DNA of 64,000 bases from Halorussus salinus (GCF_004765815.2 NZ_ML974127.1:1466927-1530926); one strand, 5' to 3'. Counted from the stretch's first letter, positions 1-64,000 are shown. Numbers and translations: made by a program. The notes: a model not told the origin generated them from the letters alone.

Positions 1-2183
1 TCCAGTGCGGTCTCGTCCGGGGTCGGTTCCGTGGCACGCCCGCCGTGCGAGCGCGTCTCCGGGTCGAAGGCGTAGCGGACGTACTCGCGCTGTTCGGCCA
101 AGTCCTCGTCGCCCAGTCCACGGATTCGTTCCCGCATCGACTCGTATGGCGTTCGGTCGAACAACTCCTCGACGCACCGCTCGCCGTCCCAGTAGAGGGC
201 GGTGTCGTCGGTGGACGCCCCGAACCGCGGCACGTCGAGGCGGGCCAGCGCGTCGAGTTCGGCCCGGTAGAGCGGTTCGTAGTCGAATCCGGTGTCGGCG
301 TCCGCGAACAGCGTCAGGAGGGCTTCGGACTTACAGCCGAACTGGAGTCCGGTCCGGAGGTACTCGGGCGTCCGGAGCGACTCCAACACCGCCGCGTACT
401 TGGCCGTCTCGCGGTAGACGACCCGGACCTCGCAGTCCTCGAACGCCGAGAGCGGGCCGTCGTCGGCCAGCAGGTCGTCGCGCCGGGATTCGAGGAGCCG
501 ATACCCCTCCTCGAACCCCGCCGCGATTCGGTCGGCGTGGTCGGCCGGGCGGGTCTCGTCGCCCCGGAGTTCGGGGAGGTTCGAGACGCTCCCCTCGGCG
601 ACGCGCCGGTAGTCCATCTCCATCAGGTCGGTGTTCACCTCGCTGAACACCGGCTCCCGGACACCGCCGGTCTCGTCGTCCACGACCGCGAACGCGCCGG
701 TGCCGACGTTCGTCGGGCCGCCGTCGCCCGTCGCGTCACTCTCGTCGCCGGTCGCGCCATCGTCGCCGCTCGTTCCGCCATCGCCGCCTGCCGAGCCGCC
801 CCCGCTTGCTGCACCGTCCCCGCCTGCCTCACCGGCCCCGGCGGCGTCGGTGGTCGGTATCAGCCCCGTCCCGACGACCGACTCGTCGGCGACCCGCTTG
901 ACGGCCCGGTCCATGTGGGGCGCTCGCTCGGGCGGTATCTCGGGTTCCGCCAGCGTCTCGGCGTCCACGACGACCGGCTGGTCGCCCGCCGCGACCACGT
1001 TGTCGGCGTGGCCGTCGCCGAACCGGAGCGCGTACAGCATCGCTATCAGCACGCCCGCCCGCCGGTAGAACCGCTCGACCTCCTCGGCGGTCGCACACTC
1101 GTCGGTTTCGGCCCACTCCAGCCAGCCGTACTCCTCGCGGGCGAGACAGTCGAGCGTCCGGAGTTCGGGGAGGCCCGACGAGTTCGCGCTCGACTGTTCT
1201 GTTCTCGACTGGTCGTTCACCCACGCGAGAAGGTCGTAGAACGCGCTCGTGACCCGCATCTCTCGGGGTTTGTACGCGAGCGTGACCCCGGAGGAGAACC
1301 CGACGCGGAGCGAGGCCCGGCCGCCCTCGTGGTAGTCGCCCACCACGTCGATTCGGGTCACGTCGCCCAACCCCTCGTCGCCGCCCAACCGCTCGTCGTC
1401 GCCCGAGCCTTCGCCGTCGTCCCCGAACCGCTCGGCGAGTTCGGGGGCGTCACGGGCGAGTCGTCCGCAGAACTCCTCGACGGTCGCGACCCACTGGTCG
1501 AGTATCGACGCCAGCAGTCGCGACAGAAACGCGTACTCCACGAAGAACTCCCGGAGGCCGTCGTCCAGCGCGCCCGCGACGAACGCCTCGTAGTAGTTGC
1601 GGGGGTCGTCCGGCTCCGGCGGGTCGTCGGCCAGCGCCAACTCCCGGTCGTGGTGGGCGACGAACGTCTTGAACTCCACGAACAGCGGATGGGCGACGAC
1701 GTGTTCGACTCGCTCGGCCAGCGCGACCTCGAAGTCCGCGAGCGCCGCGTCGGTCAGCGTCTCCTCGACAGCCTCGTCGTCCAACCGCGAGCGAGCGGCG
1801 GCGACGATTGCCCCGACGACCTCCTCGAACGGGAGTTCGCGCTCCGAGTCGGGACTCTCGACCGAGGAGGGCGCGACTTCCGCGACGAACGACGACACCT
1901 CCTCGACGGTCGCCACCCAGTCGGGAAGCGGTTCGTCGTCCGGCCACGCGTTCGACTGTAGGCGCTCGCGGCAGTCGTCTCGCGACAGTCCGAGCGCGTC
2001 CAGTCGCGCTCGGAACCGGTCGGGGTCGCCGTCGGCCAACTGGTCGCGCCACGCGTCCAGTACCGCGTCTACGTCGTCTACGGTCCCGCCCGGTCGGGTC
2101 TCGGCGGGCGCGTCGAGGCGCTCGTGGAGCGTCCGGGCGCGTCCCGCCAGCGCCGCTCGTTGCTCCTCGGTGAGGGACGGCAT
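1..2183 (-). CDS. lanM: Class II lanthipeptide synthetase LanM, N-terminal part (runs off the window)
   Basis: The minus strand is open for 727 codons from ATG 2183-2181 to the window edge. The N-terminal part of LanM enzymes (DUF4135 fold) phosphorylates and dehydrates Ser/Thr of a precursor peptide, and the C-terminal LanC-like part, outside this window, closes the thioether rings. The family signature is visible: GDYHEGGRAS, then a short spacer and AYKPR near residue 303, followed by a GDGHADN segment and a VVVDAETL segment. Residues of roughly 445-490 form a Gly/Ser/Asp-rich low-complexity insert that is unusual for LanM and may be a haloarchaeal linker. The TAAATA box about 27 bases before ATG suggests a leaderless transcript of its own. 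I am confident in the family; the precursor and export genes cannot be fixed from this partial view. Confidence 0.88.
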   Translation of the reverse strand, partial: MPSLTEEQRAALAGRARTLHERLDAPAETRPGGTVDDVDAVLDAWRDQLADGDPDRFRARLDALGLSRDDCRERLQSNAWPDDEPLPDWVATVEEVSSFVAEVAPSSVESPDSERELPFEEVVGAIVAAARSRLDDEAVEETLTDAALADFEVALAERVEHVVAHPLFVEFKTFVAHHDRELALADDPPEPDDPRNYYEAFVAGALDDGLREFFVEYAFLSRLLASILDQWVATVEEFCGRLARDAPELAERFGDDGEGSGDDERLGGDEGLGDVTRIDVVGDYHEGGRASLRVGFSSGVTLAYKPREMRVTSAFYDLLAWVNDQSRTEQSSANSSGLPELRTLDCLAREEYGWLEWAETDECATAEEVERFYRRAGVLIAMLYALRFGDGHADNVVAAGDQPVVVDAETLAEPEIPPERAPHMDRAVKRVADESVVGTGLIPTTDAAGAGEAGGDGAASGGGSAGGDGGTSGDDGATGDESDATGDGGPTNVGTGAFAVVDDETGGVREPVFSEVNTDLMEMDYRRVAEGSVSNLPELRGDETRPADHADRIAAGFEEGYRLLESRRDDLLADDGPLSAFEDCEVRVVYRETAKYAAVLESLRTPEYLRTGLQFGCKSEALLTLFADADTGFDYEPLYRAELDALARLDVPRFGASTDDTALYWDGERCVEELFDRTPYESMRERIRGLGDEDLAEQREYVRYAFDPETRSHGGRATEPTPDETAL

Positions 2184-2207
2184 ATAATTACTACAGCAGT
2201 TGCTCGT

Positions 2208-2213
2208 ATTTAT
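2208..2213 (-). promoter_or_regulatory. TATA box of lanM
   Basis: TAAATA on the minus strand is centred about 27 bases before the lanM ATG, the spacing expected for a haloarchaeal leaderless promoter. Confidence 0.5.
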
Positions 2214-2349
2214 GTGTCGTGCCCGTCGTTGACATCCGGTTCGTCACCACTCGCGGTCGGCGTCCGCGACGCGCGTGCGGTCCGTCGAGACCGACCGAGT
2301 GGGGACTGTGGCTTCTCGGAAAAGGCGTTCTCCTCGGTACGACACCGAG

Positions 2350-2541
2350 CTACGACCGCACGAACGTCAGCGCCCCGCCGCAGTCGGGGCATTTCGGCGG
2401 CAAGTCGTCGTCCGTTCCGACGACGTACCCACAATCGACACACTCGCAGGCCCCCGACCGACTCTGTGCTATCGCGGCGTCCGGAGTCGGGTTCACCGTC
2501 GGATGCCGAATACCTATCGGTGGTCCATCACTTACGGCCAT
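2350..2541 (-). CDS. Small Cys-rich zinc-ribbon protein upstream of lanM
   Basis: This 63-residue ORF has an unstructured N-terminal half and a C-terminal CxCxxCG...CPDCGG segment resembling the rubredoxin-like zinc ribbons of small haloarchaeal proteins. It reads in the same direction as lanM, 166 bases upstream of it. A minus-strand CATATTTAGG sequence about 27 bases before the ATG is a good leaderless TATA box. Two readings are possible: an independent small metal-binding protein, or the lanthipeptide precursor, since the C-terminal part carries five Cys and a few Ser/Thr. The tight CxxC pairs favour metal binding; position favours a link with LanM. I cannot choose between them. Confidence 0.6.
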   Translation of the reverse strand: MAVSDGPPIGIRHPTVNPTPDAAIAQSRSGACECVDCGYVVGTDDDLPPKCPDCGGALTFVRS

Positions 2542-2564
2542 AATCGAACAGACGGGACGAATCC

Positions 2565-2572
2565 CTAAATAT
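2565..2572 (-). promoter_or_regulatory. TATA box of the zinc-ribbon gene
   Basis: Minus-strand ATATTTAG is centred about 27 bases ahead of the ATG at 2541, as in leaderless haloarchaeal promoters. Confidence 0.45.
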
Positions 2573-2713
2573 GTTCCATAGCCATTAGAACATACCTCAG
2601 TGTTCGTCTATACTTTTCAGTAATACCGTGATTAGACGGCCGGTCTCTCGAAGATTCGAGGGCAGTGATTCGAGAAAACAAACGTCACTACTGGGCGTTT
2701 GGTTCGGCAGAGA

Positions 2714-2757
2714 AGTGCTCCGTTAGGGATTTGAACCCTAGTCCTTGCCGTGAGAGG
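2714..2757 (-). repeat. attL: 44-bp tRNA-Glu 3' fragment
   Basis: Identical base for base to 34904-34947. It contains the 3' acceptor strand, T arm and anticodon region of tRNA-Glu but no D arm or 5' acceptor strand follows, so it is an attachment-site remnant and not a tRNA gene. Confidence 0.9.
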
Positions 2758-2964
2758 CCAACCCAACTCGCCACATCAAACCGACCAACTTACCGGAACC
2801 CCTCACACCAATCCCCGGTCTGAACTGATGACACCCCGATTCTCAACGTCGCACCTTATAAATCACCTGTTCATTGCCACCTAGGCAACCTCGACTCACC
2901 GGATTCTTTTATCCAATGTCCCGGCCATAATACTATGGTTCGGTCGAAGTCCCTTAGCGGCGTA
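2758..2964. other. Left end of the element, non-coding
   Basis: No convincing gene. Three CCAAC words occur in 2758-2789, directly inside the left attachment site, mirroring a similar cluster near the right end. The remainder is AT-rich. Confidence 0.4.
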
Positions 2965-3222
2965 TTAGTAATGATGGTGTACATCTAGCTGATATTCTGC
3001 TAACATGCCTTCAAGGACGCGGTAGAGGGTGTCGAAGGGAGAGTGGACGACGTCGCTTGGGATAAATTCCGGGGTGAGAACGCGTGTACCAGCAACTATG
3101 AATGTTGTAGGAAACGATAACAGTAGTTGATAATACGGTTTCTTATTCAATCTGTCATTCGTAACCGACTCGGGGGTTTTGCTCAATGCGTGGTGTAGAT
3201 TGAGCATGGGAATCCCTATCAA
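2965..3222 (-). CDS. Hypothetical 85-residue protein
   Basis: I do not recognise this product. The composition is protein-like, with a hydrophobic stretch in the middle (residues about 32-47) and a C-terminal segment ending in three His and a Tyr. An inner ATG at 3207 is an equally good start. It is the leftmost possible gene of the element and could be a remnant of a longer gene truncated when the end was formed. Confidence 0.35.
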   Translation of the reverse strand: MIGIPMLNLHHALSKTPESVTNDRLNKKPYYQLLLSFPTTFIVAGTRVLTPEFIPSDVVHSPFDTLYRVLEGMLAEYQLDVHHHY

Positions 3223-3244
3223 TTAAGTGTGGTATTGCGAGGTG

Positions 3245-3275
3245 CGTGCTGAATCCAGAGCGTGAATTCAGCACG
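3245..3275. repeat. Inverted repeat GTGCTGAAT-N11-ATTCAGCAC
   Basis: Nine-base perfect arms (3246-3254 and 3266-3274) flank an 11-base spacer that contains AGAGCGTGA. A closely similar palindrome lies at 4763-4795, and single arms recur elsewhere in the element (25259, 27136, 30159, 31056). They may be ends of decayed insertion sequences or MITEs, or protein-binding sites. Confidence 0.6.
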
Positions 3276-3394
3276 GCACACTCATTTCTTTCACGCTGAA
3301 GTCAGCGAACCAGTTGTTCAGTGGATCTGCCCACCTACCGAACCAGAACACGCGCAGGTAGACCTCGACCACCTCGCTGTCGGCGTCGGTCTGG

Positions 3395-3811
3395 TTAGTA
3401 TCGACCACCCGATTCAAGGAACGCTTCCAATACCTTCCCCCAAGGGATTGGCGCACCGACCGTCACCAGACCGGCTCCAAAGACAATCATCCAAAAGCCC
3501 GCCTCGCTTTGATGGTAGAGCAACTGTGTCGCCCCTGCTGTTTCGAGTAGCACACCGAGAAGTCCGACTGGCCCTGCGACAATTGTCGCGCCAATAATAC
3601 CGGCAAGAGAAACGAGGCCCGGAAGCGAAGTGATGAGTCCGACAGTTAGGTCAATAGACAGTAACGTGGCGGGTTCAGTTGCCGATGTGGCTTCTCGGGC
3701 GGAGCGAATCATAACGCCCCCAACGGTCGCCAGCAGAGTTAGAATCATCGCACCGAAGGCTTCAGCGACGCGGGTACGGAAGCGGTCAACATGGTTCATG
3801 AGAGGCGACAC
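3395..3811 (-). CDS. Small integral membrane protein
   Basis: This 138-residue product has three to four hydrophobic segments (about residues 18-36, 54-80, 80-98 and 105-125), interrupted by a short polar loop with Arg and Glu. It resembles no family I can name. A second ATG four codons downstream (3799) is possible as start. Just after its stop another frame (3268-3456) stays open for 62 codons and reads protein-like at its end, so a frameshifted longer ancestor cannot be excluded. The divergent neighbour at 3908 is also a membrane protein, about 100 bases away. Confidence 0.55.
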   Translation of the reverse strand: MSPLMNHVDRFRTRVAEAFGAMILTLLATVGGVMIRSAREATSATEPATLLSIDLTVGLITSLPGLVSLAGIIGATIVAGPVGLLGVLLETAGATQLLYHQSEAGFWMIVFGAGLVTVGAPIPWGKVLEAFLESGGRY

Positions 3812-3907
3812 GTTCTGAACACAGATAATCCCTCTTGGTAGACACGACTATACGCGGATGACGGTAATTGAGGGGATTGAATAAGGTCTATCGAGGATAT
3901 TGGCACA

Positions 3908-4657
3908 ATGGGTAGTGAGATTGTATCTCGCGCGGCTCGCGGTCTTGTGGAGCGCTATAATCAGGGACGGGAACGTGCTGGCTTGAACAAAATCGGCCCA
4001 CGGAAACAACGACACTACCGTAGACTACTCGTATACCTTGGAACGGGCGGCGTATTGATTCTAACTTTGACCGCTATCTTCGCATTCTTCCCATCCTCTG
4101 TACTTTCTCTTGTGAGCCTCACACTAGCGATATTATCAATTTCGCTGGCAATTTTCTCGTTCACTCAACCCGAATACTGGTATCCCCGTGATGTGGAATA
4201 CCTGATTAAATCTACTGAACCCGACGAATGGGAGTATCAAGAAATAGAAGAGGAAAGCCGAACTCAATTTATTTACAAGAATAACAGAGACATAGTGCTG
4301 AAATTCCAACCATATAGTGAGCGCGAAGACTTTCACGAAGAGTGGGTAGAGAACTATATGAATGACACAGCGTACAAACGACAACTCGAAGTAACCCATC
4401 GAGGCCGTCGCTTGGATAACGTATATATTGTGTCAGTTGACGGGGGGAGCGACGACATTCCAATCCCGTCTCGCTTTGACCGGACACTCTCTGAATACGA
4501 GTATGAGTTGGGGCGCATACTCAATTGCGCTCAAGCGGGATACCTCGCACGAGATCTAGAGGATTATGATAGGGAGTACCACCAAGCGCTCAAGCATGGT
4601 GGAATATCGGCTGAAAACGATTCGTTCGAGATTGATTGGGACAAAGCCAGCCTCTAG
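3908..4657 (+). CDS. Hypothetical protein with two membrane segments and a cytoplasmic domain
   Basis: The 249-residue product begins with a basic region (residues 1-42), then two adjacent hydrophobic helices (about 41-63 and 66-87), followed by a 160-residue charged domain. The basic N-terminus before a short hairpin predicts that both ends face the cytoplasm. No motif ties the soluble domain to a known family. The gene lies directly upstream of the methyltransferase module on the same strand but is separated by 365 bases, so it need not belong to that module. Codon use is more AT-rich than in the chromosomal flanks, as in the rest of the element. Confidence 0.65.
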   Translation: MGSEIVSRAARGLVERYNQGRERAGLNKIGPRKQRHYRRLLVYLGTGGVLILTLTAIFAFFPSSVLSLVSLTLAILSISLAIFSFTQPEYWYPRDVEYLIKSTEPDEWEYQEIEEESRTQFIYKNNRDIVLKFQPYSEREDFHEEWVENYMNDTAYKRQLEVTHRGRRLDNVYIVSVDGGSDDIPIPSRFDRTLSEYEYELGRILNCAQAGYLARDLEDYDREYHQALKHGGISAENDSFEIDWDKASL

Positions 4658-5022
4658 ACTATATTTCAGAAAGGGATAGTATAGAATTCTCCGACTTCCA
4701 ACCCGGCGCTGGATTCAATCACTGCACTGAGCGATTGCCACTCTTCTCCTGACTCTCTTGACGCGTGTTGAATATGTGCCGTCTATTCAGCACGCTATTT
4801 CTGACAACTGTAGGTCAAGGCGTCGATGGTAGTGATAAATACACGCTCTGCATTTCGCGACGGTTACACAGGCAATTCTGAATAAAGAAACCGTACTACT
4901 AACTACTGATAAATGTATTAAGTGGAAGAGAGGGAATTCCACTACTTCCGGTACCCAGCCAGGCCACAAACACCAAACGATAACTGAGGTACTTTTTTAC
5001 GGATACCCTGACTGGTTCCTGT
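4658..5022. other. Intergenic region upstream of the methyltransferase gene
   Basis: No gene seen. It holds the second GTGYTGAAT palindrome (4763-4795), an ACACGCTCTG half-motif at 4841-4850, and at 4992-5000 a T-rich box (CTTTTTTAC) about 27 bases before the next ATG, which is a plausible leaderless promoter. Confidence 0.5.
4763..4795. repeat. Inverted repeat GCGTGTTGAAT-N11-ATTCAGCACGC
   Basis: Eleven-base arms with one mismatch and the same 11-base spacer length as the palindrome at 3245. This is the best conserved copy of the dispersed motif. Confidence 0.6.
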
Positions 5023-8000
5023 ATGACTCTCCAGCAGATTACGACAGACGATATCGCTGACTGGGACTCTCTTGACGCCATTGCCACCTCTTTTGAGAAG
5101 CGCGGACTGAAGCCGAAACCGGATCTCGGCGACGACAACGAGCTTGTCCTCCAGGTTTCCGATCGTGAGTTTATCGTTCTCGTCGAAGCAGGCCCCGGTG
5201 AATCGGCCTCAGATTTCAAGCCAGACGACCGCAGACGTCGAACGAACCTTGTCGCCACCAACGACTACGAGGAATTCACGTTCCTTACTCGCACCCGGGC
5301 ACTTGACGGACAACAACACGGGCGTATCAAACACCAGAAGCTCTCGTTCACGAAAGAGCAAATGACCAGCAAGGGTGGCGAAAAGAACACCATCCTCCAG
5401 AAACTCAACAGTCTCGAATACGACTCACCAGCAGCAATCTCCGACGATCTCTACGACACCAAGCAAGTCGTCAGGGAGTTCTACCAAGAATTTGAGGAAC
5501 TCCGCACCTATCTCGTGCAGGAAGTTACTGGCATCCCGGACGACCGTGGTGACGCGAAGCAACGCTATGTCCAGATCACCCTCGACCGGATGATCTTCCT
5601 TTACTTCATCCAAGAGAAACGCCTTCTCGACCGCAACCCGAACTATCTCCACGAACACCACGAACAACGGGCAAAAAACGGTAAAGACACCTATGAGTCA
5701 TTCTATGAGCCGCTCTTCTTCGAGATGCTCGCAGAAGGTAAGCAAAACCTCGACTTCGGCTCCCTTCCGTACCTCAATGGTGGCCTGTTCTCGAAGAACC
5801 CCATCGAAGAAGAATTCGAAGACGCCCGACTCGGCGATACACCCGAGCACACCAACGAACTGTTTGGAGACATTCTTGACTTCCTTTCAGACTGGAACTG
5901 GAACGTTGACGAGCGACTCGACATCGTCGACCCCAAGAACCTCTCACCAGCCGTCCTTGGTCACATCTTCGAGCAGACGGTCAACCAGAAGGAGATGGGG
6001 GCGTACTACACGCCCGAAGAGATTACCGGGTTCATGTCCCGGCGGACGATTCATCCGTACCTCCTTGACCAGCTCAACGAAGAAGTGGGTGCCAAATACG
6101 ATGAGATTGACGACGTGTTCGGGTTCCCTGCTCCGGACGCTGAGAGTGGCGTGGAGGCGCTCGCCGATGGTGGGGTAGTCACGGAACAAATCCCAACCGA
6201 GAACGTCGAGACACGGCACGTGGAGACGCTGTATCACGACTTCCTAAAGGATACTCGCGTTGTTGACCCTGCGGTGGGCAGCGGCGCATTCCTACTTGCG
6301 GCTCAGGAAGTCCTGCTGGACATCTATATGCAATGTATCGAGTTCTTTCAGCAGATGGATGACGAGGGGAAAACGTGGGAACTGGAGGAACGCACTGTTG
6401 AGGAACTGGAGCGTATCAATGAGGGTCGTGGAAGCGCTTCCTTATATGCGAAGCGGACAATCATTCTCAACAACCTGTATGGCGTGGACATTGACGATGG
6501 TGCCGTTGAAATCTGTAAGCTTAGATTGTGGCTCTCTATGGTGGCGGATATCGAAGATGAACCGAGTGAAGTCGAGCCATTACCAAATATCGACTTCAAT
6601 ATCCGTCAGGGGAACTCACTAATCGGCTTTACTGATATAGTCGAACTTACAGACGATGGAGATGCCTCACTCAATAATTGGGGCGCTGGTGCAGGGACTG
6701 GAGTCAAAGAGCTCTACGAAGACGTTATCGAAGCGATTGAGCGCCACCGTAGTGCTACGAGTGCCCAAGATGCGGCAAATGCACGGCGCGTGGCGGAGTC
6801 AAAAATCTCCTCACATAGCGGAGAACTTGACGAAAAGGTGATTGAACAGTTCCACGCAGCCGGGTTAGAGTCAGTTGATCAGGACTCTATTAAAGATTTC
6901 AATCCGTTCCACTGGGTTCTCGAATTTGCTCCGGTCTATGAGGCTGGTGGTTTCGACGTGGTGATTGGGAATCCCCCATGGGATCGGATTAAACCACTGC
7001 GGGATGATTTCTTCTCCAAATATGATGAGACATTCCGTACACGTCTTCCAGACGACAAAGATAGTGTCCAAGAGGAACTGCTCTCTGACGAAGAGATTGC
7101 GCAGGAATGGCAGGAGTACCAAGACGAGATAGAACTACGTGCTGAGTATTTCAAGAACACACCAGCGTACGATCTACAACGGCCTGAGATTGACGGACGA
7201 ATCAACCCTAGCACGAATGACCTTTCATCGTTGTTCTTTGAGCGTGTGTTCAGTTTGGCAGGAGACGATTCTCGCGTCGCGCAAATTCTTCCAGGCGCAA
7301 TTTTCAATGGCGCGTCGGGCAAAGATCTAAGAACACATCTGCTGAACAACACGCAACTAGATGTACTGAACCTGTTTGAGAACCACGGCATCTTTGACGG
7401 GGTTGATGACCGGTATATGTTTGGTGTGGTGGTTTTCAAGAATGAAGGCTCTACAGATTATGTCTCTGGAAGATACCAGGCAGGCGACCTCTCTATCTTT
7501 GATAACTTCGGCGAAAGAGCAATCCGAATCCCCCGGGATGTCCTTGAACTCTATTCACCAAAAGCGCGCATCTTCCCCCACATCGAATCTGAACGCAAAT
7601 TAGAGGTGCTCAAATCCATTATCCAGAACCCGGCTATCGCTCCGGATGACGCTCCAAACGGGTACATGGAACCGTATCAAGGACTCCGCCGGACAAGTGA
7701 CTCTGATCGTTTCGTCGATAAGTCTGAGGCAGAGTATCCCGTATACGGCGGGAAGAACATCTACCAATATTCATACACTCCCGAATTCATCAGTGACGTG
7801 CAGGAACCGGAGTTCTGGAGCGTTGAGGAAGAAACTGATCCCTCTCGCAGTGCCAAACAACGGATGCGAGAGAAAACCGTACGTGACCTCAAGTCCGCCA
7901 TCTATGATGCGTTTGAGGGCACGGGATCTCAGAAGGGGTTTGTCAATGACCTACTAGAACAACACCGTGGTAAACCTCTCTCAGAAAGCGACGTTCTCCT

Positions 8001-8631
8001 TGATTCTACAGAGTACCGGATTGGACTTCGCCGGATAGCTCGTTCAACCGACGAACGGACACTCATCGCCACGGTATTGCCGAAAGGCATTGTCTGCCAT
8101 AATACGTTATTGACTATCCCCAGCTACCTGATAACCCCCTACGAGGAGGGACTGTCGGAAGAACCCCTCCACAACTTCTACGAGAGTATGTTCACTGGCG
8201 ATGAACTGTTCGCCAAACTGGGATTGCTCAACTCCATTCCGTTGGATTATCTACTCAGGACAAAGGTCGATACGGGGATTGTGATGTACAAATTCAAAGA
8301 GTCCCAAATGCCCGACCTCACCGATGGTGACAACTGGTTCCACTACATTTCTGAGCGTGCTGCCCGACTGAGCTGCTACGGTGAGGAGTTTGCAGAAATG
8401 CGCGAACGACTTGGTGGTATAGAGCCCGCGACTAACACTCAGGAGCGCCAAGAGATACAGGCTGAGATTGATGCTGCTGCGTTCCATGCATACGGGTTAG
8501 AACGGCGGGAAGTCCAGTTCATTCTTGATGACTTCCATCGGGTAACAAATCCACGAATGATGACGGAGAACTACTTCGATATGGTATTCGAGAAATTCGA
8601 CCTGTTAGAGGAAGAAGGCCCCTTCAAGTAA
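5023..8631 (+). CDS. Eco57I/PglX-type adenine-specific DNA methyltransferase (defence module)
   Basis: This 1202-residue protein is predicted to place N6-methyl groups on adenine in DNA. The SAM-binding motif DPAVGSGAFLL starts at residue 415 and the catalytic NPPW at residue 650. The helical segment around residues 185-205 (DRMIFLYFIQEKRLL) is the one seen ahead of the methylase in PglX, DrmMI and type IIG enzymes. The region after 700 should hold target recognition. I see no clear PD-(D/E)XK nuclease in the first 180 residues, so it may be methylase only, with cleavage supplied by neighbours. The next gene begins 27 bases downstream on the same strand. Two genes facing it on the other strand encode a second nuclease and a PLD-SNF2 helicase. 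It could instead be a stand-alone type IIG enzyme. Confidence 0.88.
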   Translation: MTLQQITTDDIADWDSLDAIATSFEKRGLKPKPDLGDDNELVLQVSDREFIVLVEAGPGESASDFKPDDRRRRTNLVATNDYEEFTFLTRTRALDGQQHGRIKHQKLSFTKEQMTSKGGEKNTILQKLNSLEYDSPAAISDDLYDTKQVVREFYQEFEELRTYLVQEVTGIPDDRGDAKQRYVQITLDRMIFLYFIQEKRLLDRNPNYLHEHHEQRAKNGKDTYESFYEPLFFEMLAEGKQNLDFGSLPYLNGGLFSKNPIEEEFEDARLGDTPEHTNELFGDILDFLSDWNWNVDERLDIVDPKNLSPAVLGHIFEQTVNQKEMGAYYTPEEITGFMSRRTIHPYLLDQLNEEVGAKYDEIDDVFGFPAPDAESGVEALADGGVVTEQIPTENVETRHVETLYHDFLKDTRVVDPAVGSGAFLLAAQEVLLDIYMQCIEFFQQMDDEGKTWELEERTVEELERINEGRGSASLYAKRTIILNNLYGVDIDDGAVEICKLRLWLSMVADIEDEPSEVEPLPNIDFNIRQGNSLIGFTDIVELTDDGDASLNNWGAGAGTGVKELYEDVIEAIERHRSATSAQDAANARRVAESKISSHSGELDEKVIEQFHAAGLESVDQDSIKDFNPFHWVLEFAPVYEAGGFDVVIGNPPWDRIKPLRDDFFSKYDETFRTRLPDDKDSVQEELLSDEEIAQEWQEYQDEIELRAEYFKNTPAYDLQRPEIDGRINPSTNDLSSLFFERVFSLAGDDSRVAQILPGAIFNGASGKDLRTHLLNNTQLDVLNLFENHGIFDGVDDRYMFGVVVFKNEGSTDYVSGRYQAGDLSIFDNFGERAIRIPRDVLELYSPKARIFPHIESERKLEVLKSIIQNPAIAPDDAPNGYMEPYQGLRRTSDSDRFVDKSEAEYPVYGGKNIYQYSYTPEFISDVQEPEFWSVEEETDPSRSAKQRMREKTVRDLKSAIYDAFEGTGSQKGFVNDLLEQHRGKPLSESDVLLDSTEYRIGLRRIARSTDERTLIATVLPKGIVCHNTLLTIPSYLITPYEEGLSEEPLHNFYESMFTGDELFAKLGLLNSIPLDYLLRTKVDTGIVMYKFKESQMPDLTDGDNWFHYISERAARLSCYGEEFAEMRERLGGIEPATNTQERQEIQAEIDAAAFHAYGLERREVQFILDDFHRVTNPRMMTENYFDMVFEKFDLLEEEGPFK

Positions 8632-8658
8632 GATCATCAACGATATCGTCCACTACAA

Positions 8659-9477
8659 ATGGTTTATCACGTTGACGGGAAGAGGGTTACAGCACTTGAC
8701 CCAACAAGCTTCGACTCTCTTGACCTGACGGAAGCGGACATTGAGGAGTGGATTATCGAGACACCCTCGATACTTGGTGAAGACCTACTCGTAGTCGCGT
8801 CACAGTACGCAAAGTTCGACCGGGCAGCGGAGCGCCCCGACGTCTTGGCTCTCGATCCGGACGGGAAGCTCGTGGTAATTGAGGTGAAGCGAGACCGCGC
8901 AGACAAGACGACTGATCTCCAAGCCATCAAATACGCGAGCTACTGTTCAACTATCAGCGCCGAAGAGCTTCAGCAGGATTATCGGGCGTTCTGGAATAAG
9001 CGCCGCGATGAAGACGACCAGCTGACGCCTGAGAAAGTGGGCGAGCGGTTCACTGAATTCCTTGGTGAGGACATCGTCTTGACAGAAGACGGCTACGCCG
9101 ATTTCGTGCTGGACGACCGGCCACGGATCTTGTTAGCAGCGGGGGGCTTCGGCCCGGAGATTACCACACCCGTTGTCTGGCTCGAACGCGAGTACGGAAT
9201 GGACATCACCTGCATCGAACTGGATGTACACCAACGGGACGAAGAGGTGTTTGTTAGTGCTCGACAGGTACTCCCGATTCCCGAGGCCGAAGAGTACATG
9301 GCCAAGCGACGTCAGAAGGAGCGACAACAGAGTCGGTCGTCGAGTCGAGCCGAGAGGGCGATCACTGTCCTACTTGAGGCGGGACTCGTCGAGGAAGGGG
9401 ACATCGTCCTGTTCGATGGTGAAAGCCTTCCAGACGACGCTGAGAGAGAATATGATTCAGAGGACGACTTCTGGTGA
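8659..9477 (+). CDS. NucS/DUF91-like PD-(D/E)XK endonuclease, apparently cut by an in-frame TGA
   Basis: The 272-residue product has the nuclease core RPDVLALD...LVVIEVKRD, with candidate metal ligands Asp61, Glu75 and Lys77, followed by a helix with KYASYCS as in NucS-like and restriction-associated nucleases. A basic linker (about residues 214-232) leads to the C-terminus, which stops with TGG TGA. The same frame then stays open for 70 more codons that read as a folded domain (9478-9687). A single C-to-T change of CGA to TGA would explain this. Translation is likely coupled with the methyltransferase 27 bases upstream. Role inferred: restriction nuclease, or modification-dependent partner, of the module. 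Confidence 0.82.
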   Translation: MVYHVDGKRVTALDPTSFDSLDLTEADIEEWIIETPSILGEDLLVVASQYAKFDRAAERPDVLALDPDGKLVVIEVKRDRADKTTDLQAIKYASYCSTISAEELQQDYRAFWNKRRDEDDQLTPEKVGERFTEFLGEDIVLTEDGYADFVLDDRPRILLAAGGFGPEITTPVVWLEREYGMDITCIELDVHQRDEEVFVSARQVLPIPEAEEYMAKRRQKERQQSRSSSRAERAITVLLEAGLVEEGDIVLFDGESLPDDAEREYDSEDDFW

Positions 9478-9690
9478 GGCCGAATCACCGGGAAAACAGG
9501 ACGGAGTGACAACGTCGAGTGGTTGGAGAACGGTGCAGAATACTCGTTCACTGCCCTCGCCCAGGAGGTACTCGAACAAGCGACGGATCGCGAATTCAAT
9601 GTCAATGGCTACCCGTACTGGCTACACATAGAGCATGACATAAGTCTCTCCGAACTCAGACGGTCGAAGGTTGGCGATATTGACTGGTGA
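9478..9690 (+). pseudogene. In-frame C-terminal continuation of the NucS-like gene after a TGA stop
   Basis: Seventy sense codons followed by TGA at 9688, in the same frame as 8659-9477. The peptide includes ITGKTGRSDNV, EYSFTALAQ and NGYPYWLH, the pattern of a small C-terminal domain (RAMA/DUF4357-like, ending in an NGW-like motif) common on restriction-associated proteins. No start codon with a ribosome site is visible, so it is best read as the tail of the upstream gene, separated by a nonsense mutation, a sequencing error or a recoded stop. Confidence 0.65.
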
Positions 9691-9758
9691 ACGTGTTGAA
9701 CTAGGGGACACCAATTGAGGCACTCCCCCTGAGAAGTATTTTTGGAACGAAGATACGC

Positions 9759-10706
9759 CTATTCCACTGGAACTTGGTCATATTCCAGTGTAACTCCGTA
9801 TCGCTGTAGGGTTATATTGGCTTCCTCAAGCTCCGATTCTATTCCTTCATAGTCATAGAAGTCTTCAGCCACCAGAACCCCCTGCACCAGTTCCTCCCTT
9901 TCCGACCTGATATCTTGGAGGTATTGTTTGAGTTGTCGGACAGCGCTGGGGCCCGCGGCCCCTACCTTAGTCTCCACTACCGTTGTTACTGACTCACTCG
10001 ACAGAAAGACGAAATCCGCGAACTGTTCATTCTCTGTCTGGTACTCCCTCTTTATATCCTCGGAAACGATATTTGCGTTGTCTTGGAACTTCTCTGGATT
10101 ATCCCGTAAATGGGCTTGAATGACGCTTTCGTCAAACTCAAAATCATACGACTTTGGCTGGATTTTCGGTGCAGATTGTAGCTCCTCAACCAATACTTCT
10201 AGACTGTCTTTCTCCGCAGGATTCCATTGCTGGAGAGTGTTCGGGAGATGCGTCGATGATCTCTCCTTAGGCTGGAACTTCGTTGATAGCTCGTCTCGTA
10301 CTACTGGCCCGCCGTTGTATTTCCATTCAGCAACGTCTCGATGGAGTTGGTGTGGGAAATCCTCGTGAATTCTTTCGTCTTCCCAGTCAATGTCCCCGAC
10401 CTCTGCGACTCCTCGAATTACACTCTTGCCGCGGATTTTACGTTGACCGACTATAATGACGATGTCCCCCTCTTCCATGGGGGTTCTATCCTTGTGCTCG
10501 TGGCCTGCAAAGCACTTCACGACACTAAGGATATATCCGGGAGATTGGTCATACTGGCCCTCAATACTATCAATAATGTCACTATCCGGTACCTCCTCCA
10601 CAACTTGTTTTGAAGCTTTCTCCCACCCAACAGATACGATGTCTTCTTGATCCCAATAAGGGAAGTATTCCTGGTGACCCGACTTAATCAAATAGCAGGT
10701 TGGCAC
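9759..10706 (-). CDS. PUA-like (EVE/ASCH-type) domain fused to a NucS-like nuclease domain
   Basis: The 315-residue product has two parts. Residues 1-150 resemble the PUA-like domains that recognise modified bases: a SVGW segment near 25, GYILSVVKCF near 57, then MEEGDIVIIV and a VIRGVAEVGD strand. Residues 185-310 form a PD-(D/E)XK nuclease core with FADFVFL (Asp231) and VVETKVG (Glu245, Lys247), followed by a QLKQYLQDI helix. This is the architecture expected of an enzyme that reads base modification and cuts. It is transcribed with the PLD-SNF2 helicase gene, whose stop lies 77 bases upstream, and converges on the methyltransferase pair. Function is inferred from architecture only. Confidence 0.8.
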   Translation of the reverse strand: MPTCYLIKSGHQEYFPYWDQEDIVSVGWEKASKQVVEEVPDSDIIDSIEGQYDQSPGYILSVVKCFAGHEHKDRTPMEEGDIVIIVGQRKIRGKSVIRGVAEVGDIDWEDERIHEDFPHQLHRDVAEWKYNGGPVVRDELSTKFQPKERSSTHLPNTLQQWNPAEKDSLEVLVEELQSAPKIQPKSYDFEFDESVIQAHLRDNPEKFQDNANIVSEDIKREYQTENEQFADFVFLSSESVTTVVETKVGAAGPSAVRQLKQYLQDIRSEREELVQGVLVAEDFYDYEGIESELEEANITLQRYGVTLEYDQVPVE

Positions 10707-10783
10707 ACCTCTTTCATTTCGCGACCACTTAATAAAGGTATGTGCAAGACCGCGCTGGTAAAACCAACGTCAAAGAAAAGTGG

Positions 10784-13700
10784 TTATGAGCCGATAACTC
10801 CCCAACAGATGAGTCGGGCCTGGACAGCACTCTCTCCAACAAGTGTGGTCTGGTATTCTTGGGACGCTTCGATGTTGTCCTCGATGAAAGCCTCCAGTTC
10901 GTTCAAGAACTCCTTAACCGGCCAGTCACCGAGCGACGTGTAGTCAGGGTGTTCCCGGAAGGTCTCCCGCAATATTCGGTCTTCGTCCGTATTCTTGAGA
11001 CTCACCCGATCGAACTGATCAAATAGCGCATCCGTCCACTCTCCGACCGTATCATACCTGTCCACCGGTGCAGGTTCATCACCGTACTGTGGCTGGATTC
11101 GCATCTGCATCATATCCAACACCATTTCCTGGGTTGCTGACTGACCACCGCCACTGAACACTTCCTCAACCTGCCCCTCTCGAACCGCTTCCAACCGTTC
11201 GGAGAGTTGCTCTTCTATCGCCTCCCGGTTCGCAAGAATCCTGTCAGTGTTCCCTGACAGGTGTTCCCCTTCAGTGTCTGGTGCAATACTGAGTGACCCG
11301 ACTGGGCGCTCCTTGATGTCACCACTAAACGGTTTGTAGTACAATGCTCGCCGTACACGCCCAAGCGGTGCCTCTTCGGGTTCGCCAGTATCCTTGTTCT
11401 CGAACCACAGATGGACGAGCCCGAACACACCAGGACGTGGGCCACTATCGTGGTCGGTGGCGTTCGTGTAGAGAAAATCCCGGTCATCGGTCGGCTCACT
11501 GAAGTACCCTTCCGCAAATTCAAAATCGTCGGATGAGAGTCCATAGTCCTCGTTCAGCTCTTCTTTGAGGAGCACACGTTCGAATGCCGCGTTCTCGTCA
11601 CTACCAGCATTCCGCAGTAATGGATTCTTCGAGGTGTCGTCCAACTCGTTGTAGTCGTCTACCTTCCGAGACCCTCGGATAGAAGACTCAATTTCCTCAA
11701 TCTCCAGTTCACCAATGGTTTTCTCAGTCTCAACCCCCGCTTTCTCCAGCACTGCATCCTCGTTTGGGTCGAGAATATTGTTCTCCTTGCCGACGATGAG
11801 CGCGATGTCGTTGATCTTCGCCTGCAAGCGCTCAAGGAGCTTGATCGCAGCTTCGATGTCGCCATCGGGGTAGAAGTTGTGGACGTACTTGTCTGCTGTC
11901 GAGCCGATGCGGTCGATGCGGCCAACACGCTGGACGATTCGCATGGGGTTCCACGGAAGGTCGTAGTTGACGACAACTGAGATGTCCTGAAGGTTCACAC
12001 CCTCGCTCAGGGTGTCTGTCGCAACCACGTACTGCAATTCTGTTTCATTACTCTCGGCTAGCGTCTGCTGGTACCCTGACGCCTCTGGGGCGAATCGTTT
12101 GATGATGTTTTGTTTGTTTTCGTCACCCCCTTTTACGACGGCACTATTTTCCGTCGTCATGGGTGAGTTCTCGTCGTTGACGAGTGTGCGATGGACGTAG
12201 TCGGCAGTTGCGCGGTATTGGGTGAAGATGAGTACCTTCTGGTCGTACTCATTCAGGACATTGGAGAGGCGATTGATTTTGGGGTCACGGAACTCGCGGA
12301 GGGCGAACACGCCTTCGTAGAAGTCCCGGGTGGCACTGTCGGCGTCACTCAAATCTTGTTGGGGATAGAGGACGGGGTTCGGGTCATCTTCGGGTATGTC
12401 CGGAAGCACTGCTGCACCGTGGTTGGCGAGCCATTGTTCCAGTTCGACTTCCATGTCCGCAATCGTCCCGGAGTCTTTGGCAACGCGACCGATGAATCGG
12501 GAGAGGAAGTACGCGAGGAGCGTCAAGTCTTCGCGGATGTATGTTTTCACCTCGCTTACTGTGACTTCCGTCAGTTCGTTGTCTGTGTCGTCCTCGTTTG
12601 CTTGAAGGGCACCACTGTCGAACCCGAATTCCTCAAGGGTTTGCTCCAGGTCTTCAGCGGCGTCTGAACCCTCCACAAAATCACCGATTGTCGTGTCTGC
12701 GTCGTCGTCCTTGATGGTGCGGAGGACATCGATGTCTTCGTCTTCCGGTAGTCCGTCGAGGAAGCCAAGGAGTGCCCGTTCACTCTCGTGTAACGTCTGT
12801 ATCGATTGGACGAAGGCGTAGGTGGATGATTCGAGGCGTTTCAGCAGATTGAGTTTGTAGAGTGCTTTCAGTGTCCCACCGGCCTGGGGGTTCTTGATGG
12901 AGATGTGTGGGAGGTGCAGTGCATCCATCACGTCCGGGAGCATTCGATAGATTGGCTGGTAGGCAGGCGGCAGTGAGTACTGTTCTTTGTGGAGCTCCGG
13001 TGGTTTGAAGCTCATCTCGAAGTCGTCTTGGCCGGTCAGCGTCTCTTTGACGTGCTTTCGAGTGCGGAGCACCATCACTTCATTAAGAATCTCGGAGATT
13101 TCCTCGGAGTGGCGCTTCAGTTGCTCTGTCATCTGGCGCTGCTCTTCCTCGGTGGCTTCGTCTTTACCGGCGGCCACTCGCTTGCGCTCCTCGGCAAGGT
13201 CGATGTACTCGTCGAAGGCACTGAACTTCAGCGACGCCTTGTTCATCAACTCGTTTTCGTCGGTGAACAACCCGATGAGGTTCTTGAGGTCAGTAGCTGA
13301 GTTGTTGATCGGCGTCGCGGTCAACATTACCATTGTGTTGTCGCGGAGGAGACGAAGGTTCGCGTGCCGCCGAGTTCCTTTGTAATCATCGTTGTGATCC
13401 GGGTTTGGTCGCCACTTCCCGTGGTTTCGGAATCGATGTGCTTCGTCGATGAGCACCACATCGAATTGATCGTCCAGGTCGTTTACTTCCTCGTGTGTGA
13501 GGTTCTGGAACTGGCTGATGCTCATGACCTGAATGTGTTTTCCGTCCACTTCGAGACCGAAGTACGGCTCACCGTCCTCGTCAGTCGCGTCTTCGAGGAG
13601 CTCTCGCCACTGATCGGTCAGGTTGGCCGGAACGACGAGGAGGCACCGATCCCCTTGTTCCCGGTAGTCGTAGAGGAGTTCGCTTCCGATGAACGACTTT

Positions 13701-14584
13701 CCCAACCCGACAGAGTCAGAGATTATACACCCATCGTACTGTGACAACTTTGTTTTCGCGCTCTCGTAGCCGAGTGACTGGAAGTGGTAGAGGGGGCTGT
13801 CTCGAGAGGTTACGTTACCATCGAGTTCGTCATAGGCGAGAAGTTTGTACATCTCGAATGGTTCGAGGTAGGTGCCGAACTCCTCGGTTTCATCGTCATC
13901 AGTGTGCTTCTCTTGGTCTTTCCAGTCTTGGTATCTGCTGCTGTTTTCAATGATGTTGACGAGGTCGTCGCTGAAGTCTTCGGCATTGGCCCATTGGTTG
14001 TCGAACCAATCTTCGAAGGCTTCCGCGTCGCCGCGTTCCTGACTGGTGAGGTTCAGCTCGACGTTTCGTTGGTGGCCGCTGGCGGAGAAATTCGATGACC
14101 CGACGATAGTGACGGCAGGGCGGCGGTCAGTATCGCCTTCGCGGTCGTCTGGACTGTTGGGGGTGCCGCGGAAACAGGCGCCTTTGGCGTGGAAGTACCC
14201 GTTTTCTGGCACCTGTACTCGGATGTTGACTTTGTCGTTGGCGATGAAGTCGCGGAGGCGGTCGAGACGGTCGAGTTGTGCGTTGTTGAGTTCAGCGATG
14301 TCGTCTTTGACTTCCTGCCGGAATTGGCCACGGAGCGTTTGGCCAGATTCGATTTCTTCGGCGGTTTCGGTGTTCGTCTGGCGTCCCATCAGAATGCGGA
14401 ACGGTGCATTATTTAGGGTGTCTGGGTCGCGTAGGTTGGTGAGATCGTCTTTGAAGAGGTTGAACCCTGAAAGGTAGAAATAGCCCGTTGCAATACGGAT
14501 TTCTTCGCTTTCAGGAATGACCTTCTTGTATGTCTCTTCGAGCGTGGTCTCGGTGTTGTCGATGAGGGGGTCAAGAGAGAGCAT
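10784..14584 (-). CDS. PLD-domain SNF2-family helicase (defence module)
   Basis: I start at ATG 14584, giving 1266 residues, because the upstream extension is atypical. Residues 1-170 form a phospholipase D-like domain with HAKGACF near 132 and GSSNFS near 162, which could act as a nuclease. The SF2 helicase core follows: Walker A VGLGKS near 292, DEAH near 380, TATPINN near 421, then the C-terminal half with FTQYRATADYV, SEGVNLQ and the arginine motif QRVGRIDRIG. About 350 further residues have no recognisable domain. DISARM (DrmD plus the PLD protein DrmC) and Mokosh systems use the same activities. The core DISARM genes drmA and drmB are absent. Predicted role: DNA translocase and nuclease cooperating with the facing methyltransferase. 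Confidence 0.88.
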   Translation of the reverse strand: MLSLDPLIDNTETTLEETYKKVIPESEEIRIATGYFYLSGFNLFKDDLTNLRDPDTLNNAPFRILMGRQTNTETAEEIESGQTLRGQFRQEVKDDIAELNNAQLDRLDRLRDFIANDKVNIRVQVPENGYFHAKGACFRGTPNSPDDREGDTDRRPAVTIVGSSNFSASGHQRNVELNLTSQERGDAEAFEDWFDNQWANAEDFSDDLVNIIENSSRYQDWKDQEKHTDDDETEEFGTYLEPFEMYKLLAYDELDGNVTSRDSPLYHFQSLGYESAKTKLSQYDGCIISDSVGLGKSFIGSELLYDYREQGDRCLLVVPANLTDQWRELLEDATDEDGEPYFGLEVDGKHIQVMSISQFQNLTHEEVNDLDDQFDVVLIDEAHRFRNHGKWRPNPDHNDDYKGTRRHANLRLLRDNTMVMLTATPINNSATDLKNLIGLFTDENELMNKASLKFSAFDEYIDLAEERKRVAAGKDEATEEEQRQMTEQLKRHSEEISEILNEVMVLRTRKHVKETLTGQDDFEMSFKPPELHKEQYSLPPAYQPIYRMLPDVMDALHLPHISIKNPQAGGTLKALYKLNLLKRLESSTYAFVQSIQTLHESERALLGFLDGLPEDEDIDVLRTIKDDDADTTIGDFVEGSDAAEDLEQTLEEFGFDSGALQANEDDTDNELTEVTVSEVKTYIREDLTLLAYFLSRFIGRVAKDSGTIADMEVELEQWLANHGAAVLPDIPEDDPNPVLYPQQDLSDADSATRDFYEGVFALREFRDPKINRLSNVLNEYDQKVLIFTQYRATADYVHRTLVNDENSPMTTENSAVVKGGDENKQNIIKRFAPEASGYQQTLAESNETELQYVVATDTLSEGVNLQDISVVVNYDLPWNPMRIVQRVGRIDRIGSTADKYVHNFYPDGDIEAAIKLLERLQAKINDIALIVGKENNILDPNEDAVLEKAGVETEKTIGELEIEEIESSIRGSRKVDDYNELDDTSKNPLLRNAGSDENAAFERVLLKEELNEDYGLSSDDFEFAEGYFSEPTDDRDFLYTNATDHDSGPRPGVFGLVHLWFENKDTGEPEEAPLGRVRRALYYKPFSGDIKERPVGSLSIAPDTEGEHLSGNTDRILANREAIEEQLSERLEAVREGQVEEVFSGGGQSATQEMVLDMMQMRIQPQYGDEPAPVDRYDTVGEWTDALFDQFDRVSLKNTDEDRILRETFREHPDYTSLGDWPVKEFLNELEAFIEDNIEASQEYQTTLVGESAVQARLICWGVIGS

Positions 14585-14918
14585 GGTTCTGGATTTGAGA
14601 TGGTGCTGACTTTGAGGGAGTCTATTCACGCCTGACAAATAAACACACCTCACCCTCGCGCACAGAAATCTTAGTAGATTCTTGCAGGAGTAGATTAGTT
14701 ATCGAAAGAGTCGAGGGGTTGGTTTTCCGTAGAGGGAATAGCCTCTTTTACAACACCAACTTCAAGCAGGAACTCTCGGAGAGCCTCAGATTCATGTTCA
14801 GTAGAGGGTGGTGAGTGATATAGTTCCTCAACCACTTCACGCAGATTACTGTAAAATAGGGTGTTTGTGGTGTAAATTAATATGTTCCAAAAAGGGTAGC
14901 TACTGGGAATGAACTCGA
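14585..14918. other. Intergenic region with a coding-like remnant
   Basis: The minus strand from about 14907 to 14695 lacks stops and reads protein-like at its end, but no ATG, GTG or TTG start precedes most of it. The usable part is a 46-codon GTG ORF at 14695-14835. I take the region as the remnant of a small gene plus the promoter of the PLD-SNF2 gene. Confidence 0.4.
14695..14835 (-). CDS. Possible 46-residue acidic protein or gene remnant
   Basis: GTG start at 14835. The peptide is acidic and amphipathic (VEELYHSPP, then a helix ending in LEVGVVKEA). The frame continues upstream without a stop for about 70 bases but without a start codon, so it may be a 5'-truncated gene. It reads in the same direction as the wHTH gene before it and the helicase gene after it. 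Confidence 0.3.
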   Translation of the reverse strand: MVEELYHSPPSTEHESEALREFLLEVGVVKEAIPSTENQPLDSFDN

Positions 14919-15191
14919 CTACTCGAATTCATCATTTTCAGTTTGATGTTCACTAGGAGTACTTGTGTGTCCAGGATACCACCAAACCATACTCCGCCCT
15001 CCAGCTTTCTTGGACTTTATTTGGCCTTGGTCGCGGAGTTTCTTTAGCCGTTTATACACTCCCCGACGACTGATTGGTAGTTGATCGGCGACTTCAGATG
15101 CGACGAGTACTGGATCTTCTGACTCTTGGAAAATGGTGAGAATTTCGTCGTCACTTACCTGGGGCTTTCGCCCAGGCTTATCGTCGCCCAT
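14919..15191 (-). CDS. Winged-helix transcriptional regulator
   Basis: This 90-residue protein starts at ATG 15191; a minus-strand TTTTTAAA box about 28 bases upstream supports a leaderless start there. Residues 15-75 form a winged helix: EVADQLPISRRGVYKRLKKL is helix-turn-helix and the wing ends in SMVWWYP. The N-terminal domain of the histidine kinase at 31173 has the same fold and the same VWWYP ending. It is divergent from the nuclease-TFB-recombinase operon. A 16-bp palindrome lies just upstream of its TATA box and a second copy near the operon's predicted promoter, so it probably represses itself and the operon. Confidence 0.8.
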   Translation of the reverse strand: MGDDKPGRKPQVSDDEILTIFQESEDPVLVASEVADQLPISRRGVYKRLKKLRDQGQIKSKKAGGRSMVWWYPGHTSTPSEHQTENDEFE

Positions 15192-15215
15192 TTGTTCCTT
15201 CGAGGGAGCTATAGG

Positions 15216-15224
15216 TTTAAAAAG
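15216..15224 (-). promoter_or_regulatory. TATA box of the wHTH gene
   Basis: Minus-strand TTTTTAAA is centred about 28 bases before ATG 15191, consistent with a leaderless transcript. Confidence 0.45.
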
Positions 15225-15229
15225 AAATT

Positions 15230-15245
15230 GTACCCACGTAGGAAC
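15230..15245. promoter_or_regulatory. Palindromic operator, copy 1
   Basis: GTACCCACGTAGGAAC is an imperfect dyad of the form GT-N-CC-N-ACGT-N-GG-N-AC. It lies immediately upstream of the TATA box of the wHTH gene. An almost identical copy follows at 15293. Confidence 0.65.
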
Positions 15246-15283
15246 CAATACTGTCAACAACAAGTTTGGAAATCGCCAAATAC

Positions 15284-15292
15284 TCTTATTTA
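15284..15292 (+). promoter_or_regulatory. Candidate TATA box of the Cas4-like/TFB/recombinase operon
   Basis: CTTATTTAG on the plus strand is followed directly by operator copy 2. Initiation about 25 bases downstream would begin at the first hairpin (15317), giving a leader of about 200 bases. Confidence 0.4.
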
Positions 15293-15308
15293 GTACCCAT
15301 GTAGGAAC
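15293..15308. promoter_or_regulatory. Palindromic operator, copy 2
   Basis: GTACCCATGTAGGAAC differs from copy 1 at one base. It lies between the candidate TATA box and the predicted start of transcription of the rightward operon, a position where a bound regulator would block initiation. Confidence 0.65.
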
Positions 15309-15316
15309 CAATTAGG

Positions 15317-15379
15317 CTCAGTCCGTCCATTACGACTGAGGTGCGCGAAAAGTCCGGGTGCCCAGTCACCCGGACTGAG
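15317..15379 (+). ncRNA. Hairpin-rich leader or small RNA upstream of the nuclease-TFB-recombinase operon
   Basis: Stem 1 pairs 15317-15323 (CTCAGTC) with 15334-15340 (GACTGAG). Stem 2 is a perfect 10-bp hairpin, 15351-15360 with 15367-15376, loop CCCAGT. A second GACTGAG at 15373-15379 overlaps the end of stem 2, so CTCAGTC could pair with either copy in mutually exclusive folds. Long structured leaders are uncommon in haloarchaea. Whether it is a leader, an independent RNA or a DNA site is not decided by the sequence. Confidence 0.45.
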
Positions 15380-15519
15380 TCTCACAACATAGGCTGATCG
15401 ACCCATGTTAGCAACCGATCTACGAGGACATCAAGGTCACGCAGAGTTAGAGGCGTTTAGCGAGGGTTTTCGCCATCCTTGGGTTGAACAGACACAAAAT
15501 AACCAGAGGAGCGAAGACA

Positions 15520-16656
15520 ATGACTGAGTCGGAACCACGTGACGAAAACGGGACGAGCGACGGTAACACAGAAACTCACGACCCAGTAGCCACCTTAATT
15601 GAGAAAATCTGCACGACGGACTTCGACACGTGGTATCGAGAACGGCAGTTCGTGCAAAATATTCGAGAGGGCCAACCCTATTTCAACGGGCCAAGCCCTT
15701 GTCGCGACCCAAGATACCACACCCCGAACAAACTGAACCAGTGTCACAGAAAAATCTACTACGACCGACTCAACGCTCCTGAAGAGCAACCAGAACCGGA
15801 GGGCCTCTTCTGGTTTGGAACGAAATTCGAGGAAGAACTCGCGATGGAGTACCTCGAAGACACCGTCAAGCCTCATAGGTATGTTCGCAATTCGATTTGG
15901 CTTGACTTCACGATCGAAACCGAAACGGACAACCTGCGGTTCCGAGGCGAGACTGACCCCGTTGTTGTCGACAAAGACGGCGTACCTTACCTCCCGACGG
16001 AAGTGAAGACGACAGAAGTCGATAATCTGACTAAGCCGAAAAAACGCCATCTTGCACAGGTACACGCGTACCTCTATGGGTTGTCGCAAGAGTACGATCG
16101 AGAGTTTACGGCGGCTGTGCTCTTGTATACCCACCGGAAAACGTTTAGCTTCACCCCCTTTGAGGTTGAGTTTGATTCTGAGTTTTGGCGCAACACGGTT
16201 GTTGAGTGGGCGGAAACACAGACTCAATATCGACAGGACGAGATCCTTCCCCCAGCTGATCCCGAATTAGAATGGGAGTGCGAATACTGTGATTACAAAC
16301 ACCGATGTGGGGAGGGTAACACGAATTACGAAAATGGAGGGGTTCGTGGATTTTTACCGTTGTTCGCAGAGTATCCCCGCGACAAGGTAGAGGAGTACCT
16401 CGAAGTATATTCAGACGTAGGTGCGAAACTGACGCCAACGTTGGCTCACCACTATCCGGACTTAGCCAATCGGTTCGAGGTAGATGATTGGCAGTGTGAG
16501 GCCTGTGAAACTACGCAGCAGTGGGATTCCGTTGACTGGAATGGGAATGTTGACCGTCCACCCTTATGTCCACAGTGCGAAAAGGATGGGATTCCTGCAC
16601 CACTCAGTGGGCCAGCACCAACGGAGTCGGCTTTTGAAAGGGAGGCGTTCCAATGA
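15520..16656 (+). CDS. Cas4-like PD-(D/E)XK nuclease with iron-sulphur-type cysteines
   Basis: I start at ATG 15520 (378 residues), preceded by a GAGGAG ribosome site; an upstream ATG at 15484 is less likely. The Cas4/RecB-type core is clear: FGTKFEEEL, RGETDPVVV (Asp146), TEVKTTE (Glu161, Lys163) and AQVHAYLYG (Gln180). One Cys in NQCHRKIYYD (75) and three in CEYCDYKHRC (254, 257, 263) match the Cas4/AddB iron-sulphur cluster pattern. An extra zinc ribbon follows at the C-terminus (CEAC...CPQC). Cas4-family enzymes are usually exonucleases. There is no CRISPR array or cas1 here; the stop codon overlaps the TFB gene by four bases, so the two are translationally coupled. Confidence 0.85.
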   Translation: MTESEPRDENGTSDGNTETHDPVATLIEKICTTDFDTWYRERQFVQNIREGQPYFNGPSPCRDPRYHTPNKLNQCHRKIYYDRLNAPEEQPEPEGLFWFGTKFEEELAMEYLEDTVKPHRYVRNSIWLDFTIETETDNLRFRGETDPVVVDKDGVPYLPTEVKTTEVDNLTKPKKRHLAQVHAYLYGLSQEYDREFTAAVLLYTHRKTFSFTPFEVEFDSEFWRNTVVEWAETQTQYRQDEILPPADPELEWECEYCDYKHRCGEGNTNYENGGVRGFLPLFAEYPRDKVEEYLEVYSDVGAKLTPTLAHHYPDLANRFEVDDWQCEACETTQQWDSVDWNGNVDRPPLCPQCEKDGIPAPLSGPAPTESAFEREAFQ

Positions 16657-17447
16657 CGGATTCACTGGAGTCCTTCAAAACACAGTGTCCGAACTGTGGA
16701 TCAACAAACCTTGATGAAGAATGGGAGGACATTGACGCAGTGTGTTCTACTTGTGGGTTTGTTATTCATAGCTATGAAAACCCCGACAGCCACTTGACCT
16801 CACAAAATCGAGGGAATCGACAGGGTACTGGAACCGAACAGACGACACGATGGGAAGACCACCATACAGTAACTAACAGTACCGAACAACGAATCGCATC
16901 TGCATTCGAATCTCTTGAAGAAATCGGTGACGCACTGCATTTGTCGAATGATGCCCGAAAGCGAGCAGCATCAATGTTTGCGACATTGGCGAAGAAAAAC
17001 TTGGTTGACGGACGATCTACGGAGGTAGTAGTCGCCACTACTCTCTATTTTGCGGCACGACAAGTTAAGCGTCCTCGACCGCTCGCACGAATTGCTGAAG
17101 AAGTTGACACGGAACCGAACAAAATCGACCGACTTTCCCGATCACTCCGTTCAGAATTGGCTTTCGAATTTAAAAGTTGTACTCCCAAAGATTACCTTCC
17201 CTACCTTTGCGAGGAGCTTGGTTACGAGGAGAGTGTCGAAGATGAGGCACGCACTCTTTGTGCCAAAGCCGAAGAATCAGGGTTGACGAACGGGAAAAGT
17301 CCAGTCGGTGTAGCCGGTGCAGTACTCTACTTGGTAGGGGATAAATCCGAAACTCAGCAAGAGATGGCAGCAACAGTGGGGGTATCAAAGGAAACGATTC
17401 GGTTACGACTCAAAGAATTTCGGGATGGAGGGTTGGTTGATGATTGA
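16653..17447 (+). CDS. tfb: Transcription initiation factor TFIIB paralogue (TFB)
   Basis: The 264-residue protein has the N-terminal zinc ribbon (Cys12, Cys15, Cys31, Cys34) and two cyclin-like repeats (about 75-160 and 170-262), ending in the helix-turn-helix that binds BRE (ETIRLRLKEF). It is shorter than housekeeping haloarchaeal TFBs (about 320 residues), and the B-finger/linker after the ribbon is short. Haloarchaea use multiple TFBs for alternative gene programmes. One carried on an integrative element between a nuclease and a recombinase could redirect RNA polymerase to element promoters. ATGA overlaps with the genes on both sides indicate a single transcript. Confidence 0.93.
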   Translation: MTDSLESFKTQCPNCGSTNLDEEWEDIDAVCSTCGFVIHSYENPDSHLTSQNRGNRQGTGTEQTTRWEDHHTVTNSTEQRIASAFESLEEIGDALHLSNDARKRAASMFATLAKKNLVDGRSTEVVVATTLYFAARQVKRPRPLARIAEEVDTEPNKIDRLSRSLRSELAFEFKSCTPKDYLPYLCEELGYEESVEDEARTLCAKAEESGLTNGKSPVGVAGAVLYLVGDKSETQQEMAATVGVSKETIRLRLKEFRDGGLVDD

Positions 17448-18366
17448 ATCCCACGCAGGCCTCGGGCAAGTAACGTCGGAACAGGAGTTGAGTCGGGCAG
17501 CAATATATGTCAGGACTTCATCGGGGAATCAACAATATGGATACTCAATTGAGGAGCAAGTACGACAGTGCACAAAACGTTGTGAATTTCTTGGTTGGGA
17601 CATTGTCTATATTTTCCGTGATCGAGCAGAGAGTGGAAAAGATACCGAACGACCGATGTTCCAACGAATGATGCAGGCGGCAAAAACGGGTTGCTTTGAT
17701 GTCGTTGTTTTCTGGAAGCTGGATCGGTTTTCAAGGAGTCTCCTGCATGCAGTTCAGCTCGAAAAGACACTCCGGGAGTGTGGAGTCGCCCTCCATAGCG
17801 TTACTGAGCAAATTGATACCACAACTTCGGCTGGACGATTCAATTTCCGGAACATCGCGAATGCGGCTGAATTCGAACGGGAAATGATCAGTGAACGCTC
17901 TCAAATGGGGTTGAAGGCACTTGCCTCAGAGTACCGTTGGCCCAATGATCATCCTCCGTTGGGATATCGAAGAACCTCAGACGGAACATTGGAAGTTGAT
18001 GACACCGAAGCGAATCTCGTCGAGGAAATATTTGAGATGTACTTAGACAGGCAATCAATGCCAGAAGTCGCGCATGAACTGAACAACAATGGATTGTCGA
18101 CCAAGACTGACGGTGAGTGGACGCACAGAGCGGTTCGAGATGTACTGACGAATGATCTCTATATTGGGGTGTATGCGGTGGCGGGCGTGAAAGACTATGT
18201 CCCCGAATACAGAATTATATCAAAGAATCTTTTTAAAGAAGCCATCTCTGTCCGTCACCGGTTCAATTCAGAATCAACTTCTCAACGCCCAGAAATGGGT
18301 GCGCAAAGGAAAAGCAAAAACGTAGACGCTATTCTCGAAAAGTACAAGGATTTTGTTAATAGATGA
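17440..18366 (+). CDS. Large serine recombinase, operon partner of TFB
   Basis: ATG 17440 overlaps the end of the TFB gene by eight bases and gives 308 residues. The resolvase domain starts with AAIYVRTSSGNQQ, with Ser27 the likely nucleophile, and includes FWKLDRFSRS and the E-helix with EFEREMISERSQMG. A recombinase domain follows (PPLGYRR, then a DNA-binding region with VRDVLTNDLYIG). It lacks the long coiled-coil and zinc ribbon of phage integrases of 450-550 residues. Convergent with another serine recombinase whose stop is 69 bases away. A DNA inversion, excision or transposition role is inferred. Confidence 0.9.
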   Translation: MIESHAGLGQVTSEQELSRAAIYVRTSSGNQQYGYSIEEQVRQCTKRCEFLGWDIVYIFRDRAESGKDTERPMFQRMMQAAKTGCFDVVVFWKLDRFSRSLLHAVQLEKTLRECGVALHSVTEQIDTTTSAGRFNFRNIANAAEFEREMISERSQMGLKALASEYRWPNDHPPLGYRRTSDGTLEVDDTEANLVEEIFEMYLDRQSMPEVAHELNNNGLSTKTDGEWTHRAVRDVLTNDLYIGVYAVAGVKDYVPEYRIISKNLFKEAISVRHRFNSESTSQRPEMGAQRKSKNVDAILEKYKDFVNR

Positions 18367-18435
18367 TGGTTCCCGGAGCTATCCCAAACAGCTCCAAAAT
18401 TCATTGACAGGAGGGGGTGTACATAGGACTTCCAG

Positions 18436-19584
18436 TTATTCGTCAAGAAGCTGATCACGAATCTCTGGTGATGAGCGGAGAAGTTCGAGAAGCTTCATCG
18501 CGTCCAATTCGTCCTCTCGGGGCCAAACCCGTTGCTGTTCACATTCTTTATTCGAGCATTTATACAGATACCGATCAGTGGAATCATGCAATGACCGTGG
18601 GCCGTTTTCCACCATTAGCGATCGGCAACATGGGCAGTGGATTTCAGTAACGGGACTTGTTTCGAGAACAATAAACACCCCATACTCGTCAACAAAATCA
18701 TCAACGTCTTTCGCACTGTTCTCCTGTGAGTTTTCCCTGGAGATTTTACGAATTGTCTGTTGAGCCTCCTCCCAGAGGTCTTCATCGACGAGTTGGAGAT
18801 TTGGTTCGTCAATCCAGCCCTTGTGGTCATATCCGTCAACACGTTCGATGGGAATCGACGGTTGGCCTATATATATCGGGTTTTTCAAACATCTTTTCAC
18901 TTCGCCTTCCGTGAGTTCTGACTCGAGATACTTCCACTTTGTACAATTAAGTAGATTCGTGGTTTTTGCGTACGATTCTGTCATGAGGAAGTGATTGTAC
19001 ATCGAACGGGCGAGGTTACGGGATTGTTCTTTTGGTGTGGGCCATCTAGAGGTCAGGACATACCCTATGGGTACGCTGTTGTACCAAGCATCCCAGTTCT
19101 TGTCTTCGAGGAAGGAGCGTGCCTTTGCCCGCAAGGCCTTCGACCCCTGCTTTTGAACGTCCAACTCTGCGAAAAGTGTCTGCATTGTTGTGTTTATCTT
19201 CCCAGAGAAGCTATCAAAATCTAAATCACCATCGAGAGTGATGATTTGAACATCTAGCTCAACCTCAAGTTCATGGATGAAGTACAATGTCTGAACGTGA
19301 CTACGACCTAATCGGTCAATCGAATCCACAAAGAGATGGGAGATTGTACCGTTCTTTGCAAGCCGAAAGACCGTTCTGATACCACTCCGGTTGAAGTCTG
19401 TCCCAGTTTCGCCCTCATCGCGAATCGGGTCTCGGACAAGTCCGACCTCTCGTCTCTCTGCCTCTTTCTTCAATTGGTCAACCTGTGCTTCTAGGCTTCT
19501 CCCTTCCTCCGCCTGTTTGTTACTACTCACCCTCGCGTAGATGACTCCGCCAACACATTCTTCATCCATCATTCTCATCTCCAC
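18436..19584 (-). CDS. Second serine recombinase, with C-terminal zinc ribbon
   Basis: The 382-residue product has a resolvase domain beginning VIYARVSSNKQ (Ser20 likely nucleophile), FVDSIDRLGRS near 86, and a recombinase domain ending around IYIGQPSI. The C-terminal zinc ribbon CPCC...CSNKEC is typical of large serine recombinases and may help recognise its site. It is only distantly similar to the facing recombinase at 17440. Its start overlaps the end of the 132-codon ORF, which in turn overlaps the tyrosine integrase gene, so one transcript may encode two chemically different recombinases. Confidence 0.88.
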   Translation of the reverse strand: MEMRMMDEECVGGVIYARVSSNKQAEEGRSLEAQVDQLKKEAERREVGLVRDPIRDEGETGTDFNRSGIRTVFRLAKNGTISHLFVDSIDRLGRSHVQTLYFIHELEVELDVQIITLDGDLDFDSFSGKINTTMQTLFAELDVQKQGSKALRAKARSFLEDKNWDAWYNSVPIGYVLTSRWPTPKEQSRNLARSMYNHFLMTESYAKTTNLLNCTKWKYLESELTEGEVKRCLKNPIYIGQPSIPIERVDGYDHKGWIDEPNLQLVDEDLWEEAQQTIRKISRENSQENSAKDVDDFVDEYGVFIVLETSPVTEIHCPCCRSLMVENGPRSLHDSTDRYLYKCSNKECEQQRVWPREDELDAMKLLELLRSSPEIRDQLLDE

Positions 19585-19960
19585 CGTTGAAAGACTCCTC
19601 GTCGCTTACGAGCCAACTCTGACCAACCCCCAACCAAGAAGGTGATATTTTTGACATTGCGGCGGTACAAGCTCCAACCAGTTGGCCCTGAACCAAATCA
19701 CCAACAACCGGCTCTTTTGGTGCCTTATTTAAGTACTGGACAGGATTGTTTATGTAATGTATGAGACGGTCTGCGATGGCTGAGCGACTCCTACGCATTA
19801 TATGTATGTTGGCCAACTGCGTAAGCCCCTCCAACACCCTCTCGTTCTGACATCCAACTCTACCAACCTCCAAACTACGGATAGTGGTCTGAAAACTTTG
19901 ACCGCACGCCAACACACAACAACAACTACTCATCCCCTTCGATGTGATATTCCAGTTCAT
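19562..19960 (-). CDS. Uncertain 132-residue ORF between integrase and serine recombinase; CCAAC-rich DNA
   Basis: ATG 19960 overlaps the integrase stop as ATGA and the ORF end overlaps the recombinase start, which suggests translational coupling. The product has no recognisable domain; its N-terminus holds a CCC triplet and its centre a basic helix (RRSRSAIADRLIHYI). Against a gene, the plus strand of this interval carries about nine CCAAC words plus two GTTGG between 19612 and 19867, like the clusters at the two element ends, which suggests recombinase-binding DNA. It could be both. Confidence 0.4.
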   Translation of the reverse strand: MNWNITSKGMSSCCCVLACGQSFQTTIRSLEVGRVGCQNERVLEGLTQLANIHIMRRSRSAIADRLIHYINNPVQYLNKAPKEPVVGDLVQGQLVGACTAAMSKISPSWLGVGQSWLVSDEESFNGGDENDG

Positions 19961-21237
19961 TGGTTCTGGAGCACCTCCATGGGAACAGAAGAATCACCAG
20001 AGAGTGGGTGACCATCCGCTGAGTTAGTCTCACTAAGTACTGTCAATTGATCAAGCGCGTCACGGTACGCTTCCACTGGGATCTCCACGTAGACGAGTGT
20101 TGCTTGCATTGACATATGCCTAAGTTGACATTTAGCATGATGGAGACCCTCAACATAGGCCAAGTATGTTCCTGTCGACCTCCGGATCGACGTCCACGTG
20201 AGCCGCCTATTGGCCTGGCCAATCCCGGCTTCTTCCAAGAGATTATCCAATAGATAATTCAACGTCTTCGAACTGTACGGATTCCCTTCACGATTCAACC
20301 ACAGATGTTCGGACTCGTCATACTTGTGCAGAGACGACCGTTGTTTCTCCCAGCGATCCAATAGCCGAAGAGTTCGGCTACTCACGGGATTGTTCCAGTA
20401 TTGGTCGTTCTTGACCGCCCCTTCTTTTGGAATCTGAAACTCACCCTTCGCAGGTTTGTACCACTTAAGAAGACAACGTTCTATCAATTTTGGGCGCGGG
20501 CCAAGATCGAGACTTGCGCTAATCAGCGACGGGATTTCCCAACTCCGCCTGCATTGTTCGAAGTCGTCTGGAGTGACGTCTGATTTTGGTTTCCCCAGCT
20601 TCTGAGCTAGGTAGCCCTTCTGACGCTCCCGAGCCTCAGGTGAGAGGTCACTGTACCGTCCGAGGTCGTCATATGTGAGTGCGGCTTCGTAAAGTGCTTC
20701 TCGCTCTTCTAGCGTGAAGTAGTCCGACTGTTGAAAGTCCGATTGCGAAAACGTCAGGCTCGGCTTCCACGGTTCACCACCTTTCGTCCAGGAAACCCAG
20801 AGGAAATATTTCACGACGGCTTCTTGTAGTTTCCGCTTACTACTCTCTACATACGGCTCCCCGGACTCCTTCGTTACGTTGTCGTCCTTCAGATCTTGTT
20901 CGTATTCGTCAGCGTGTTCGTGCGTAAACCGCGTCGTGTACTTACCAAGTTGTTCCCAGACTCGTCGATGGAATTGGACGGTTCGACTGAAGACGATCGG
21001 GACATTACTTGAGGCAATTCCTTCATCTTCGTCCGGATTTTTCCCCTGTTCCCTTAGCCACACCACATATCCATGGTAGTGATCCTCCAAATCGACCACT
21101 TGGCGGTGGGAATACTCTTCTCGGAAGAAATCCGGAACCAACTGGATTGAGTAAGTCGTCTCCACACTGCGTTTGTCCCCGCCATTTTGTTTACTAATGT
21201 TCGTACGCTGCGTTTCAAATTCCGATTCGTTGTTCAT
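19957..21237 (-). CDS. Tyrosine recombinase paralogue, possibly impaired
   Basis: The 426-residue protein aligns along its length with the element integrase at 33415-34521: a SAM-like DNA-binding half with the shared pattern DLSPEAR...LAQKLGKPKSDVTPDDF, then the catalytic half. Arg of GPRPKL (GLRPIE in the paralogue), Arg of SIRRSTGTYL (AIRHSVGTYM there) and LRHMSMQATLVY with the final Tyr are kept, but the boxes around them have drifted, including loss of the His after Arg II. It may have changed specificity, serve as an accessory factor, or be decaying. It heads a leftward group with the 132-codon ORF and the serine recombinase. Confidence 0.85.
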   Translation of the reverse strand: MNNESEFETQRTNISKQNGGDKRSVETTYSIQLVPDFFREEYSHRQVVDLEDHYHGYVVWLREQGKNPDEDEGIASSNVPIVFSRTVQFHRRVWEQLGKYTTRFTHEHADEYEQDLKDDNVTKESGEPYVESSKRKLQEAVVKYFLWVSWTKGGEPWKPSLTFSQSDFQQSDYFTLEEREALYEAALTYDDLGRYSDLSPEARERQKGYLAQKLGKPKSDVTPDDFEQCRRSWEIPSLISASLDLGPRPKLIERCLLKWYKPAKGEFQIPKEGAVKNDQYWNNPVSSRTLRLLDRWEKQRSSLHKYDESEHLWLNREGNPYSSKTLNYLLDNLLEEAGIGQANRRLTWTSIRRSTGTYLAYVEGLHHAKCQLRHMSMQATLVYVEIPVEAYRDALDQLTVLSETNSADGHPLSGDSSVPMEVLQNQ

Positions 21238-21835
21238 TCTCTTGGTAAGTACTGGTGGTTATCTTTGATTCCTCACCCTCAGGGCCAACACTGACCCGTC
21301 GCTATTTATGCTGTGAAGCACAAAACCAAGATGGAGTACCCGCTCACGGGAACTCCACCAGAAGTTGTGCGTCCCTAAGGGCGTACACGCGTACACACTG
21401 ACGGAACCAAGGCCTGGAAAACCGGGTTCCGTTAGTGTTTTCCATAGCGATCGTGCGTATCAAGTCACCTCTCCCGTACCACATCAAGAGGGTTCTATAT
21501 ACATGTTGTTGCCGACCAGTGTTACTGGACAAAGACCTCTGCTAGTACAGTCACTACCGTTTCGCTTTACGACATTTCGGAGAACCCGTTAGACGACTCG
21601 GGGAGCGCCGCCGCAGACTACTCCGAGGGCGACTTACGCCCGGTCTGCCTGAACAACCTCGCCGACGTACATCGAACGTGGGACTCGGAGAATTCGTCCG
21701 CCACTTTGTCTCCTCGAAAGACGTCACTGAGAAGAAGCTCTGAAACTGCCAATCCTTCTATCTGTATTCGTCAGTATATAATATCGTCGCGAATGGCGAA
21801 TGTTGATATGTAAAGCTGGCTCAGAATCCAAACAG
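21238..21835. other. Intergenic region with a hairpin and a GC-rich coding-like relic
   Basis: The left part is AT-rich and holds a 13-base imperfect inverted repeat (21396-21437). From about 21545 to 21720 the composition becomes GC-rich and one plus-strand frame reads like protein (a segment rich in Asp/Ser with LRPVCLNNLADVH), but it has no convincing start or end, so I take it as a decayed gene fragment. Short open frames on both strands at 21344-21592 overlap each other and are not convincing. Confidence 0.4.
21396..21437. repeat. Imperfect inverted repeat
   Basis: CACTGACGGAACC (21396-21408) pairs with GGTTCCGTTAGTG (21425-21437) with one mismatch across a 16-base loop. It lies upstream of the integrase paralogue and may be a recombinase site, an operator or a terminator. 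Confidence 0.45.
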
Positions 21836-23107
21836 ATGGATTCCGCGACTGTCGACGCCGCCGTCTCCGATCTCGGAACTGTGGTCGAGGACTTTCTCGA
21901 TGAACTGGCCGACCGCAACCTCTCGGCAGACCGACTCGGCGAAATCGTCGAGGGCAACGCCGAGTTCGAAGGCGCCGACCTCCGCCAGTTCCCCGAGAGG
22001 TTCGTGGAGGATCACCTGATCTGGCCGGTACTTGACGTCCTCGGGTACGCGGTCACGCCGCGACCGGACTCTCCGGGTCAGAGCCGAGAGGAATACCCGG
22101 ACTTCCGCGTGGACAATCTCCCGGCCCAAGTCATCGGCGAGAACAAGTCAGTCAACGACATCGAGACTGCCAAAACCGAACTGCTCGACTATCTAGACAA
22201 CACCCGCTACGAGTACGGCATCGCGACTGACGGCTTTCGATGGGGCGTCTACGAGATTGCCGAAACGGACAGGCGCAGCCTCGTGCTCGAACCCGTTGTC
22301 GAACCCCAGAGCCTGAAGCAGGTCATCCAGTACTTTGCCCGCGAGGAGCGGATGGTGCCTTACGCCGACCTGAACGGGCTCCCCGAACCGGACGGCCCGC
22401 TCGCCACCTTCTTCCAGAATCTCGGCCATCACCATGTCCGTCGGGCCACCGGCGGCCTGTCGGACTTCCACGACCTGTACGCGGAGACGTTGGTCGGTGA
22501 GGGCGATTACGACCACGACGGTATCGAGACGTCGCTTGTCGAAGCCGTTGACGCGCCAGCCGACGCGGGCGAGGCCGAGAAGACAGCGTTCGCAGCCTTG
22601 CTGCTTGATCGGCTGGCCTTCGTCCGGCTGATGCGCGACCGCGGCGTGTTGGAGATCGAACTGCACGAGGAGTGGAGTCACCACAACAAGGGTCTGAACC
22701 GGTTCCAAGGTTCGTTCTACGATACACAGCTTAAACCTCTGTTCTACGACGTGCTGTCGGAGCCAAAGGGCAAGCGCGAGGAGGACGAGTTCAGCAGTCC
22801 TCCGCATTTCGCCGGGGGTCTATTCGAACCGGTGCTTGATGACGAGGACGCGTACGACATTGAGGATTACGTGATGCAAGACGTTCTGACGGTCTTCATC
22901 GAAGGCGAGTCGCGGACGGTAATCAACGAGGGGGCTCGCGGATCACTTCTGGAGTCATATCGGGCGACCGAGGAGACGGATCTGGCCGGGCGGATGGCTG
23001 AATGGTATGCCGACTTGACGGGGGCGTACGAGTCGGAGTTGGCGTACGTGGAGAAAAACATCAGCCCGACACTTCGACGGCATTCAATCGAGGCCAGGGA
23101 AGACTGA
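21836..23107 (+). CDS. Type IIG-like restriction protein, N-terminal part only
   Basis: ATG 21836 gives 423 residues. After a helical N-terminus comes a PD-(D/E)XK-like motif, YPDFRVD...QVIGENKSVN (near residues 87-106). A helical region follows that resembles the part ahead of the methylase domain in type IIG and PglX-like enzymes, with AALLLDRLAFVRLMRDRGVL, LKPLFYDVLSEP and PHFAGGLFEPV. In that family a methyltransferase domain of several hundred residues normally comes next; here the frame ends at residue 423 and no SAM or NPPY motif is found downstream. I infer a truncated or split enzyme. Its base composition is richer in GC than its neighbours, indicating a different source. Confidence 0.65.
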   Translation: MDSATVDAAVSDLGTVVEDFLDELADRNLSADRLGEIVEGNAEFEGADLRQFPERFVEDHLIWPVLDVLGYAVTPRPDSPGQSREEYPDFRVDNLPAQVIGENKSVNDIETAKTELLDYLDNTRYEYGIATDGFRWGVYEIAETDRRSLVLEPVVEPQSLKQVIQYFAREERMVPYADLNGLPEPDGPLATFFQNLGHHHVRRATGGLSDFHDLYAETLVGEGDYDHDGIETSLVEAVDAPADAGEAEKTAFAALLLDRLAFVRLMRDRGVLEIELHEEWSHHNKGLNRFQGSFYDTQLKPLFYDVLSEPKGKREEDEFSSPPHFAGGLFEPVLDDEDAYDIEDYVMQDVLTVFIEGESRTVINEGARGSLLESYRATEETDLAGRMAEWYADLTGAYESELAYVEKNISPTLRRHSIEARED

Positions 23108-23154
23108 CAGAAGTCACATCCAAGTGATCCGATAAGGGTGGTTGAGACTCGCGG

Positions 23155-24213
23155 CTAGTAGTCATCGAAGAGCGTTCGCTGTTTCTTGTAGTCGTACGGT
23201 TCCGTGAGTGCAGCCCGAATTGCCGAATAGTCGTGTTGGGCGTGCCTGTTCTCCTCAATGGCCCGGTCGACGATCCACGCCCGGAACTCCTTGTACCGAC
23301 CTCGATCGTCGATTACCTCCTTGATGTCGACTGTCTGGAGTTCCCCATATCGGGCGTAATAGATTCCCACCCGGTTGATCTCGGGGTACTTCCCCTCAAA
23401 GGACTCCTTGCCGTACGTCCTGCCATCCACATCGTGCAGGACGCGTTGCACGTCGCTCAGCACGTAGTACATCAACAGTTGCCGCCAGAAGGCATTCGTG
23501 AACGACCTATCCTCGGTCGTCTTGATGTCGACAAGTAGATCGTCCACGATGAAATCTCCCTCCCCGGGAAGGATGTGGCGGTGACCCCCGAAGGCGGGTC
23601 GCTCAAATACGGTCTCGTCGTCAGTCCACTCGTTCTCACGCAACAGTCTGAACAACGCTTCCATCTCCTCGAGGACATCTTCCTCGAAGGCCTCACGGTT
23701 GATCCACGAGTGGACGGTGTCGTTGGGCTTCCAGCCGGCATTGACGAGTGCGGCTTTTACCACACCTTCGGTGTTCATACCCGTTTTGACGTACTGGTCG
23801 GCGAGCTTCGTCAACTCCTCGTCCTCCGTCCACTTGACCGGACTTCTCCGATACCATTCTGGCTCGTTATCCATCATCTCCTCCCATTCATCTCGGCTAG
23901 AGACGCCTACATAGTCATCTTCCCACTTCCATCCGTCGAATTTCTGAACGCCAATAGGCGGTGTTTCGTCGGTTGTAAAGCGGCGCTGGGAGTCACCGAA
24001 TGTGCGTCGCCAAGGGATGATGACTTCGCTGCATCGCCGATACAGTAATACCTTACAGAGAAACTCGAATGCGTCCCCGATGAGCCGGTGACCGTAGCCG
24101 TTGTTTGCAACCTCCAATTTACCCTTAGAATTGTGTCCGGGGTTGGGATACGTGGAGTCAATCTCTTGCCTGACCTCGTCGATCTTGATAAAGTTCGTTA
24201 CGCCTGTCGTCAT
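23155..24213 (-). CDS. PD-(D/E)XK nuclease-like protein
   Basis: Start ATG 24213, 352 residues. The first 60 residues hold a helical region with GHRLIGDAFEFLCKVLLY. Near residue 220 comes GEGDFIVDDLLVDIKTTEDR, a strand-turn-strand with Asp and Asp-x-Lys spacing typical of PD-(D/E)XK nucleases, then FWRQLLMYYVLSD, a helix with the usual Gln. I cannot name the family. It converges on the truncated type IIG-like gene with 47 bases between stops, and the pair may be the remains of one restriction locus. Confidence 0.6.
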   Translation of the reverse strand: MTTGVTNFIKIDEVRQEIDSTYPNPGHNSKGKLEVANNGYGHRLIGDAFEFLCKVLLYRRCSEVIIPWRRTFGDSQRRFTTDETPPIGVQKFDGWKWEDDYVGVSSRDEWEEMMDNEPEWYRRSPVKWTEDEELTKLADQYVKTGMNTEGVVKAALVNAGWKPNDTVHSWINREAFEEDVLEEMEALFRLLRENEWTDDETVFERPAFGGHRHILPGEGDFIVDDLLVDIKTTEDRSFTNAFWRQLLMYYVLSDVQRVLHDVDGRTYGKESFEGKYPEINRVGIYYARYGELQTVDIKEVIDDRGRYKEFRAWIVDRAIEENRHAQHDYSAIRAALTEPYDYKKQRTLFDDY

Positions 24214-24319
24214 CCTCAAGCAGGTTCTATCGTTCGGTCGTTACAACACGTACGTCTCTACGGTCAGTTCATGGTCGCCGATGGACAGGAGAAAATACCG
24301 AAGAGGAGAGACAAGTTAT

Positions 24320-25057
24320 CTACGACCGCTGGACGCGCACGTCTTCAACAACAACTTCGTCTGTTCCCTCACCGCCGTTGGCGACGCCAACATAGAGGGC
24401 GGCAGTCGTCTCCCCAGCAATGCCCTCGACGGCTCCGTCCTGCAACTCGGCGAGTGTCGCCTGTGTTTCGGCAGGGACAACGGTGAACATCGTGTCGCCG
24501 TCGATAGTCACCTCTCCACTTGCAGCGGACGCCAAGAGCCCTTCTGCATCCCCACCGAACCCCACCCACCTATCGATTCCATTTGTGGTTTCCCACTCGA
24601 AGAAATCCGCATTCCCATCCCTGTTGAGATACAGCCCGAGAAACAGGACAGAGGGGCCCGTTGTGCGCGGCGTTTGGAGTGTGCGTGACGCGACGGTCAC
24701 GGTCTCAATCGTCCCGAGCTGTCCGAGATGCACGTCAAACCCAGTATTCCGATTTGGCGGCTCTGTCCCCAGATTCTCCGCGAGAATACGCACACTCCCA
24801 TCCGATTGAGGCTCTGCCATCCACCGGCTGTTTCCGTTTCGTGTATCGTACGGGATCGTTGACCGCCCCCACGACTCAGGGCCCATTGGGAACCACGCGT
24901 AGTGACCGTGGCTCTCAATCTTGGCCGCGAGCCCCGTTTGCTCATCTTGCGCGACTGCATTCCCGACGGCTGTCGTGCCACCGCTGACGACCGCTCCTGT
25001 GGCGATCGCTCCCTTCCGAAGGACACTGCGGCGTGAGATAGTATTCTGCTGTGTCAT
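24320..25057 (-). CDS. Tat-exported protein of unknown function
   Basis: The 245-residue product starts with a twin-arginine signal (SRRSVLRKG followed by an Ala/Gly/Val-rich stretch, cleavage probable after NAVA near residue 36), so it should be folded before export. The mature part is acidic and beta-rich with repeated Gly and Thr and no Cys; no catalytic motif stands out. It is transcribed alone, with a 262-base gap to the cupin gene upstream. Confidence 0.7.
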   Translation of the reverse strand: MTQQNTISRRSVLRKGAIATGAVVSGGTTAVGNAVAQDEQTGLAAKIESHGHYAWFPMGPESWGRSTIPYDTRNGNSRWMAEPQSDGSVRILAENLGTEPPNRNTGFDVHLGQLGTIETVTVASRTLQTPRTTGPSVLFLGLYLNRDGNADFFEWETTNGIDRWVGFGGDAEGLLASAASGEVTIDGDTMFTVVPAETQATLAELQDGAVEGIAGETTAALYVGVANGGEGTDEVVVEDVRVQRS

Positions 25058-25258
25058 GTCTGTATTCTACACCCACATTCGTATCGTTACCTGTTAGCAA
25101 ATAACATATGGAGTGTTTCTATCGTCCACCCGTCGTAATAAGGGATACAGTAGATTTAGTCCCTCAATTGAAAGCCGTGGCTGATGCGTAACATTCCGTT
25201 TCCGATACAAATTGCGCCACGTTTCCGGTACGCAATTGCCAAACGACCTATGGTAAGT

Positions 25259-25278
25259 ACACGCTCTGTATTCAGCAT
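25259..25278. repeat. Dispersed motif ACACGCTCTGTATTCAGCAT
   Basis: This is the reverse-complement form of the AGAGCGTGAATTCAGCAC-type motif: it combines the CACGCTCT core with an ATTCAGCA arm. It lies in the gap between the Tat protein and the cupin gene. Confidence 0.45.
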
Positions 25279-25287
25279 GTCGATCAA

Positions 25288-25866
25288 TTAAGTAACCTTT
25301 TCAGAGGAGCGCTCTTCGCTCGTATCTGTGGCAGTTCGCGGGTACGGATAATCGGATTTCAATCCGAAAATTCGAGCAACTAGAGCGAGAACGGGAAACA
25401 GAGTGCGCTGGACGGCCCGTGGTGGCCGCTCGGGAACAACCACATCCGGATATGTCCGAGCCAAGAGTACGGTCTGAAGAAGACCGATTACACCCGATGG
25501 ATCACCGACTGCGTGGACAGTGGCAAATCGAGCGGTCAGAGCCTCTCGCCACTGACCAGGTGGCGTCACTTCGCGTCTGAACTGTGCCGATTCAGCCTCG
25601 GTATATGACACGTGTGGTGTCGCTGGTAGAACAACGATCTCCTCACCGGCTTTGACCTCGTGTTTCTCTCCGTCAACTTCGACTACGAGCAGCCCCTCAA
25701 ACACCTCGAACCGTTCCTCGGTAGCGGGATGGTAGTGTACCGGTGGTGGCTCAATGTCTGGCGGTTTTAGTTCGTCCCAAACTAACCGCTCATTGTTCGA
25801 AGCAGTCTCGTCGAACACAATTTGTTCATTGGTTATCGGGTTGATGATTTTGGTCGGTAGATGCAT
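25288..25866 (-). CDS. Cupin-domain protein
   Basis: A single cupin barrel occupies residues 35-110 of 192: motif 1 is HYHPATEERFEVFEG (His and Glu ligands), motif 2 ends PATPHVSY. The last 80 residues form a helical region with a hydrophobic stretch (TLFPVLALVARIFGL) that may contact the membrane. Such proteins may bind a metal and a small ligand or act as isomerases or dioxygenases; nothing here identifies the substrate. A near neighbour in operon is lacking. Confidence 0.8.
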   Translation of the reverse strand: MHLPTKIINPITNEQIVFDETASNNERLVWDELKPPDIEPPPVHYHPATEERFEVFEGLLVVEVDGEKHEVKAGEEIVVLPATPHVSYTEAESAQFRREVTPPGQWREALTARFATVHAVGDPSGVIGLLQTVLLARTYPDVVVPERPPRAVQRTLFPVLALVARIFGLKSDYPYPRTATDTSEERSSEKVT

Positions 25867-26369
25867 ACTATCTTCTTCATCGTGCTAGACGTTAACTATT
25901 ATTGCGGTTTATGAGGTACTATCGATAACGGTTTTGGGTCTTCTTTCGACAGACCCATGTGTACCGCATTTATCGTAATTGATCGGATAAAGTAGCACAA
26001 TGATCTACATCCAGGTTTAGTATTTAAGACTCATCTATTGTCACGACCAGAGCCTCAAAGGGGATAGTGGAAAAGTCAGCTGAGTGTATCGGGGCCAATC
26101 GGCCTGAACATTATGTCGGTGGTGTGTTGGTGATTGACGCAACACGTATACTGGCAGTAGAATTGACTCGTCACCCCACTAGCCATGGTGGAATTGGAAC
26201 GTGTTAGTTATTGAATCGAATGTAATTAAGGTTTCGGTGGCCTGTATCGAACCTTCTCCTATGACGTGTGAAGGTGGTTACAGCCACGAAAATTTTCTGA
26301 CTCTAGTTAAATATTTAATAGGGGAAAGATAGATTTCTGGTCTCTTGATACGCTGGGAGTGTAGGTGGG
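25867..26369. other. AT-rich intergenic region without a recognisable gene
   Basis: About 500 bases interrupted by stops in every frame. The only structure noticed is a perfect 7-bp hairpin, TGGGTCT (25935-25941) with AGACCCA (25951-25957), 9-base loop, upstream of the cupin gene. Confidence 0.4.
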
Positions 26370-26750
26370 CTAGTCCTCTCGGAAGCCTTGGACTCGGTCA
26401 TGCAGTTCCTCAAGCTGTTTGTTCGGTCGATACCGAATTGTTTGGCTTCGGATGTCATACTCGATGATGCCAGCGTCCGCTAACTTCGGCAAGTGGTGGT
26501 GCTGGAGTTCGACTTGCACGTCATCGTAATTTGGTTGGCGTCCCCGTTCTTGCGACACCTGTTTGAGGATATATCTGGCCGCTTCCTCTAACTCAACAGT
26601 CTCCTCAGGTTGGTCTCGCAAGAGTATAAGAAGCTCACGCCGAGCGTGATTGGCCAAAATGTCTAGCCTCGCATCCAATGAGAGTGGGATCTCCTCAAGC
26701 GCGGGTTCCGTAGAGTTCGTCTCTGCATCTTCTTTCTTATTGCCAGACAT
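26370..26750 (-). CDS. Winged-helix DNA-binding protein (DUF7344-like)
   Basis: The 126-residue protein has an acidic N-terminal tail and then the typical haloarchaeal domain: LDILANHARRELLILLRD, ARYILKQVSQE, VELQHHHLPKLADAGIIEYD and a wing ending in IRYRPNKQ. Such small regulators are abundant in haloarchaea and mostly uncharacterised. Its start codon is followed upstream by a short divergent gap, and the next gene on the same strand is the 52-codon ORF at 26911. Confidence 0.8.
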   Translation of the reverse strand: MSGNKKEDAETNSTEPALEEIPLSLDARLDILANHARRELLILLRDQPEETVELEEAARYILKQVSQERGRQPNYDDVQVELQHHHLPKLADAGIIEYDIRSQTIRYRPNKQLEELHDRVQGFRED

Positions 26751-26910
26751 TGTCTATCAACTATAATCTATAATATGACTCTCCCACCATATAGTGATTG
26801 TGGTGAAATCCCGACTTATGTGCAACCTACGCTTATTTTTGCCAGAATAATAGATACGAACTTTAAATCAAATAATTTAGTGCGTGTACTGTCTGAGATA
26901 GAGTATCACC

Positions 26911-27069
26911 CTATCCGTTGTTATCCTCTGTGTTTCCATTCTTTATTTCTCCATCCGTATGGATGAGTTGGAGCGCTTGTCGGATGTGATATTTCGTCTC
27001 AGTCTGGTCGTCAGCCTCTAATGCCTCATTCAAGCATTCTGTAATCCTTCTTCTCAGTTTATTGTCCAT
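26911..27069 (-). CDS. 52-residue helical protein
   Basis: ATG 27069 to TAG 26911. The product is charged and helical: RRRITECLNEALEADDQ followed by KYHIRQALQLIH, a form met in small haloarchaeal proteins that lie near regulators or sensors. It has a regular codon structure and reads in the same direction as the wHTH gene 160 bases downstream. No function can be assigned. Confidence 0.6.
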   Translation of the reverse strand: MDNKLRRRITECLNEALEADDQTETKYHIRQALQLIHTDGEIKNGNTEDNNG

Positions 27070-27135
27070 GGCCAATTCACGTTAACATTCAACAAAGACT
27101 TTCGGCTAGTGCGCGATCTGCATCACAAACTGTGC

Positions 27136-27157
27136 GATTCAGAGCGTGTATTCATCA
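27136..27157. repeat. Dispersed motif with AGAGCGTGTATTCA
   Basis: GATTCAGAGCGTGTATTCATCA keeps the AGAGCGTG core and an ATTCA arm of the palindrome family found at 3245 and 4763. It lies between the 52-codon gene and the MscS channel gene. Confidence 0.4.
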
Positions 27158-27263
27158 GGCCAGGTTCTCACCACACTCCTCTTCCTCCGGTTGCGGACGT
27201 CCGTATCAGACAACACGAACGAGTTGGAAAGAAATGATTCCTCAACCGGACGGAATCTCGTAG

Positions 27264-28142
27264 TCAGTCGTCTGAGGTGGCTTCGATTTCACTAGCGTTT
27301 GTGACTTCGAGTCCACCGGAGAGTTCGGTGTTGGGATAGGGCATGTCAAGACCTTCGGCGTCGAATCGCTCTTTGACGGCCTCCACGAACCGGGCGCGTA
27401 CCGCTCCATAACTACTGTCGTCCGGATCGATCCAGAGACGCCCCGACAGCACGACCGCCGAGTCACCCAACTCCGTGACGGGGGCCGATGGTTCGGGGTC
27501 GTCGAGAACGCCCTCGATGCGCGCCGCTTCGTCGACGATGGCTTCCCGTGCCCGCTCGATGTCGTCATCGTACCCGATACCGAAATCATAGGCCACTCGA
27601 CGTTCATCGTTGGCCACGTTGTTCAGGACTGCCGCACTAGCGAGGTCGCTGTTGGGCACCGTCACCAGTTCGTTGTCGAACGTGTCTAACTTCGTCGTTC
27701 GAAGATTCACTTCCCGAACTACACCGCTGTTCCCACTCCATTCGATCCAATCGCCAGTAGTGAATGGTTCGTCTTGAATGATGAAGATGCCCGCGACGAA
27801 GTTGGAGAGAAGATCTTGGGCGGCAAAGCCGACGGCGAGTGCGAGTGCCCCGGCCAAGGTGGCGAACGCGGCGAGGACGACCCCGAAGCCTGCGACCGTT
27901 GCGGCTAGCGCAACCGCCACGACCGCAGTAACCGCGGCAGTAGTGGTTACAGCAAGGTTGATGAGTAGTTCGTCAAAATTGCGGTGTTCGAGGCTTCGTC
28001 GTACGGCTCGGGTCATGAAGTATTTCCCGAGCCAGTATATGATGGCAAAGACGACAATAAATAACACGACGGTCGTGATCGCGCTGACAATCGCTGGTTG
28101 GTACTGTTGGGGATCGAGTGGCAATCCTTGTAGTGGTATCAT
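27264..28142 (-). CDS. MscS-family mechanosensitive channel
   Basis: Start ATG 28142 (292 residues) is preferred to an ATG six codons upstream. Membrane helices lie at about 17-42, 58-80 and 85-115. The last is the Gly/Ala-rich pore helix ending in GFAAQDLLSNFVAGIFI, the family signature. It is followed by the beta domain (DEPFTTGDWIEW...GVVREVNLRTTKL, VPNSDLASAAVLN) and the alpha/beta C-terminal domain. Such channels release solutes at hypo-osmotic shock. Its codon use is closer to the chromosome than to the rest of the element, suggesting host cargo. No partner gene is adjacent. Confidence 0.92.
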   Translation of the reverse strand: MIPLQGLPLDPQQYQPAIVSAITTVVLFIVVFAIIYWLGKYFMTRAVRRSLEHRNFDELLINLAVTTTAAVTAVVAVALAATVAGFGVVLAAFATLAGALALAVGFAAQDLLSNFVAGIFIIQDEPFTTGDWIEWSGNSGVVREVNLRTTKLDTFDNELVTVPNSDLASAAVLNNVANDERRVAYDFGIGYDDDIERAREAIVDEAARIEGVLDDPEPSAPVTELGDSAVVLSGRLWIDPDDSSYGAVRARFVEAVKERFDAEGLDMPYPNTELSGGLEVTNASEIEATSDD

Positions 28143-28266
28143 AGCCTCGTGAACTACCACGGTTAATCATGAAAAGCATTGGGTCTTCTGGGATATGCGT
28201 ATTCTACTTCGTCTTTTGGCCTCCGTGACGTGGTTGTGCCACGGTTTCACTAGATGGGGGAGAATA

Positions 28267-28557
28267 CTATGGGCGCTCAGGACAGGTCTGTAAGTGTTCG
28301 GGGAATAGGGACTTCTGTACCGTGGTTCCACAAAACGGACACGTGGTGTCGGTGTTAGTGTTGTAGCCTGTTGATTCCTGTTGGGCGCATCGCCGACAGA
28401 GACGTAACTCAAGCGATTGCGCCAGTTCACGCGAGATACGGTTGTATTCCTGGGTAGGGTCACAGTATGGTCGAGTGTCTCCAGACTCGCACGGTTGGTG
28501 ATAGCACCCTGCCGGTGGTGGGGGAAGGGAAGCCACGAGAATGTCGTCGTCCGCCAT
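28267..28557 (-). CDS. Small zinc-finger protein
   Basis: ATG 28557 gives 96 residues; the longer form starting at 28614 adds an unlikely N-terminus. The C-terminal half has LCRRCAQQ and then CPFCGTTVQKSLFPEHLQTCPERP, two zinc-binding knuckles, the second of C2HC type. The N-terminal part contributes another CYHQPC pair. Probably a nucleic-acid or protein adaptor. It is divergent from the Bat-type regulator at 28756. Confidence 0.65.
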   Translation of the reverse strand: MADDDILVASLPPPPAGCYHQPCESGDTRPYCDPTQEYNRISRELAQSLELRLCRRCAQQESTGYNTNTDTTCPFCGTTVQKSLFPEHLQTCPERP

Positions 28558-28755
28558 ACTCGTCTTATCGGGTGTCTGCAAGAATAAGTGAAATAGTTTG
28601 GCATCGACCCTCAATTTATCTCCGTTAGTGAGTATTATTCATTAGTATAGATATGAATTTAACCGGGCGGTAATCGATGTATCTCATGAGAGGCGACCGG
28701 ATCGAGTGCCTATTTTGGGCGATGCAGTTATGTTCTGAGAGAACTTGTAGACTCT

Positions 28756-29400
28756 ATGTCTACGATTGCGACGTTTACTGTGCCTGCGGACGCCTTCCCA
28801 CTTGGACACATCTTTGAGTCCTTTCCCGAGATTACGATCGAGATCGAACAAGTCGTCCCGACAAAGAACGCGATTCTCCCCTATTTTTGGGTGCGGGAGG
28901 AACCCGTTGGAAACGTTCAACAGGCCCTCGAAGCAGAAGGGGTACTCAAGTCGTACACGCTTGTCGACGACCTTGGCGACCAAGGCTTGTTCCGTGCCGA
29001 GTGGAACCCAGATGCTGAAGGTATCCTCACCGGGATTACCAATGCGCAATTGACGGTGCTCTCCGCGACCGGCACCGAAGACGAATGGGAGTTCAAGTTT
29101 CGGGCCGAAGATTCCGACCGAATCGCGGAGTTTCAACGATATTGTGCTGACCAAGGCATTGACATTACGATCGGACGCATCCATTCGGTCGGAGCGCGAA
29201 CCGGCGAAGGAGCGTACGGTCTTACGCCGGAACAGCGAGAAGCCGTGTTACTAGCCTACCGAAGTGGCTACTATGAGGCGCCGCCAGAAACAAACCTAGG
29301 TGAACTTGCGGAGGAACTCGGAATAACTCACCAGTCGTTCTCTGACCGACTCCGACGAGGGACAAATAGCCTCATCGGGGAAACACTTGATGTAACGTGA
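28756..29400 (+). CDS. Bat-type helix-turn-helix regulator (HTH_10), element copy
   Basis: The 214-residue protein has the N-terminal sensor-like domain of bacterioopsin-activator relatives (TFTVPADAFPLG, then IEIEQVV and PYFWV) and the C-terminal HTH_10 domain: LTPEQREAVLLAYRSGYYEAP, LGELAEELGITHQSFSDRLRRG. It is homologous along its length to 62952-63605 and stands first in the same three-gene order (HTH, HalOD1, zinc finger). It probably controls the next two genes or answers the same signal. Confidence 0.9.
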   Translation: MSTIATFTVPADAFPLGHIFESFPEITIEIEQVVPTKNAILPYFWVREEPVGNVQQALEAEGVLKSYTLVDDLGDQGLFRAEWNPDAEGILTGITNAQLTVLSATGTEDEWEFKFRAEDSDRIAEFQRYCADQGIDITIGRIHSVGARTGEGAYGLTPEQREAVLLAYRSGYYEAPPETNLGELAEELGITHQSFSDRLRRGTNSLIGETLDVT

Positions 29401-29487
29401 TTTATCCGCCCCCATTTTAAATGGGCTGAATATACTGCCTTGAGGCTCAACAGAATCAAGGGCTTACAGTAGAATAGGAGCCCAATA

Positions 29488-29808
29488 GTGACACGCCCTA
29501 CCGAAACTGCTTCAACTGCGTCGCACACTACCGAGAAAACAGACGGAACGACGTACTCTGTTCAGGAAGATGAATCAGTGACCGAAGCTGTCGTCCGAGC
29601 AGTCAATACTGAAAAAGGATCTCATCTAACGGACATTGAACCACTCTATTCGGTCGTCGAAACTGATGCGCTCAATACACTGTTTTCATCACAGGTGAGC
29701 GGCGACCAACGGATGGGGAACGGAATGGTCACATTCACGTACAGCGGGTGTGACATCCGAGTCACGCATGATGGGGAGGTACTTGTGAAAGGGAGTGGTG
29801 CGGAGTAA
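29488..29808 (+). CDS. HalOD1 output-domain protein, element copy
   Basis: GTG start at 29488, 106 residues. A disordered N-terminus precedes a HalOD1 domain (SVTEAVVRAV, DIEPLYSVVETDALNTLF, VTFTYSGCDIRVTHDGEVLV). This domain is found alone or at the end of haloarchaeal signalling proteins. Its stop codon directly abuts the ATG of the zinc-finger gene. Homologue of 62523-62825. Confidence 0.85.
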   Translation: MTRPTETASTASHTTEKTDGTTYSVQEDESVTEAVVRAVNTEKGSHLTDIEPLYSVVETDALNTLFSSQVSGDQRMGNGMVTFTYSGCDIRVTHDGEVLVKGSGAE

Positions 29809-30093
29809 ATGTATCAGCTTGATTGTGACCATTGCGACATGATGGTCGAAGGAGAAGCCGTGGAGCAGGTGAAAGGAAATGCAAAGACGCATCTTAAAGA
29901 GAATCACACCCAAGACGTGATAACTGATCTCAAAGACCAGTACACACAGGTTTCATGCCAAGACGAGTGTGGATACACTGTCCCGATCGGTGTTGAGAGT
30001 GTCGCAGGGGTGGAGTGCCCAGAGTGTGGTCACGATAACTTTGCATCACTCTTGGAGCGATATGTCTTCTGGAGAATAACAGAAAGTAAGTGA
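29809..30093 (+). CDS. Zinc-finger protein of the HTH/HalOD1 trio, element copy
   Basis: The 94-residue protein has CDHCDMMV with a downstream HLKENH (a C2H2-like finger) and a second zinc site CQDECGYTVP...CPECGHDNF, ending in YVFWRIT. It aligns with the protein at 62226-62516 throughout, including the final WRI motif. It abuts the HalOD1 gene without a gap, so the two should be made together; a physical complex is an inference. Confidence 0.82.
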   Translation: MYQLDCDHCDMMVEGEAVEQVKGNAKTHLKENHTQDVITDLKDQYTQVSCQDECGYTVPIGVESVAGVECPECGHDNFASLLERYVFWRITESK

Positions 30094-30158
30094 AGGCGAA
30101 TACAGAGAGTGAATGTATCACTTCCACTATTGACCTACCTCATGGCTAGTAGAAACTG

Positions 30159-30173
30159 CGTGCTGAATAGAGG
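30159..30173. repeat. Dispersed motif GCGTGCTGAATAGAG
   Basis: A single arm of the GTGCTGAAT palindrome family, in the gap between the zinc-finger gene and the convergent MBL gene. Confidence 0.4.
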
Positions 30174-30234
30174 GAGCGAGTCCCCCACTACGAGAGGCGA
30201 ATAGGTTTGACATTGGAGCAATTGAGATTCGGTG

Positions 30235-30987
30235 TTAGCCTGTGAGGGCAAGTGCCGTGTCAATGTCTCCGCACCAAGGGTTACCGTGTCCGGGCAGAAG
30301 CGTCACCGACCCCAGTCCTTCGAGGTGAGCGAGCGACGCGTTGGCCTCATCGTGATCTTCGTCGGCTGCACCCAGCAGTTGCGGGTCGCCCTCCCGTTGG
30401 GTGAAGATATTCCGCGTGGCGAGGACATCGCCACAGAAGAGAACATCGCGGTCTTCGACGAACAACGCACACGACCCGGGGGTGTGACCGGGCGCGAAGA
30501 TCACACGCGGTTCACCCGGCACGGGGAGAACATCCGCGTCGGTGAGCGGTTTAGCATCGGCAATGGGCTCAACAGACCCGACACCGTCGCGGATCATCTC
30601 AAGCGCGTAGGCGAAGAATCGTGGCCGCCAAAGGTTCCGCAGGAACCATCTGGGAGGTCTCTGTGGGTGGTTGCGCAGCAGAGGCAAGTCGTCCGGATGA
30701 CAGTAAACGGGAACTCCTCGATCGGCCAAGATTCTGGTGAAGCCGACGTGGTCTACGTCCGCATGGGTTAGCACGACCGCAGCAACGTCGTTGAATTCGT
30801 AGCCATTCTCGTCGAGCCAGTTGTCGAGCTGCGGCCAATGGGCAGGAAGACCCGCGTCAATGATTGTCAATCCCTCGTCCGCTTCGAGAATGTACCAGTT
30901 AATCCGGCGCGTGCCGAATCGGTAGACACTCTCGGCCACATGGCGATTCGTGCCGTCGGCCTTGTCACCGGTCAGGGGGACGCCCAT
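30235..30987 (-). CDS. MBL-fold metallo-hydrolase
   Basis: ATG 30987 gives 250 residues. The metallo-beta-lactamase fold is evident: TIIDAGLP, the metal site THADVDHVG (Ala replaces the usual second His position of HxHxDH), APGHTPGSCA, FCGDVLAT and LLPGHGNP. This variant motif is common in the glyoxalase II and SoxH-like branch. It may hydrolyse a thioester or lactone; the substrate is unknown. Divergent from the sensor kinase, with 185 bases between them. Confidence 0.88.
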   Translation of the reverse strand: MGVPLTGDKADGTNRHVAESVYRFGTRRINWYILEADEGLTIIDAGLPAHWPQLDNWLDENGYEFNDVAAVVLTHADVDHVGFTRILADRGVPVYCHPDDLPLLRNHPQRPPRWFLRNLWRPRFFAYALEMIRDGVGSVEPIADAKPLTDADVLPVPGEPRVIFAPGHTPGSCALFVEDRDVLFCGDVLATRNIFTQREGDPQLLGAADEDHDEANASLAHLEGLGSVTLLPGHGNPWCGDIDTALALTG

Positions 30988-31055
30988 AGTATCCTTACGA
31001 CACATAGCATATAGTAACTCTCTCTATTCAATGTGCCTCAACAGTTTGCTATGTA

Positions 31056-31074
31056 CAGAGCGTGAATTGAGCAC
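31056..31074. repeat. Dispersed motif CAGAGCGTGAATTGAGCAC
   Basis: It keeps the AGAGCGTGAATT core and a GCAC end of the palindrome at 3245, and lies in the divergent promoter region between the MBL and kinase genes. Confidence 0.45.
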
Positions 31075-31172
31075 TCAAAAGAGAACTACCGTCATTACCC
31101 TATTTCAACTACCAGCCCCGCTCGTTCTATCAACGGAGACTTTTTGTTGGCATCCGTCTATGGAATACTATC

Positions 31173-33335
31173 ATGGGTTCTGACCGGGTGACGGACACCG
31201 AGACGCTCACTGCGGTCAAGAGTACAGGGGCAGTCCATGACCCCGTCACGGCCAGCGAAATCGCTGACGCACTCGGCTGTACTCGGCACACCGCCTACGA
31301 CAAACTCGAGAAACTTCACGATCAGGCCGCACTACGCACGAAGAAGGTCGGCGCCCGGGCGCGTGTCTGGTGGTACCCGGCTGACTCTTCACCTGGACAT
31401 CCCGACCCCACCAACGGTGAGGAGTCTGAACACCTCTATCGTACCCTCGCCGCGCAGTTCCCGAACGGAGCCGTCGCCGTCTACGACCACAATCTCCAAT
31501 ACGAACTCGTCGAAGGGGCCGTGGTGGGTACCACGTTGCCCAGTCGCGAGCAACTCGAAGGCCAGACGTTCGCGGAGATCTTCGCCGACGATCTCGGTGA
31601 TGGTTTCAATTCATTACTACGGACGGCTATTGAAGACGGGGCGACGAAGACCAGCGAGGTCACGTTCGGCGGGCGCGACTGGCGGGTATGGGTGACACCA
31701 CTTTGCGACAGCGACGGTGAGATTGTTGCCGGTCTAAGCGTTTTCCAGGATGTCACCGAACACAAACGACTGCAAGCTGAAACCACTGAATCGACTTTCC
31801 GCCAACTGTTCGAGAACGTACCCGGAGCGTATCTCATTCTGAAGCCGGATGACTACGAGATCGTCGCGGTGACTGATGCCTACTTGGAGGCGACGATGAC
31901 CGAGCGGACGGAGATTTTGGGCGAATCCCTCTTCGACGTGTTCCCCGACGATCCCCAAACGGATGCCGAGGGTGTCCACGCGTTACAGGCATCGCTCAAA
32001 CGAGTGACAGCCGAACGGCAGGAGGACGTGATGCCGGTAACCCACTCCCCGATTCCCCTCCCTGAGTCCGAAGGAGGGGGATTCGAAGACCGCTGGTGGA
32101 GTCCGATCAACACGCCCATTCTCAATGCAGACGGCACTATCGAGTACATCGTCCATCGCGTCAAGGACGTGACGCCAATCATCCGACAACTACATATCGA
32201 CGGTGCGGAGGAGCCGCTCCAACGGTTCGACTACGGCGAGTTACAACTTACGGCAGATATCCTTCAGCGTGGACAGGAACTCCAACAGGCCAAAGAGGAA
32301 GCCTACGACCGAGTGCGTGAAAGCGAGCGGAAGTACCGGACGTTATTCGAATCCATCAACGAGGGCTTTTGCATCATCGAGATGCTGTTCGACCAGGACG
32401 GTGACCCCGTGGATTATCGCTTTCTGGAGACGAATCCGGCATTCGAGGAACAGACTGGACTGACAGACGCAGAGGGCGAACGGATGCGCGACCTGCGACC
32501 GGATCACGAGCAATACTGGTTCGACCGCTACGGGGACGTCGCCAAGACAGGTGAACCAGTCAGCTTCGAAGCAGAGGCAGAAGCATTAGATCGGTGGTAT
32601 AGTGTGTACGCCTTTCCGTTTGGAGAGCCCAAAAGCCAGCAAGTCGCGACCCTGTTCGACGATATTACCGACCGAAAGGAACACGAACAGCGGCTTGAAC
32701 GCCAGAACGAGCGATTCGAAAACTTTGCTAGCATGCTCGCGCACGAACTCCGGAATCCGGTGACGATCGGCCAACTCTACAGTCAGCAACTGCCAACGGA
32801 GGCCGCCCCACAAGCGGTTGACTACGTGACGGAAGCATTCGACCGCCTCGAAGATATCATCGACGTGATGTTGGTGTTAATGCGAGGGCGCGAGACGGCC
32901 GGTGAGACGAGTTCAGTCGAACTGGCAGAAACGGCACAGGCGGCGTGGAGAGATGTGGATGCGCCGGAGGCTACACTTGAGCTGACAAGTGACTGGACTA
33001 TTCAGGCAAATGAGACGTACCTGCGGCATCTGTTCCGGAATCTGTTCGAGAATGCCGTCGAACACGGTGGCAGGGATGTAACGATTACCGTCAGTGATCT
33101 CCCGACGGGATTTTACGTGGCGGACGACGGAGTTGGGATACCGCCCGACAAGCGGGACACGGTGTTCGAGCAAGGTTATACCTCGGCAGCTGAACAAGGG
33201 GGACATGGATTAGGGCTGGCGTTCGTCAACGAATTAGCCACCGTCTATGAGTGGACGTGTACGGTGACAGAGAGTGCGAACGGTGGTGCCCGGTTTGAGT
33301 TCCGGTACGTCGACCAAGACCCACACCAAGACTGA
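31173..33335 (+). CDS. wHTH-PAS-histidine kinase fusion
   Basis: The 720-residue protein starts with a winged helix (residues 5-70, ASEIADALGCTRHTAYDKLEKL, ending VWWYP) closely like the stand-alone regulator at 14919. Three PAS domains follow (about 85-190, 205-335 and 385-500). The kinase region has the phosphate-accepting His524 in LAHELRNPV, N-box NLFENAVEHGG and G-boxes DDGVGIP and GGHGLGLAFV. There are no membrane segments, so it senses a cytoplasmic signal. A DNA-binding domain on a histidine kinase could make it a direct regulator; no response regulator is adjacent. Confidence 0.9.
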   Translation: MGSDRVTDTETLTAVKSTGAVHDPVTASEIADALGCTRHTAYDKLEKLHDQAALRTKKVGARARVWWYPADSSPGHPDPTNGEESEHLYRTLAAQFPNGAVAVYDHNLQYELVEGAVVGTTLPSREQLEGQTFAEIFADDLGDGFNSLLRTAIEDGATKTSEVTFGGRDWRVWVTPLCDSDGEIVAGLSVFQDVTEHKRLQAETTESTFRQLFENVPGAYLILKPDDYEIVAVTDAYLEATMTERTEILGESLFDVFPDDPQTDAEGVHALQASLKRVTAERQEDVMPVTHSPIPLPESEGGGFEDRWWSPINTPILNADGTIEYIVHRVKDVTPIIRQLHIDGAEEPLQRFDYGELQLTADILQRGQELQQAKEEAYDRVRESERKYRTLFESINEGFCIIEMLFDQDGDPVDYRFLETNPAFEEQTGLTDAEGERMRDLRPDHEQYWFDRYGDVAKTGEPVSFEAEAEALDRWYSVYAFPFGEPKSQQVATLFDDITDRKEHEQRLERQNERFENFASMLAHELRNPVTIGQLYSQQLPTEAAPQAVDYVTEAFDRLEDIIDVMLVLMRGRETAGETSSVELAETAQAAWRDVDAPEATLELTSDWTIQANETYLRHLFRNLFENAVEHGGRDVTITVSDLPTGFYVADDGVGIPPDKRDTVFEQGYTSAAEQGGHGLGLAFVNELATVYEWTCTVTESANGGARFEFRYVDQDPHQD

Positions 33336-33414
33336 GCAATTTGCACCACGTATTGCTCATGTCAGCTACTGTCCAGAGAGAAGGGTTTCAACAGAGTCGC
33401 TTCAACCGAATTTG

Positions 33415-34521
33415 TTACCCCATCCGGTCTAGTGCGTCGCGACGATCTTCGACAGGTGCTTGGTCGTACTTCATCGTCGTCATTTCGCTCTTGTGTCGGA
33501 GTTGGCTTTGAGCGGCAGCCAACCCCTCCTCTCGAGTCATGTATGTCCCTACCGAATGCCTGATAGCGTACCAACTTAGCTTGCGGTTCGACGTATCGAT
33601 GTCCGCAACATCGCAGAGACGGTCAAGCAGGTAACTAAGCGAATGCGAACTGTACGGGTTCTGCTCGCGCGTCAGCCAGAGCTGATCCGTCTCTTCGTAG
33701 TCGGTATACGCTTGACGTTCTTCGACCCACCGCGATAGCATCTGGGACGTACGGGATTGCAGACTCACGACCCAGTTTTCCCGATTTTTCGAGCTCTCTT
33801 CCTTGGGGACACGCAAAACGTCGTTTGCTGCATCAACCCACTGCACTCGGGCCCGCGCAACCTCAATTGGTCGAAGGCCAGCATCCAGACTCGTGGCCAC
33901 AAGAGATGGAATCTTCCACCCGTTCGCGCGATCCCAGTCTTCTGGCGTCACATCCTCCTTCGGCTTCTCGAACCGTTGAGCAAGGTGAGCACGCCATCGG
34001 TCACGCTCCTCAGGGGAGAGGTCATTGTAGCTGGGAATACTTCCGTACTCGAGGGCCGCTTCGCGGAGCTTGCGACGTTCTGCGAGCGTCAAATAGTCCC
34101 GCGGCTGGCTCGCCCCGTTCGCTGTCGAAAAGGTAATCGAAGGCTCCCACGGATTCATCCCGTGTTCATGCTCTCGCCACTTGAATAGCATCTTCACCGC
34201 TTTCTGGTGATTAGCCTTATCGACATTACTGGTATCGCGATACGCCACGTATTTCATGTACTCGTCGGCGTGGTTGTGCGTGACATCCGCGACATACCCA
34301 CTCTCTTGCTTCCACACCCATCGGTAGAACATGTCCATCCGACTCGCTCGCGCACGCACCGTTTCAAACGCGTATCCCTCGGCTTGATCTGGTTTCTTCC
34401 CGAAGTGCAGTAACCACTGTAGACAGTCCGTCCGTTGGGACTCGTAGTCCACTCGTTGGCGCTCATTCAATTGTTCTTGCGACGGTTGTGTGACCAACGT
34501 TATCTCTTCCAACTCACTCAT
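33415..34521 (-). CDS. Tyrosine recombinase, integrase of the element
   Basis: ATG 34521 is preferred (368 residues); a longer frame from 34617 adds an odd hydrophobic leader. The N-terminal half is a SAM-like core-binding domain. The catalytic half has Arg in GLRPIEVARA, Arg in AIRHSVGTYM, and LRHKSEMTTMKYDQ with the Tyr nucleophile. It lies 385 bases from tRNA-Glu, whose 3' end is the attachment site, and is the obvious candidate for integration and excision. Its upstream region contains four CCAAC words that may be arm-type binding sites. Confidence 0.92.
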   Translation of the reverse strand: MSELEEITLVTQPSQEQLNERQRVDYESQRTDCLQWLLHFGKKPDQAEGYAFETVRARASRMDMFYRWVWKQESGYVADVTHNHADEYMKYVAYRDTSNVDKANHQKAVKMLFKWREHEHGMNPWEPSITFSTANGASQPRDYLTLAERRKLREAALEYGSIPSYNDLSPEERDRWRAHLAQRFEKPKEDVTPEDWDRANGWKIPSLVATSLDAGLRPIEVARARVQWVDAANDVLRVPKEESSKNRENWVVSLQSRTSQMLSRWVEERQAYTDYEETDQLWLTREQNPYSSHSLSYLLDRLCDVADIDTSNRKLSWYAIRHSVGTYMTREEGLAAAQSQLRHKSEMTTMKYDQAPVEDRRDALDRMG

Positions 34522-34905
34522 AGGTGCACCCCGACTGTAGATCTGCCCCCCGGCGAGACCAACCACCCAACAACCAACAATCGCCAACCAAACAATCGGC
34601 CTGGTACAGCAACTCAACTCTTGACGCCCTATGTTGCAAACTGTTACTGGATGTCCTATCTAGATTCTTGATCTGATCGACCCTTTCCGAATATCCAAGT
34701 GCATGTATGCACTGCCCTCTTCGAGGCCATTGCTGGACGGAACGCGAGGGGGTGTTGAATCCGGCGAGTCGACGTGCCGGACAACGAGCGTAGATCGCCA
34801 GACTGCGGGCTAATCGGATGTTCCGAGTTTCGTGATTGCCCTGTGGTGGCATGGTGATTCTCCTGTGCCACAGCTCAAAACCGGGAGACGGCGTAAGGAT
34901 GGGAG
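34522..34905. other. Right end of the element, non-coding
   Basis: No gene seen. Four CCAAC words sit within 30 bases at 34559-34588, probably integrase arm sites. The rest has no recognisable signal apart from the 3' flank of tRNA-Glu. Confidence 0.5.
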
Positions 34906-34947
34906 TGCTCCGTTAGGGATTTGAACCCTAGTCCTTGCCGTGAGAGG
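34904..34947 (-). repeat. attR: 44-bp repeat inside tRNA-Glu
   Basis: Exact copy of 2714-2757. It supplies the 3' part of the intact tRNA, so integration left the tRNA functional. Confidence 0.9.
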
Positions 34948-34980
34948 GCAAGATGATTGGCCGGACTACACCAACGGAGC
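34906..34980 (-). tRNA. tRNA-Glu (anticodon CTC)
   Basis: On the minus strand GCTCCGT pairs with ACGGAGC, the anticodon stem is TTGCC/GGCAA with loop CTCTCAC (anticodon CTC), and the T loop is GGTTCAAATCC. The discriminator is A and CCA is not encoded. It is the integration target of the element to its left. Confidence 0.95.
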
Positions 34981-35168
34981 GTCCCTCGCGTCTGCACTCT
35001 TTCGTAGTGGCACGGACTGTTTAACAGTTGCGCTTTCACGGCGCTGTGCCCCGGTTCCCCATATCAGCGAAACTATTGGAAACAGTTCACGCGAGCGAAA
35101 CCTCGGGTTTCTACGCGTCTCATTTCGAACACTCCGGAGTATCGGCCAGCAAAAACGAACGTGAACGA

Positions 35169-36434
35169 TTACTCGCCTTCGAGCGGCGAGCCAGCGGCGT
35201 CGGGTTCGTGACCTTCGAGGCTGATGATGTTCTCGCGGCCGACGCGAAGTTTGCTGATGTCGCCCTCCTCTTCCATCTCCGAGAGGAGCATGCTGACTTT
35301 CGACTTCGACCACCCGGTCTCCTCGACGATGTTGACTTGCTTCATCCGGCCGCCGTTGTCGTCCAGCAGTTTCTTGACGCGGGCCTCGTCGGTGAGCAAC
35401 TCCTCGTCGCTGACCGACGGTTCGGAGGTCGTCGTGCCGCCGTTGCCCGCCGCGGCCGAACCCCCGCCGCCGTCGCCGCCGTCGGGCGCGTCGGTACTCC
35501 CGGCGAACGACCCGAAGTCGCCCTGCCGGTAGGCGAACGCGGCCGCGAGACCGAGGAGAACGACGACGGCTCCGATGAACATCATCAACAGCGACCAGTT
35601 CCCGCCGTCAGACGGCGGTTGTCCGGCCGGGTTCGTCGTGACCGTCGCGTTCTCGCCGCCGGAGTTGGTGGTCTCGTCGGTCGTCGTGGTCGTCGTCCCC
35701 TTCATCGGCTCGAACTTGACGCGGGGACGCTGGTCGATGAAGTCGCGCTCGCCCTGCCACGTCACCGACTCGCTACTGGCCAGCGAATCGCCAGAGGGTT
35801 GGGCGGAGGCGGCGGGCTGTGCCGACTCGAACTGGAGTCCGGTCCCGGTGTGGACGACCAGCGACTGGTTCGGGCCGATGTAGAGGCCGCCCTCGAACAC
35901 GTCGCCGATGACGACCGTCTCGCCCTCGGCAGTCGCGAAGCTCGTCCACTGGAACGACATCTTGACGATGCCGCGGTTCTCGTTGACGAGGCCGCCGACG
36001 TAGGCTTCCTTCTTGAAGTGTTGAGCCTTCATCGCGCGGCCGGTCGCGTTCTGTCCGGCGCTGGCCAGTTGCCGGGCCTGCCCTTTGAAGTTCTCGTACA
36101 GTTGCGTGGAGTTGTTGTCGAACTCGCTGGCGAACCGCTCGAACTGCTGGCGTTCGGTCTCGTTGTTCAGCGTGCGCTGATAGGTGAACGTCCACTCGGC
36201 GGTCCCGTTCTCGTGGACCGTGATGTGGAACTCCACGGTGTCGAAGTTGTCCGCGACGCCGAGCGTCTCGGGCGTTCGCGAGAGTTCCGTCGAAGGGCCG
36301 TCTCGGACCTCCGTGGAGGACATCGTCGAGACCGGCGTCGCGTCACGCGCAGGGAGGACGCCCAGTACCGGCGCTACGGGCACCGTCCCGACGAGTAGCA
36401 CGACTACGAGGCCGACAGCCAGCAGCCGTCTCAT
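35169..36434 (-). CDS. Membrane-anchored protein with extracellular domain and cytoplasmic winged helix
   Basis: The 421-residue product has a signal or anchor helix at 5-25, an extracellular domain (about 60-265) with FHITVHENGTAEWTF, a Thr/Gly-rich linker, a membrane helix near 280-305, and a C-terminal winged helix (about 345-405: MKQVNIVEETGWSKSKVSMLLSEM). This family (haloarchaeal DUF7343/DUF7345-like) resembles receptors that control transcription directly from the membrane. The gene is next to the amidohydrolase gene on the same strand, with 51 bases between. Confidence 0.85.
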   Translation of the reverse strand: MRRLLAVGLVVVLLVGTVPVAPVLGVLPARDATPVSTMSSTEVRDGPSTELSRTPETLGVADNFDTVEFHITVHENGTAEWTFTYQRTLNNETERQQFERFASEFDNNSTQLYENFKGQARQLASAGQNATGRAMKAQHFKKEAYVGGLVNENRGIVKMSFQWTSFATAEGETVVIGDVFEGGLYIGPNQSLVVHTGTGLQFESAQPAASAQPSGDSLASSESVTWQGERDFIDQRPRVKFEPMKGTTTTTTDETTNSGGENATVTTNPAGQPPSDGGNWSLLMMFIGAVVVLLGLAAAFAYRQGDFGSFAGSTDAPDGGDGGGGSAAAGNGGTTTSEPSVSDEELLTDEARVKKLLDDNGGRMKQVNIVEETGWSKSKVSMLLSEMEEEGDISKLRVGRENIISLEGHEPDAAGSPLEGE

Positions 36435-36485
36435 GTACTGTAATCCTCCATTGCCCGGTATAAAAGACCTTTTGACGTAGCCTTG

Positions 36486-37640
36486 TCACCGGACAGTGGT
36501 TCCACGACACACGACACGCGTTGGCGATTGCCACGCCGCTACCTCGTCCAGCGGATTCTCGTCCAGCACCACGAGGTCCGCGCGAGCGCCCTCCGCGACC
36601 GTCCCTACGTCGTCCAGTCCCAGCAAGTCGGCGGCGTTGACCGTTGCGGCCTCCAGCGCCTGTGTCTCCGTGAGACCGTGTTCGACCATCAGTTCCAGTT
36701 CTTCGGGGATGTCGGCGAAGAAGTTGAACGGCGTCCCGGCGTCGGTCCCCATCGCGATGGGGACGCCAGCGTCGAGGGCGTACTCGAAGGCGTCGGCCCA
36801 TGCCTCCTTGGCCTCCTCGGCCTTCTCGACGGCGAACTCGGGGATTCCGGCCTCGGTCCCGGCCTCCACGATGCCGTAGAGCGCCTTCGCGGTCGGCACC
36901 CAGTAGGTGCCCCGGTCGGCCATCAGTTCGGCCGCCTCGCGGTCCATGAACGTGCCGTGTTCGACGCTGGAGATGCCCGCCCGGACCGCGTTCTTGATGC
37001 CCGCGGTGCCGTGAGCGTGGGCCGCGGTCGGTACGCGCTTTGCGCTGGCGGACTCCACGATAGTTTCGAGTTCCTCCTCGTCCAGTTCCGGCATCCCCGT
37101 CAGCGCGCCCTCGGTGAGGACGCCGCCGGTCGCCATGCACTTCACCACGTCGGCGTCCCGCTTGAGTTGCTCGCGGACCGCCTTCTTGACCTCGGGCACG
37201 CCGTCGGCCTCCCGGCCGAACCAGTGGCCGTGCCCGCCGGTCATCACGACGCTCTGGCCGCAGGCGCAGACCTGTGGGCCGTCGAGGACGCCCTCCTCGA
37301 TGGCGTCTCTGGCGTCGAGCGCGAGCGTGCCCGCCGACCCGAGGTCCCGGACCGTCGTGACGCCCGCGTCGAGCGCGTCCCGGAGGTTGGCCGTCGTCCG
37401 GTAGGCCAGCGTCGCGTCGCTGTCGCCGTCGATCTCGCTCGGGTCGGGCCGCCCGTCCATCATCACGTGGACGTGGGCGTCCACGAGTCCCGGCGCGACG
37501 AACTGTCCGCTCGCGTCGATTTCGTCGTCGGGGTCGTCGGGCACGTCGCCGACCGCGGCGATTCGTCCATCTTCGACCGCTACGTCGGCCTCTCGGGTCC
37601 CGTCCGCGTCCACGACCGTCCCGCCTCGAAGTACGAACAT
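36486..37640 (-). CDS. Amidohydrolase (imidazolonepropionase/prolidase-like)
   Basis: The 384-residue protein shows the whole TIM-barrel metal-dependent hydrolase pattern: a small beta domain at both ends, GLVDAHVHVM (first metal HxH, near residue 55), TTVRDLGS, the GGHGHW region, TAAHAHGTAGI, SSVEHG and AMGTDAGTP (catalytic Asp). These match the branch that includes imidazolonepropionase-like and Xaa-Pro dipeptidase enzymes; the substrate is not predictable. It faces the SDR gene divergently across 114 bases. Confidence 0.9.
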   Translation of the reverse strand: MFVLRGGTVVDADGTREADVAVEDGRIAAVGDVPDDPDDEIDASGQFVAPGLVDAHVHVMMDGRPDPSEIDGDSDATLAYRTTANLRDALDAGVTTVRDLGSAGTLALDARDAIEEGVLDGPQVCACGQSVVMTGGHGHWFGREADGVPEVKKAVREQLKRDADVVKCMATGGVLTEGALTGMPELDEEELETIVESASAKRVPTAAHAHGTAGIKNAVRAGISSVEHGTFMDREAAELMADRGTYWVPTAKALYGIVEAGTEAGIPEFAVEKAEEAKEAWADAFEYALDAGVPIAMGTDAGTPFNFFADIPEELELMVEHGLTETQALEAATVNAADLLGLDDVGTVAEGARADLVVLDENPLDEVAAWQSPTRVVCRGTTVR

Positions 37641-37754
37641 ATCTCCTCGTTAGCACGCACCATCCTAAGTTTCGTGGTTGCGGCACCGCTGTCCCGCGGA
37701 ACGGAGAACCCTTCCACCGAAAGAGCCAATCTCCTCGTCGTCCCACTGCACGGT

Positions 37755-38495
37755 ATGGCAGACGACCCACTCGACGGGAAGGCGGCGTTGGTCACGGGTG
37801 CCAGTTCCGGCATCGGCGAGGCGACGGCCCACGCGCTCGCCCGTGACGGCGCTCGCGTCGCGCTCGCGGCCCGCCGCCAGAAGGTGCTGAACGACATCGT
37901 GAAGAAGATAGAGAGCGAGTGGGACGCCGAGACGCTCGTCGTCCAGACCAACGTCCGCAACGAGGACTCCGTCGAGGAGATGGTCGAGACGACCGTCGCC
38001 GAGTTCGGCGGTCTCGACGTGTTGGTCAACAACGCGGGGATGGCCTGCGGGGAGTCGGTCGAGTCGCTGGGCACCGACGAGTACCGCCGGATGATGGAGA
38101 CCAACGTGGACGGCGTGTTCTACGCGACGCGGGCCGCGATTCCGCACCTGACGGAGACGGCGGGCAACCTCGTCTTCGTCGGGAGCTTCGCCGGGCAGTA
38201 CCCCCGGCCGTTTAACCCCATCTACGCCGCGAGCAAGTGGTGGGTCCGCGGATTCGCCCACAGCATCGAGGGGAACGTCGGCGAGGAGGGCGTCGCCGTC
38301 ACCGTGGTCAACCCCTCGGAGGTCCGGACCGAGTTCGGGTCGGCCTACGGCGAGTCGTTCGCCGAGCGGTTCGGGGAAGGCGAAGTCACCGAACCCGAGG
38401 AGGTCGCCGACGCCATCGCGTTCGCGGCCAAACAGGAACACTCGACCGTGAGCGAACTCGACATCTACCGGCGCGACAAGTTCAGCGGATTCTGA
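37755..38495 (+). CDS. Short-chain dehydrogenase/reductase
   Basis: ATG 37755, 246 residues. TGASSGIG binds NAD(P), NNAG and the catalytic Ser, Tyr-x-x-x-Lys set (SFAGQYPRPFNPIYAASK) are present. The C-terminal part has the IYRRDKFSGF end seen in several haloarchaeal SDRs. Substrate unknown. Confidence 0.92.
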   Translation: MADDPLDGKAALVTGASSGIGEATAHALARDGARVALAARRQKVLNDIVKKIESEWDAETLVVQTNVRNEDSVEEMVETTVAEFGGLDVLVNNAGMACGESVESLGTDEYRRMMETNVDGVFYATRAAIPHLTETAGNLVFVGSFAGQYPRPFNPIYAASKWWVRGFAHSIEGNVGEEGVAVTVVNPSEVRTEFGSAYGESFAERFGEGEVTEPEEVADAIAFAAKQEHSTVSELDIYRRDKFSGF

Positions 38496-38557
38496 GCGGG
38501 CGCAAACCGGGAGACAGCGAACGCCGGAGGAACGAACGCCGGAGAAACGAACGCCGG

Positions 38558-39277
38558 TCAGAGCGAGACGAACTCGCTCCCGGCCAGCGACGAGGGCACC
38601 GTGAGTCGGTAGACGGTCGTCGCGCCCGAAGGCGTCGTGAGTTTGAGTCGGACCTCCTCGCCGTTCGAGAGTGGTTCGGAGTACGGCGGCGTCACCGCGT
38701 CGCGGGACTGGGCTTCGATGAGACCGGCGTTGAGATAGATTTTGATGCGCTGGCCCTGTCCGCCGAGGACGGCGTGGTCGTCAGCGTCGAGCGCGTAGGT
38801 GTTGAACGTCTCGTGGGGATTGCTGTCGCCGCTCGGACCGCCGCCTCTGGTACCGCCGTCGTCCGGTTGCAGGCCGAACGTCCCAGCGTTCTCCTCGTCT
38901 TCGACGCCGGGCGCGTGGGCGACTTCGTCACCGTGAACGAGCGTCGTCGCGGTCTCCGGGCCGACCCACGAGAGGGTCGCTTCCGAGAGGTTCACCGTGC
39001 CCGACCCCGGCGACAACTTCACCGTCAACTCGACGGTATCGACGCTCTCGTTGGGCATGATGTCCTGCGTGGCCTTCGGCGCGGAGTTGTACACGTCGTC
39101 CGTGACGTGGCCGTACGAACTGACGACCATGAGCCGATTCGAGACCCGGTTCGTGGAGTCGAAGCTCGTCTCCTCGGCCTTCTCGGCCAGCATTCCGGAG
39201 GTGTTGAGAAGAACGGCCGCGGCCATCGCCGCCACCAACACCATCGCGATGAACACGATGAGCGTCCCGATACCCAC
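38558..39277 (-). CDS. Archaellin-like protein with type III (class III) signal region, start codon unclear
   Basis: The mature protein begins [17 protein letters not shown], the hydrophobic core of archaellins, and has Thr/Ser/Asn-rich domains after it. The residues upstream in frame are REHERGQ, the canonical prepilin peptidase cleavage context. Yet between that and the in-frame TGA at 39340-39338 there is no ATG, GTG or TTG. A GTG at 39277 would begin right at the mature N-terminus and lose the signal. The alternative is an ATT codon at 39334 or 39331. No other archaellum gene is nearby, so it may be a solitary or decaying paralogue. Confidence 0.75.
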
Positions 39278-39469
39278 CTGTCCGCGCTCGTGTTCTCGCC
39301 ACCGAGATGGTAGTATTTCAATTCCGATAATAATCCCTCAGTCGAGAATAGAGTCCGACACGTACTTAACGCTTTACATGTATTAGAGCATATTTGTTTT
39401 GAACTAATTAAAATTTCCAATGGGTTGTGAATCCACAGACAGGGGGACGTTCCGAACGAGCGACCGTCG

Positions 39470-40507
39470 TCAGTCGTCGGCGGGACCCGCCGACTCGGAC
39501 CACGCCGTTCCGCCTCCGATGGGGGTCTCGTCGGACGCCGACTCGCCGTTGTGCGTCAGCGATTCGCCGTCGCCTGCCAGCGACTCGCGTGCCGACACGA
39601 CGAGCGACCGAACGACATGGCGGTTCAGCACCGCGAACCCGGCGAAGATGGCGGCGAAACCGACGAGCGTGGAGGGACCGACTAGCTCGCCCAGCACGGC
39701 CCAACTCGTCAGCGTCGCCACCACGGGTTCGAGGTAGCCCACGAGGTTGAGCCGCGTCGGGCCGAGTTCGTCCAGCAGGTGAAAGTACAGCAGGTACGCC
39801 ACGACGCCGGAGAACAGCGTCAAGTACGCGAACGACGCCAGCGCGGTCGGCGTGGGCCGAATCGCGGCGAGCGACTCGCCGCGCGCCGTGCCGACGACGA
39901 ACAGCAGCCCCGACCCGCCGAGCATCGCCCACCCCTCCATCGTCGCTATCGGCAGGTCGTTGCTGAGCGGTCGGGTCAGGACCCCGCCGAGCGCGAAGCA
40001 CGCGATACCGGCGACGACGAGACCGACTCCGAGGAGGCTCGTCGAGGCCGCGCTGGTCGGGTTCAGCCCCGCGACGACGGCCACGCCGACGATGCCGAGT
40101 GCGAAGCCAACCGCCTTCGGCACGGTCAGGCGCTCGTCCAGCACGACGGCCGCGAACCCGGCGGTCAGGACCGGCGAGAGGCTGACGACGACCGACGCGA
40201 CCGCGCCCGAGACGCGCAGTTCGCCCAGATAGAGCAAGCCGTGATAGCCCGCGACGACGAACGCGCCGACGACCGCGATTACGAGGTACTCCTCGCGCTC
40301 GCGGGGCCGCCAGCGGTCGGTCGCTACTGCGGCGTAGCCGAGCAACACCGCGCCAGCCACCGCGTACCGGAGTCCGGCGAACGTCAGCGGCGGGAAGTAG
40401 TGCAGGCCGATTTCGATGGCGACGAACGAACCACCCCACAGCGTAGCGAGCAAAACGAACATCACGGGAGAAGGTGGGATTCTACTCCCAATATCGTCCG
40501 AAATCAT
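39470..40507 (-). CDS. EamA/DMT-family exporter
   Basis: The 345-residue protein has about ten hydrophobic helices arranged as two EamA repeats (first about 15-140, second 165-300), with the TLWGGSFVAIE start and the LSPVLTAG and LEPVVATL ends of each repeat. Such transporters export amino acids or other small metabolites. The last 30 residues are a polar tail. Divergent from an Lrp-type regulator, with 226 bases between, which suggests but does not prove control by it. Confidence 0.9.
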   Translation of the reverse strand: MISDDIGSRIPPSPVMFVLLATLWGGSFVAIEIGLHYFPPLTFAGLRYAVAGAVLLGYAAVATDRWRPREREEYLVIAVVGAFVVAGYHGLLYLGELRVSGAVASVVVSLSPVLTAGFAAVVLDERLTVPKAVGFALGIVGVAVVAGLNPTSAASTSLLGVGLVVAGIACFALGGVLTRPLSNDLPIATMEGWAMLGGSGLLFVVGTARGESLAAIRPTPTALASFAYLTLFSGVVAYLLYFHLLDELGPTRLNLVGYLEPVVATLTSWAVLGELVGPSTLVGFAAIFAGFAVLNRHVVRSLVVSARESLAGDGESLTHNGESASDETPIGGGTAWSESAGPADD

Positions 40508-40733
40508 GATTCTGTTACAATCGTCTGTCCTCGAACGACTTAAACGCTTCTACAATAGATTGCAGTAGAATAGAATTGAGAGCGAAAATAGGAGTAAATC
40601 CAGTATTCTTCACCAATATTTAGTCCTATAGCCGATTCAGTTCTGTCGAGCTAGTGTTGCGTCCCTCTTCTGTCGGACACCGCGACACCGACAGACCCGA
40701 GGTTAAGTAGTCGGCGACGCAAGGTGGAGGAAA

Positions 40734-41219
40734 ATGGACGAGCGCGACGTGACCATCCTCAAGGCCATCGCGGATTTGGGCACCGGCAGTCCCGAGAAGT
40801 TGAGCGAGGAGACCGACATCCCGGTCTCGACCATCCACTACCGACTGAACAACCTGCGCGAGGAGGGCGTCATCGAGAACGACCTCTACGACATCGACCT
40901 CGAAAAGGCGGGGCTGGGCGTCACCGTCCTCGTGGAGGTGCTGGCCGACTACAGCGACTCCTACGAGGAGTTCGGCGAGAAGTTGCTCGCCGTCGAGGGC
41001 GTCACCCAAGCCTACTTCGCGATGGGCGAGACCGACTTCATCCTCCTCGCTCGCCTCCCCGACAGCGACGCGGTCGAACGCCTCATCAGCGACTTCGAGG
41101 CCATCGACGGCGTCGAGCGCACCAACTCGACGTTCGTTATCTCGTCGCTCCGCGATACGGACAACCCGCTGGAGAGTTACAGTTTAGAGACGCTGGTCGA
41201 AGAACTCGCCGACGAGTAG
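40734..41219 (+). CDS. Lrp/AsnC-family transcriptional regulator
   Basis: The 161-residue protein has the N-terminal HTH (ILKAIADLGTGSPEKLSEETDIPVSTIHYRLNNL region) and the C-terminal RAM ligand domain (VLVEVLADY, AYFAMGETDFILLARL). Binding of an amino acid is typical. Divergent from the EamA exporter at 40507. Confidence 0.9.
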   Translation: MDERDVTILKAIADLGTGSPEKLSEETDIPVSTIHYRLNNLREEGVIENDLYDIDLEKAGLGVTVLVEVLADYSDSYEEFGEKLLAVEGVTQAYFAMGETDFILLARLPDSDAVERLISDFEAIDGVERTNSTFVISSLRDTDNPLESYSLETLVEELADE

Positions 41220-41252
41220 CGGAGAGACCCGGACCAGAACCGCGACGAGGAA

Positions 41253-41996
41253 TTAAGGCGCGAGTCGGTTCTTCCGGTTCTTCATGTTCTCCTCGTAGTA
41301 CTCGAAGGTGATGGGGCACCACTCCTTCGCCAAGTCGAGGACCTTCTCTGTCATTTCTCTGACTTCCCACTGGGCGTCGGCCGCGGCACGCATATCGGCG
41401 ACGTGCATCAGCATTCGCGGATTCATCGACATGACCATGTTGACCTTCGTGCCGATCGGGAGAACGAACCGGGCGTCCTCTGGCGGAACACCGAGGTCCA
41501 GCAGTTCCTGATACGCCTCGACCGATTCCGTGATCGAGGACTCGAACACTTCTTTGCGCTTTTCGACGGTTTCGTCGTCTACGGCCCCGCCTTTCTGATT
41601 TCGTCCGATCCAGTCGGGGTCGTCTATCGAGGGCGGCATCACGACCATCTCACCGTCGCCGACCTCGTCCGGGTCGATGTCGTCGAAGGAGACGTAGCGC
41701 ATCGACTGCACGTCGAAACTGACGTGTCTGTGACGAGTGATCTGTGCCATACAAGAGCGACTGATGCCCTTCACGGCGAAGACGGCTTGTGGGTGTTCGA
41801 AAGGACCGAAGTGACCGTGACTCAGAAGGTGGCCGATGAGCGTCTCCTGTTTCGTCTTCAGGTCTTCGCCCTCGATGGATTCCATGACTTCTTCGAAGGA
41901 CTTCTCGCCGACCCACTCGTTCATGTAGTCGTTGCGCGCCGCGGTGCAGATCGCCTCTTCCGGGTTCTCAGTCGCGTTCAGCAGTTTGACTTCCAT
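41253..41996 (-). CDS. thyX: Flavin-dependent thymidylate synthase ThyX
   Basis: ATG 41996 is the start, giving 247 residues, in keeping with the family. The ThyX signature RHRHVSFDVQSMRY lies near residue 80 with the catalytic Ser in the loop. Other hallmarks are GHLLSHGHFGPFEH, RFVLPIGT and the C-terminal MNPRMLMHVADMRAAADAQWEVR (FAD- and dUMP-binding). It methylates dUMP to dTMP using methylene-tetrahydrofolate, NADPH and FAD. The upstream extension in the frame is acidic and lacks conservation. Confidence 0.97.
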   Translation of the reverse strand: MEVKLLNATENPEEAICTAARNDYMNEWVGEKSFEEVMESIEGEDLKTKQETLIGHLLSHGHFGPFEHPQAVFAVKGISRSCMAQITRHRHVSFDVQSMRYVSFDDIDPDEVGDGEMVVMPPSIDDPDWIGRNQKGGAVDDETVEKRKEVFESSITESVEAYQELLDLGVPPEDARFVLPIGTKVNMVMSMNPRMLMHVADMRAAADAQWEVREMTEKVLDLAKEWCPITFEYYEENMKNRKNRLAP

Positions 41997-42134
41997 AGTA
42001 GGCTCTCGGTTATCGGCATATCCCACAGAGCCACCTTCGGTGTTTCGCCTTTTTTGTTTCTCACTTTCGTCGGAGACAATTTCCGATTCGCCGACAACGA
42101 CACCCACAAACCCTCCCCGCTCCTACCCCGACGC

Positions 42135-42713
42135 ATGATTACGAACCTCGCGCGCGGCGTGCAGGCGTTCACGAGCAACGCCTTCCTCGTGGAGGGCGAC
42201 CGGACCGTGCTGGTCGATACCGGGTCGAACTTCGACGCGGTGGCGCGAATCGAGGAGCGAACCACGGACCTCGACGCCGTACTCCTCACCCACACCCACC
42301 ACGACCACCTCGGGAACCTCGACGCCGTGAGAGACGCCTTCGGCGTCGAGACGTGGGGCTTCGACACCGACCAGCCCGAGGTGGACAACGCCGTCGCAGA
42401 CGAGGAGTCCGTCCGACTCGGCGACCACAGTTACACCGCGCTCCACACGCCGGGGCACAAGAACGACCACCTCTGCTTCTACTCGTCGGCCGCGAGCGTC
42501 CTGTTCGCGGGCGACCTGATATTCCAGAACGGGAGCTTCGGTCGGACCGACCTCGAAGAAGGCGACCGCGACCGACTCATCGAGAGCATCGACCGGGTGC
42601 GTGAGCGCGTGGACGAACATCTCTCGGAGATGTACGTCGGCCACGGACCGAGCGTCACGACGGACCCGTACCAAGACATCGAACTGGCCGGTCGCGCGGC
42701 CCGGATGCGATAA
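42135..42713 (+). CDS. MBL-fold hydrolase
   Basis: ATG 42135, 192 residues. Metallo-beta-lactamase motifs: VLVDTG, LTHTHHDHLGN (full HxHxDH), TPGHKNDH, FAGDLIF and VGHGPSV. A small single-domain form; the substrate is not identifiable. Divergent from thyX (138 bases) and followed 58 bases downstream by the Rieske gene on the same strand. Confidence 0.9.
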   Translation: MITNLARGVQAFTSNAFLVEGDRTVLVDTGSNFDAVARIEERTTDLDAVLLTHTHHDHLGNLDAVRDAFGVETWGFDTDQPEVDNAVADEESVRLGDHSYTALHTPGHKNDHLCFYSSAASVLFAGDLIFQNGSFGRTDLEEGDRDRLIESIDRVRERVDEHLSEMYVGHGPSVTTDPYQDIELAGRAARMR

Positions 42714-42771
42714 GCTCCGGCAGGACGACCCCTCGGTCAGTTTTATTTTCCGCGAGTTCGTTCCTCGTGTC

Positions 42772-43287
42772 GTGACCGAGCAAACGCGACTGACGACGGC
42801 CGAGACGGTCCGCGACGAGCGGTCGTGGCTGTTCACGGTCAGGGACCGCCACGACGAACTGGACGAAGTGATTCTGGTGCCCTGCGAGGAGGGACCGGCC
42901 GAGAGGGAGACTGACACGTCCGGCGTCGAGGCGTGGGTCAACCGATGCACCCACGAGGCCCAGCGACTCGACCGGGGGTTCGGCGCGGCGATGCGCGACG
43001 GGCAGGTAATCTGTCCGAAACACGGGTCGATGTTCGACGCCTGCTCGGGGTACTGCGACAACGGCGACGCCGCGAACACGACGCTGGTTGGCGTCGAAGT
43101 CGCCGTCGAGGAGGGCGCGGTCTACCTGACCGACGAGGACTACGAGTTCGTCCACGAGGGGAGCATCGAGGACGGCGGCGACGAAGGGGACGACGAGAAG
43201 TCGAATGCGGCGACGGACGACCCGGAGAACGCGGACGACGACGATGACGACGACATGCCGAGTTCGACCTCCCACATCGGGTTTTGA
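42772..43287 (+). CDS. Rieske [2Fe-2S] ferredoxin-like protein
   Basis: I start at GTG 42772 (171 residues). The cluster ligands are CTHEAQ and CPKHGSMFD with the flanking CSGYC. An acidic C-terminal tail (about 45 residues of Asp, Glu and Ala) is typical of halophile surface adaptation. The protein carries no mono-oxygenase domain, so it is presumably a small electron-transfer protein. Confidence 0.9.
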   Translation: MTEQTRLTTAETVRDERSWLFTVRDRHDELDEVILVPCEEGPAERETDTSGVEAWVNRCTHEAQRLDRGFGAAMRDGQVICPKHGSMFDACSGYCDNGDAANTTLVGVEVAVEEGAVYLTDEDYEFVHEGSIEDGGDEGDDEKSNAATDDPENADDDDDDDMPSSTSHIGF

Positions 43288-43290
43288 GCT

Positions 43291-43355
43291 TCGGTCGGGG
43301 TCAGGGTCGAAGTTCGGGTCAAGGTCCGGGTCCGGGTAGTGGGCGCAGTCGGGGT
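43291..43355. repeat. GGGTC-type degenerate tandem repeats
   Basis: Between the Rieske stop and the P-loop gene stop, GGGTC recurs about six to seven times in 65 bases with intervening pyrimidines. Simple-sequence expansion is the likeliest explanation; both genes converge here, so it may also lie in overlapping transcript ends. Confidence 0.5.
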
Positions 43356-43365
43356 CGGCGTCGAA

Positions 43366-44196
43366 CTACGACTCTCCCACCGCGACCAGTTCCCCGAACG
43401 CCTCGTCGTACGCTCGCGCGACCGCGGCGGGGTCCCGGCGGTCCTCGCCGGGGAGCGCCGGGAGCGCGGCGGTCGCCTTCGGGTCGGCGAGGTCCGTCAC
43501 GTCGCCGGTGTGGACCTCCAGTCGGCCCTCGCGGGCGCTCCCGCCGGCGACCTCGCAGGCCTTCAGGAAGCGGTCGCCGTCGTAGGCTCGCATTCGGCCC
43601 GGTTCGACCACGGCCACTGCGTCGAAGTCGAGGCCGCGAATCGGGAGCGCCACGTCGCCGTACGACTCCACGACCGCGGTCCCGCCGGTCTCGTCTTGGA
43701 GGTCCCGGACGCGCTCGGCGAACCCCTCGAACATCGGGAGGTGGAGCCGTCTCGTTATCTCGTCCAGTCGCTCGACTGACTCGACTTCGGGCGCGTCGGC
43801 GATGGGGAGGTTCCGCCGGGCCGAGTCGGGCACGTCGGCGCGGGCGTTCACGACGAACGACTCGCCCACGCGGTCCAGCACGAACTCGCGGTGGGACTGG
43901 CCGACGAGTCCGGTGTCCGGGCCGGGCGAGGGTCGCCAGAGGCGGTGGACCGGGTTCAGGTCTTCGGGGTCGAAGTCGGTCCCGCAGGCGTCACTGCTCG
44001 CCGCGGCGAGGCGCTTGGCGTCCTTCCCGTAGAGGCGGCCCTCCTCGACCGCGCGCCGGTAGTCGTCGTGGTCGAACCAGTAGTCGTTGCCCGCGCGGGG
44101 CTTGAATCCGACCGCGCCGAGGAGGGCGACGAGACCGGTCGTGAACGTCGTCTTCCCGGCGTCCACCCGGTCGCCGCCAGCGACGAGGAGCCTCAT
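43366..44196 (-). CDS. P-loop ATPase of unknown role
   Basis: ATG 44196 gives 276 residues. The N-terminus is RLLVAGGDRVDAGKTTFTTGL, a Walker A loop. No clear Walker B or domain identity follows; conserved features include GNDYWFDHDDY and VVESYGDVALP. The gene overlaps the small protein gene by four bases (44193-44468), an operon sign. It could be a kinase or a regulatory ATPase. Confidence 0.75.
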   Translation of the reverse strand: MRLLVAGGDRVDAGKTTFTTGLVALLGAVGFKPRAGNDYWFDHDDYRRAVEEGRLYGKDAKRLAAASSDACGTDFDPEDLNPVHRLWRPSPGPDTGLVGQSHREFVLDRVGESFVVNARADVPDSARRNLPIADAPEVESVERLDEITRRLHLPMFEGFAERVRDLQDETGGTAVVESYGDVALPIRGLDFDAVAVVEPGRMRAYDGDRFLKACEVAGGSAREGRLEVHTGDVTDLADPKATAALPALPGEDRRDPAAVARAYDEAFGELVAVGES

Positions 44197-44468
44197 CTGT
44201 CGTCGGACTTCAGGCCGTAGTAGCCCGGTTCGTCGTCGGCCTCGGGTTCGGCGATGACCAAGTCGTCGGCGTTGTTCATGACCCACGGAATCGCCCAGTC
44301 GAGCAGGATGTCCTCGGTCTCGGCCTCCAACTCGGCGTCGGGGTCGAGTCCCTGCAGGAGACGCGCGATTTCGTAGACGGTGTACATCTGGTCGGTCTTC
44401 AGTAGCTCCTCGGCGGTGTAGAAGTCGCAGGGGTGGAGCTGTTCGAACTCCGATTTCGGTCGGGGCAT
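44193..44468 (-). CDS. Small conserved haloarchaeal protein (DUF5827-like)
   Basis: 91 residues starting MPRPKSEFEQLHPCDFY, followed by a helical domain (ELLKTDQMYTVYEIARLLQGL) and acidic segments. The gene is widely seen in haloarchaea, to my recollection as DUF5827. Translationally coupled to the P-loop ATPase. Confidence 0.75.
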   Translation of the reverse strand: MPRPKSEFEQLHPCDFYTAEELLKTDQMYTVYEIARLLQGLDPDAELEAETEDILLDWAIPWVMNNADDLVIAEPEADDEPGYYGLKSDDR

Positions 44469-44648
44469 GGCCGAGCGTACGACCGAACGCGGGGTAAATG
44501 GTTCGTCTCGTCGTCGCGGAGTCGTTAGGGTATTTTCGCCGAGAGCGTCGCAGTGTCGGGCCTCGCGCTCCGAATCTCGTCGCTTCGACCTTTCGAGGAA
44601 CTGCTCGGGCCTAATTTTTATATCTCGTCACGACGCAGGGCAAGTATC

Positions 44649-45077
44649 ATGGGAGACGAGGAGGACGACCGCCGAGAGGCGAAGCGGGCGCTCGTCGAGG
44701 CGTTCTCGACGTTCGGGAGCGACGCGCTCCGAGACGTGTGGCTGTTCGACCAGCGGACTCACGAGCGACTCTACGTCCGCGACGACGTTGCCGAGAAGGT
44801 CACCGACCTCGACGTGCCCCGGTTCGTGGACAACGAGCGGTACGGCTACGTCACGCGCGACACCTACAGCGACCTCTACTACGCCGACTACAACTACACC
44901 GTCCGGGGGTTCGACGGGTTCGAGCAGTTCCGGACGTTCCTGTCCGAGGAGGACCGGCGGGTCGGTGTGTTCGGGAGTTTCGACCGACGGGAGGGCGGGT
45001 ACGACTTCGGCGCGTTGAACGACGAACTCGCCGCCGTGGTGGCGGACTACTCCTTCGAGGCCTTCGTGCCGGAGTGA
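44649..45077 (+). CDS. Hypothetical protein of about 142 residues
   Basis: I start at ATG 44649. The product is acidic, cytoplasmic and without repeats; it has FVDNERYGYVTRDTYSDLYYADYNYTV-like aromatic spacing (residues 58-84). The family is not recognised. Stands alone, divergent from the small conserved gene and convergent with pstS. Confidence 0.6.
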   Translation: MGDEEDDRREAKRALVEAFSTFGSDALRDVWLFDQRTHERLYVRDDVAEKVTDLDVPRFVDNERYGYVTRDTYSDLYYADYNYTVRGFDGFEQFRTFLSEEDRRVGVFGSFDRREGGYDFGALNDELAAVVADYSFEAFVPE

Positions 45078-45109
45078 CGCGGCGAGTCAGTTGTTGGGGT
45101 CGGGGAGAA

Positions 45110-46204
45110 TCAGTTGTCGGGGTCGGGAAGCTTGTCGAGTTGCGTCGTCCGGCGCTCGTCGGTGAGCGCGGCGTAGCCCTGCGTCTTCACGTAGTTGTCC
45201 TGCCCGAACTCGCTGATTATCATCCGGAGGTACGCGGCTTCCTTCTTGGAGGTGCCCTCGTAGGTGTAGCAATGGAGGTCGCGCGAGAGGGGGTAGTCCT
45301 CGTCGGCGAGGTTCTCGCCGGGTTTGTAGGTCGTGCCGTCGAACGACAGCGAGATGGCGGGAACGTCCGAACCGACGAACGCCAGCGCCATGTACGCGAC
45401 GACGTTGTCGGACTTGGAGACGAGCGTCTTGACCTGTTGGTTCTGGCCCTTGCGCACGTCCACGCCGGGCATCTTCGCGTCCGGGTCGCCCAGCAGGTTC
45501 GACCGGAAGGCGGTGTCGGTACCGGAGCCTTCGGCGCGGCCGACTGCCTGAATCTCTTTCTCCTCGCCGTCGTACGAGTCGATTTGCGACCAGTTCGTGA
45601 TGTCGCCCGTGTAGATTTTCCGGACCTGTTCGGCTGTGAGTTCCTCGACGCCAGCCTCGTAGACCTCCTTGCTGACGACGATAGGTTGGGCGTCCACGCC
45701 GACCACGTGGTCCGTGTACTCGTTCAACTCCTCGTCGCTGGCGTCCGGGAACTCCGCGGCGACCGGCGCGCTGGCGTTGCCGATGTCCACGAGGTCGTTC
45801 TTGAGTTTCTCCAGTCCGGTCCCGGAGTGGCTCAGCCCGACCGACACGTCGAACGGCGGCGCGGCGTCCCCGGTCGCCTCGAAGCCGTAGAGACCGGCCC
45901 AGTAGTCCGCGAGTCGTTTCTCGGTGTCGATGTCGTAGTTGCTCGGTCCCCAGTACTCCTCGTCGCTGGCGGGCGGGTTCGACGACCAGACCGACCCCGC
46001 GGTACTCGTAATCGGGTAGACCGTAGACGAGCCACCGGCCTTCAGTTGCGACGGCTCGGACGACTGCCCCTCCGAGTCGCCGTCGTTCTGATTGCCGCTC
46101 TGGTTCGTGCCGCCACCGGTGCCGCCGACGCACCCCGCGAGCGCCAGCGCACCGGATGCTCCTGCGGCGGTCAAGAACTTGCGACGAGTCGATTTCCCTG
46201 TCAT
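45110..46204 (-). CDS. pstS: PstS-family phosphate-binding lipoprotein
   Basis: The 364-residue protein has a twin-arginine motif (STRRKFL) and a lipobox (LALAGC, Cys near residue 25), so it is a Tat-exported lipid-anchored solute-binding protein. The mature part has GGSSTVYPIT and SHSGTGLEKL-like phosphate-binding signatures and the VAAEFPDAS region. The PstS family supplies the high-affinity phosphate transporter; pstC, pstA and pstB are not next to it, so it may be a stand-alone copy. Its upstream region 46205-46290 is strikingly AT-rich. Confidence 0.9.
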   Translation of the reverse strand: MTGKSTRRKFLTAAGASGALALAGCVGGTGGGTNQSGNQNDGDSEGQSSEPSQLKAGGSSTVYPITSTAGSVWSSNPPASDEEYWGPSNYDIDTEKRLADYWAGLYGFEATGDAAPPFDVSVGLSHSGTGLEKLKNDLVDIGNASAPVAAEFPDASDEELNEYTDHVVGVDAQPIVVSKEVYEAGVEELTAEQVRKIYTGDITNWSQIDSYDGEEKEIQAVGRAEGSGTDTAFRSNLLGDPDAKMPGVDVRKGQNQQVKTLVSKSDNVVAYMALAFVGSDVPAISLSFDGTTYKPGENLADEDYPLSRDLHCYTYEGTSKKEAAYLRMIISEFGQDNYVKTQGYAALTDERRTTQLDKLPDPDN

Positions 46205-46439
46205 CGCCTGAGAGAAGCCGCGACTATCTGATAAACCCTCCGAAGGAAATATATATTTTCTCGATATCTATATATTGCTCTCCATTGCCACCGTTTCACG
46301 ATGGAACGGACCGGTTTGTGAACTATTCGCAAGCATAGCTATCGAGAGCCGGACGTGTCGGATACGGGACCTTCGCCGACCGGACGCGCCACGCGCCGCT
46401 GGTCGGGCGTAGCGACCGAAAGAAAGCGAGTGATTCGGA

Positions 46440-47051
46440 CTACTCGTGGTTGCCGACGGTCTTCTCGTACTGTTCGGCGACGTGGTCCCAATCGACGACC
46501 TCGAAGAAGTTCTCCACGAAGTCGCCGCGGTCCGGACCGTAGTCGTAGTAGTACGAGTGCTCCCACACGTCGAGGGCGAGGATGGGGTGTGCGCCCCAGA
46601 GCGCGCCTTGGTCGTGCTTGTCGACGGCGAGGTTACGGAGCTGCTTGGCGACCGGGTCGTAGACCAGCAGCGCCCAGCCACCGGCGGCGCTCGCTGCGGC
46701 CTCGAACTCGCCCTTCCAGCCCTCGTAGGAGCCGAAGTCCTCCTCGATGCGGTCGAGGAGGTCGCCCTCGGGTTCGCCGCCGCCGTTCGGGTCCATGTTG
46801 TCCCAGAACAGCGTGTGCAGGTAGTGACCCGAGCCGTTGTGGGTCACGTCGCCGAGCGCGCCCGCACTGGAGCCGAAGTCCCCGCTCTCGCGGTTCTCGG
46901 CCAGCGTCTCCTCGGCGCTGTCGAGCCCGTTGACGTAGCCCTGATGGTGGGTGTCGTGGTGCCACGTGAGCACCTGTTCGCTGATGTGCGGCTCGAGCGC
47001 GTCGTAGTCGTACGGAAGCGGCGGTAGTTCGGGGTTGGATCGCTCGGACAT
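46440..47051 (-). CDS. sod: Superoxide dismutase (Mn/Fe), first of a tandem pair
   Basis: The 203-residue protein has the Mn/Fe-SOD fold: PYDYDALEPHISEQVLTWHHDTHHQGYVNGL (metal His), GHYLHTLFWDNM (His), and LDVWEHSYYYDYG (Asp and His). It converts superoxide to hydrogen peroxide and oxygen. A paralogue of 210 residues lies upstream on the same strand; the two are about half identical by eye. Confidence 0.97.
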   Translation of the reverse strand: MSERSNPELPPLPYDYDALEPHISEQVLTWHHDTHHQGYVNGLDSAEETLAENRESGDFGSSAGALGDVTHNGSGHYLHTLFWDNMDPNGGGEPEGDLLDRIEEDFGSYEGWKGEFEAAASAAGGWALLVYDPVAKQLRNLAVDKHDQGALWGAHPILALDVWEHSYYYDYGPDRGDFVENFFEVVDWDHVAEQYEKTVGNHE

Positions 47052-47366
47052 AATTGAACCTCGCTCCTATATAGACCCTTTTCGGTCTTAAACTTTGAGA
47101 AGTCGACTGGTAACACGCCTCTAGGTGCGAGCCGAACCCGGTTTTCGGGCGCTCTCGACGCTGTTTCGGTCCCCGCTGGTGAAACCGCTTAAAGTAAGAT
47201 ATTTTATGTATTCGGTCTCGGACCGGCCTATTCGACCCGTTCGGGTCTCCTCGTCTTCCCTCGTTCTCTCTTTCTTTACCGTTCCTCTTCTCTCATTTCT
47301 GCCCGTCTCTCGTCTTCTCCGTGTCCTCTCGTCTGTCGTCTTCTCGTCGCTACCGACTACTCCGGC
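47052..47366. other. Intergenic region between the two SOD genes, with a pyrimidine-rich tract
   Basis: No gene seen. The right part (47246-47347) is a run of about 100 bases almost entirely C and T on the plus strand (purine-rich on the transcript strand). The left part holds a CTATATAG box near 47070 that precedes the first SOD gene. Confidence 0.55.
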
Positions 47367-47999
47367 TCAGTGCGAGCCGGTGTGGGTCGGAATCGCGTCG
47401 GCCTGCTTGGCCTGCTGGAAGCGCGCTTCCACGTCGTCCCAGTTTACGACGTTCCAGAAGTTGTCCACGTACTCTCCTCGGTTGTTCTCGTACTGGAGGT
47501 AGTAGGCGTGTTCCCACACGTCACAGACGAGGAGTGGCGTGGCTCCCTGCGGGTGCTGGTTCTGGTGATTCTCCGCGGCGGCGACGATGGGCTTGTCGGC
47601 GATGTGGTCGTAGACCAGCATGCCCCACCCGGAGCCTTCGACGCCTTTCGCGGCCTCCGAGAAGTCCTGCTTGAACCCGTCGTAGCCGCCGAAGTGGTCG
47701 TCGAGCGCATCGGAGAGTTCCCCGCCCGGTTCGCCGCCGCCGTCGGGGTGCATGTTGCTCCAGAAGACGGTGTGGTTGACGTGTCCCGAGAGGTTGAACG
47801 CGAGGCTCCGCTTGACCGAGCGCACGTCGCCGAAGTCGCCGGACCCGCGCATCTCTTCGAGTTTGTCGAGGGCGGCGTTCGCGCCGTCCACGTAGCCCTG
47901 ATGGTGCTTGTCGTGGTGCAGTTCCATGATGCGCTGGTCGATGGCCGGTTCGAGTGCGTCGTAGTCGTACGGTAGTTCCGGTAGTTCGTAAGTAGCCAT
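47367..47999 (-). CDS. sod: Superoxide dismutase (Mn/Fe), second of a tandem pair
   Basis: ATG 47999 gives 210 residues; a longer start at 48026 is unlikely. Metal ligands His (ELHHDKHHQGY), His (GHVNHTVFWSN), Asp and His (CDVWEHAYYLQY) are intact. It shares the fold and catalytic set with the SOD downstream. The two differ in details, for example WGMLVYDHIAD against WALLVYDPVAK. Having two SODs side by side suggests differential regulation or metal preference. Confidence 0.97.
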   Translation of the reverse strand: MATYELPELPYDYDALEPAIDQRIMELHHDKHHQGYVDGANAALDKLEEMRGSGDFGDVRSVKRSLAFNLSGHVNHTVFWSNMHPDGGGEPGGELSDALDDHFGGYDGFKQDFSEAAKGVEGSGWGMLVYDHIADKPIVAAAENHQNQHPQGATPLLVCDVWEHAYYLQYENNRGEYVDNFWNVVNWDDVEARFQQAKQADAIPTHTGSH

Positions 48000-48184
48000 T
48001 GGTCTCTCCCCCGTCGTCCGGGGCAACGGCCACGCGGTTAAGTGTTAAGCCAGTGGTCGCGTCGGCGATATGCAGGCTGACGGACAGGCGCGTCGGAGGC
48101 CCGCGACGGCGCGCTTGCGTCGGGTCGCTCCGACGAGCGGTAACCTACCCAACAATTTTTACGCTCGGTTGCGAACCGACGGAT

Positions 48185-48415
48185 ATGAGCGGCGTCCTCC
48201 GAAATCGTCGCGCGGCAGTTCGCACGGGATTGGCGGCGCTCGTGGCCTGTCTGCTCGGCCTGTCGTTCGTCGCCGTCGCGGGCGGGCAGGCGTGGCACCG
48301 CGTCGAGTCGGTCCTCTCGGCGGTCGCGGTCGTCCTCGTCGTTCTCCTCGTTCTCAAAGCCGCGGTCGTCTTCGTTTCGGTTGGGCTTCGGCTCGTCCTC
48401 TCCTCGGGAGAGTGA
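48185..48415 (+). CDS. Small membrane protein
   Basis: 76 residues with two hydrophobic helices (about 13-33 and 43-68) after a short basic N-terminus. Unknown function. Divergent from the second SOD gene and 137 bases ahead of the peroxiredoxin gene on the same strand. Confidence 0.65.
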   Translation: MSGVLRNRRAAVRTGLAALVACLLGLSFVAVAGGQAWHRVESVLSAVAVVLVVLLVLKAAVVFVSVGLRLVLSSGE

Positions 48416-48552
48416 CGCGGTCGGTGCAGAGAGCGCCGACCGCGCGAATCGGTCGCTGGCGTGCCGAGAGGTCGGACTCCTCGGCGACCGAGACCGCGGT
48501 CAGTTCGGCCGCCGCCGCAACCGGCTTTGACTTCGGTCGCCACGGTAGACCC

Positions 48553-49035
48553 GTGACGCTCGAAGGCTCCGAGGCACCCGATTTCAGCCTCGAAAGCACG
48601 TCCGGCGGGCAAGTATCGCTCGAAGAAACGCTGGAGTCCGGCCCGACCGTCGTCCTCGTCAACCGCGGCCACTGGTGTAGCTTCTGCGCCGAACAGTTGG
48701 CGACCTTCAGCAGGGTCTACGAGGACCTCCACTTCAACGAGGGCGTGAGCGTCCTCCCGGTCGTGACCAGCGAGGTCCCGAAACTGGTCGAGATGCGCGA
48801 CCGCTTCGACTACGACTTCCAACTCCTCGCGGACCCCAACGGCGAGGTCGCCGACCGGTACAGCGGCACCGAGGAGACCAGCCACGGCGTGACGGGCGTC
48901 GCCGGAACCTACGTCGTGGACGGCGACGGCGTGGTCCGATACGAGCAGGTCGCCGACGACTTGACCGACCGGACGTACGGCAACTGGGTCCGGTACTTCC
49001 TGCGCAACGACTTCGAGGACCCCTTCGGCGAGTAG
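48553..49035 (+). CDS. Peroxiredoxin/thioredoxin-like redox protein
   Basis: GTG start at 48553 gives 160 residues. Thioredoxin fold with the active-site CxxC in RGHWCSFCAEQ and the surrounding VVLVNRG pattern of AhpC/BCP-like proteins. It is near the SOD pair and the photolyase, in a set of stress-related genes. Product class is firm; whether it acts as a peroxidase is inference. Confidence 0.88.
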   Translation: MTLEGSEAPDFSLESTSGGQVSLEETLESGPTVVLVNRGHWCSFCAEQLATFSRVYEDLHFNEGVSVLPVVTSEVPKLVEMRDRFDYDFQLLADPNGEVADRYSGTEETSHGVTGVAGTYVVDGDGVVRYEQVADDLTDRTYGNWVRYFLRNDFEDPFGE

Positions 49036-49059
49036 TCGGGCGAGGCCGGGGCGCGACCG

Positions 49060-50514
49060 TCAGTCGTCGCCGCGCGCGTCCTCGAACATCGCGATGGCCT
49101 CCTCGCGGCGCTTTGCGTGGTCCACGATTGGCGCGGGGTAGTCGGGCGCGATGCGCTCGCGCTCGGCGTCGCTCAGTTCGTGCCAGCCGTGAACGTCCTC
49201 GGGGTAGGCGTCTTCGAGTTCCGGGACGTACTGCTTGATGAACTCGCAGTCCGGGTCGTAGCGTTCGCCCTGCGTCATCGGGTTGAAGATGCGGAAGTAC
49301 GGCTGGGCGTCGGTGCCGGTCGAGGCGGCCCACTGCCACCCGCCGGTGTCGTTTCCGGTGTCGTGGTCGGCCAACTTCTCGCGGAACCAGTCGTAGCCCT
49401 CGCGCCAGTCCAGCAGGAGGTCCTTCGTGAGGAAGGAGGCGACCACCATCCGGAGGCGGTTGTGCATGTAGGCCTCCTCGCGGAGTTGGCGCATCGCGGC
49501 GTCCACGATGGGGTAGCCCGTCTTCCCCTCTTTCCACGCCGCCAACGCTTCGGGGTCCTCGCGCCACTCGATGTCGTTCTCGTAGGACTTGTAGTTGCGA
49601 GACACCACGTCGGGGCGAGCAGACAGGACGTGAGCGTAGAACTCCCGCCACGCGAGTTGGCTCTGGAACTCCCGGACCGATGCGGCCTCGGTCCCCTCCT
49701 CGGGTTCCGCGCCCTCGTCGTCCGGGACGCCTTCGGTGCGCGACATGGCCTCCTCGGTGGCGGCCCAGACCTCCCGAATTCCGATGGTGCCCCACTTGAG
49801 TTGCGCCGAGAGCCGCGAGGTCCCGTCTTCCGCGGGGTAGTCGCGCTCGTCGGCGTACCGGAAGATGGCCTCCTCGCAGAAGTCGGCGAGGAGGTCGCGC
49901 GCGACTTCGGTTCCAGCGGGCGGTACGTCGGCCTCCGGCTCGTCGAAGCCGAGGTCCGCGAGCGTCGGGAGCGCGGTCGTTCCCGGTACGTCCGGCGCGT
50001 CGTCCGGAGCGGCTATCTCGCCCTCGCTGGGCGCGTCGTAGGGCGCGTCTTTCTCCCGGTCGCGCCACTTCTTCCAGAAGTAAGTGTAGACGGAGTAGTG
50101 TTCGCCCTTGTTGGTCCGGATGGAGCCGGGTTCGTGGTGGACCGCGTCGTGGTAGGCCGCCCGCGAGATGGCGGCGTCGTCCAGCGCGAGGCGGACCTCG
50201 CTGTCGCGTTCGCGGGCCAGCCCGGAGTAGTCGCGGTTCCAGAAGACGGCTTCGGCGTCGTAGGCGTCGGCGATTCGGGGTAGCTCCTCGCGGGGGTCCC
50301 CGCGGACGACCAGCAGGTCGCCGCCCAGTTTGCGGTAGTCGGCGCGGAGCGATTCGAGCGCGTCGAGCATGAACGCGACGCGAGGAGGCGAGGCGTGTGC
50401 CAGAATCTCGGGGTCGAAGACGAAGACCGGGAGGACCGGCCCGTCGGCGGCCGCCTCGGCGAGCGCACGGTTGTCCGAGAGGCGGAGGTCGCGTCGGTGC
50501 CAGTGGACGTTCAT
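49060..50514 (-). CDS. Deoxyribodipyrimidine photolyase / cryptochrome
   Basis: ATG 50514, 484 residues. The N-terminal antenna domain (HWHRRDLRLSDNRAL) and the C-terminal FAD domain with the expected Trp-rich DNA-binding motifs (LAWREFYAHVL, YMHNRLRMVVASFLTKDLLLDW, DTGNDTGGWQWAASTGTDAQPYFRIFNP) match class I CPD photolyases. They repair UV-induced pyrimidine dimers with blue light. Confidence 0.96.
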   Translation of the reverse strand: MNVHWHRRDLRLSDNRALAEAAADGPVLPVFVFDPEILAHASPPRVAFMLDALESLRADYRKLGGDLLVVRGDPREELPRIADAYDAEAVFWNRDYSGLARERDSEVRLALDDAAISRAAYHDAVHHEPGSIRTNKGEHYSVYTYFWKKWRDREKDAPYDAPSEGEIAAPDDAPDVPGTTALPTLADLGFDEPEADVPPAGTEVARDLLADFCEEAIFRYADERDYPAEDGTSRLSAQLKWGTIGIREVWAATEEAMSRTEGVPDDEGAEPEEGTEAASVREFQSQLAWREFYAHVLSARPDVVSRNYKSYENDIEWREDPEALAAWKEGKTGYPIVDAAMRQLREEAYMHNRLRMVVASFLTKDLLLDWREGYDWFREKLADHDTGNDTGGWQWAASTGTDAQPYFRIFNPMTQGERYDPDCEFIKQYVPELEDAYPEDVHGWHELSDAERERIAPDYPAPIVDHAKRREEAIAMFEDARGDD

Positions 50515-50574
50515 ACTCGGAGCGTAGGACCGATGGACCGTCAAACGATGGGGTCCGGAGAGAAGTGGGTCCCG

Positions 50575-51465
50575 TTACTTGTTCGGCAGGTACGCCAGCG
50601 CGACCATCGTGAACGCCGCGAGGACGCTGAGGATGAAGACGCCCCAGAGACCCGCGAAGCGTTCGTTCTGGTGGCGAACGCTGTCGAGTTGCGCGTGGTA
50701 CTCAGCGGGCTGGCTAGAGAGGACGAGCGTCCCGTTGTCGGGGTAATGAGTCGTGTACGTCTGGCCGTTCAGCGTCACGTTGTTGCCCCCCGCGGCGAAC
50801 GCCATCTTCGCCGGGGTGCCGCCGCGGACGAGGGTCGTCCGAATCGGCGTGGTTTCCCCGAACTCGATGGTGTTGGTCCGCGGCGCGGTCCACGTCAGCT
50901 TCACCGCGCTCGCGGTGATATTCGAGACCGTTGTGCTGTTGTTCGCGTACTGGAGCGTGCCTCCGGCGGTGAGTCGCTCGGTGTTCGGCTCGCCGAACTG
51001 CTGGCGCTTGTATTCGGAGACCGGGACGAGCGTCCGGGTACCGTTCCGCTCCTCGACGACGAAGGTCCGGTCGTTCTGCTGGATTGTCGTCGTGTTGTTT
51101 CCGAGCGGTTGGACCTCCCGGAGCGTCGCCTCCGAGGGGTTCGAGACGTTCGGTATCAGGACGCGGTACTCGTCGCTCTGATACGTCACCGTCGAGTTGT
51201 TCGTCCACGTCTCGGTGTAGCGCGCCGACTCGTTCACCCACGTCGCCGACGCGGAGCGGACGACGCTCCCCTCGGACATCCGGGCGGACACGTCGCTGAC
51301 GTTGTAGGTTCGGCCGTCAACCGTGAACTCGTCGCCAGTCCCGAGTTCGTAGTCGGGGTTCTCGACGGACGCGGTCGGTTGCTCTGTGACCGACAGGGCC
51401 GTGAACGCTGCCGTCGCTACGAGGAAAAAGAACGCCACGTACAGCGCAGTAGTGCGCTTTTGCAT
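50575..51465 (-). CDS. Membrane protein with a large extracellular domain
   Basis: The 296-residue product has a membrane helix at 8-26 and a second near residues 270-291, with about 240 exported residues between. The domain is Asn/Thr-rich with many Asn-x-Thr/Ser sites for archaeal N-glycosylation. No family is recognisable. No close operon partner. Confidence 0.7.
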   Translation of the reverse strand: MQKRTTALYVAFFFLVATAAFTALSVTEQPTASVENPDYELGTGDEFTVDGRTYNVSDVSARMSEGSVVRSASATWVNESARYTETWTNNSTVTYQSDEYRVLIPNVSNPSEATLREVQPLGNNTTTIQQNDRTFVVEERNGTRTLVPVSEYKRQQFGEPNTERLTAGGTLQYANNSTTVSNITASAVKLTWTAPRTNTIEFGETTPIRTTLVRGGTPAKMAFAAGGNNVTLNGQTYTTHYPDNGTLVLSSQPAEYHAQLDSVRHQNERFAGLWGVFILSVLAAFTMVALAYLPNK

Positions 51466-51743
51466 ACGATTTAGGTTTCGATTCGGACCATAAAACAGTT
51501 GCTAAACTCGGCATCGTTCTCGGAATTATAAATTGACAGTCGCTACGGTATTCGAAATTCGAATCGGCATCCGAACCCCGTTTTCACTCGAAGAGTGATA
51601 CTCGAATAGATTATAGAACGAGAACTGTTCGGACCTCCGAGTCCCGTCGAGTCGCCCGTCTCGGGTCGGTTTCGCCGGTCGCTCCTCGCATCGGTCCGTC
51701 CTCGCGTCGGTCGGCCCGATTCGGAACCTCCCTTCGACGGCCC

Positions 51744-53015
51744 TCACTCGTCCGGCCGCACGAGGACCGACGAGTCGAGTTCCGAGGCGGCGTCTCGGCC
51801 GCTCAACGCCATCGTCAGGTCGAAGTCCGCGAGGAAGTTCCGGACGACTTCGCGGACGCCCTCCTCGCCGTCGATGGCCAGTCCGTAGACGTAGGGACGC
51901 CCCAGCAACACCGCGTCCGCACCGAGCGCGAGCGCCTTGATGGCGTCCGCGCCGCGGCGAATCCCGCTGTCGAACAGCACCGCGAACTCGTCGTCGCTTT
52001 CCCCATTCGTCGTGTCTCCCGCGTCGCTCGCCGACTGGGCGTCCGCCGCCGACTGCGCTTCCGCGGCCGAGAGGGTGCCCTCGACGGCTTTCACGACGCC
52101 GGGGAGCGCCTCGACGGCCGAAATCGCGCCGTCCACCTGTCGTCCGCCGTGGTTCGAGACGACCACGCCGTCCACGCCCCTGCGGACCGCTTCGCGGGCG
52201 TCCTCGGGGTGGAGGATGCCCTTCAGGAGGACGGGCAGGTCGGTGGTCGCCTGCACGCGCTCGACGGTCTCCCAGTCCATCGAGAGGTCGCCGAACTGCT
52301 CGATGAACCGCCAGAGTGCGGCCTGCTCGTCCTCCTCGGGCGGCGCGTCGAGCGAGTCGCGGAACGCGGGGTCCGAGAGGTAGTTCGCCACGCCCTCGCC
52401 GTCGAGGAACGGGAGGTAGGCGTTGGCCACGTCGCGCTCGCGCCACCCCATCGTCGGCGTGTCGAGCGTTATCACGATGGCCTCGTAGCCCGCCTCCTCC
52501 GCCCGCCGGACGAAGCTCTCGGTCACGTCGGGGTCCGCACTCGGGTAGAGTTGGAACCACCCCGGCGCGTCGTCCAGTTGGTCGGCGACCTCCTCCATCG
52601 TCGCCGACGCCGCGGAACTGGAGACGAAGGGCACGCCGAGGGAGTCGGCGGCCCGCGCGCTGGCGAGTTCGCCCTCCTTGTGGATGATGGACTGGACGCC
52701 GATGGGTGCCAGCAGAACCGGCACCGAAAACTCCTGCCCGCAGACCGTCACGGAGAGGTCCCGGTCGGCCACGTCCCGGAGCATCCGGGGGACGATGCGC
52801 CAGTGCCGGAACGCCTCGCGGTTCCGGTCGGCGGTGTCCTCGCCGCCCGCGCTCCCCGCGACGTAGGCGCGGGCCTCCTCGGAGAGGGCTTCCATCGCGG
52901 CCTCCTCCAGTTCGTCGGGCGAGACGGGCATCTCGGGGCGCTGGTCGGCGAGCATCCCGCTGGCGTAGACCTCGCGCTGGCGATTCGGGCCGTAGGCCTC
53001 GGAAGGGTCGTCCAT
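51744..53015 (-). CDS. FMN-dependent alpha-hydroxy-acid dehydrogenase (lactate oxidase-like)
   Basis: The 423-residue TIM barrel has VSNHGGRQVDGAISAVEALP with catalytic His and Arg, ILHPEDAREAV, DSGIRRGADAIKALALGADAVLLGRPYVYGLA and FMN-binding positions in the N-terminal half (PVLLAPIGVQ). It oxidises L-lactate or another 2-hydroxy acid. An insert of about 24 Ala/Asp/Ser-rich residues (AEAQSAADAQ pattern) interrupts the barrel near residue 310 and is unusual for the family. Confidence 0.92.
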   Translation of the reverse strand: MDDPSEAYGPNRQREVYASGMLADQRPEMPVSPDELEEAAMEALSEEARAYVAGSAGGEDTADRNREAFRHWRIVPRMLRDVADRDLSVTVCGQEFSVPVLLAPIGVQSIIHKEGELASARAADSLGVPFVSSSAASATMEEVADQLDDAPGWFQLYPSADPDVTESFVRRAEEAGYEAIVITLDTPTMGWRERDVANAYLPFLDGEGVANYLSDPAFRDSLDAPPEEDEQAALWRFIEQFGDLSMDWETVERVQATTDLPVLLKGILHPEDAREAVRRGVDGVVVSNHGGRQVDGAISAVEALPGVVKAVEGTLSAAEAQSAADAQSASDAGDTTNGESDDEFAVLFDSGIRRGADAIKALALGADAVLLGRPYVYGLAIDGEEGVREVVRNFLADFDLTMALSGRDAASELDSSVLVRPDE

Positions 53016-53318
53016 GCGTGGTCCGTCGTCCGGCGGGGTGTTATAACTTGACGTGGGTTGGCGTCGTCGGTACTGTCGTCTTCTCCGGAGTCGGAGTCGG
53101 AGTCGGAGAAAGCCCCCGCCCGCTCGCGGTCGCTCTGCGGGATATTCTCGCGTCTCGCTTCGCTCGGCGCTCCGAATACTGGCCCGCAGAGACGACCAAA
53201 GTAAACGCGAGCGGGCGGCCCCTTCCAGTCCACCCAGACGATTCGGTCGGCAGTCGAGCGTTCGTCGGTGGATTGGGTCACCGAGCGTTCGCCAGTGGTC
53301 GAGTGGCCGACCGTCGAA
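53016..53318. other. GC-rich intergenic region with short GGAGTC repeats
   Basis: About 300 bases with no convincing gene; GGAGTC recurs four times at 53085-53111. It carries the promoter for the FMN dehydrogenase gene at its left end. Confidence 0.5.
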
Positions 53319-54533
53319 CTACACTCCGAGGTAGCTCACGACGCGCGGGAGCTTCGAGAGGTCCTTGCGCTTGAAGGGGTAGAGGCGCGCCAGCGAGAGG
53401 GGGTCCAAGTCGTAGCGGCGCAGTCGCTCGGCGGCCGACCGCGAGAGGCCGTCCACCCGGCGGACGAACTCGTCCTGCTGGTCGGCATCGAAGTCGTAGA
53501 GGAGTTCGCTCACGACGCGTTGGAGCTTCCACGACCACCCCTTCGCGTCGTTCCAGCGGCGTTCGTACTCCCGGAGTCGCGCTCTCGAACAGTCGCCGTC
53601 GGCCACGGCCCGAACGGCCACCTCGGCGGCGAGGTCGGCCGACTCCATCCCCGGCCGGATGCCCTCGCCGAACAGGGGGTTGATGCTCGAAATCGCGTCG
53701 CCGACCGCCAGAAAGCCGTCGGTCGCGCGCCGGTTGAGCGAGTCGTTCCAGACGCCCTCGCCAGCGTGGCGCGCCCGGACGCGCTCGACGGTCCAGCGCG
53801 GGTCGGTCTCGACCCACCGCTCGACGCGCTCGTGGATGGAGTCGGCCCCGGCGCGGGTCTCGTGGTGGGCGTCCATCCAGCAGACGCCCGCCTTGAAGGC
53901 GTTCTCCCCGGCGGGGAACGTCCACGCGTACCCGCCCGGCGCGAACTCGTGGTCGAACCGGAACAGCAGGGTGTCGTCGGTGTCGTACTCCCCTTCGGCC
54001 TCGATTTCCAGTCCGACGCCGTGGCGCGCGTCGTCGGTGTCGAACAGGCCGAGCTGGGACGTGAGGACCGCGCTCGGCCCGCTGGCGTCCACCGTGACCC
54101 GCCCCCGAACTTCGGTTTCGCTCCGACTACCCGTCCCACGGTAGCGCACGCCGCGGACGCGACCGTCTTCCACGACTGGCTCGGTGACCCGCGCCCCGGT
54201 CCGAATCTCGACGCCCTGCGAGGAGGTCTCCTCGCCCAGCACTTCGAGGAGCCGGGGGAAATCGAGGACGTAGCTCTCGAACTCGTGGCGGCTCTGCTCG
54301 CTGGGACTCTCGAACGTCACCGACGACGCTTCGCTCATCACCACTTCGTCCGGCAGGTCGTAACCCTCGACGACCTCCGGGAACGTCCCGCCGGTGGACT
54401 TGTCGTTGTCCGCGAGCGCGTCGTTGCGCTCCAACACCACGACCGAGTGGTCCGACCGCGACGAGACCGCTCGCGCGAACTGGAGTCCCGACGGGCCAGC
54501 GCCGACGACGACGAAGTCGTACTCCTCGTCCAT
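53319..54533 (-). CDS. Geranylgeranyl-reductase-like FAD-dependent oxidoreductase
   Basis: ATG 54533 gives 404 residues. The FAD-binding Rossmann motif VVVGAGPSGLQFARAVS, the DASGPSAVLT and GDAISSINPLFGEGI motifs and GYAWTFP are hallmarks of the archaeal geranylgeranyl reductase branch that saturates the isoprenoid chains of lipids or cofactors. The substrate is uncertain, and other flavoprotein hydroxylases look similar. Confidence 0.85.
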   Translation of the reverse strand: MDEEYDFVVVGAGPSGLQFARAVSSRSDHSVVVLERNDALADNDKSTGGTFPEVVEGYDLPDEVVMSEASSVTFESPSEQSRHEFESYVLDFPRLLEVLGEETSSQGVEIRTGARVTEPVVEDGRVRGVRYRGTGSRSETEVRGRVTVDASGPSAVLTSQLGLFDTDDARHGVGLEIEAEGEYDTDDTLLFRFDHEFAPGGYAWTFPAGENAFKAGVCWMDAHHETRAGADSIHERVERWVETDPRWTVERVRARHAGEGVWNDSLNRRATDGFLAVGDAISSINPLFGEGIRPGMESADLAAEVAVRAVADGDCSRARLREYERRWNDAKGWSWKLQRVVSELLYDFDADQQDEFVRRVDGLSRSAAERLRRYDLDPLSLARLYPFKRKDLSKLPRVVSYLGV

Positions 54534-54710
54534 ATTCGCCCGTCGGAACTCGGCCAGTAAAACGTCGTTCACTGACGACCGGCCTCCAGTGCGGTGATAT
54601 CGTACCCCGAGAACGCCGAGTTCGTGGAGGACAGAGAACGCTATAGCTGTGCCAAAGATATCTATTCCGTTTTTATAACACGCTATAGATTTTCGAGCCG
54701 TCGTCCGTCC

Positions 54711-55847
54711 CTACTCGGACCCTCGGACGCGGGCCAGCACCGCCGACGCCGCGATTCCGGCGACGAACGCCGCGCCGACGTTCGTCGCCACCCCGAGGAG
54801 ACCCACCCCCACAGTCAACGCGAGCGAGTCGGTGTCGAGGCTGGCCCGTCCCAACTCGACGGCGACGAGGACGAGGAGGACTCCGAGCGCGGCCATCGGG
54901 AACGCCGCGACCACCCCGGCCGCGCCGAGCGCCGCGACGGCGTAGAGGACGCCCAGTAGCAGGTTCGCGCCCGCGGTCCGCGCGCCGAAGGCGTGCTTGC
55001 CGGCGACGCCGCCGCTCCCGTGGCACATCGGGAGCGCGCCGAGCGGCACCGCCGCCAGATTCATCGCGCCCATGCTCGTCGCCAGTTCGTCGGGCGAGAC
55101 CTCGGCGTCGAACAGGTCCCCGAGGAGCAGCGAAGTCGCCACCGCGGCGTTGCCCACCGTCATCGCCAGTTGCGCGCCCGTCGCCGCGAGCGCGTCGGTC
55201 GTGAGCGCGAACTCCTCGCCGGTCGTCGCCGGAGCGCCGACCGCGACGCCACCGGGCGAGACGGCGGCCTCGAAGTCTGGCACGACGACGCTCGGTGCGC
55301 CGGTCTCGGCCACCGCGAGACCGAGACCCACCCCGAGGACGGCCAGTGCGGCCGCGCGCCGGTAGCCGAGCGCGACGACCGCGCCGCCGACCGCCGCGGC
55401 CGCGAGCGCCGTCGTCGGACTCCCGACACCGAGTTCGAGGCCGGTCCGCGCGAGGACGAGCGCCACCGCCAACTGGACGCCCCGAATCACCGCCGGGTCG
55501 ATGCGGTCGGCGAGCGCACCGAGCGCGCCGACCGCCCCGAGTCCGAGGAGAACGCCCCCCGCCAACGTCCCCGCGACCGCCAATTCCGGCACCGACAGCG
55601 ACCCCGCGATGACCAGCGCGGCGAGCGCCTTCATCGGTTCGACCGAGACCGGCGCGCCGTAGCGAAGCCCCCAAACCACCTGAAACGCGCCGAACCAGAG
55701 CAACAGAATCGGGAGTCGAAGCTCCGTGAGCGCCGAGACGGCGACCACGACCGGCAGGACCGTCACCGAGTCGCCGACCGCGCCGGTCACGTCGCCCGCC
55801 GCCAGCGTCGGCGTGCGCTCCCGGAGGTCGGCGGTCGAGAACTCCAT
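54711..55847 (-). CDS. MOT1-like sulfate/molybdate transporter
   Basis: The 378-residue protein has about ten membrane helices with Gly/Ala-rich composition; GDVTGAVGDSVTVLPVVVAV at the N-terminus and MCHGSGGVAGKHAFGART in the middle are diagnostic of the MOT1/SulP-related family. It is expected to take up molybdate or sulfate. No molybdenum-cofactor gene is beside it. Confidence 0.85.
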   Translation of the reverse strand: MEFSTADLRERTPTLAAGDVTGAVGDSVTVLPVVVAVSALTELRLPILLLWFGAFQVVWGLRYGAPVSVEPMKALAALVIAGSLSVPELAVAGTLAGGVLLGLGAVGALGALADRIDPAVIRGVQLAVALVLARTGLELGVGSPTTALAAAAVGGAVVALGYRRAAALAVLGVGLGLAVAETGAPSVVVPDFEAAVSPGGVAVGAPATTGEEFALTTDALAATGAQLAMTVGNAAVATSLLLGDLFDAEVSPDELATSMGAMNLAAVPLGALPMCHGSGGVAGKHAFGARTAGANLLLGVLYAVAALGAAGVVAAFPMAALGVLLVLVAVELGRASLDTDSLALTVGVGLLGVATNVGAAFVAGIAASAVLARVRGSE

Positions 55848-56028
55848 CGTGAAAGCAGTCGGAGGTAACGAACTTAGGTTTACTGTGAAACTGAAATCGG
55901 GGAGAATAGCTGACTTCGTAACTGTATCCAGTTACCCGCCGGTCGGAGGCGAACAACTCCTTGTCCGTCGTCGCCGGTTCAACGTATCCTTACAAAGCGC
56001 CGCCCTGTAGCCCACGACGATGACACGC

Positions 56029-56097
56029 ACTGTCACGCGACACCGACCTACTGCCACGCGACGCCGACCCACTGCCACCCGACACCAACACACTGCC
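56029..56097. repeat. 21-bp imperfect tandem repeat, three units plus a partial fourth
   Basis: Units at 56029, 56050 and 56071 share ACTGYCACSCGACRCC with AACAC/ACCT ends; a fourth starts ACTGCC at 56092. The array lies in the gap between the MOT1-like gene and the SDR gene and reads through as no known domain. Could be a regulatory array or simple tandem duplication. Confidence 0.65.
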
Positions 56098-56138
56098 GAC
56101 CGGCGGAGAGCTACCGATGCGCGAGCGAGGAGCCAACG

Positions 56139-56927
56139 ATGACCGACCACCGCGAGCGCTTCTCGGTCGGCGGGAAGACCGCCGTCATTACCGGCGCGAG
56201 TTCCGGCATCGGGCGGGAAATCGCCGAACTGTTCGCCGCTGACGGCGCGAACGTCGTCGTCTGCTCGCGCGAGCAGGAGAACGTAGACCCCGTGGCCGAG
56301 GACATCCGCGACGCGACCGCCGACGCGGGCGGCGACGCGCTCGCGGTCGAGTGCGACGTGACCGACCGCGACGCCGTCGAGGCGCTCGTGGAGGCCACCG
56401 TCGAGGAGTTCGGCGGTCTCGACGTACTCGTCAACAACGCCGGAGCGAGCTTCATGGCGAACTTCGAGGACATCAGCCCCAACGGCTGGCAGAAGATTCT
56501 CGACATCAACTTGGGCGGGACCTACAACTGCGCGCAGGCCGCCGAGGAGTACCTGAAAGACGGCGGCGGGGCGGTGATAAACGTCGCCAGCGTGGCGGGC
56601 CAACAGGGCGCGCCCTACATGAGCCACTACGGCGCGGCCAAGGCCGCGGTGGTCAACCTCACCTCGACGCTCGCCTTCGAGTGGGCGGGCGATGGAGTCA
56701 GGGTCAACTGCATCGCGCCGGGGTTCGTCGCCACGCCCGGACTCGCCAGCCAGATGGGCATCTCGGCCGACGAAATCGACCGCGAGTCCGTCGAGCGCCG
56801 CGTCGGCGTCAGCGAGGAGATAGCCGACGTGGCCCGGTTCCTCGCCAGCGACGCCGCCTCGTTCGTCGTCGGCGAGACCGTCACCGCCGCGGGCGTCCCC
56901 GACGTGATGGAGTCACCCGACGTGTGA
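56139..56927 (+). CDS. Short-chain dehydrogenase/reductase
   Basis: The 262-residue protein has TGASSGIG, NNAG, the Ser-Tyr-Lys set (SVAGQQGAPYMSHYGAAK) and the IAPGFVATPG loop of classical SDRs. Similar to 3-oxoacyl-ACP reductase/glucose dehydrogenase-like enzymes; substrate not decided. Preceded by the tandem repeat. Confidence 0.92.
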   Translation: MTDHRERFSVGGKTAVITGASSGIGREIAELFAADGANVVVCSREQENVDPVAEDIRDATADAGGDALAVECDVTDRDAVEALVEATVEEFGGLDVLVNNAGASFMANFEDISPNGWQKILDINLGGTYNCAQAAEEYLKDGGGAVINVASVAGQQGAPYMSHYGAAKAAVVNLTSTLAFEWAGDGVRVNCIAPGFVATPGLASQMGISADEIDRESVERRVGVSEEIADVARFLASDAASFVVGETVTAAGVPDVMESPDV

Positions 56928-56949
56928 GAGCGGTCGTCCCGCCCGACGG

Positions 56950-57318
56950 TCAGAACTCGCCGACGAACACGCGGTCTTCCAGTTGGTACCAGTGGCTCGG
57001 GTCCGGAGCGTCGTCGTCGGTGGCGTTCTCGGCCGCGGTGTCCGCCGAGTCCGCGTCGGCGGCGTCCGCGTCGCCGAGACCGACCTCCTCGCGGTAGACT
57101 AACGCGAGTTCTTGGTCCTCGAACCGCTCGAAGAACGTCTCCCAGTCGAGGCGCTCGACGTATTCGTCGTCCTCGCCGGGGAACAGGATTCGCAGGAGAC
57201 CGGCCTCCTCGGGCGCGTCGGGCGCGACGGCCGCGGGGTGGCCACCCCGGCGCTCGACCCACCGCCGGACCGTCTCGTGGTCGATGGTCGTCCGCCGGTC
57301 GGCTTCGGAATCTGTCAC
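56950..57318 (-). CDS. Hypothetical acidic protein of 122 residues
   Basis: GTG 57318 is the probable start. The N-terminal part is a short helical domain with DHETVRRWVERRGGHPAAV, followed by LLRILFPGEDDEYVERLDWETFFERFEDQELALVYR-like sequence (residues 40-75) and a poly-acidic segment with Asp/Ala before the C-terminus. A conserved haloarchaeal small protein; role unknown. Confidence 0.65.
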   Translation of the reverse strand: MTDSEADRRTTIDHETVRRWVERRGGHPAAVAPDAPEEAGLLRILFPGEDDEYVERLDWETFFERFEDQELALVYREEVGLGDADAADADSADTAAENATDDDAPDPSHWYQLEDRVFVGEF

Positions 57319-57532
57319 GACCGACCGGTTCAAACGCCGAGGATTTAGGTTTTCTGCCCGTCGAATCGAGCGGTCTGTAGCGTAGTCCTGTGCGTATCTT
57401 GATTCGTCGGTTATTCGCTGGTCGTGAGGCGTGCCCGATGTCGAAGTCACTGCGGGAATCGTCACAACGACGTTTTCGAAGTCCCCCGCTCGCGGTCGGC
57501 CAGCGGCGGCGAGAATCGGGGGGTCGGCCGAG

Positions 57533-58219
57533 TCAGTTGCCGGAGAGCGCGAGGCGGACGTGCCCGAGTTCCGGAATCGTCAACTCTGCGGTCCCGCGGA
57601 CCCACGACGGCCTGACTGGCCGGGTTCGCCCGACCGCTTGGTCGTAGTAGTCGTTGGCGTCGCCCAAGGTGACGAACCCCGCGTTCGGGGCCGGGCAGTT
57701 GGTCACCTCGGCGCAACTGTCAGCGGCGAGGTAGTCCGAGTTCGCCTTCGCGTACCAGTTCTCCGAGTCGTTCACCCAGAATCGCGCCCGGTGGATGATG
57801 GGCGTCGCTCGCTCCCTGCCGTCGGGTCGGTAGACGATTACGTCGCCGTAACTCCCCGACTTCCGGAAGCCCCGTTCCTTCCCGACGCGGTGGGTGACGA
57901 CCCCGGTGTCGCCGGTCGCGGCGTCCGGCGCGAGCCGTCCCTCGTCCATCACGAACACGAGGTCTCCTCGTTCCATGTGCGGTTCCATGCTCCCACTCTC
58001 GACGGCGACCATCGGCGGCCAGACGCCGCTCGCGGCGAACAGCACGAGACCGACGAGCGCGACCGTCAGCGCACTGCTCGCCACGTCGCGGCCGAGCGCG
58101 ACCGCGCCGTGGTCGGTGCGGCGGAGCCACGTCAGCCACTCGCGGACTCCCTCGGGAGAGGAGTCGGGGGACTCCTCGGAAGAGTCAGCGTCCGAATCCC
58201 GCGGCGTGTCGTCGCTCAT
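57533..58219 (-). CDS. Signal peptidase I (Sec11-like)
   Basis: The 228-residue protein has a disordered Ser/Asp N-terminus, one membrane helix (about 46-68) and the S26 family catalytic Ser in VESGSMEPHMERGDLV with a conserved His in VVTHRVG. Archaeal enzymes use a Ser-His(-Asp) set. It cleaves Sec signal peptides outside the membrane. Confidence 0.92.
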   Translation of the reverse strand: MSDDTPRDSDADSSEESPDSSPEGVREWLTWLRRTDHGAVALGRDVASSALTVALVGLVLFAASGVWPPMVAVESGSMEPHMERGDLVFVMDEGRLAPDAATGDTGVVTHRVGKERGFRKSGSYGDVIVYRPDGRERATPIIHRARFWVNDSENWYAKANSDYLAADSCAEVTNCPAPNAGFVTLGDANDYYDQAVGRTRPVRPSWVRGTAELTIPELGHVRLALSGN

Positions 58220-58335
58220 CGGTTCGGGGGTAGCACGGCTATCGTATCAATCTTCTGCCGTCTCCGCACGGTGCGACGAATCGACGAGCGCGACCCCAGC
58301 CGAATACGCGCCGAAAAAATGAGGATCGTCGGTCG

Positions 58336-58716
58336 CTAAATCGGGACGCTGACCGGGTCCAGACCGGGAACCGGCGTCCATCCGGTCACGCCGCTGTAGT
58401 CCCACGAGACCTCGATGAAGTACTCGTCGGAACCGGGGTCGTACACTTCGTCCGACTGGGTGGTACCGTATGGGTCGTTGGCACCGCCCTCCACCAACTG
58501 GTCGAAGTCGTCGGCGTCGGGGGTGTTGAACACCGCCACGGTGCCGTCGTCGTTGCCGTCCGTGACGCGCTGGCCTTCGTAGAGTTCGGTGGACACGTCT
58601 CCGGACGATTCGGCCACTTTCCGCGCGCTCGCTGGAACTGTTGCGGCGAGACCCGCGGTGACGAGACCTGCACTCTTCAGGAACTGTCGTCGGCTGGATG
58701 GGTTTTCTCTGTTCAT
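58336..58716 (-). CDS. Small Tat-exported protein
   Basis: 126 residues with a twin-arginine signal (SSRRQFLKSAGLVTAG, probable cleavage near residue 30) and an acidic, aromatic mature part (FIEVSWDYSGVTGW). No catalytic motif. It lies alone, and its upstream gap of 220 bases to the next gene is AT-rich. Confidence 0.75.
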   Translation of the reverse strand: MNRENPSSRRQFLKSAGLVTAGLAATVPASARKVAESSGDVSTELYEGQRVTDGNDDGTVAVFNTPDADDFDQLVEGGANDPYGTTQSDEVYDPGSDEYFIEVSWDYSGVTGWTPVPGLDPVSVPI

Positions 58717-58940
58717 TGTTACCCAAAAATTAGTTAGATAAATAACGTAATTTTCTCACTGGTCGGGAGAATCCCCGCGAAGTTACGACTGATACATATA
58801 TTTTCTCCTCGCTTTTAATGATTGATGGCCAACAAGTGCTGCGGCTGTCTCGGCGTCGTAAACCGGGCCTTGAATAAACGACGTTTCTCACTTCGACGGT
58901 TGACGGGGGAACTATGGTGGCCGGTTCCGTCGTCTCGTCT

Positions 58941-59945
58941 ATGACAGCACGCACCATCCACTTGCCGGTCGCCGCCCGACCGTCCATCGGCGACATCGTC
59001 TCGCTCGCACAGCAGGCCGAGGAGTGCGGCTACCGCCGCGTCTGGCACCCCGAGACGTGGGGCCGGGACGCCGCGACGGTCCTCTCGGCCATCGCCGAGC
59101 GCACCGACGACATCGGCATCGGTCCCTCGATTCTGAACGTCTACTCGCGGTCGCCCGCGCTCGTCGGCCAGACCGCGGCCTCCCTACAGGAACTCTCGGA
59201 GGGCCGCCTCCGACTCGGCATCGGTCCCTCGGGTCCCGCCGTCATCGAAGGCTGGCACGGCCAGAGCTTCGAGCGACCGCTCCGGCGCACCCGCGAGTAC
59301 GTCGAAATCGTCCGGCAGGTCCTCTCGGGCGAGACGGTCAACTACGCGGGCGACATCTTCACAGTCGGTGGATTCCGCCTGCGGAGCGACCCGCCCGACG
59401 AGACAGTCCCCATCGACGCGGCCGGGATGGGACCGAAGTCCGTCGAGTTGGCCGGGCGCTTCGCCGACGGGTGGCACGCCCTGATGCTCACGCCCGACGG
59501 GATTCGGGACCGACTCGAAGACCTCCGACGCGGGGCCGAGATGGGCGGCCGCGACCCCGACGACGTGCGGGTCACGCTCTCGACGACCTGCGCAGTCTCG
59601 GAGGACGGCGAGCGCGCCCGCCGCCTCGCGCGCCAGCACCTCGCGTTCTACGTCGGTGCGATGGGCACCTTCTACCGGGAGGCCCTCTCGCGGCAGGGTT
59701 ACGAAGACACCGCCGAGGAGGTCGCCACCGCGTGGGGCAACGGCGACCAAGACGGCGCAATCGAAGCCATCGGCGACGACCTACTGGACGACCTCGGCGC
59801 GGTCGGGACCCCCGACGAAGCCCGCGAGCAGGTCCGCAAGTTCGAGGAGATAGACGGCGTGGACCGCGTGGCGGTCTCGTTCCCCCGCGGTGCCGAGCAG
59901 GACGAGTTGGCGGCGACCATCGACGCGCTGGCTCCCGAGAACTGA
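58941..59945 (+). CDS. F420-dependent LLM-class oxidoreductase
   Basis: ATG 58941 is the start (334 residues). TIM-barrel bacterial-luciferase fold with RRVWHPETWGRD, GPSILNVYSRSP, GRLRLGIGPSGP and DPPDETVPIDAAGMGP. Homologous to haloarchaeal coenzyme F420-dependent oxidoreductases whose substrates are mostly unknown. Confidence 0.9.
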   Translation: MTARTIHLPVAARPSIGDIVSLAQQAEECGYRRVWHPETWGRDAATVLSAIAERTDDIGIGPSILNVYSRSPALVGQTAASLQELSEGRLRLGIGPSGPAVIEGWHGQSFERPLRRTREYVEIVRQVLSGETVNYAGDIFTVGGFRLRSDPPDETVPIDAAGMGPKSVELAGRFADGWHALMLTPDGIRDRLEDLRRGAEMGGRDPDDVRVTLSTTCAVSEDGERARRLARQHLAFYVGAMGTFYREALSRQGYEDTAEEVATAWGNGDQDGAIEAIGDDLLDDLGAVGTPDEAREQVRKFEEIDGVDRVAVSFPRGAEQDELAATIDALAPEN

Positions 59946-60057
59946 GTCGAACCGCGTCCGGGAGATGGGATCGACCGTCTCCGGTCGTCTCCGTACCGCT
60001 CCGGAGGGCTACCCGCGGAACGTTTTTATCACGGGACTGAGGATTCCCGTATGCATC

Positions 60058-60243
60058 ATGAGCAAAGCCACGTTCGAACTGTACGAGGACAAGAGCGGAA
60101 AATGGCGCTGGCGTCTCGTTCACGACAACCGTAACGTCGTCGCGGACTCGGGACAGGGCTACGCCTCGAAGCAGAAGGCCGAGCAGGGAATCGAGAGCGT
60201 GAAAAACAACGCGGCCGACGCCGACGTTGTCGTAGACGACTGA
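60058..60243 (+). CDS. HVO_2922/DUF1508-type small protein
   Basis: 61 residues with the single small repeat domain FELYEDKSGKWRWRLVHDN...VVADSGQGYASKQKAEQGIESVKNN. Members are usually made of one or two of these beta-hairpin units and are widespread in haloarchaea. Start ATG 60058. Confidence 0.85.
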   Translation: MSKATFELYEDKSGKWRWRLVHDNRNVVADSGQGYASKQKAEQGIESVKNNAADADVVVDD

Positions 60244-60350
60244 AGCCGTCCCCTCCCGTTCCGTCCCGTCCCGCCGGTCCGCGGTTTCGATGCTGATTTC
60301 TCCGGCGACCCCGCGGAAGGATTATTTCGGTCGGTCCCGACGAGTGAGGC

Positions 60351-60839
60351 ATGACCGACGCGACCGACCCCGAAACGCCCGAAATCCGCGTGGACCACGT
60401 CGGCATCGCGGTCCGCTCGGTCGCCGACGCCGAACCGCTGTTGGAACTCCTCGGGGCCGAGAAGTTGGTTCACGAGGAGGACCCGACCGGCGCGTTCCGG
60501 TGGGCCTACTACCTGCTGGGCGACGCCTCTCGAATCGAACTTATCGAACCAATCGAGGGCGAAGACTCCTTTCTGACCGACTTCCTCGCTGAGAACGGGC
60601 CGGGGATGCACCACGTCACGCTCGAAGTCGCCGAGATGGACGCCGCCATCGCGGCGCTGGAAGCCGAGGGAATTCGGGTCGTGGACCGGACCGACTACGA
60701 CGAGTGGCGCGAGGCGTTCGTCTCGCCCCGCAATCCCACGGGCGTCCTCTGGCAACTCATGGAGTACCGCGAGTCGTTCGCCGACGAGCGGCCCGACCCC
60801 GACCGCCTCTACATCGGCGGGAAGCGGTTGGCGGAGTAG
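60351..60839 (+). CDS. Methylmalonyl-CoA epimerase-like VOC protein
   Basis: The 162-residue protein has two beta-alpha-beta modules, with RVDHVGIAVRSV and HHVTLEVAEMDAAI and the metal ligands His and Glu. The best match is methylmalonyl-CoA epimerase. The glyoxalase branch is an alternative. The gene overlaps the stop of the convergent membrane-protein gene by about 30 bases. Confidence 0.85.
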   Translation: MTDATDPETPEIRVDHVGIAVRSVADAEPLLELLGAEKLVHEEDPTGAFRWAYYLLGDASRIELIEPIEGEDSFLTDFLAENGPGMHHVTLEVAEMDAAIAALEAEGIRVVDRTDYDEWREAFVSPRNPTGVLWQLMEYRESFADERPDPDRLYIGGKRLAE

Positions 60840-61150
60840 TCGGTTCGGTCGGGAGCGTCGCCCGCGTCGTCGCCCTCGTCGGCGGCGTCGCCGGTCTCGT
60901 CGGTTTCGGCCCGTGCTTCCGCGAGTCCGGCCATCCCGCGTCCGGGCGTTCCGGCACGCCCTCCTCGGGGTCGCCCGCTGTCTCGGGAATCGTCGCTCGC
61001 CAGCAGGCCGAGAAAACAGAGCAGCAGTCCGAACAGCATCCCCCACGTGACGATGCTCTCGCCGACGATATCGAGGGCCTGCCCCACGATGAAGAAGCCG
61101 CTGAAGCAGATAAACGCGATGCCCATGAGCATCGCTTTGAGACCGTTCAT
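60809..61150 (-). CDS. Small membrane protein with a polar tail
   Basis: ATG 61150, 113 residues. Two hydrophobic helices (about 4-26 and 32-52) precede an acidic, Gly-rich tail. Its 3' end overlaps the VOC gene on the opposite strand; the tail may be poorly conserved. Function unknown. Confidence 0.65.
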   Translation of the reverse strand: MNGLKAMLMGIAFICFSGFFIVGQALDIVGESIVTWGMLFGLLLCFLGLLASDDSRDSGRPRGGRAGTPGRGMAGLAEARAETDETGDAADEGDDAGDAPDRTDYSANRFPPM

Positions 61151-61252
61151 GGAACCGTAACCTCGCCAACAGCTCAAAACTGTTTCTCACCGGACCCGGA
61201 AGAACTCACCACGGCCTGAGAGTTTATCCGGGACCGGACCGAAGTCGGGACC

Positions 61253-62224
61253 ATGAAGCGAGTCGAAGTGACGGAGTTCGGCAGTAGCGACGCGCTGGAA
61301 GTCACCGACGCGGAGACGCCCGAACCGGGACCGGGCGAGGTCCGCATCGCGGTCGAGGCCGCGGGCGTCAACTTCGCCGACATCATGCAACGCCGCGGTC
61401 ACTACGTCGGCGGCCCGGAACCGACCTACGTACCGGGGATGGAGGCCGCGGGAACCATCGACGCGGTGGGCGAGGGCGTCGAGCGCGAGGAGGGCGAGCG
61501 CGTCGTCGCGATGACCGGCCGGAACGCCTACGCCGAGTACGTCGTCGCCGACGCCCAGTCGGTGTTCGAGGTGCCCGAGGAGATGTCCTTCGACGAGGCG
61601 GCGGGCTTCCCGGTCCAGTTCATGACCGCCCACGCGGTCCTCCACGAGTGGGGCGAGTTGGAAGAAGGCGAGCGCGTCCTCGTCCACGCCGCGGCGGGCG
61701 GGGTCGGCACCGCGGCGGTCCAGTTGGCCAGCGCGGCAGGCGCGGAGGTGTTCGGCACCGCCAGCACCGACGAGAAGTTGGCACTCGCCGAGCGGTTGGG
61801 CTGTGACCACCCCATCAACTACGAGGAGGAAGACTTCCGCGAGGTCGTCGAGGACGAAACCGACGGCGAGGGCGTCGATTTGGTCCTCGACGGCGTGGGC
61901 GGCGAGACGTTCGCCCGGAGCCTCGACGCGCTCTCGCACTTCGGGCGAATCGTGGCCTACGGCGCGGCCAGCGGCGAACCCGGACGGGTCGAGACGACGC
62001 GACTCCTCTTCGAGAACAAGTCGGTCGAAGGGTTCCACCTCGGAAACGCGCTCCAGCGGGACCCACAGCGCATCCTCCGGTCGGTGCCCGAACTGCAGGG
62101 ACTCCTCGCGGCGGGCGAGTTGGAAATCGTGGTCGGCGAGCGGTTCCCGCTCGAAGACGCCGCCGAGGCCCACGAGGCCATCGAGAACCGCGAGACGACC
62201 GGGAAAGTCGTCCTGAACCCCTGA
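61253..62224 (+). CDS. Quinone oxidoreductase-like MDR dehydrogenase
   Basis: The 323-residue protein starts with the GroES-like half (AAGVNFADIMQRRGHYVGGPEPTYVPGMEAAG) and continues with the Rossmann half (AAAGGVGTAAVQLASAAGA and the glycine loop). It lacks the catalytic zinc ligands, as is usual for NADPH:quinone reductases. A standard core-genome enzyme. Confidence 0.92.
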   Translation: MKRVEVTEFGSSDALEVTDAETPEPGPGEVRIAVEAAGVNFADIMQRRGHYVGGPEPTYVPGMEAAGTIDAVGEGVEREEGERVVAMTGRNAYAEYVVADAQSVFEVPEEMSFDEAAGFPVQFMTAHAVLHEWGELEEGERVLVHAAAGGVGTAAVQLASAAGAEVFGTASTDEKLALAERLGCDHPINYEEEDFREVVEDETDGEGVDLVLDGVGGETFARSLDALSHFGRIVAYGAASGEPGRVETTRLLFENKSVEGFHLGNALQRDPQRILRSVPELQGLLAAGELEIVVGERFPLEDAAEAHEAIENRETTGKVVLNP

Positions 62225-62225
62225 G

Positions 62226-62516
62226 CTACCCGCTCGTTTCGATTCGCCAGTAGACGTACTGCCGGGCGAAGGCGTCGAAGTGGTCGTGGCTACACCCCGG
62301 ACAGTCGAACCCCGCGACCTCGGCCACCGTCGTCGGGAAGACGTACCCGCAGTCGTTCTTGCATGCGGTTCCGCCGTAAGTCGCCGTGAAGTCTTCGCGG
62401 AGGCCGTCGCGGTGGTCCGCGTCGAGGTGCGTCGTCGCTCGGTCCTTCAGCGTCCGACTCGTGGCCGCGCTGACTACCGTCTCGCAGATGTCGCAGTCGA
62501 ATCTGAACTCGGTCAT
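62226..62516 (-). CDS. Zinc-finger protein of the HTH/HalOD1 trio, chromosomal copy
   Basis: 96 residues with CDICETVVS, a HLDADH finger, CKNDCGYVFP and CPGCSHDHF and the ending YVYWRIE. It aligns with the element copy at 29809-30093 along its whole length. The HalOD1 gene ends six bases before its start. Confidence 0.85.
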   Translation of the reverse strand: MTEFRFDCDICETVVSAATSRTLKDRATTHLDADHRDGLREDFTATYGGTACKNDCGYVFPTTVAEVAGFDCPGCSHDHFDAFARQYVYWRIETSG

Positions 62517-62522
62517 CGGACG

Positions 62523-62825
62523 CTATCGGTAGACCCGAACGGTGCCGCCGCTCTCGACGCAGACCTCGTAGTCCCCGTACTGGAAGACGACGCGACCGTC
62601 GAGCCGACGCTCCGTCCCGTCCGGCATCGCCCCGAAGATGTCTTCCAGCGCGTCGGAGTCGATAGCGTCGTAGAGCGGCGGTAACTCCCGCGGGTCGCGG
62701 TCGGCCGTCGAACGTACCGCCGCGACGACGGCGCTCGTAACTGACTCGCCGTCGCCGACCTCGCGGGTCACGACGGGCTTCTGTGCGTTCTCGGTGCGAA
62801 GCGATGGGCGCTCTTCGACGTTCAT
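62523..62825 (-). CDS. HalOD1 output-domain protein, chromosomal copy
   Basis: ATG 62825, 100 residues: a short tail and a HalOD1 domain (SVTSAVVAAV, LPPLYDAIDSDALEDIF, VVFQYGDYEVCVESGGTVRVYR). Homologue of 29488-29808 and in the same place of the same trio. Confidence 0.85.
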   Translation of the reverse strand: MNVEERPSLRTENAQKPVVTREVGDGESVTSAVVAAVRSTADRDPRELPPLYDAIDSDALEDIFGAMPDGTERRLDGRVVFQYGDYEVCVESGGTVRVYR

Positions 62826-62951
62826 CGTTGGAGAACCGACAGCGATAGTTGTGACGCCCTCTCCTAAGACGCGTTGTGTGAATGCTACCACTCTTTTATA
62901 TGATGGCGCATCGCGCTCGCCGGGCCCGCCGCGCGGACGACGAGCGCCCGG

Positions 62952-63605
62952 TCACTCGTCGTGGACAAGCGTGTTCCCCAACAGGTTCCGGTGTCCCCGC
63001 CGGAGCCGCGCCGACAGCGCGTTCCGCGAGATGCCGAGGTCGTCGGCCAGTTCCGAGAGGTCGGTCTCCCGCGGCACGTCGAAGTAGCCTCCGTCGTAGG
63101 CCGCGGTCAGCGCCTCGCGCTGGTCCTCGGTCACGCCGTACGAACCGCGCTCCTCGGGGTTCTCGGGCTCGTACACGCGGTCGAGTCGAAACGAGAACTC
63201 CCGTTCGAGACAGTAGTCGTGGAACGTCGAGAGCGCGTCCCGATTCGGGAACAGCACCTTGAGTTCCCACTGCTCGCCGTCGTCGCTCACGGCCTCCAGA
63301 ATCGTCGCCTTCGCGTCGGAGATGCCCGTCATCAGGCTCTCGACGTTCGATTGCCACGTGACCCGATAGAACCGCTCGTCGCCCTCCTGTTCTTCGAGCG
63401 TCAGGATGTCGGCTATCGTCTCGTCGTCCCGAAGCGCCGTCTCGAACTCCTCGAAGTCACCGTCCGACGCCCAGAAGTACGGCGTCACGCGCTCGGTGCC
63501 CGCGACGACGCGTTTGATCTCGATTCGCATGCCGGGGGCGCTCGACAGGGTGTCGGCAAGCACGAACTCGTTTGCGGGAACCGTCAACTCCGCCAAGACG
63601 CTCAT
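62952..63605 (-). CDS. Bat-type helix-turn-helix regulator (HTH_10), chromosomal copy
   Basis: 217 residues. The N-terminal sensor-like domain (MSVLAELTVPANEFVLADTL, IEIKRVVAGTERVTPYFW) and the HTH_10 domain (VTEDQREALTAAYDGGYFDVP, LADDLGISRNALSARLRRG) align with 28756-29400. It is the first gene of the chromosomal trio. Confidence 0.92.
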   Translation of the reverse strand: MSVLAELTVPANEFVLADTLSSAPGMRIEIKRVVAGTERVTPYFWASDGDFEEFETALRDDETIADILTLEEQEGDERFYRVTWQSNVESLMTGISDAKATILEAVSDDGEQWELKVLFPNRDALSTFHDYCLEREFSFRLDRVYEPENPEERGSYGVTEDQREALTAAYDGGYFDVPRETDLSELADDLGISRNALSARLRRGHRNLLGNTLVHDE

Positions 63606-63634
63606 TGATGCTCTTCTCGGCTATCGGGCGCTTT

Positions 63635-64000
63635 CTATAAACGCTCGTCGGCGGAGACCGGTTCGATTCGCTCGCGTCGCCCGTCCAGCACGGCGAACTC
63701 CTCGTCGCGGCGTCGCTCCAGCCAGTAGAGGAGTCGTTCGGCCCACGCCAACTTCTTCGCTTTCATCGGGTCCACGTCCGGGTCGTCGAAGTCCCAGCCG
63801 ACGAACCGGAGTTCGGCGGCCCCGAGACAGTCCGCGAGGAACGCCGCCCGGTCGCCGTCGGTGAACCCGCCGGGGTTCCGGACGTGGGCGACCGGCCGGG
63901 CCTGCGTCGTCGGCAGGACCCACTCGGCGTCGAACCGGGGCACCCACTCGCGGACCGCGGGGACGTTGTCGCCGTGGGCGTGGGCCGCGACGGGGACTCC
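63635..64000 (-). CDS. mptE: MptE-like 6-hydroxymethylpterin diphosphokinase, C-terminal part
   Basis: The frame is open from the right edge of the window to the stop at 63635. GVPVAAHAHGDN near the edge, LPTTQARPVAHVRNPGGFTDGDRA and RFVGWDFDDPDVDPMKAKKLAWAERLL are typical of archaeal MptE (DUF115). It pyrophosphorylates 6-hydroxymethyl-dihydropterin in the archaeal folate/methanopterin pathway. The N-terminal part is off the window. Confidence 0.88.
   Translation of the reverse strand, partial: GVPVAAHAHGDNVPAVREWVPRFDAEWVLPTTQARPVAHVRNPGGFTDGDRAAFLADCLGAAELRFVGWDFDDPDVDPMKAKKLAWAERLLYWLERRRDEEFAVLDGRRERIEPVSADERL

What the first reader, a model, noticed from the sequence alone, without database searches (positions are those of the whole stretch)
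5023..14584. A four-gene convergent methyltransferase/two-nuclease/PLD-helicase module that fits no named defence system
Seen: an Eco57I/PglX-type adenine methyltransferase (motifs DPAVGSG and NPPW), a NucS-like nuclease, a PUA-like plus NucS-like nuclease, and a PLD-SNF2 helicase, all inside an integrated element and arranged as two convergent pairs. Known: DISARM uses an SNF2 helicase, a PLD protein and a methylase, but with drmA and drmB; Mokosh uses helicase and PLD; BREX uses PglX with pglZ and brxC. Here none of those core partners is present and two separate PD-(D/E)XK proteins are added. Inference: a self-contained system in which the methylase marks host DNA, the PUA-like nuclease reads modification, and the PLD-helicase clears foreign DNA.
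Basis: partly seen in the sequence, partly recalled or inferred. Interest (0 to 1): 0.75.

Follow-up and report, generated by a model that had tools for sequence, protein, structure and literature searches.

The report
Two-gene restriction system with passenger nucleases
The four neighbouring genes are real, but only two of them (a DNA-marking enzyme and a DNA-cutting motor) form a widespread antiviral-type system, the other two being optional passengers; in relatives a dedicated recombinase flips the marking gene so that the DNA sequence the system recognises probably switches.

Summary
The four genes exist as described, inside a 32.2-kb element integrated at tRNA-Glu. They are not a four-gene system. 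Across 50 full-length loci of the PLD-SNF2 gene (HEL) in 391 haloarchaeal genomes, the Eco57I-type methyltransferase (MT) is beside it in 49. The first NucS-like gene is there in 9, and the 315-aa gene in 1 (this window). Close relatives of the 315-aa protein lie inside type-1 BREX loci. The window's first NucS-like gene is cut short by an in-frame TGA.

The HEL+MT pair also forms a two-gene operon in many bacterial phyla. HEL co-evolves with the MT catalytic half (r=0.97) but not with its recognition half (r=0.22). The best reading is an ATP-dependent restriction-modification system in which MT supplies sequence specificity and the PLD-helicase cuts.

Unexpected: 14 relatives carry a second, inverted MT recognition half, almost all with a dedicated tyrosine recombinase alongside. 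In one genome of the window's genus both orientations are present in the assembly. Specificity is therefore probably phase-variable in this family, though not in the window copy. I found no report of this in archaeal surveys. The helicase family is already listed in PADLOC (C3a139), so this is a new variant of a known kind.

The parts
2714..2761 (.). att repeat, far end of the integrated element (3' part of tRNA-Glu, 47/48 bp identical)
   Evidence: blastn of the tRNA-Glu region against the window
5023..8631 (+). MT: Eco57I/type IIG-like adenine methyltransferase, 1202 aa; residues 1-436 co-evolve with the helicase, residues ~560-1190 are the exchangeable recognition half
   Evidence: (motif I D415PAVGSG and N650PPW invariant)
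8659..9477 (+). NUC: NucS-like PD-(D/E)XK nuclease, PADLOC PDC-S11; optional accessory, C-terminal ~70 aa lost to an in-frame TGA at 9475-9477 (conserved frame stays open to ~9690)
9759..10706 (-). 315-aa protein: unidentified N-terminal half plus NucS-like PD-(D/E)XK nuclease; passenger whose close relatives lie in type-1 BREX loci
10784..14584 (-). HEL: N-terminal PLD (HKD) nuclease fused to SNF2 helicase, 1266 aa, PADLOC C3a139 HKD+Snf2; presumed restriction subunit
6328..6400 (+). stretch of MT (codon 436 on) equivalent to the 54-bp crossover repeat of the invertible relatives; single copy here, so no switching in the window
34904..34951 (.). att repeat at tRNA-Glu (34905-34980, - strand), near end of the element

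Best explanation
The functional unit is the MT + PLD-SNF2 pair, an ATP-dependent restriction-modification system. MT recognises a DNA site through its C-terminal half and methylates adenine there to mark host DNA. The PLD-SNF2 protein has no recognition domain of its own; it docks on MT's N-terminal/catalytic half, and at unmethylated sites its SNF2 motor translocates and the PLD domain cuts. The two NucS-like genes are separately gained passengers in a slot between MT and HEL: one is a C-terminally truncated auxiliary nuclease, the other a nuclease otherwise found inside BREX loci. In relatives a tyrosine recombinase inverts the MT N-half between two different recognition halves and so switches specificity while HEL stays the same. 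Shown by sequence: the pairing, the co-evolution pattern, the passenger status and the inversion. Inferred: adenine methylation, complex formation, cleavage, that the neighbouring recombinase does the inverting, and that the change of half alters the site.
For: Pairing: MT lies beside 49 of 50 full-length HEL genes (the exception is a 7.5-kb contig), convergent in 46 of 49, most often with gaps of 7-70 bp. HEL relatives at 22-27% identity across many bacterial phyla pair with the same MT family on the same strand; the gap is under 60 bp or overlapping in 17 of the 30 that could be measured. Specificity comes from MT: over 820 haloarchaeal pairs, HEL identity tracks the MT N-half (r=0.965) but not the recognition half (r=0.224); 51 of 66 pairs with HEL at least 90% identical have recognition halves under 60% identical, and some recognition halves are 76-81% alike where HEL is only 59-74%. 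The contrast repeats in bacteria: r=0.817 before NPPW, 0.223 after. Passengers: NUC in 9 of 50 loci, the 315-aa gene in 1 of 50; its two close relatives (56-58%) sit in brxA-brxB-brxC-[gene]-pglX-pglZ-brxL. The slot holds oligonucleotide-cyclase-like genes in L066, and a PDC-S11 nuclease plus a weak HNH match in L100. Switching: 14 loci have an MT N-half head to head with a partial copy starting near codon 436 or 490, with exact repeats of 27-80 bp at the junction. In G384 (same genus) inverting 7157-8731 of L081 gives L082 with 0 mismatches over 4 kb. The recombinase at 73% identity or more occurs at 18 places, all beside such MTs.
Against: No activity of any member was measured here or found in the papers searched. 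The recognition half could simply evolve faster than the rest, although high identities at low HEL identity argue for exchange. The window's own copy has no second half and no recombinase, so switching cannot be claimed for it. The N-terminal domain of MT (1-110) gave no significant fold match (best E 0.066), so a second, degenerate or active nuclease there is not excluded. Convergent transcription in haloarchaea is less tidy than an operon for two subunits of one complex.
Confidence: 0.72

Rival explanations
1. All four genes are one system: MT marks, the 315-aa protein reads modification, and the nucleases and PLD-helicase clear foreign DNA.
For: All four are contiguous within 9.6 kb and paired in orientation; all keep catalytic motifs apart from the truncated end of NUC.
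Against: The set of four is unique to this window; close relatives of the 315-aa protein lie in BREX loci; NUC carries a stop here, a stop in G331 and is split in G345; no PUA-type match.
Confidence: 0.07
2. MT is a stand-alone type IIG-like enzyme and HEL an independent defence gene that merely share islands.
For: Stand-alone MT relatives without HEL are common: 90 of 391 genomes have an MT match, 45 have HEL.
Against: Adjacency in 49 of 50 loci and in distant bacteria, and r=0.965 co-evolution of HEL with the MT N-half. The stand-alone relatives compared have a different N-half (29% identity v 56-87% for HEL-linked ones), so the HEL-linked MT looks like a distinct, adapted form.
Confidence: 0.1
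3. The pair is mainly an epigenetic switch (phasevarion) and HEL restricts little.
For: Dedicated recombinase and inverted recognition halves in many relatives.
Against: HEL's PLD and helicase motifs are invariant across all haloarchaeal copies aligned; most loci, the window included, cannot switch.
Confidence: 0.06
4. A decayed DISARM or BREX-related (BR type 2) locus that kept its methylase and HKD-SNF2 helicase.
For: Weak DrmMI and DrmD matches; BR type 2 has an HKD-SNF2 helicase with an N6-MTase (PMC12839542).
Against: No third gene is conserved in 28 non-redundant HEL groups. PglZ is absent from the whole genome, DUF499 lies on another contig, and the only MZB/DUF1998 gene is 168 kb away. 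HEL scores 275 bits to C3a139 v 118 to DrmD and is under the curated cut-offs of all named helicases.
Confidence: 0.05

Closest known systems
PADLOC C3a139 'HKD+Snf2'
   Same: Same PLD(HKD)-SNF2 architecture; best family match, E 3e-82 over residues 5-980
   Different: A model name only; no mechanism, partner rule or paper was found for it
Type ISP / type I and III ATP-dependent restriction-modification (my knowledge: LlaGI, EcoKI)
   Same: Helicase-nuclease that takes specificity from a methylase with its own recognition domain
   Different: Cutter is a PLD nuclease on an SNF2 motor, on a separate polypeptide from an Eco57I-type MT
CglI / NgoAVII (my knowledge)
   Same: ATP-dependent restriction with a PLD nuclease, a helicase and a type II MT
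   Different: There the PLD protein has its own B3 recognition domain and the helicase is a separate protein
BREX-related type 2 (DUF499 + MTase + HKD-SNF2 + DUF3780; PMC12839542)
   Same: HKD-SNF2 helicase as presumed effector beside an N6-MTase
   Different: No DUF499 at the locus; different MT family (Eco57I/type IIG-like)
DISARM (drmD, drmMI, drmA, drmB, drmC)
   Same: SNF2 helicase, PLD nuclease and adenine methylase in one locus
   Different: No drmA/drmB; PLD fused to the helicase
Phase-variable type I systems switched by recombinase, e.g. pneumococcal hsdS/PsrA (PMC4948785)
   Same: Tyrosine recombinase inverts DNA to swap methylase specificity
   Different: Here, in relatives only, one Eco57I-type MT gene is split so that its upstream region and N-half flip between two C-halves; in archaea; linked to a PLD-SNF2 cutter

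Membership tests
C3a139 HKD+Snf2 (PADLOC) | N-terminal HKD/PLD nuclease fused to SNF2 helicase matching the model | tested here: met
   275 bits over 5-980; PLDc_2, SNF2-rel_dom, Helicase_C
DISARM | drmA and drmB present with drmC | tested here: not met
   no DrmA/DrmB at the locus; no conserved third gene in 28 groups; sole MZB gene 168 kb away
BREX | pglZ and brxC with pglX | tested here: not met
   PglZ absent from the genome; MT far under the BREX PglX cut-off, 67.6 v 500 bits
BREX-related type 2 | DUF499 ATPase in the locus | tested here: not met
   DUF499 only on contig C5; no conserved third gene near HEL loci
BREX-related type 2 | DUF3780 in the locus | tested here: inconclusive
   no match in the genome, but the search had no positive control
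Mokosh-like / phospholipase D anti-phage helicase | score over the curated cut-off of the named PLD anti-phage model | tested here: not met
   NF042964 151 v cut-off 1100 bits, best stretch in the helicase part
Type IIG enzyme | own N-terminal nuclease in the MT polypeptide | tested here: inconclusive
   no invariant D...ExK in residues 1-135; N-domain fold search not significant
ATP-dependent restriction-modification (type I/III/ISP-like) | translocase-nuclease dependent on the methylase for site recognition | tested here: inconclusive
   co-evolution with the MT N-half and not the recognition half; no biochemistry possible
Type IV / modification reader (315-aa protein) | PUA, EVE or ASCH reader domain | tested here: inconclusive
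   no match at E<5; model pLDDT 52
Phase-variable inverton (window copy) | second inverted copy, inverted repeats and dedicated recombinase | tested here: not met
   single MT in the window; no recombinase homologue in the genome at E<=1e-30
Phase-variable inverton (relatives) | inverted repeats, dedicated recombinase, both orientations observed | tested here: met

The most novel reading that the evidence does not exclude
A two-gene PLD-SNF2/methyltransferase restriction family, spread over bacteria and archaea, in which the cutter borrows its specificity from the methylase. In haloarchaea a dedicated tyrosine recombinase flips the methylase between two recognition halves, which would be the first recombinase-switched restriction-modification specificity described in archaea.
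Probability: 0.55. Interest if true: 0.7.

Novelty: new variant of a known kind. Interest (0 to 1): 0.55.

Why it matters
It replaces an over-built four-gene proposal with a testable two-gene one, and gives a reason from co-evolution why the PLD-helicase should depend on the methylase. The invertible relatives are a natural experiment: the same cutter with two methylase specificities, sometimes both orientations in one assembly. If confirmed, haloarchaeal populations would hold mixed restriction specificities, which bears on virus resistance and on gene exchange between cells. It also shows how nucleases move between BREX and other defence loci.

Tried and rejected
A four-gene unit: rejected by co-occurrence counts. 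DISARM, BREX and BR type 2 membership: rejected. Confirming the PUA domain: no family match, and the structure model of the 315-aa protein was too poor (pLDDT 52) to search. MT N-domain as a nuclease: the model of residues 1-110 is mostly confident, but the best fold matches (tRNA-splicing endonuclease, E 0.07) are not significant. Paper searches: C3a139 found nothing; PDC-S11 occurs in two papers that I did not read. Archaeal and haloarchaeal restriction surveys (PMC10609329, PMC6471742) mention neither a helicase partner nor an invertible MT in the passages searched; most subscription papers could not be searched. Switching in the window itself: no second half and no recombinase homologue in the genome at E<=1e-30. 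A first attempt to prove the G384 inversion by guessing breakpoints failed because the range tried was wrong; repeated correctly.

Full report
What is there. The four genes lie at MT 5023-8631(+), NUC 8659-9477(+), the 315-aa gene 9759-10706(-) and HEL 10784-14584(-). MT has the Eco57I domain with DPAVGSG and NPPW; HEL has an N-terminal PLD domain, an SNF2/ResIII motor and Helicase_C; both small proteins have NucS-like PD-(D/E)XK domains. The element is integrated at tRNA-Glu: a 48-bp repeat of the 3' part of the tRNA lies at 2714-2761 and 34904-34951. NUC is shorter than the 343-344 aa of its close relatives because of an in-frame TGA at 9475-9477; the frame beyond it is still conserved.

Are the four one unit? 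I searched 391 Halobacteria genomes with each protein, fetched the surroundings of the matches and mapped them. HEL: 50 full-length copies in 44 genomes, plus one fragment. MT is beside 49 of them, convergent in 46. NUC is there in 9, the 315-aa gene in 1. Thirty further named HEL loci from haloarchaea or close relatives, partly the same genomes, add no second case of the 315-aa gene. After collapsing near-identical HEL copies to 28 groups, only MT is present in all, and no other gene is common: the NucS-like cluster reaches 10 groups, a serine recombinase 8. So the module is HEL+MT.

The passengers. The two close relatives of the 315-aa protein (56-58% identity, G240 and G017) lie between brxC and pglX of a type-1 BREX locus; brxA, brxB, brxC, pglX, pglZ and brxL were identified by PADLOC and Pfam in L112, and L111 has the same gene clusters. 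The slot between MT and HEL holds other genes in other relatives: oligonucleotide-cyclase-like genes in L066, a PDC-S11 nuclease and a weak HNH match in L100, an unknown ~397-aa protein in L062 and L065. NUC is also damaged in G331 (stop) and G345 (split). That the 315-aa N-terminal half is a PUA-like reader could not be confirmed.

How widespread is the pair? HEL relatives at 22-27% identity in Pelagibacteraceae, Bacillota, Bacteroidota, Chlorobi, Aquificaceae, Planktothrix and others sit beside the same MT family. In 30 measurable cases the two are always on the same strand, usually HEL then MT, and in 17 of them overlapping or less than 60 bp apart. PADLOC has the helicase as C3a139 'HKD+Snf2'; I found no paper on that name.

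Where does specificity come from? For 41 haloarchaeal loci with a full MT and HEL (820 pairs), HEL identity correlates with MT residues 1-436 at r=0.965 and with residues 561-1050 at r=0.224 (Spearman 0.04). Of 66 pairs with HEL at least 90% identical, 51 have recognition halves below 60%, and the reverse case also occurs: recognition halves 76-81% identical with HEL at 59-74%. The window and G175 share a recognition half (84%), while G055, G329 and G331, equally close in HEL, have different ones (50-56%). Bacterial loci show the same contrast: r=0.817 before NPPW, 0.223 after. Pairs are not independent, but both halves of MT are compared over the same pairs. A cutter that ignores the recognition half while following the catalytic half is what a type I/III/ISP-like complex predicts. 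A type II endonuclease with its own recognition would have to change together with MT. This is the main inference of the report; cleavage and complex formation were not observed.

The invertible relatives. Fourteen loci carry an MT N-half and, head to head about 90-220 bp away, a second C-half starting near codon 436 or about 490. Identical stretches of 27-80 bp mark the junction. In G384, of the window's genus, one plasmid contig passes the locus twice. The passes are nearly identical outside the segment, and inverting 7157-8731 of L081 turns it into L082 with 0 mismatches over 4 kb. The contig's ends overlap (at least 99.9% identity, period 121,284 bp), which suggests an over-run circle sampled in two states; a true duplication is the alternative. 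G148 and G198, 98% identical around the locus, are also in opposite states, and G294 has both states on two contigs that are themselves 92-94% identical. A tyrosine recombinase (PF00589) stands next to MT; at 73% identity or more it occurs at 18 places, all beside such MTs, and a more distant tier (57-67%) includes three beside stand-alone type IIG-like MTs. By HEL similarity the 12 of these loci that could be grouped fall in 3 groups, 9 of them in one, so independent origins are few. The window copy is single and has no such recombinase in its genome.

Membership. Not DISARM (no drmA/B), not BREX (no pglZ anywhere in the genome), not BR type 2 (DUF499 only on another contig), not the named PLD anti-phage helicase (151 v 1100 bits). 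It works most like ATP-dependent restriction-modification and belongs by sequence to C3a139.

Verdict. The core pair is a real, widespread and apparently untested restriction-type system. The unexpected part is the inversion, probably recombinase-driven, of its specificity gene in close relatives, for which I found no precedent in the archaeal surveys I could read (PMC10609329, PMC6471742). That search covered open-access papers only.

Noticed in passing
window 21800-23107 (+): 435-aa ORF that clusters with the N-terminal part of type IIG-like MTs and shows a YPD...ENK nuclease-like motif but ends before any methylase domain; resembles the free nuclease fragment HVO_A0006 described in PMC4389544.
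   Followed up: partly
window 9475-9477: In-frame TGA truncates NUC; the copy in G331 has a TAG and the copy in G345 is split.
   Followed up: yes
window 15484-21237 and 33415-34617: Cas4-like PD-(D/E)XK gene, TFIIB-type gene, two serine recombinases and a tyrosine integrase in a row; a second integrase lies beside tRNA-Glu. The element looks composite.
   Followed up: partly
L106, L107, L108: Subclade in which HEL is flanked by two complete, different MTs on the same strand, perhaps two fixed specificities for one cutter.
   Followed up: no
L066 8813-12584: Two oligonucleotide-cyclase-like genes (CBASS type) sit between HEL and MT, as if the slot collects other defence genes.
   Followed up: partly
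L204, L205, L206 (G146, G237, G039): Recombinases 64-65% identical to the inverton one lie beside stand-alone type IIG-like MTs; specificity switching may extend to those.
   Followed up: partly
L090 (G376) 10818-13895: 3.1-kb palindrome (93% identity) holding two inverted copies of the MT N-half region, perhaps an assembly mixture of both states.
   Followed up: no
G000 contig C5, 487-494 kb: DUF499 match and an SNF2 helicase close together: probably a separate BREX-related locus in the window's genome.
   Followed up: no
L041 (G000 contig C7, 106200-107069): A second, distant (28%) copy of the 315-aa NucS-like protein in the same genome.
   Followed up: no
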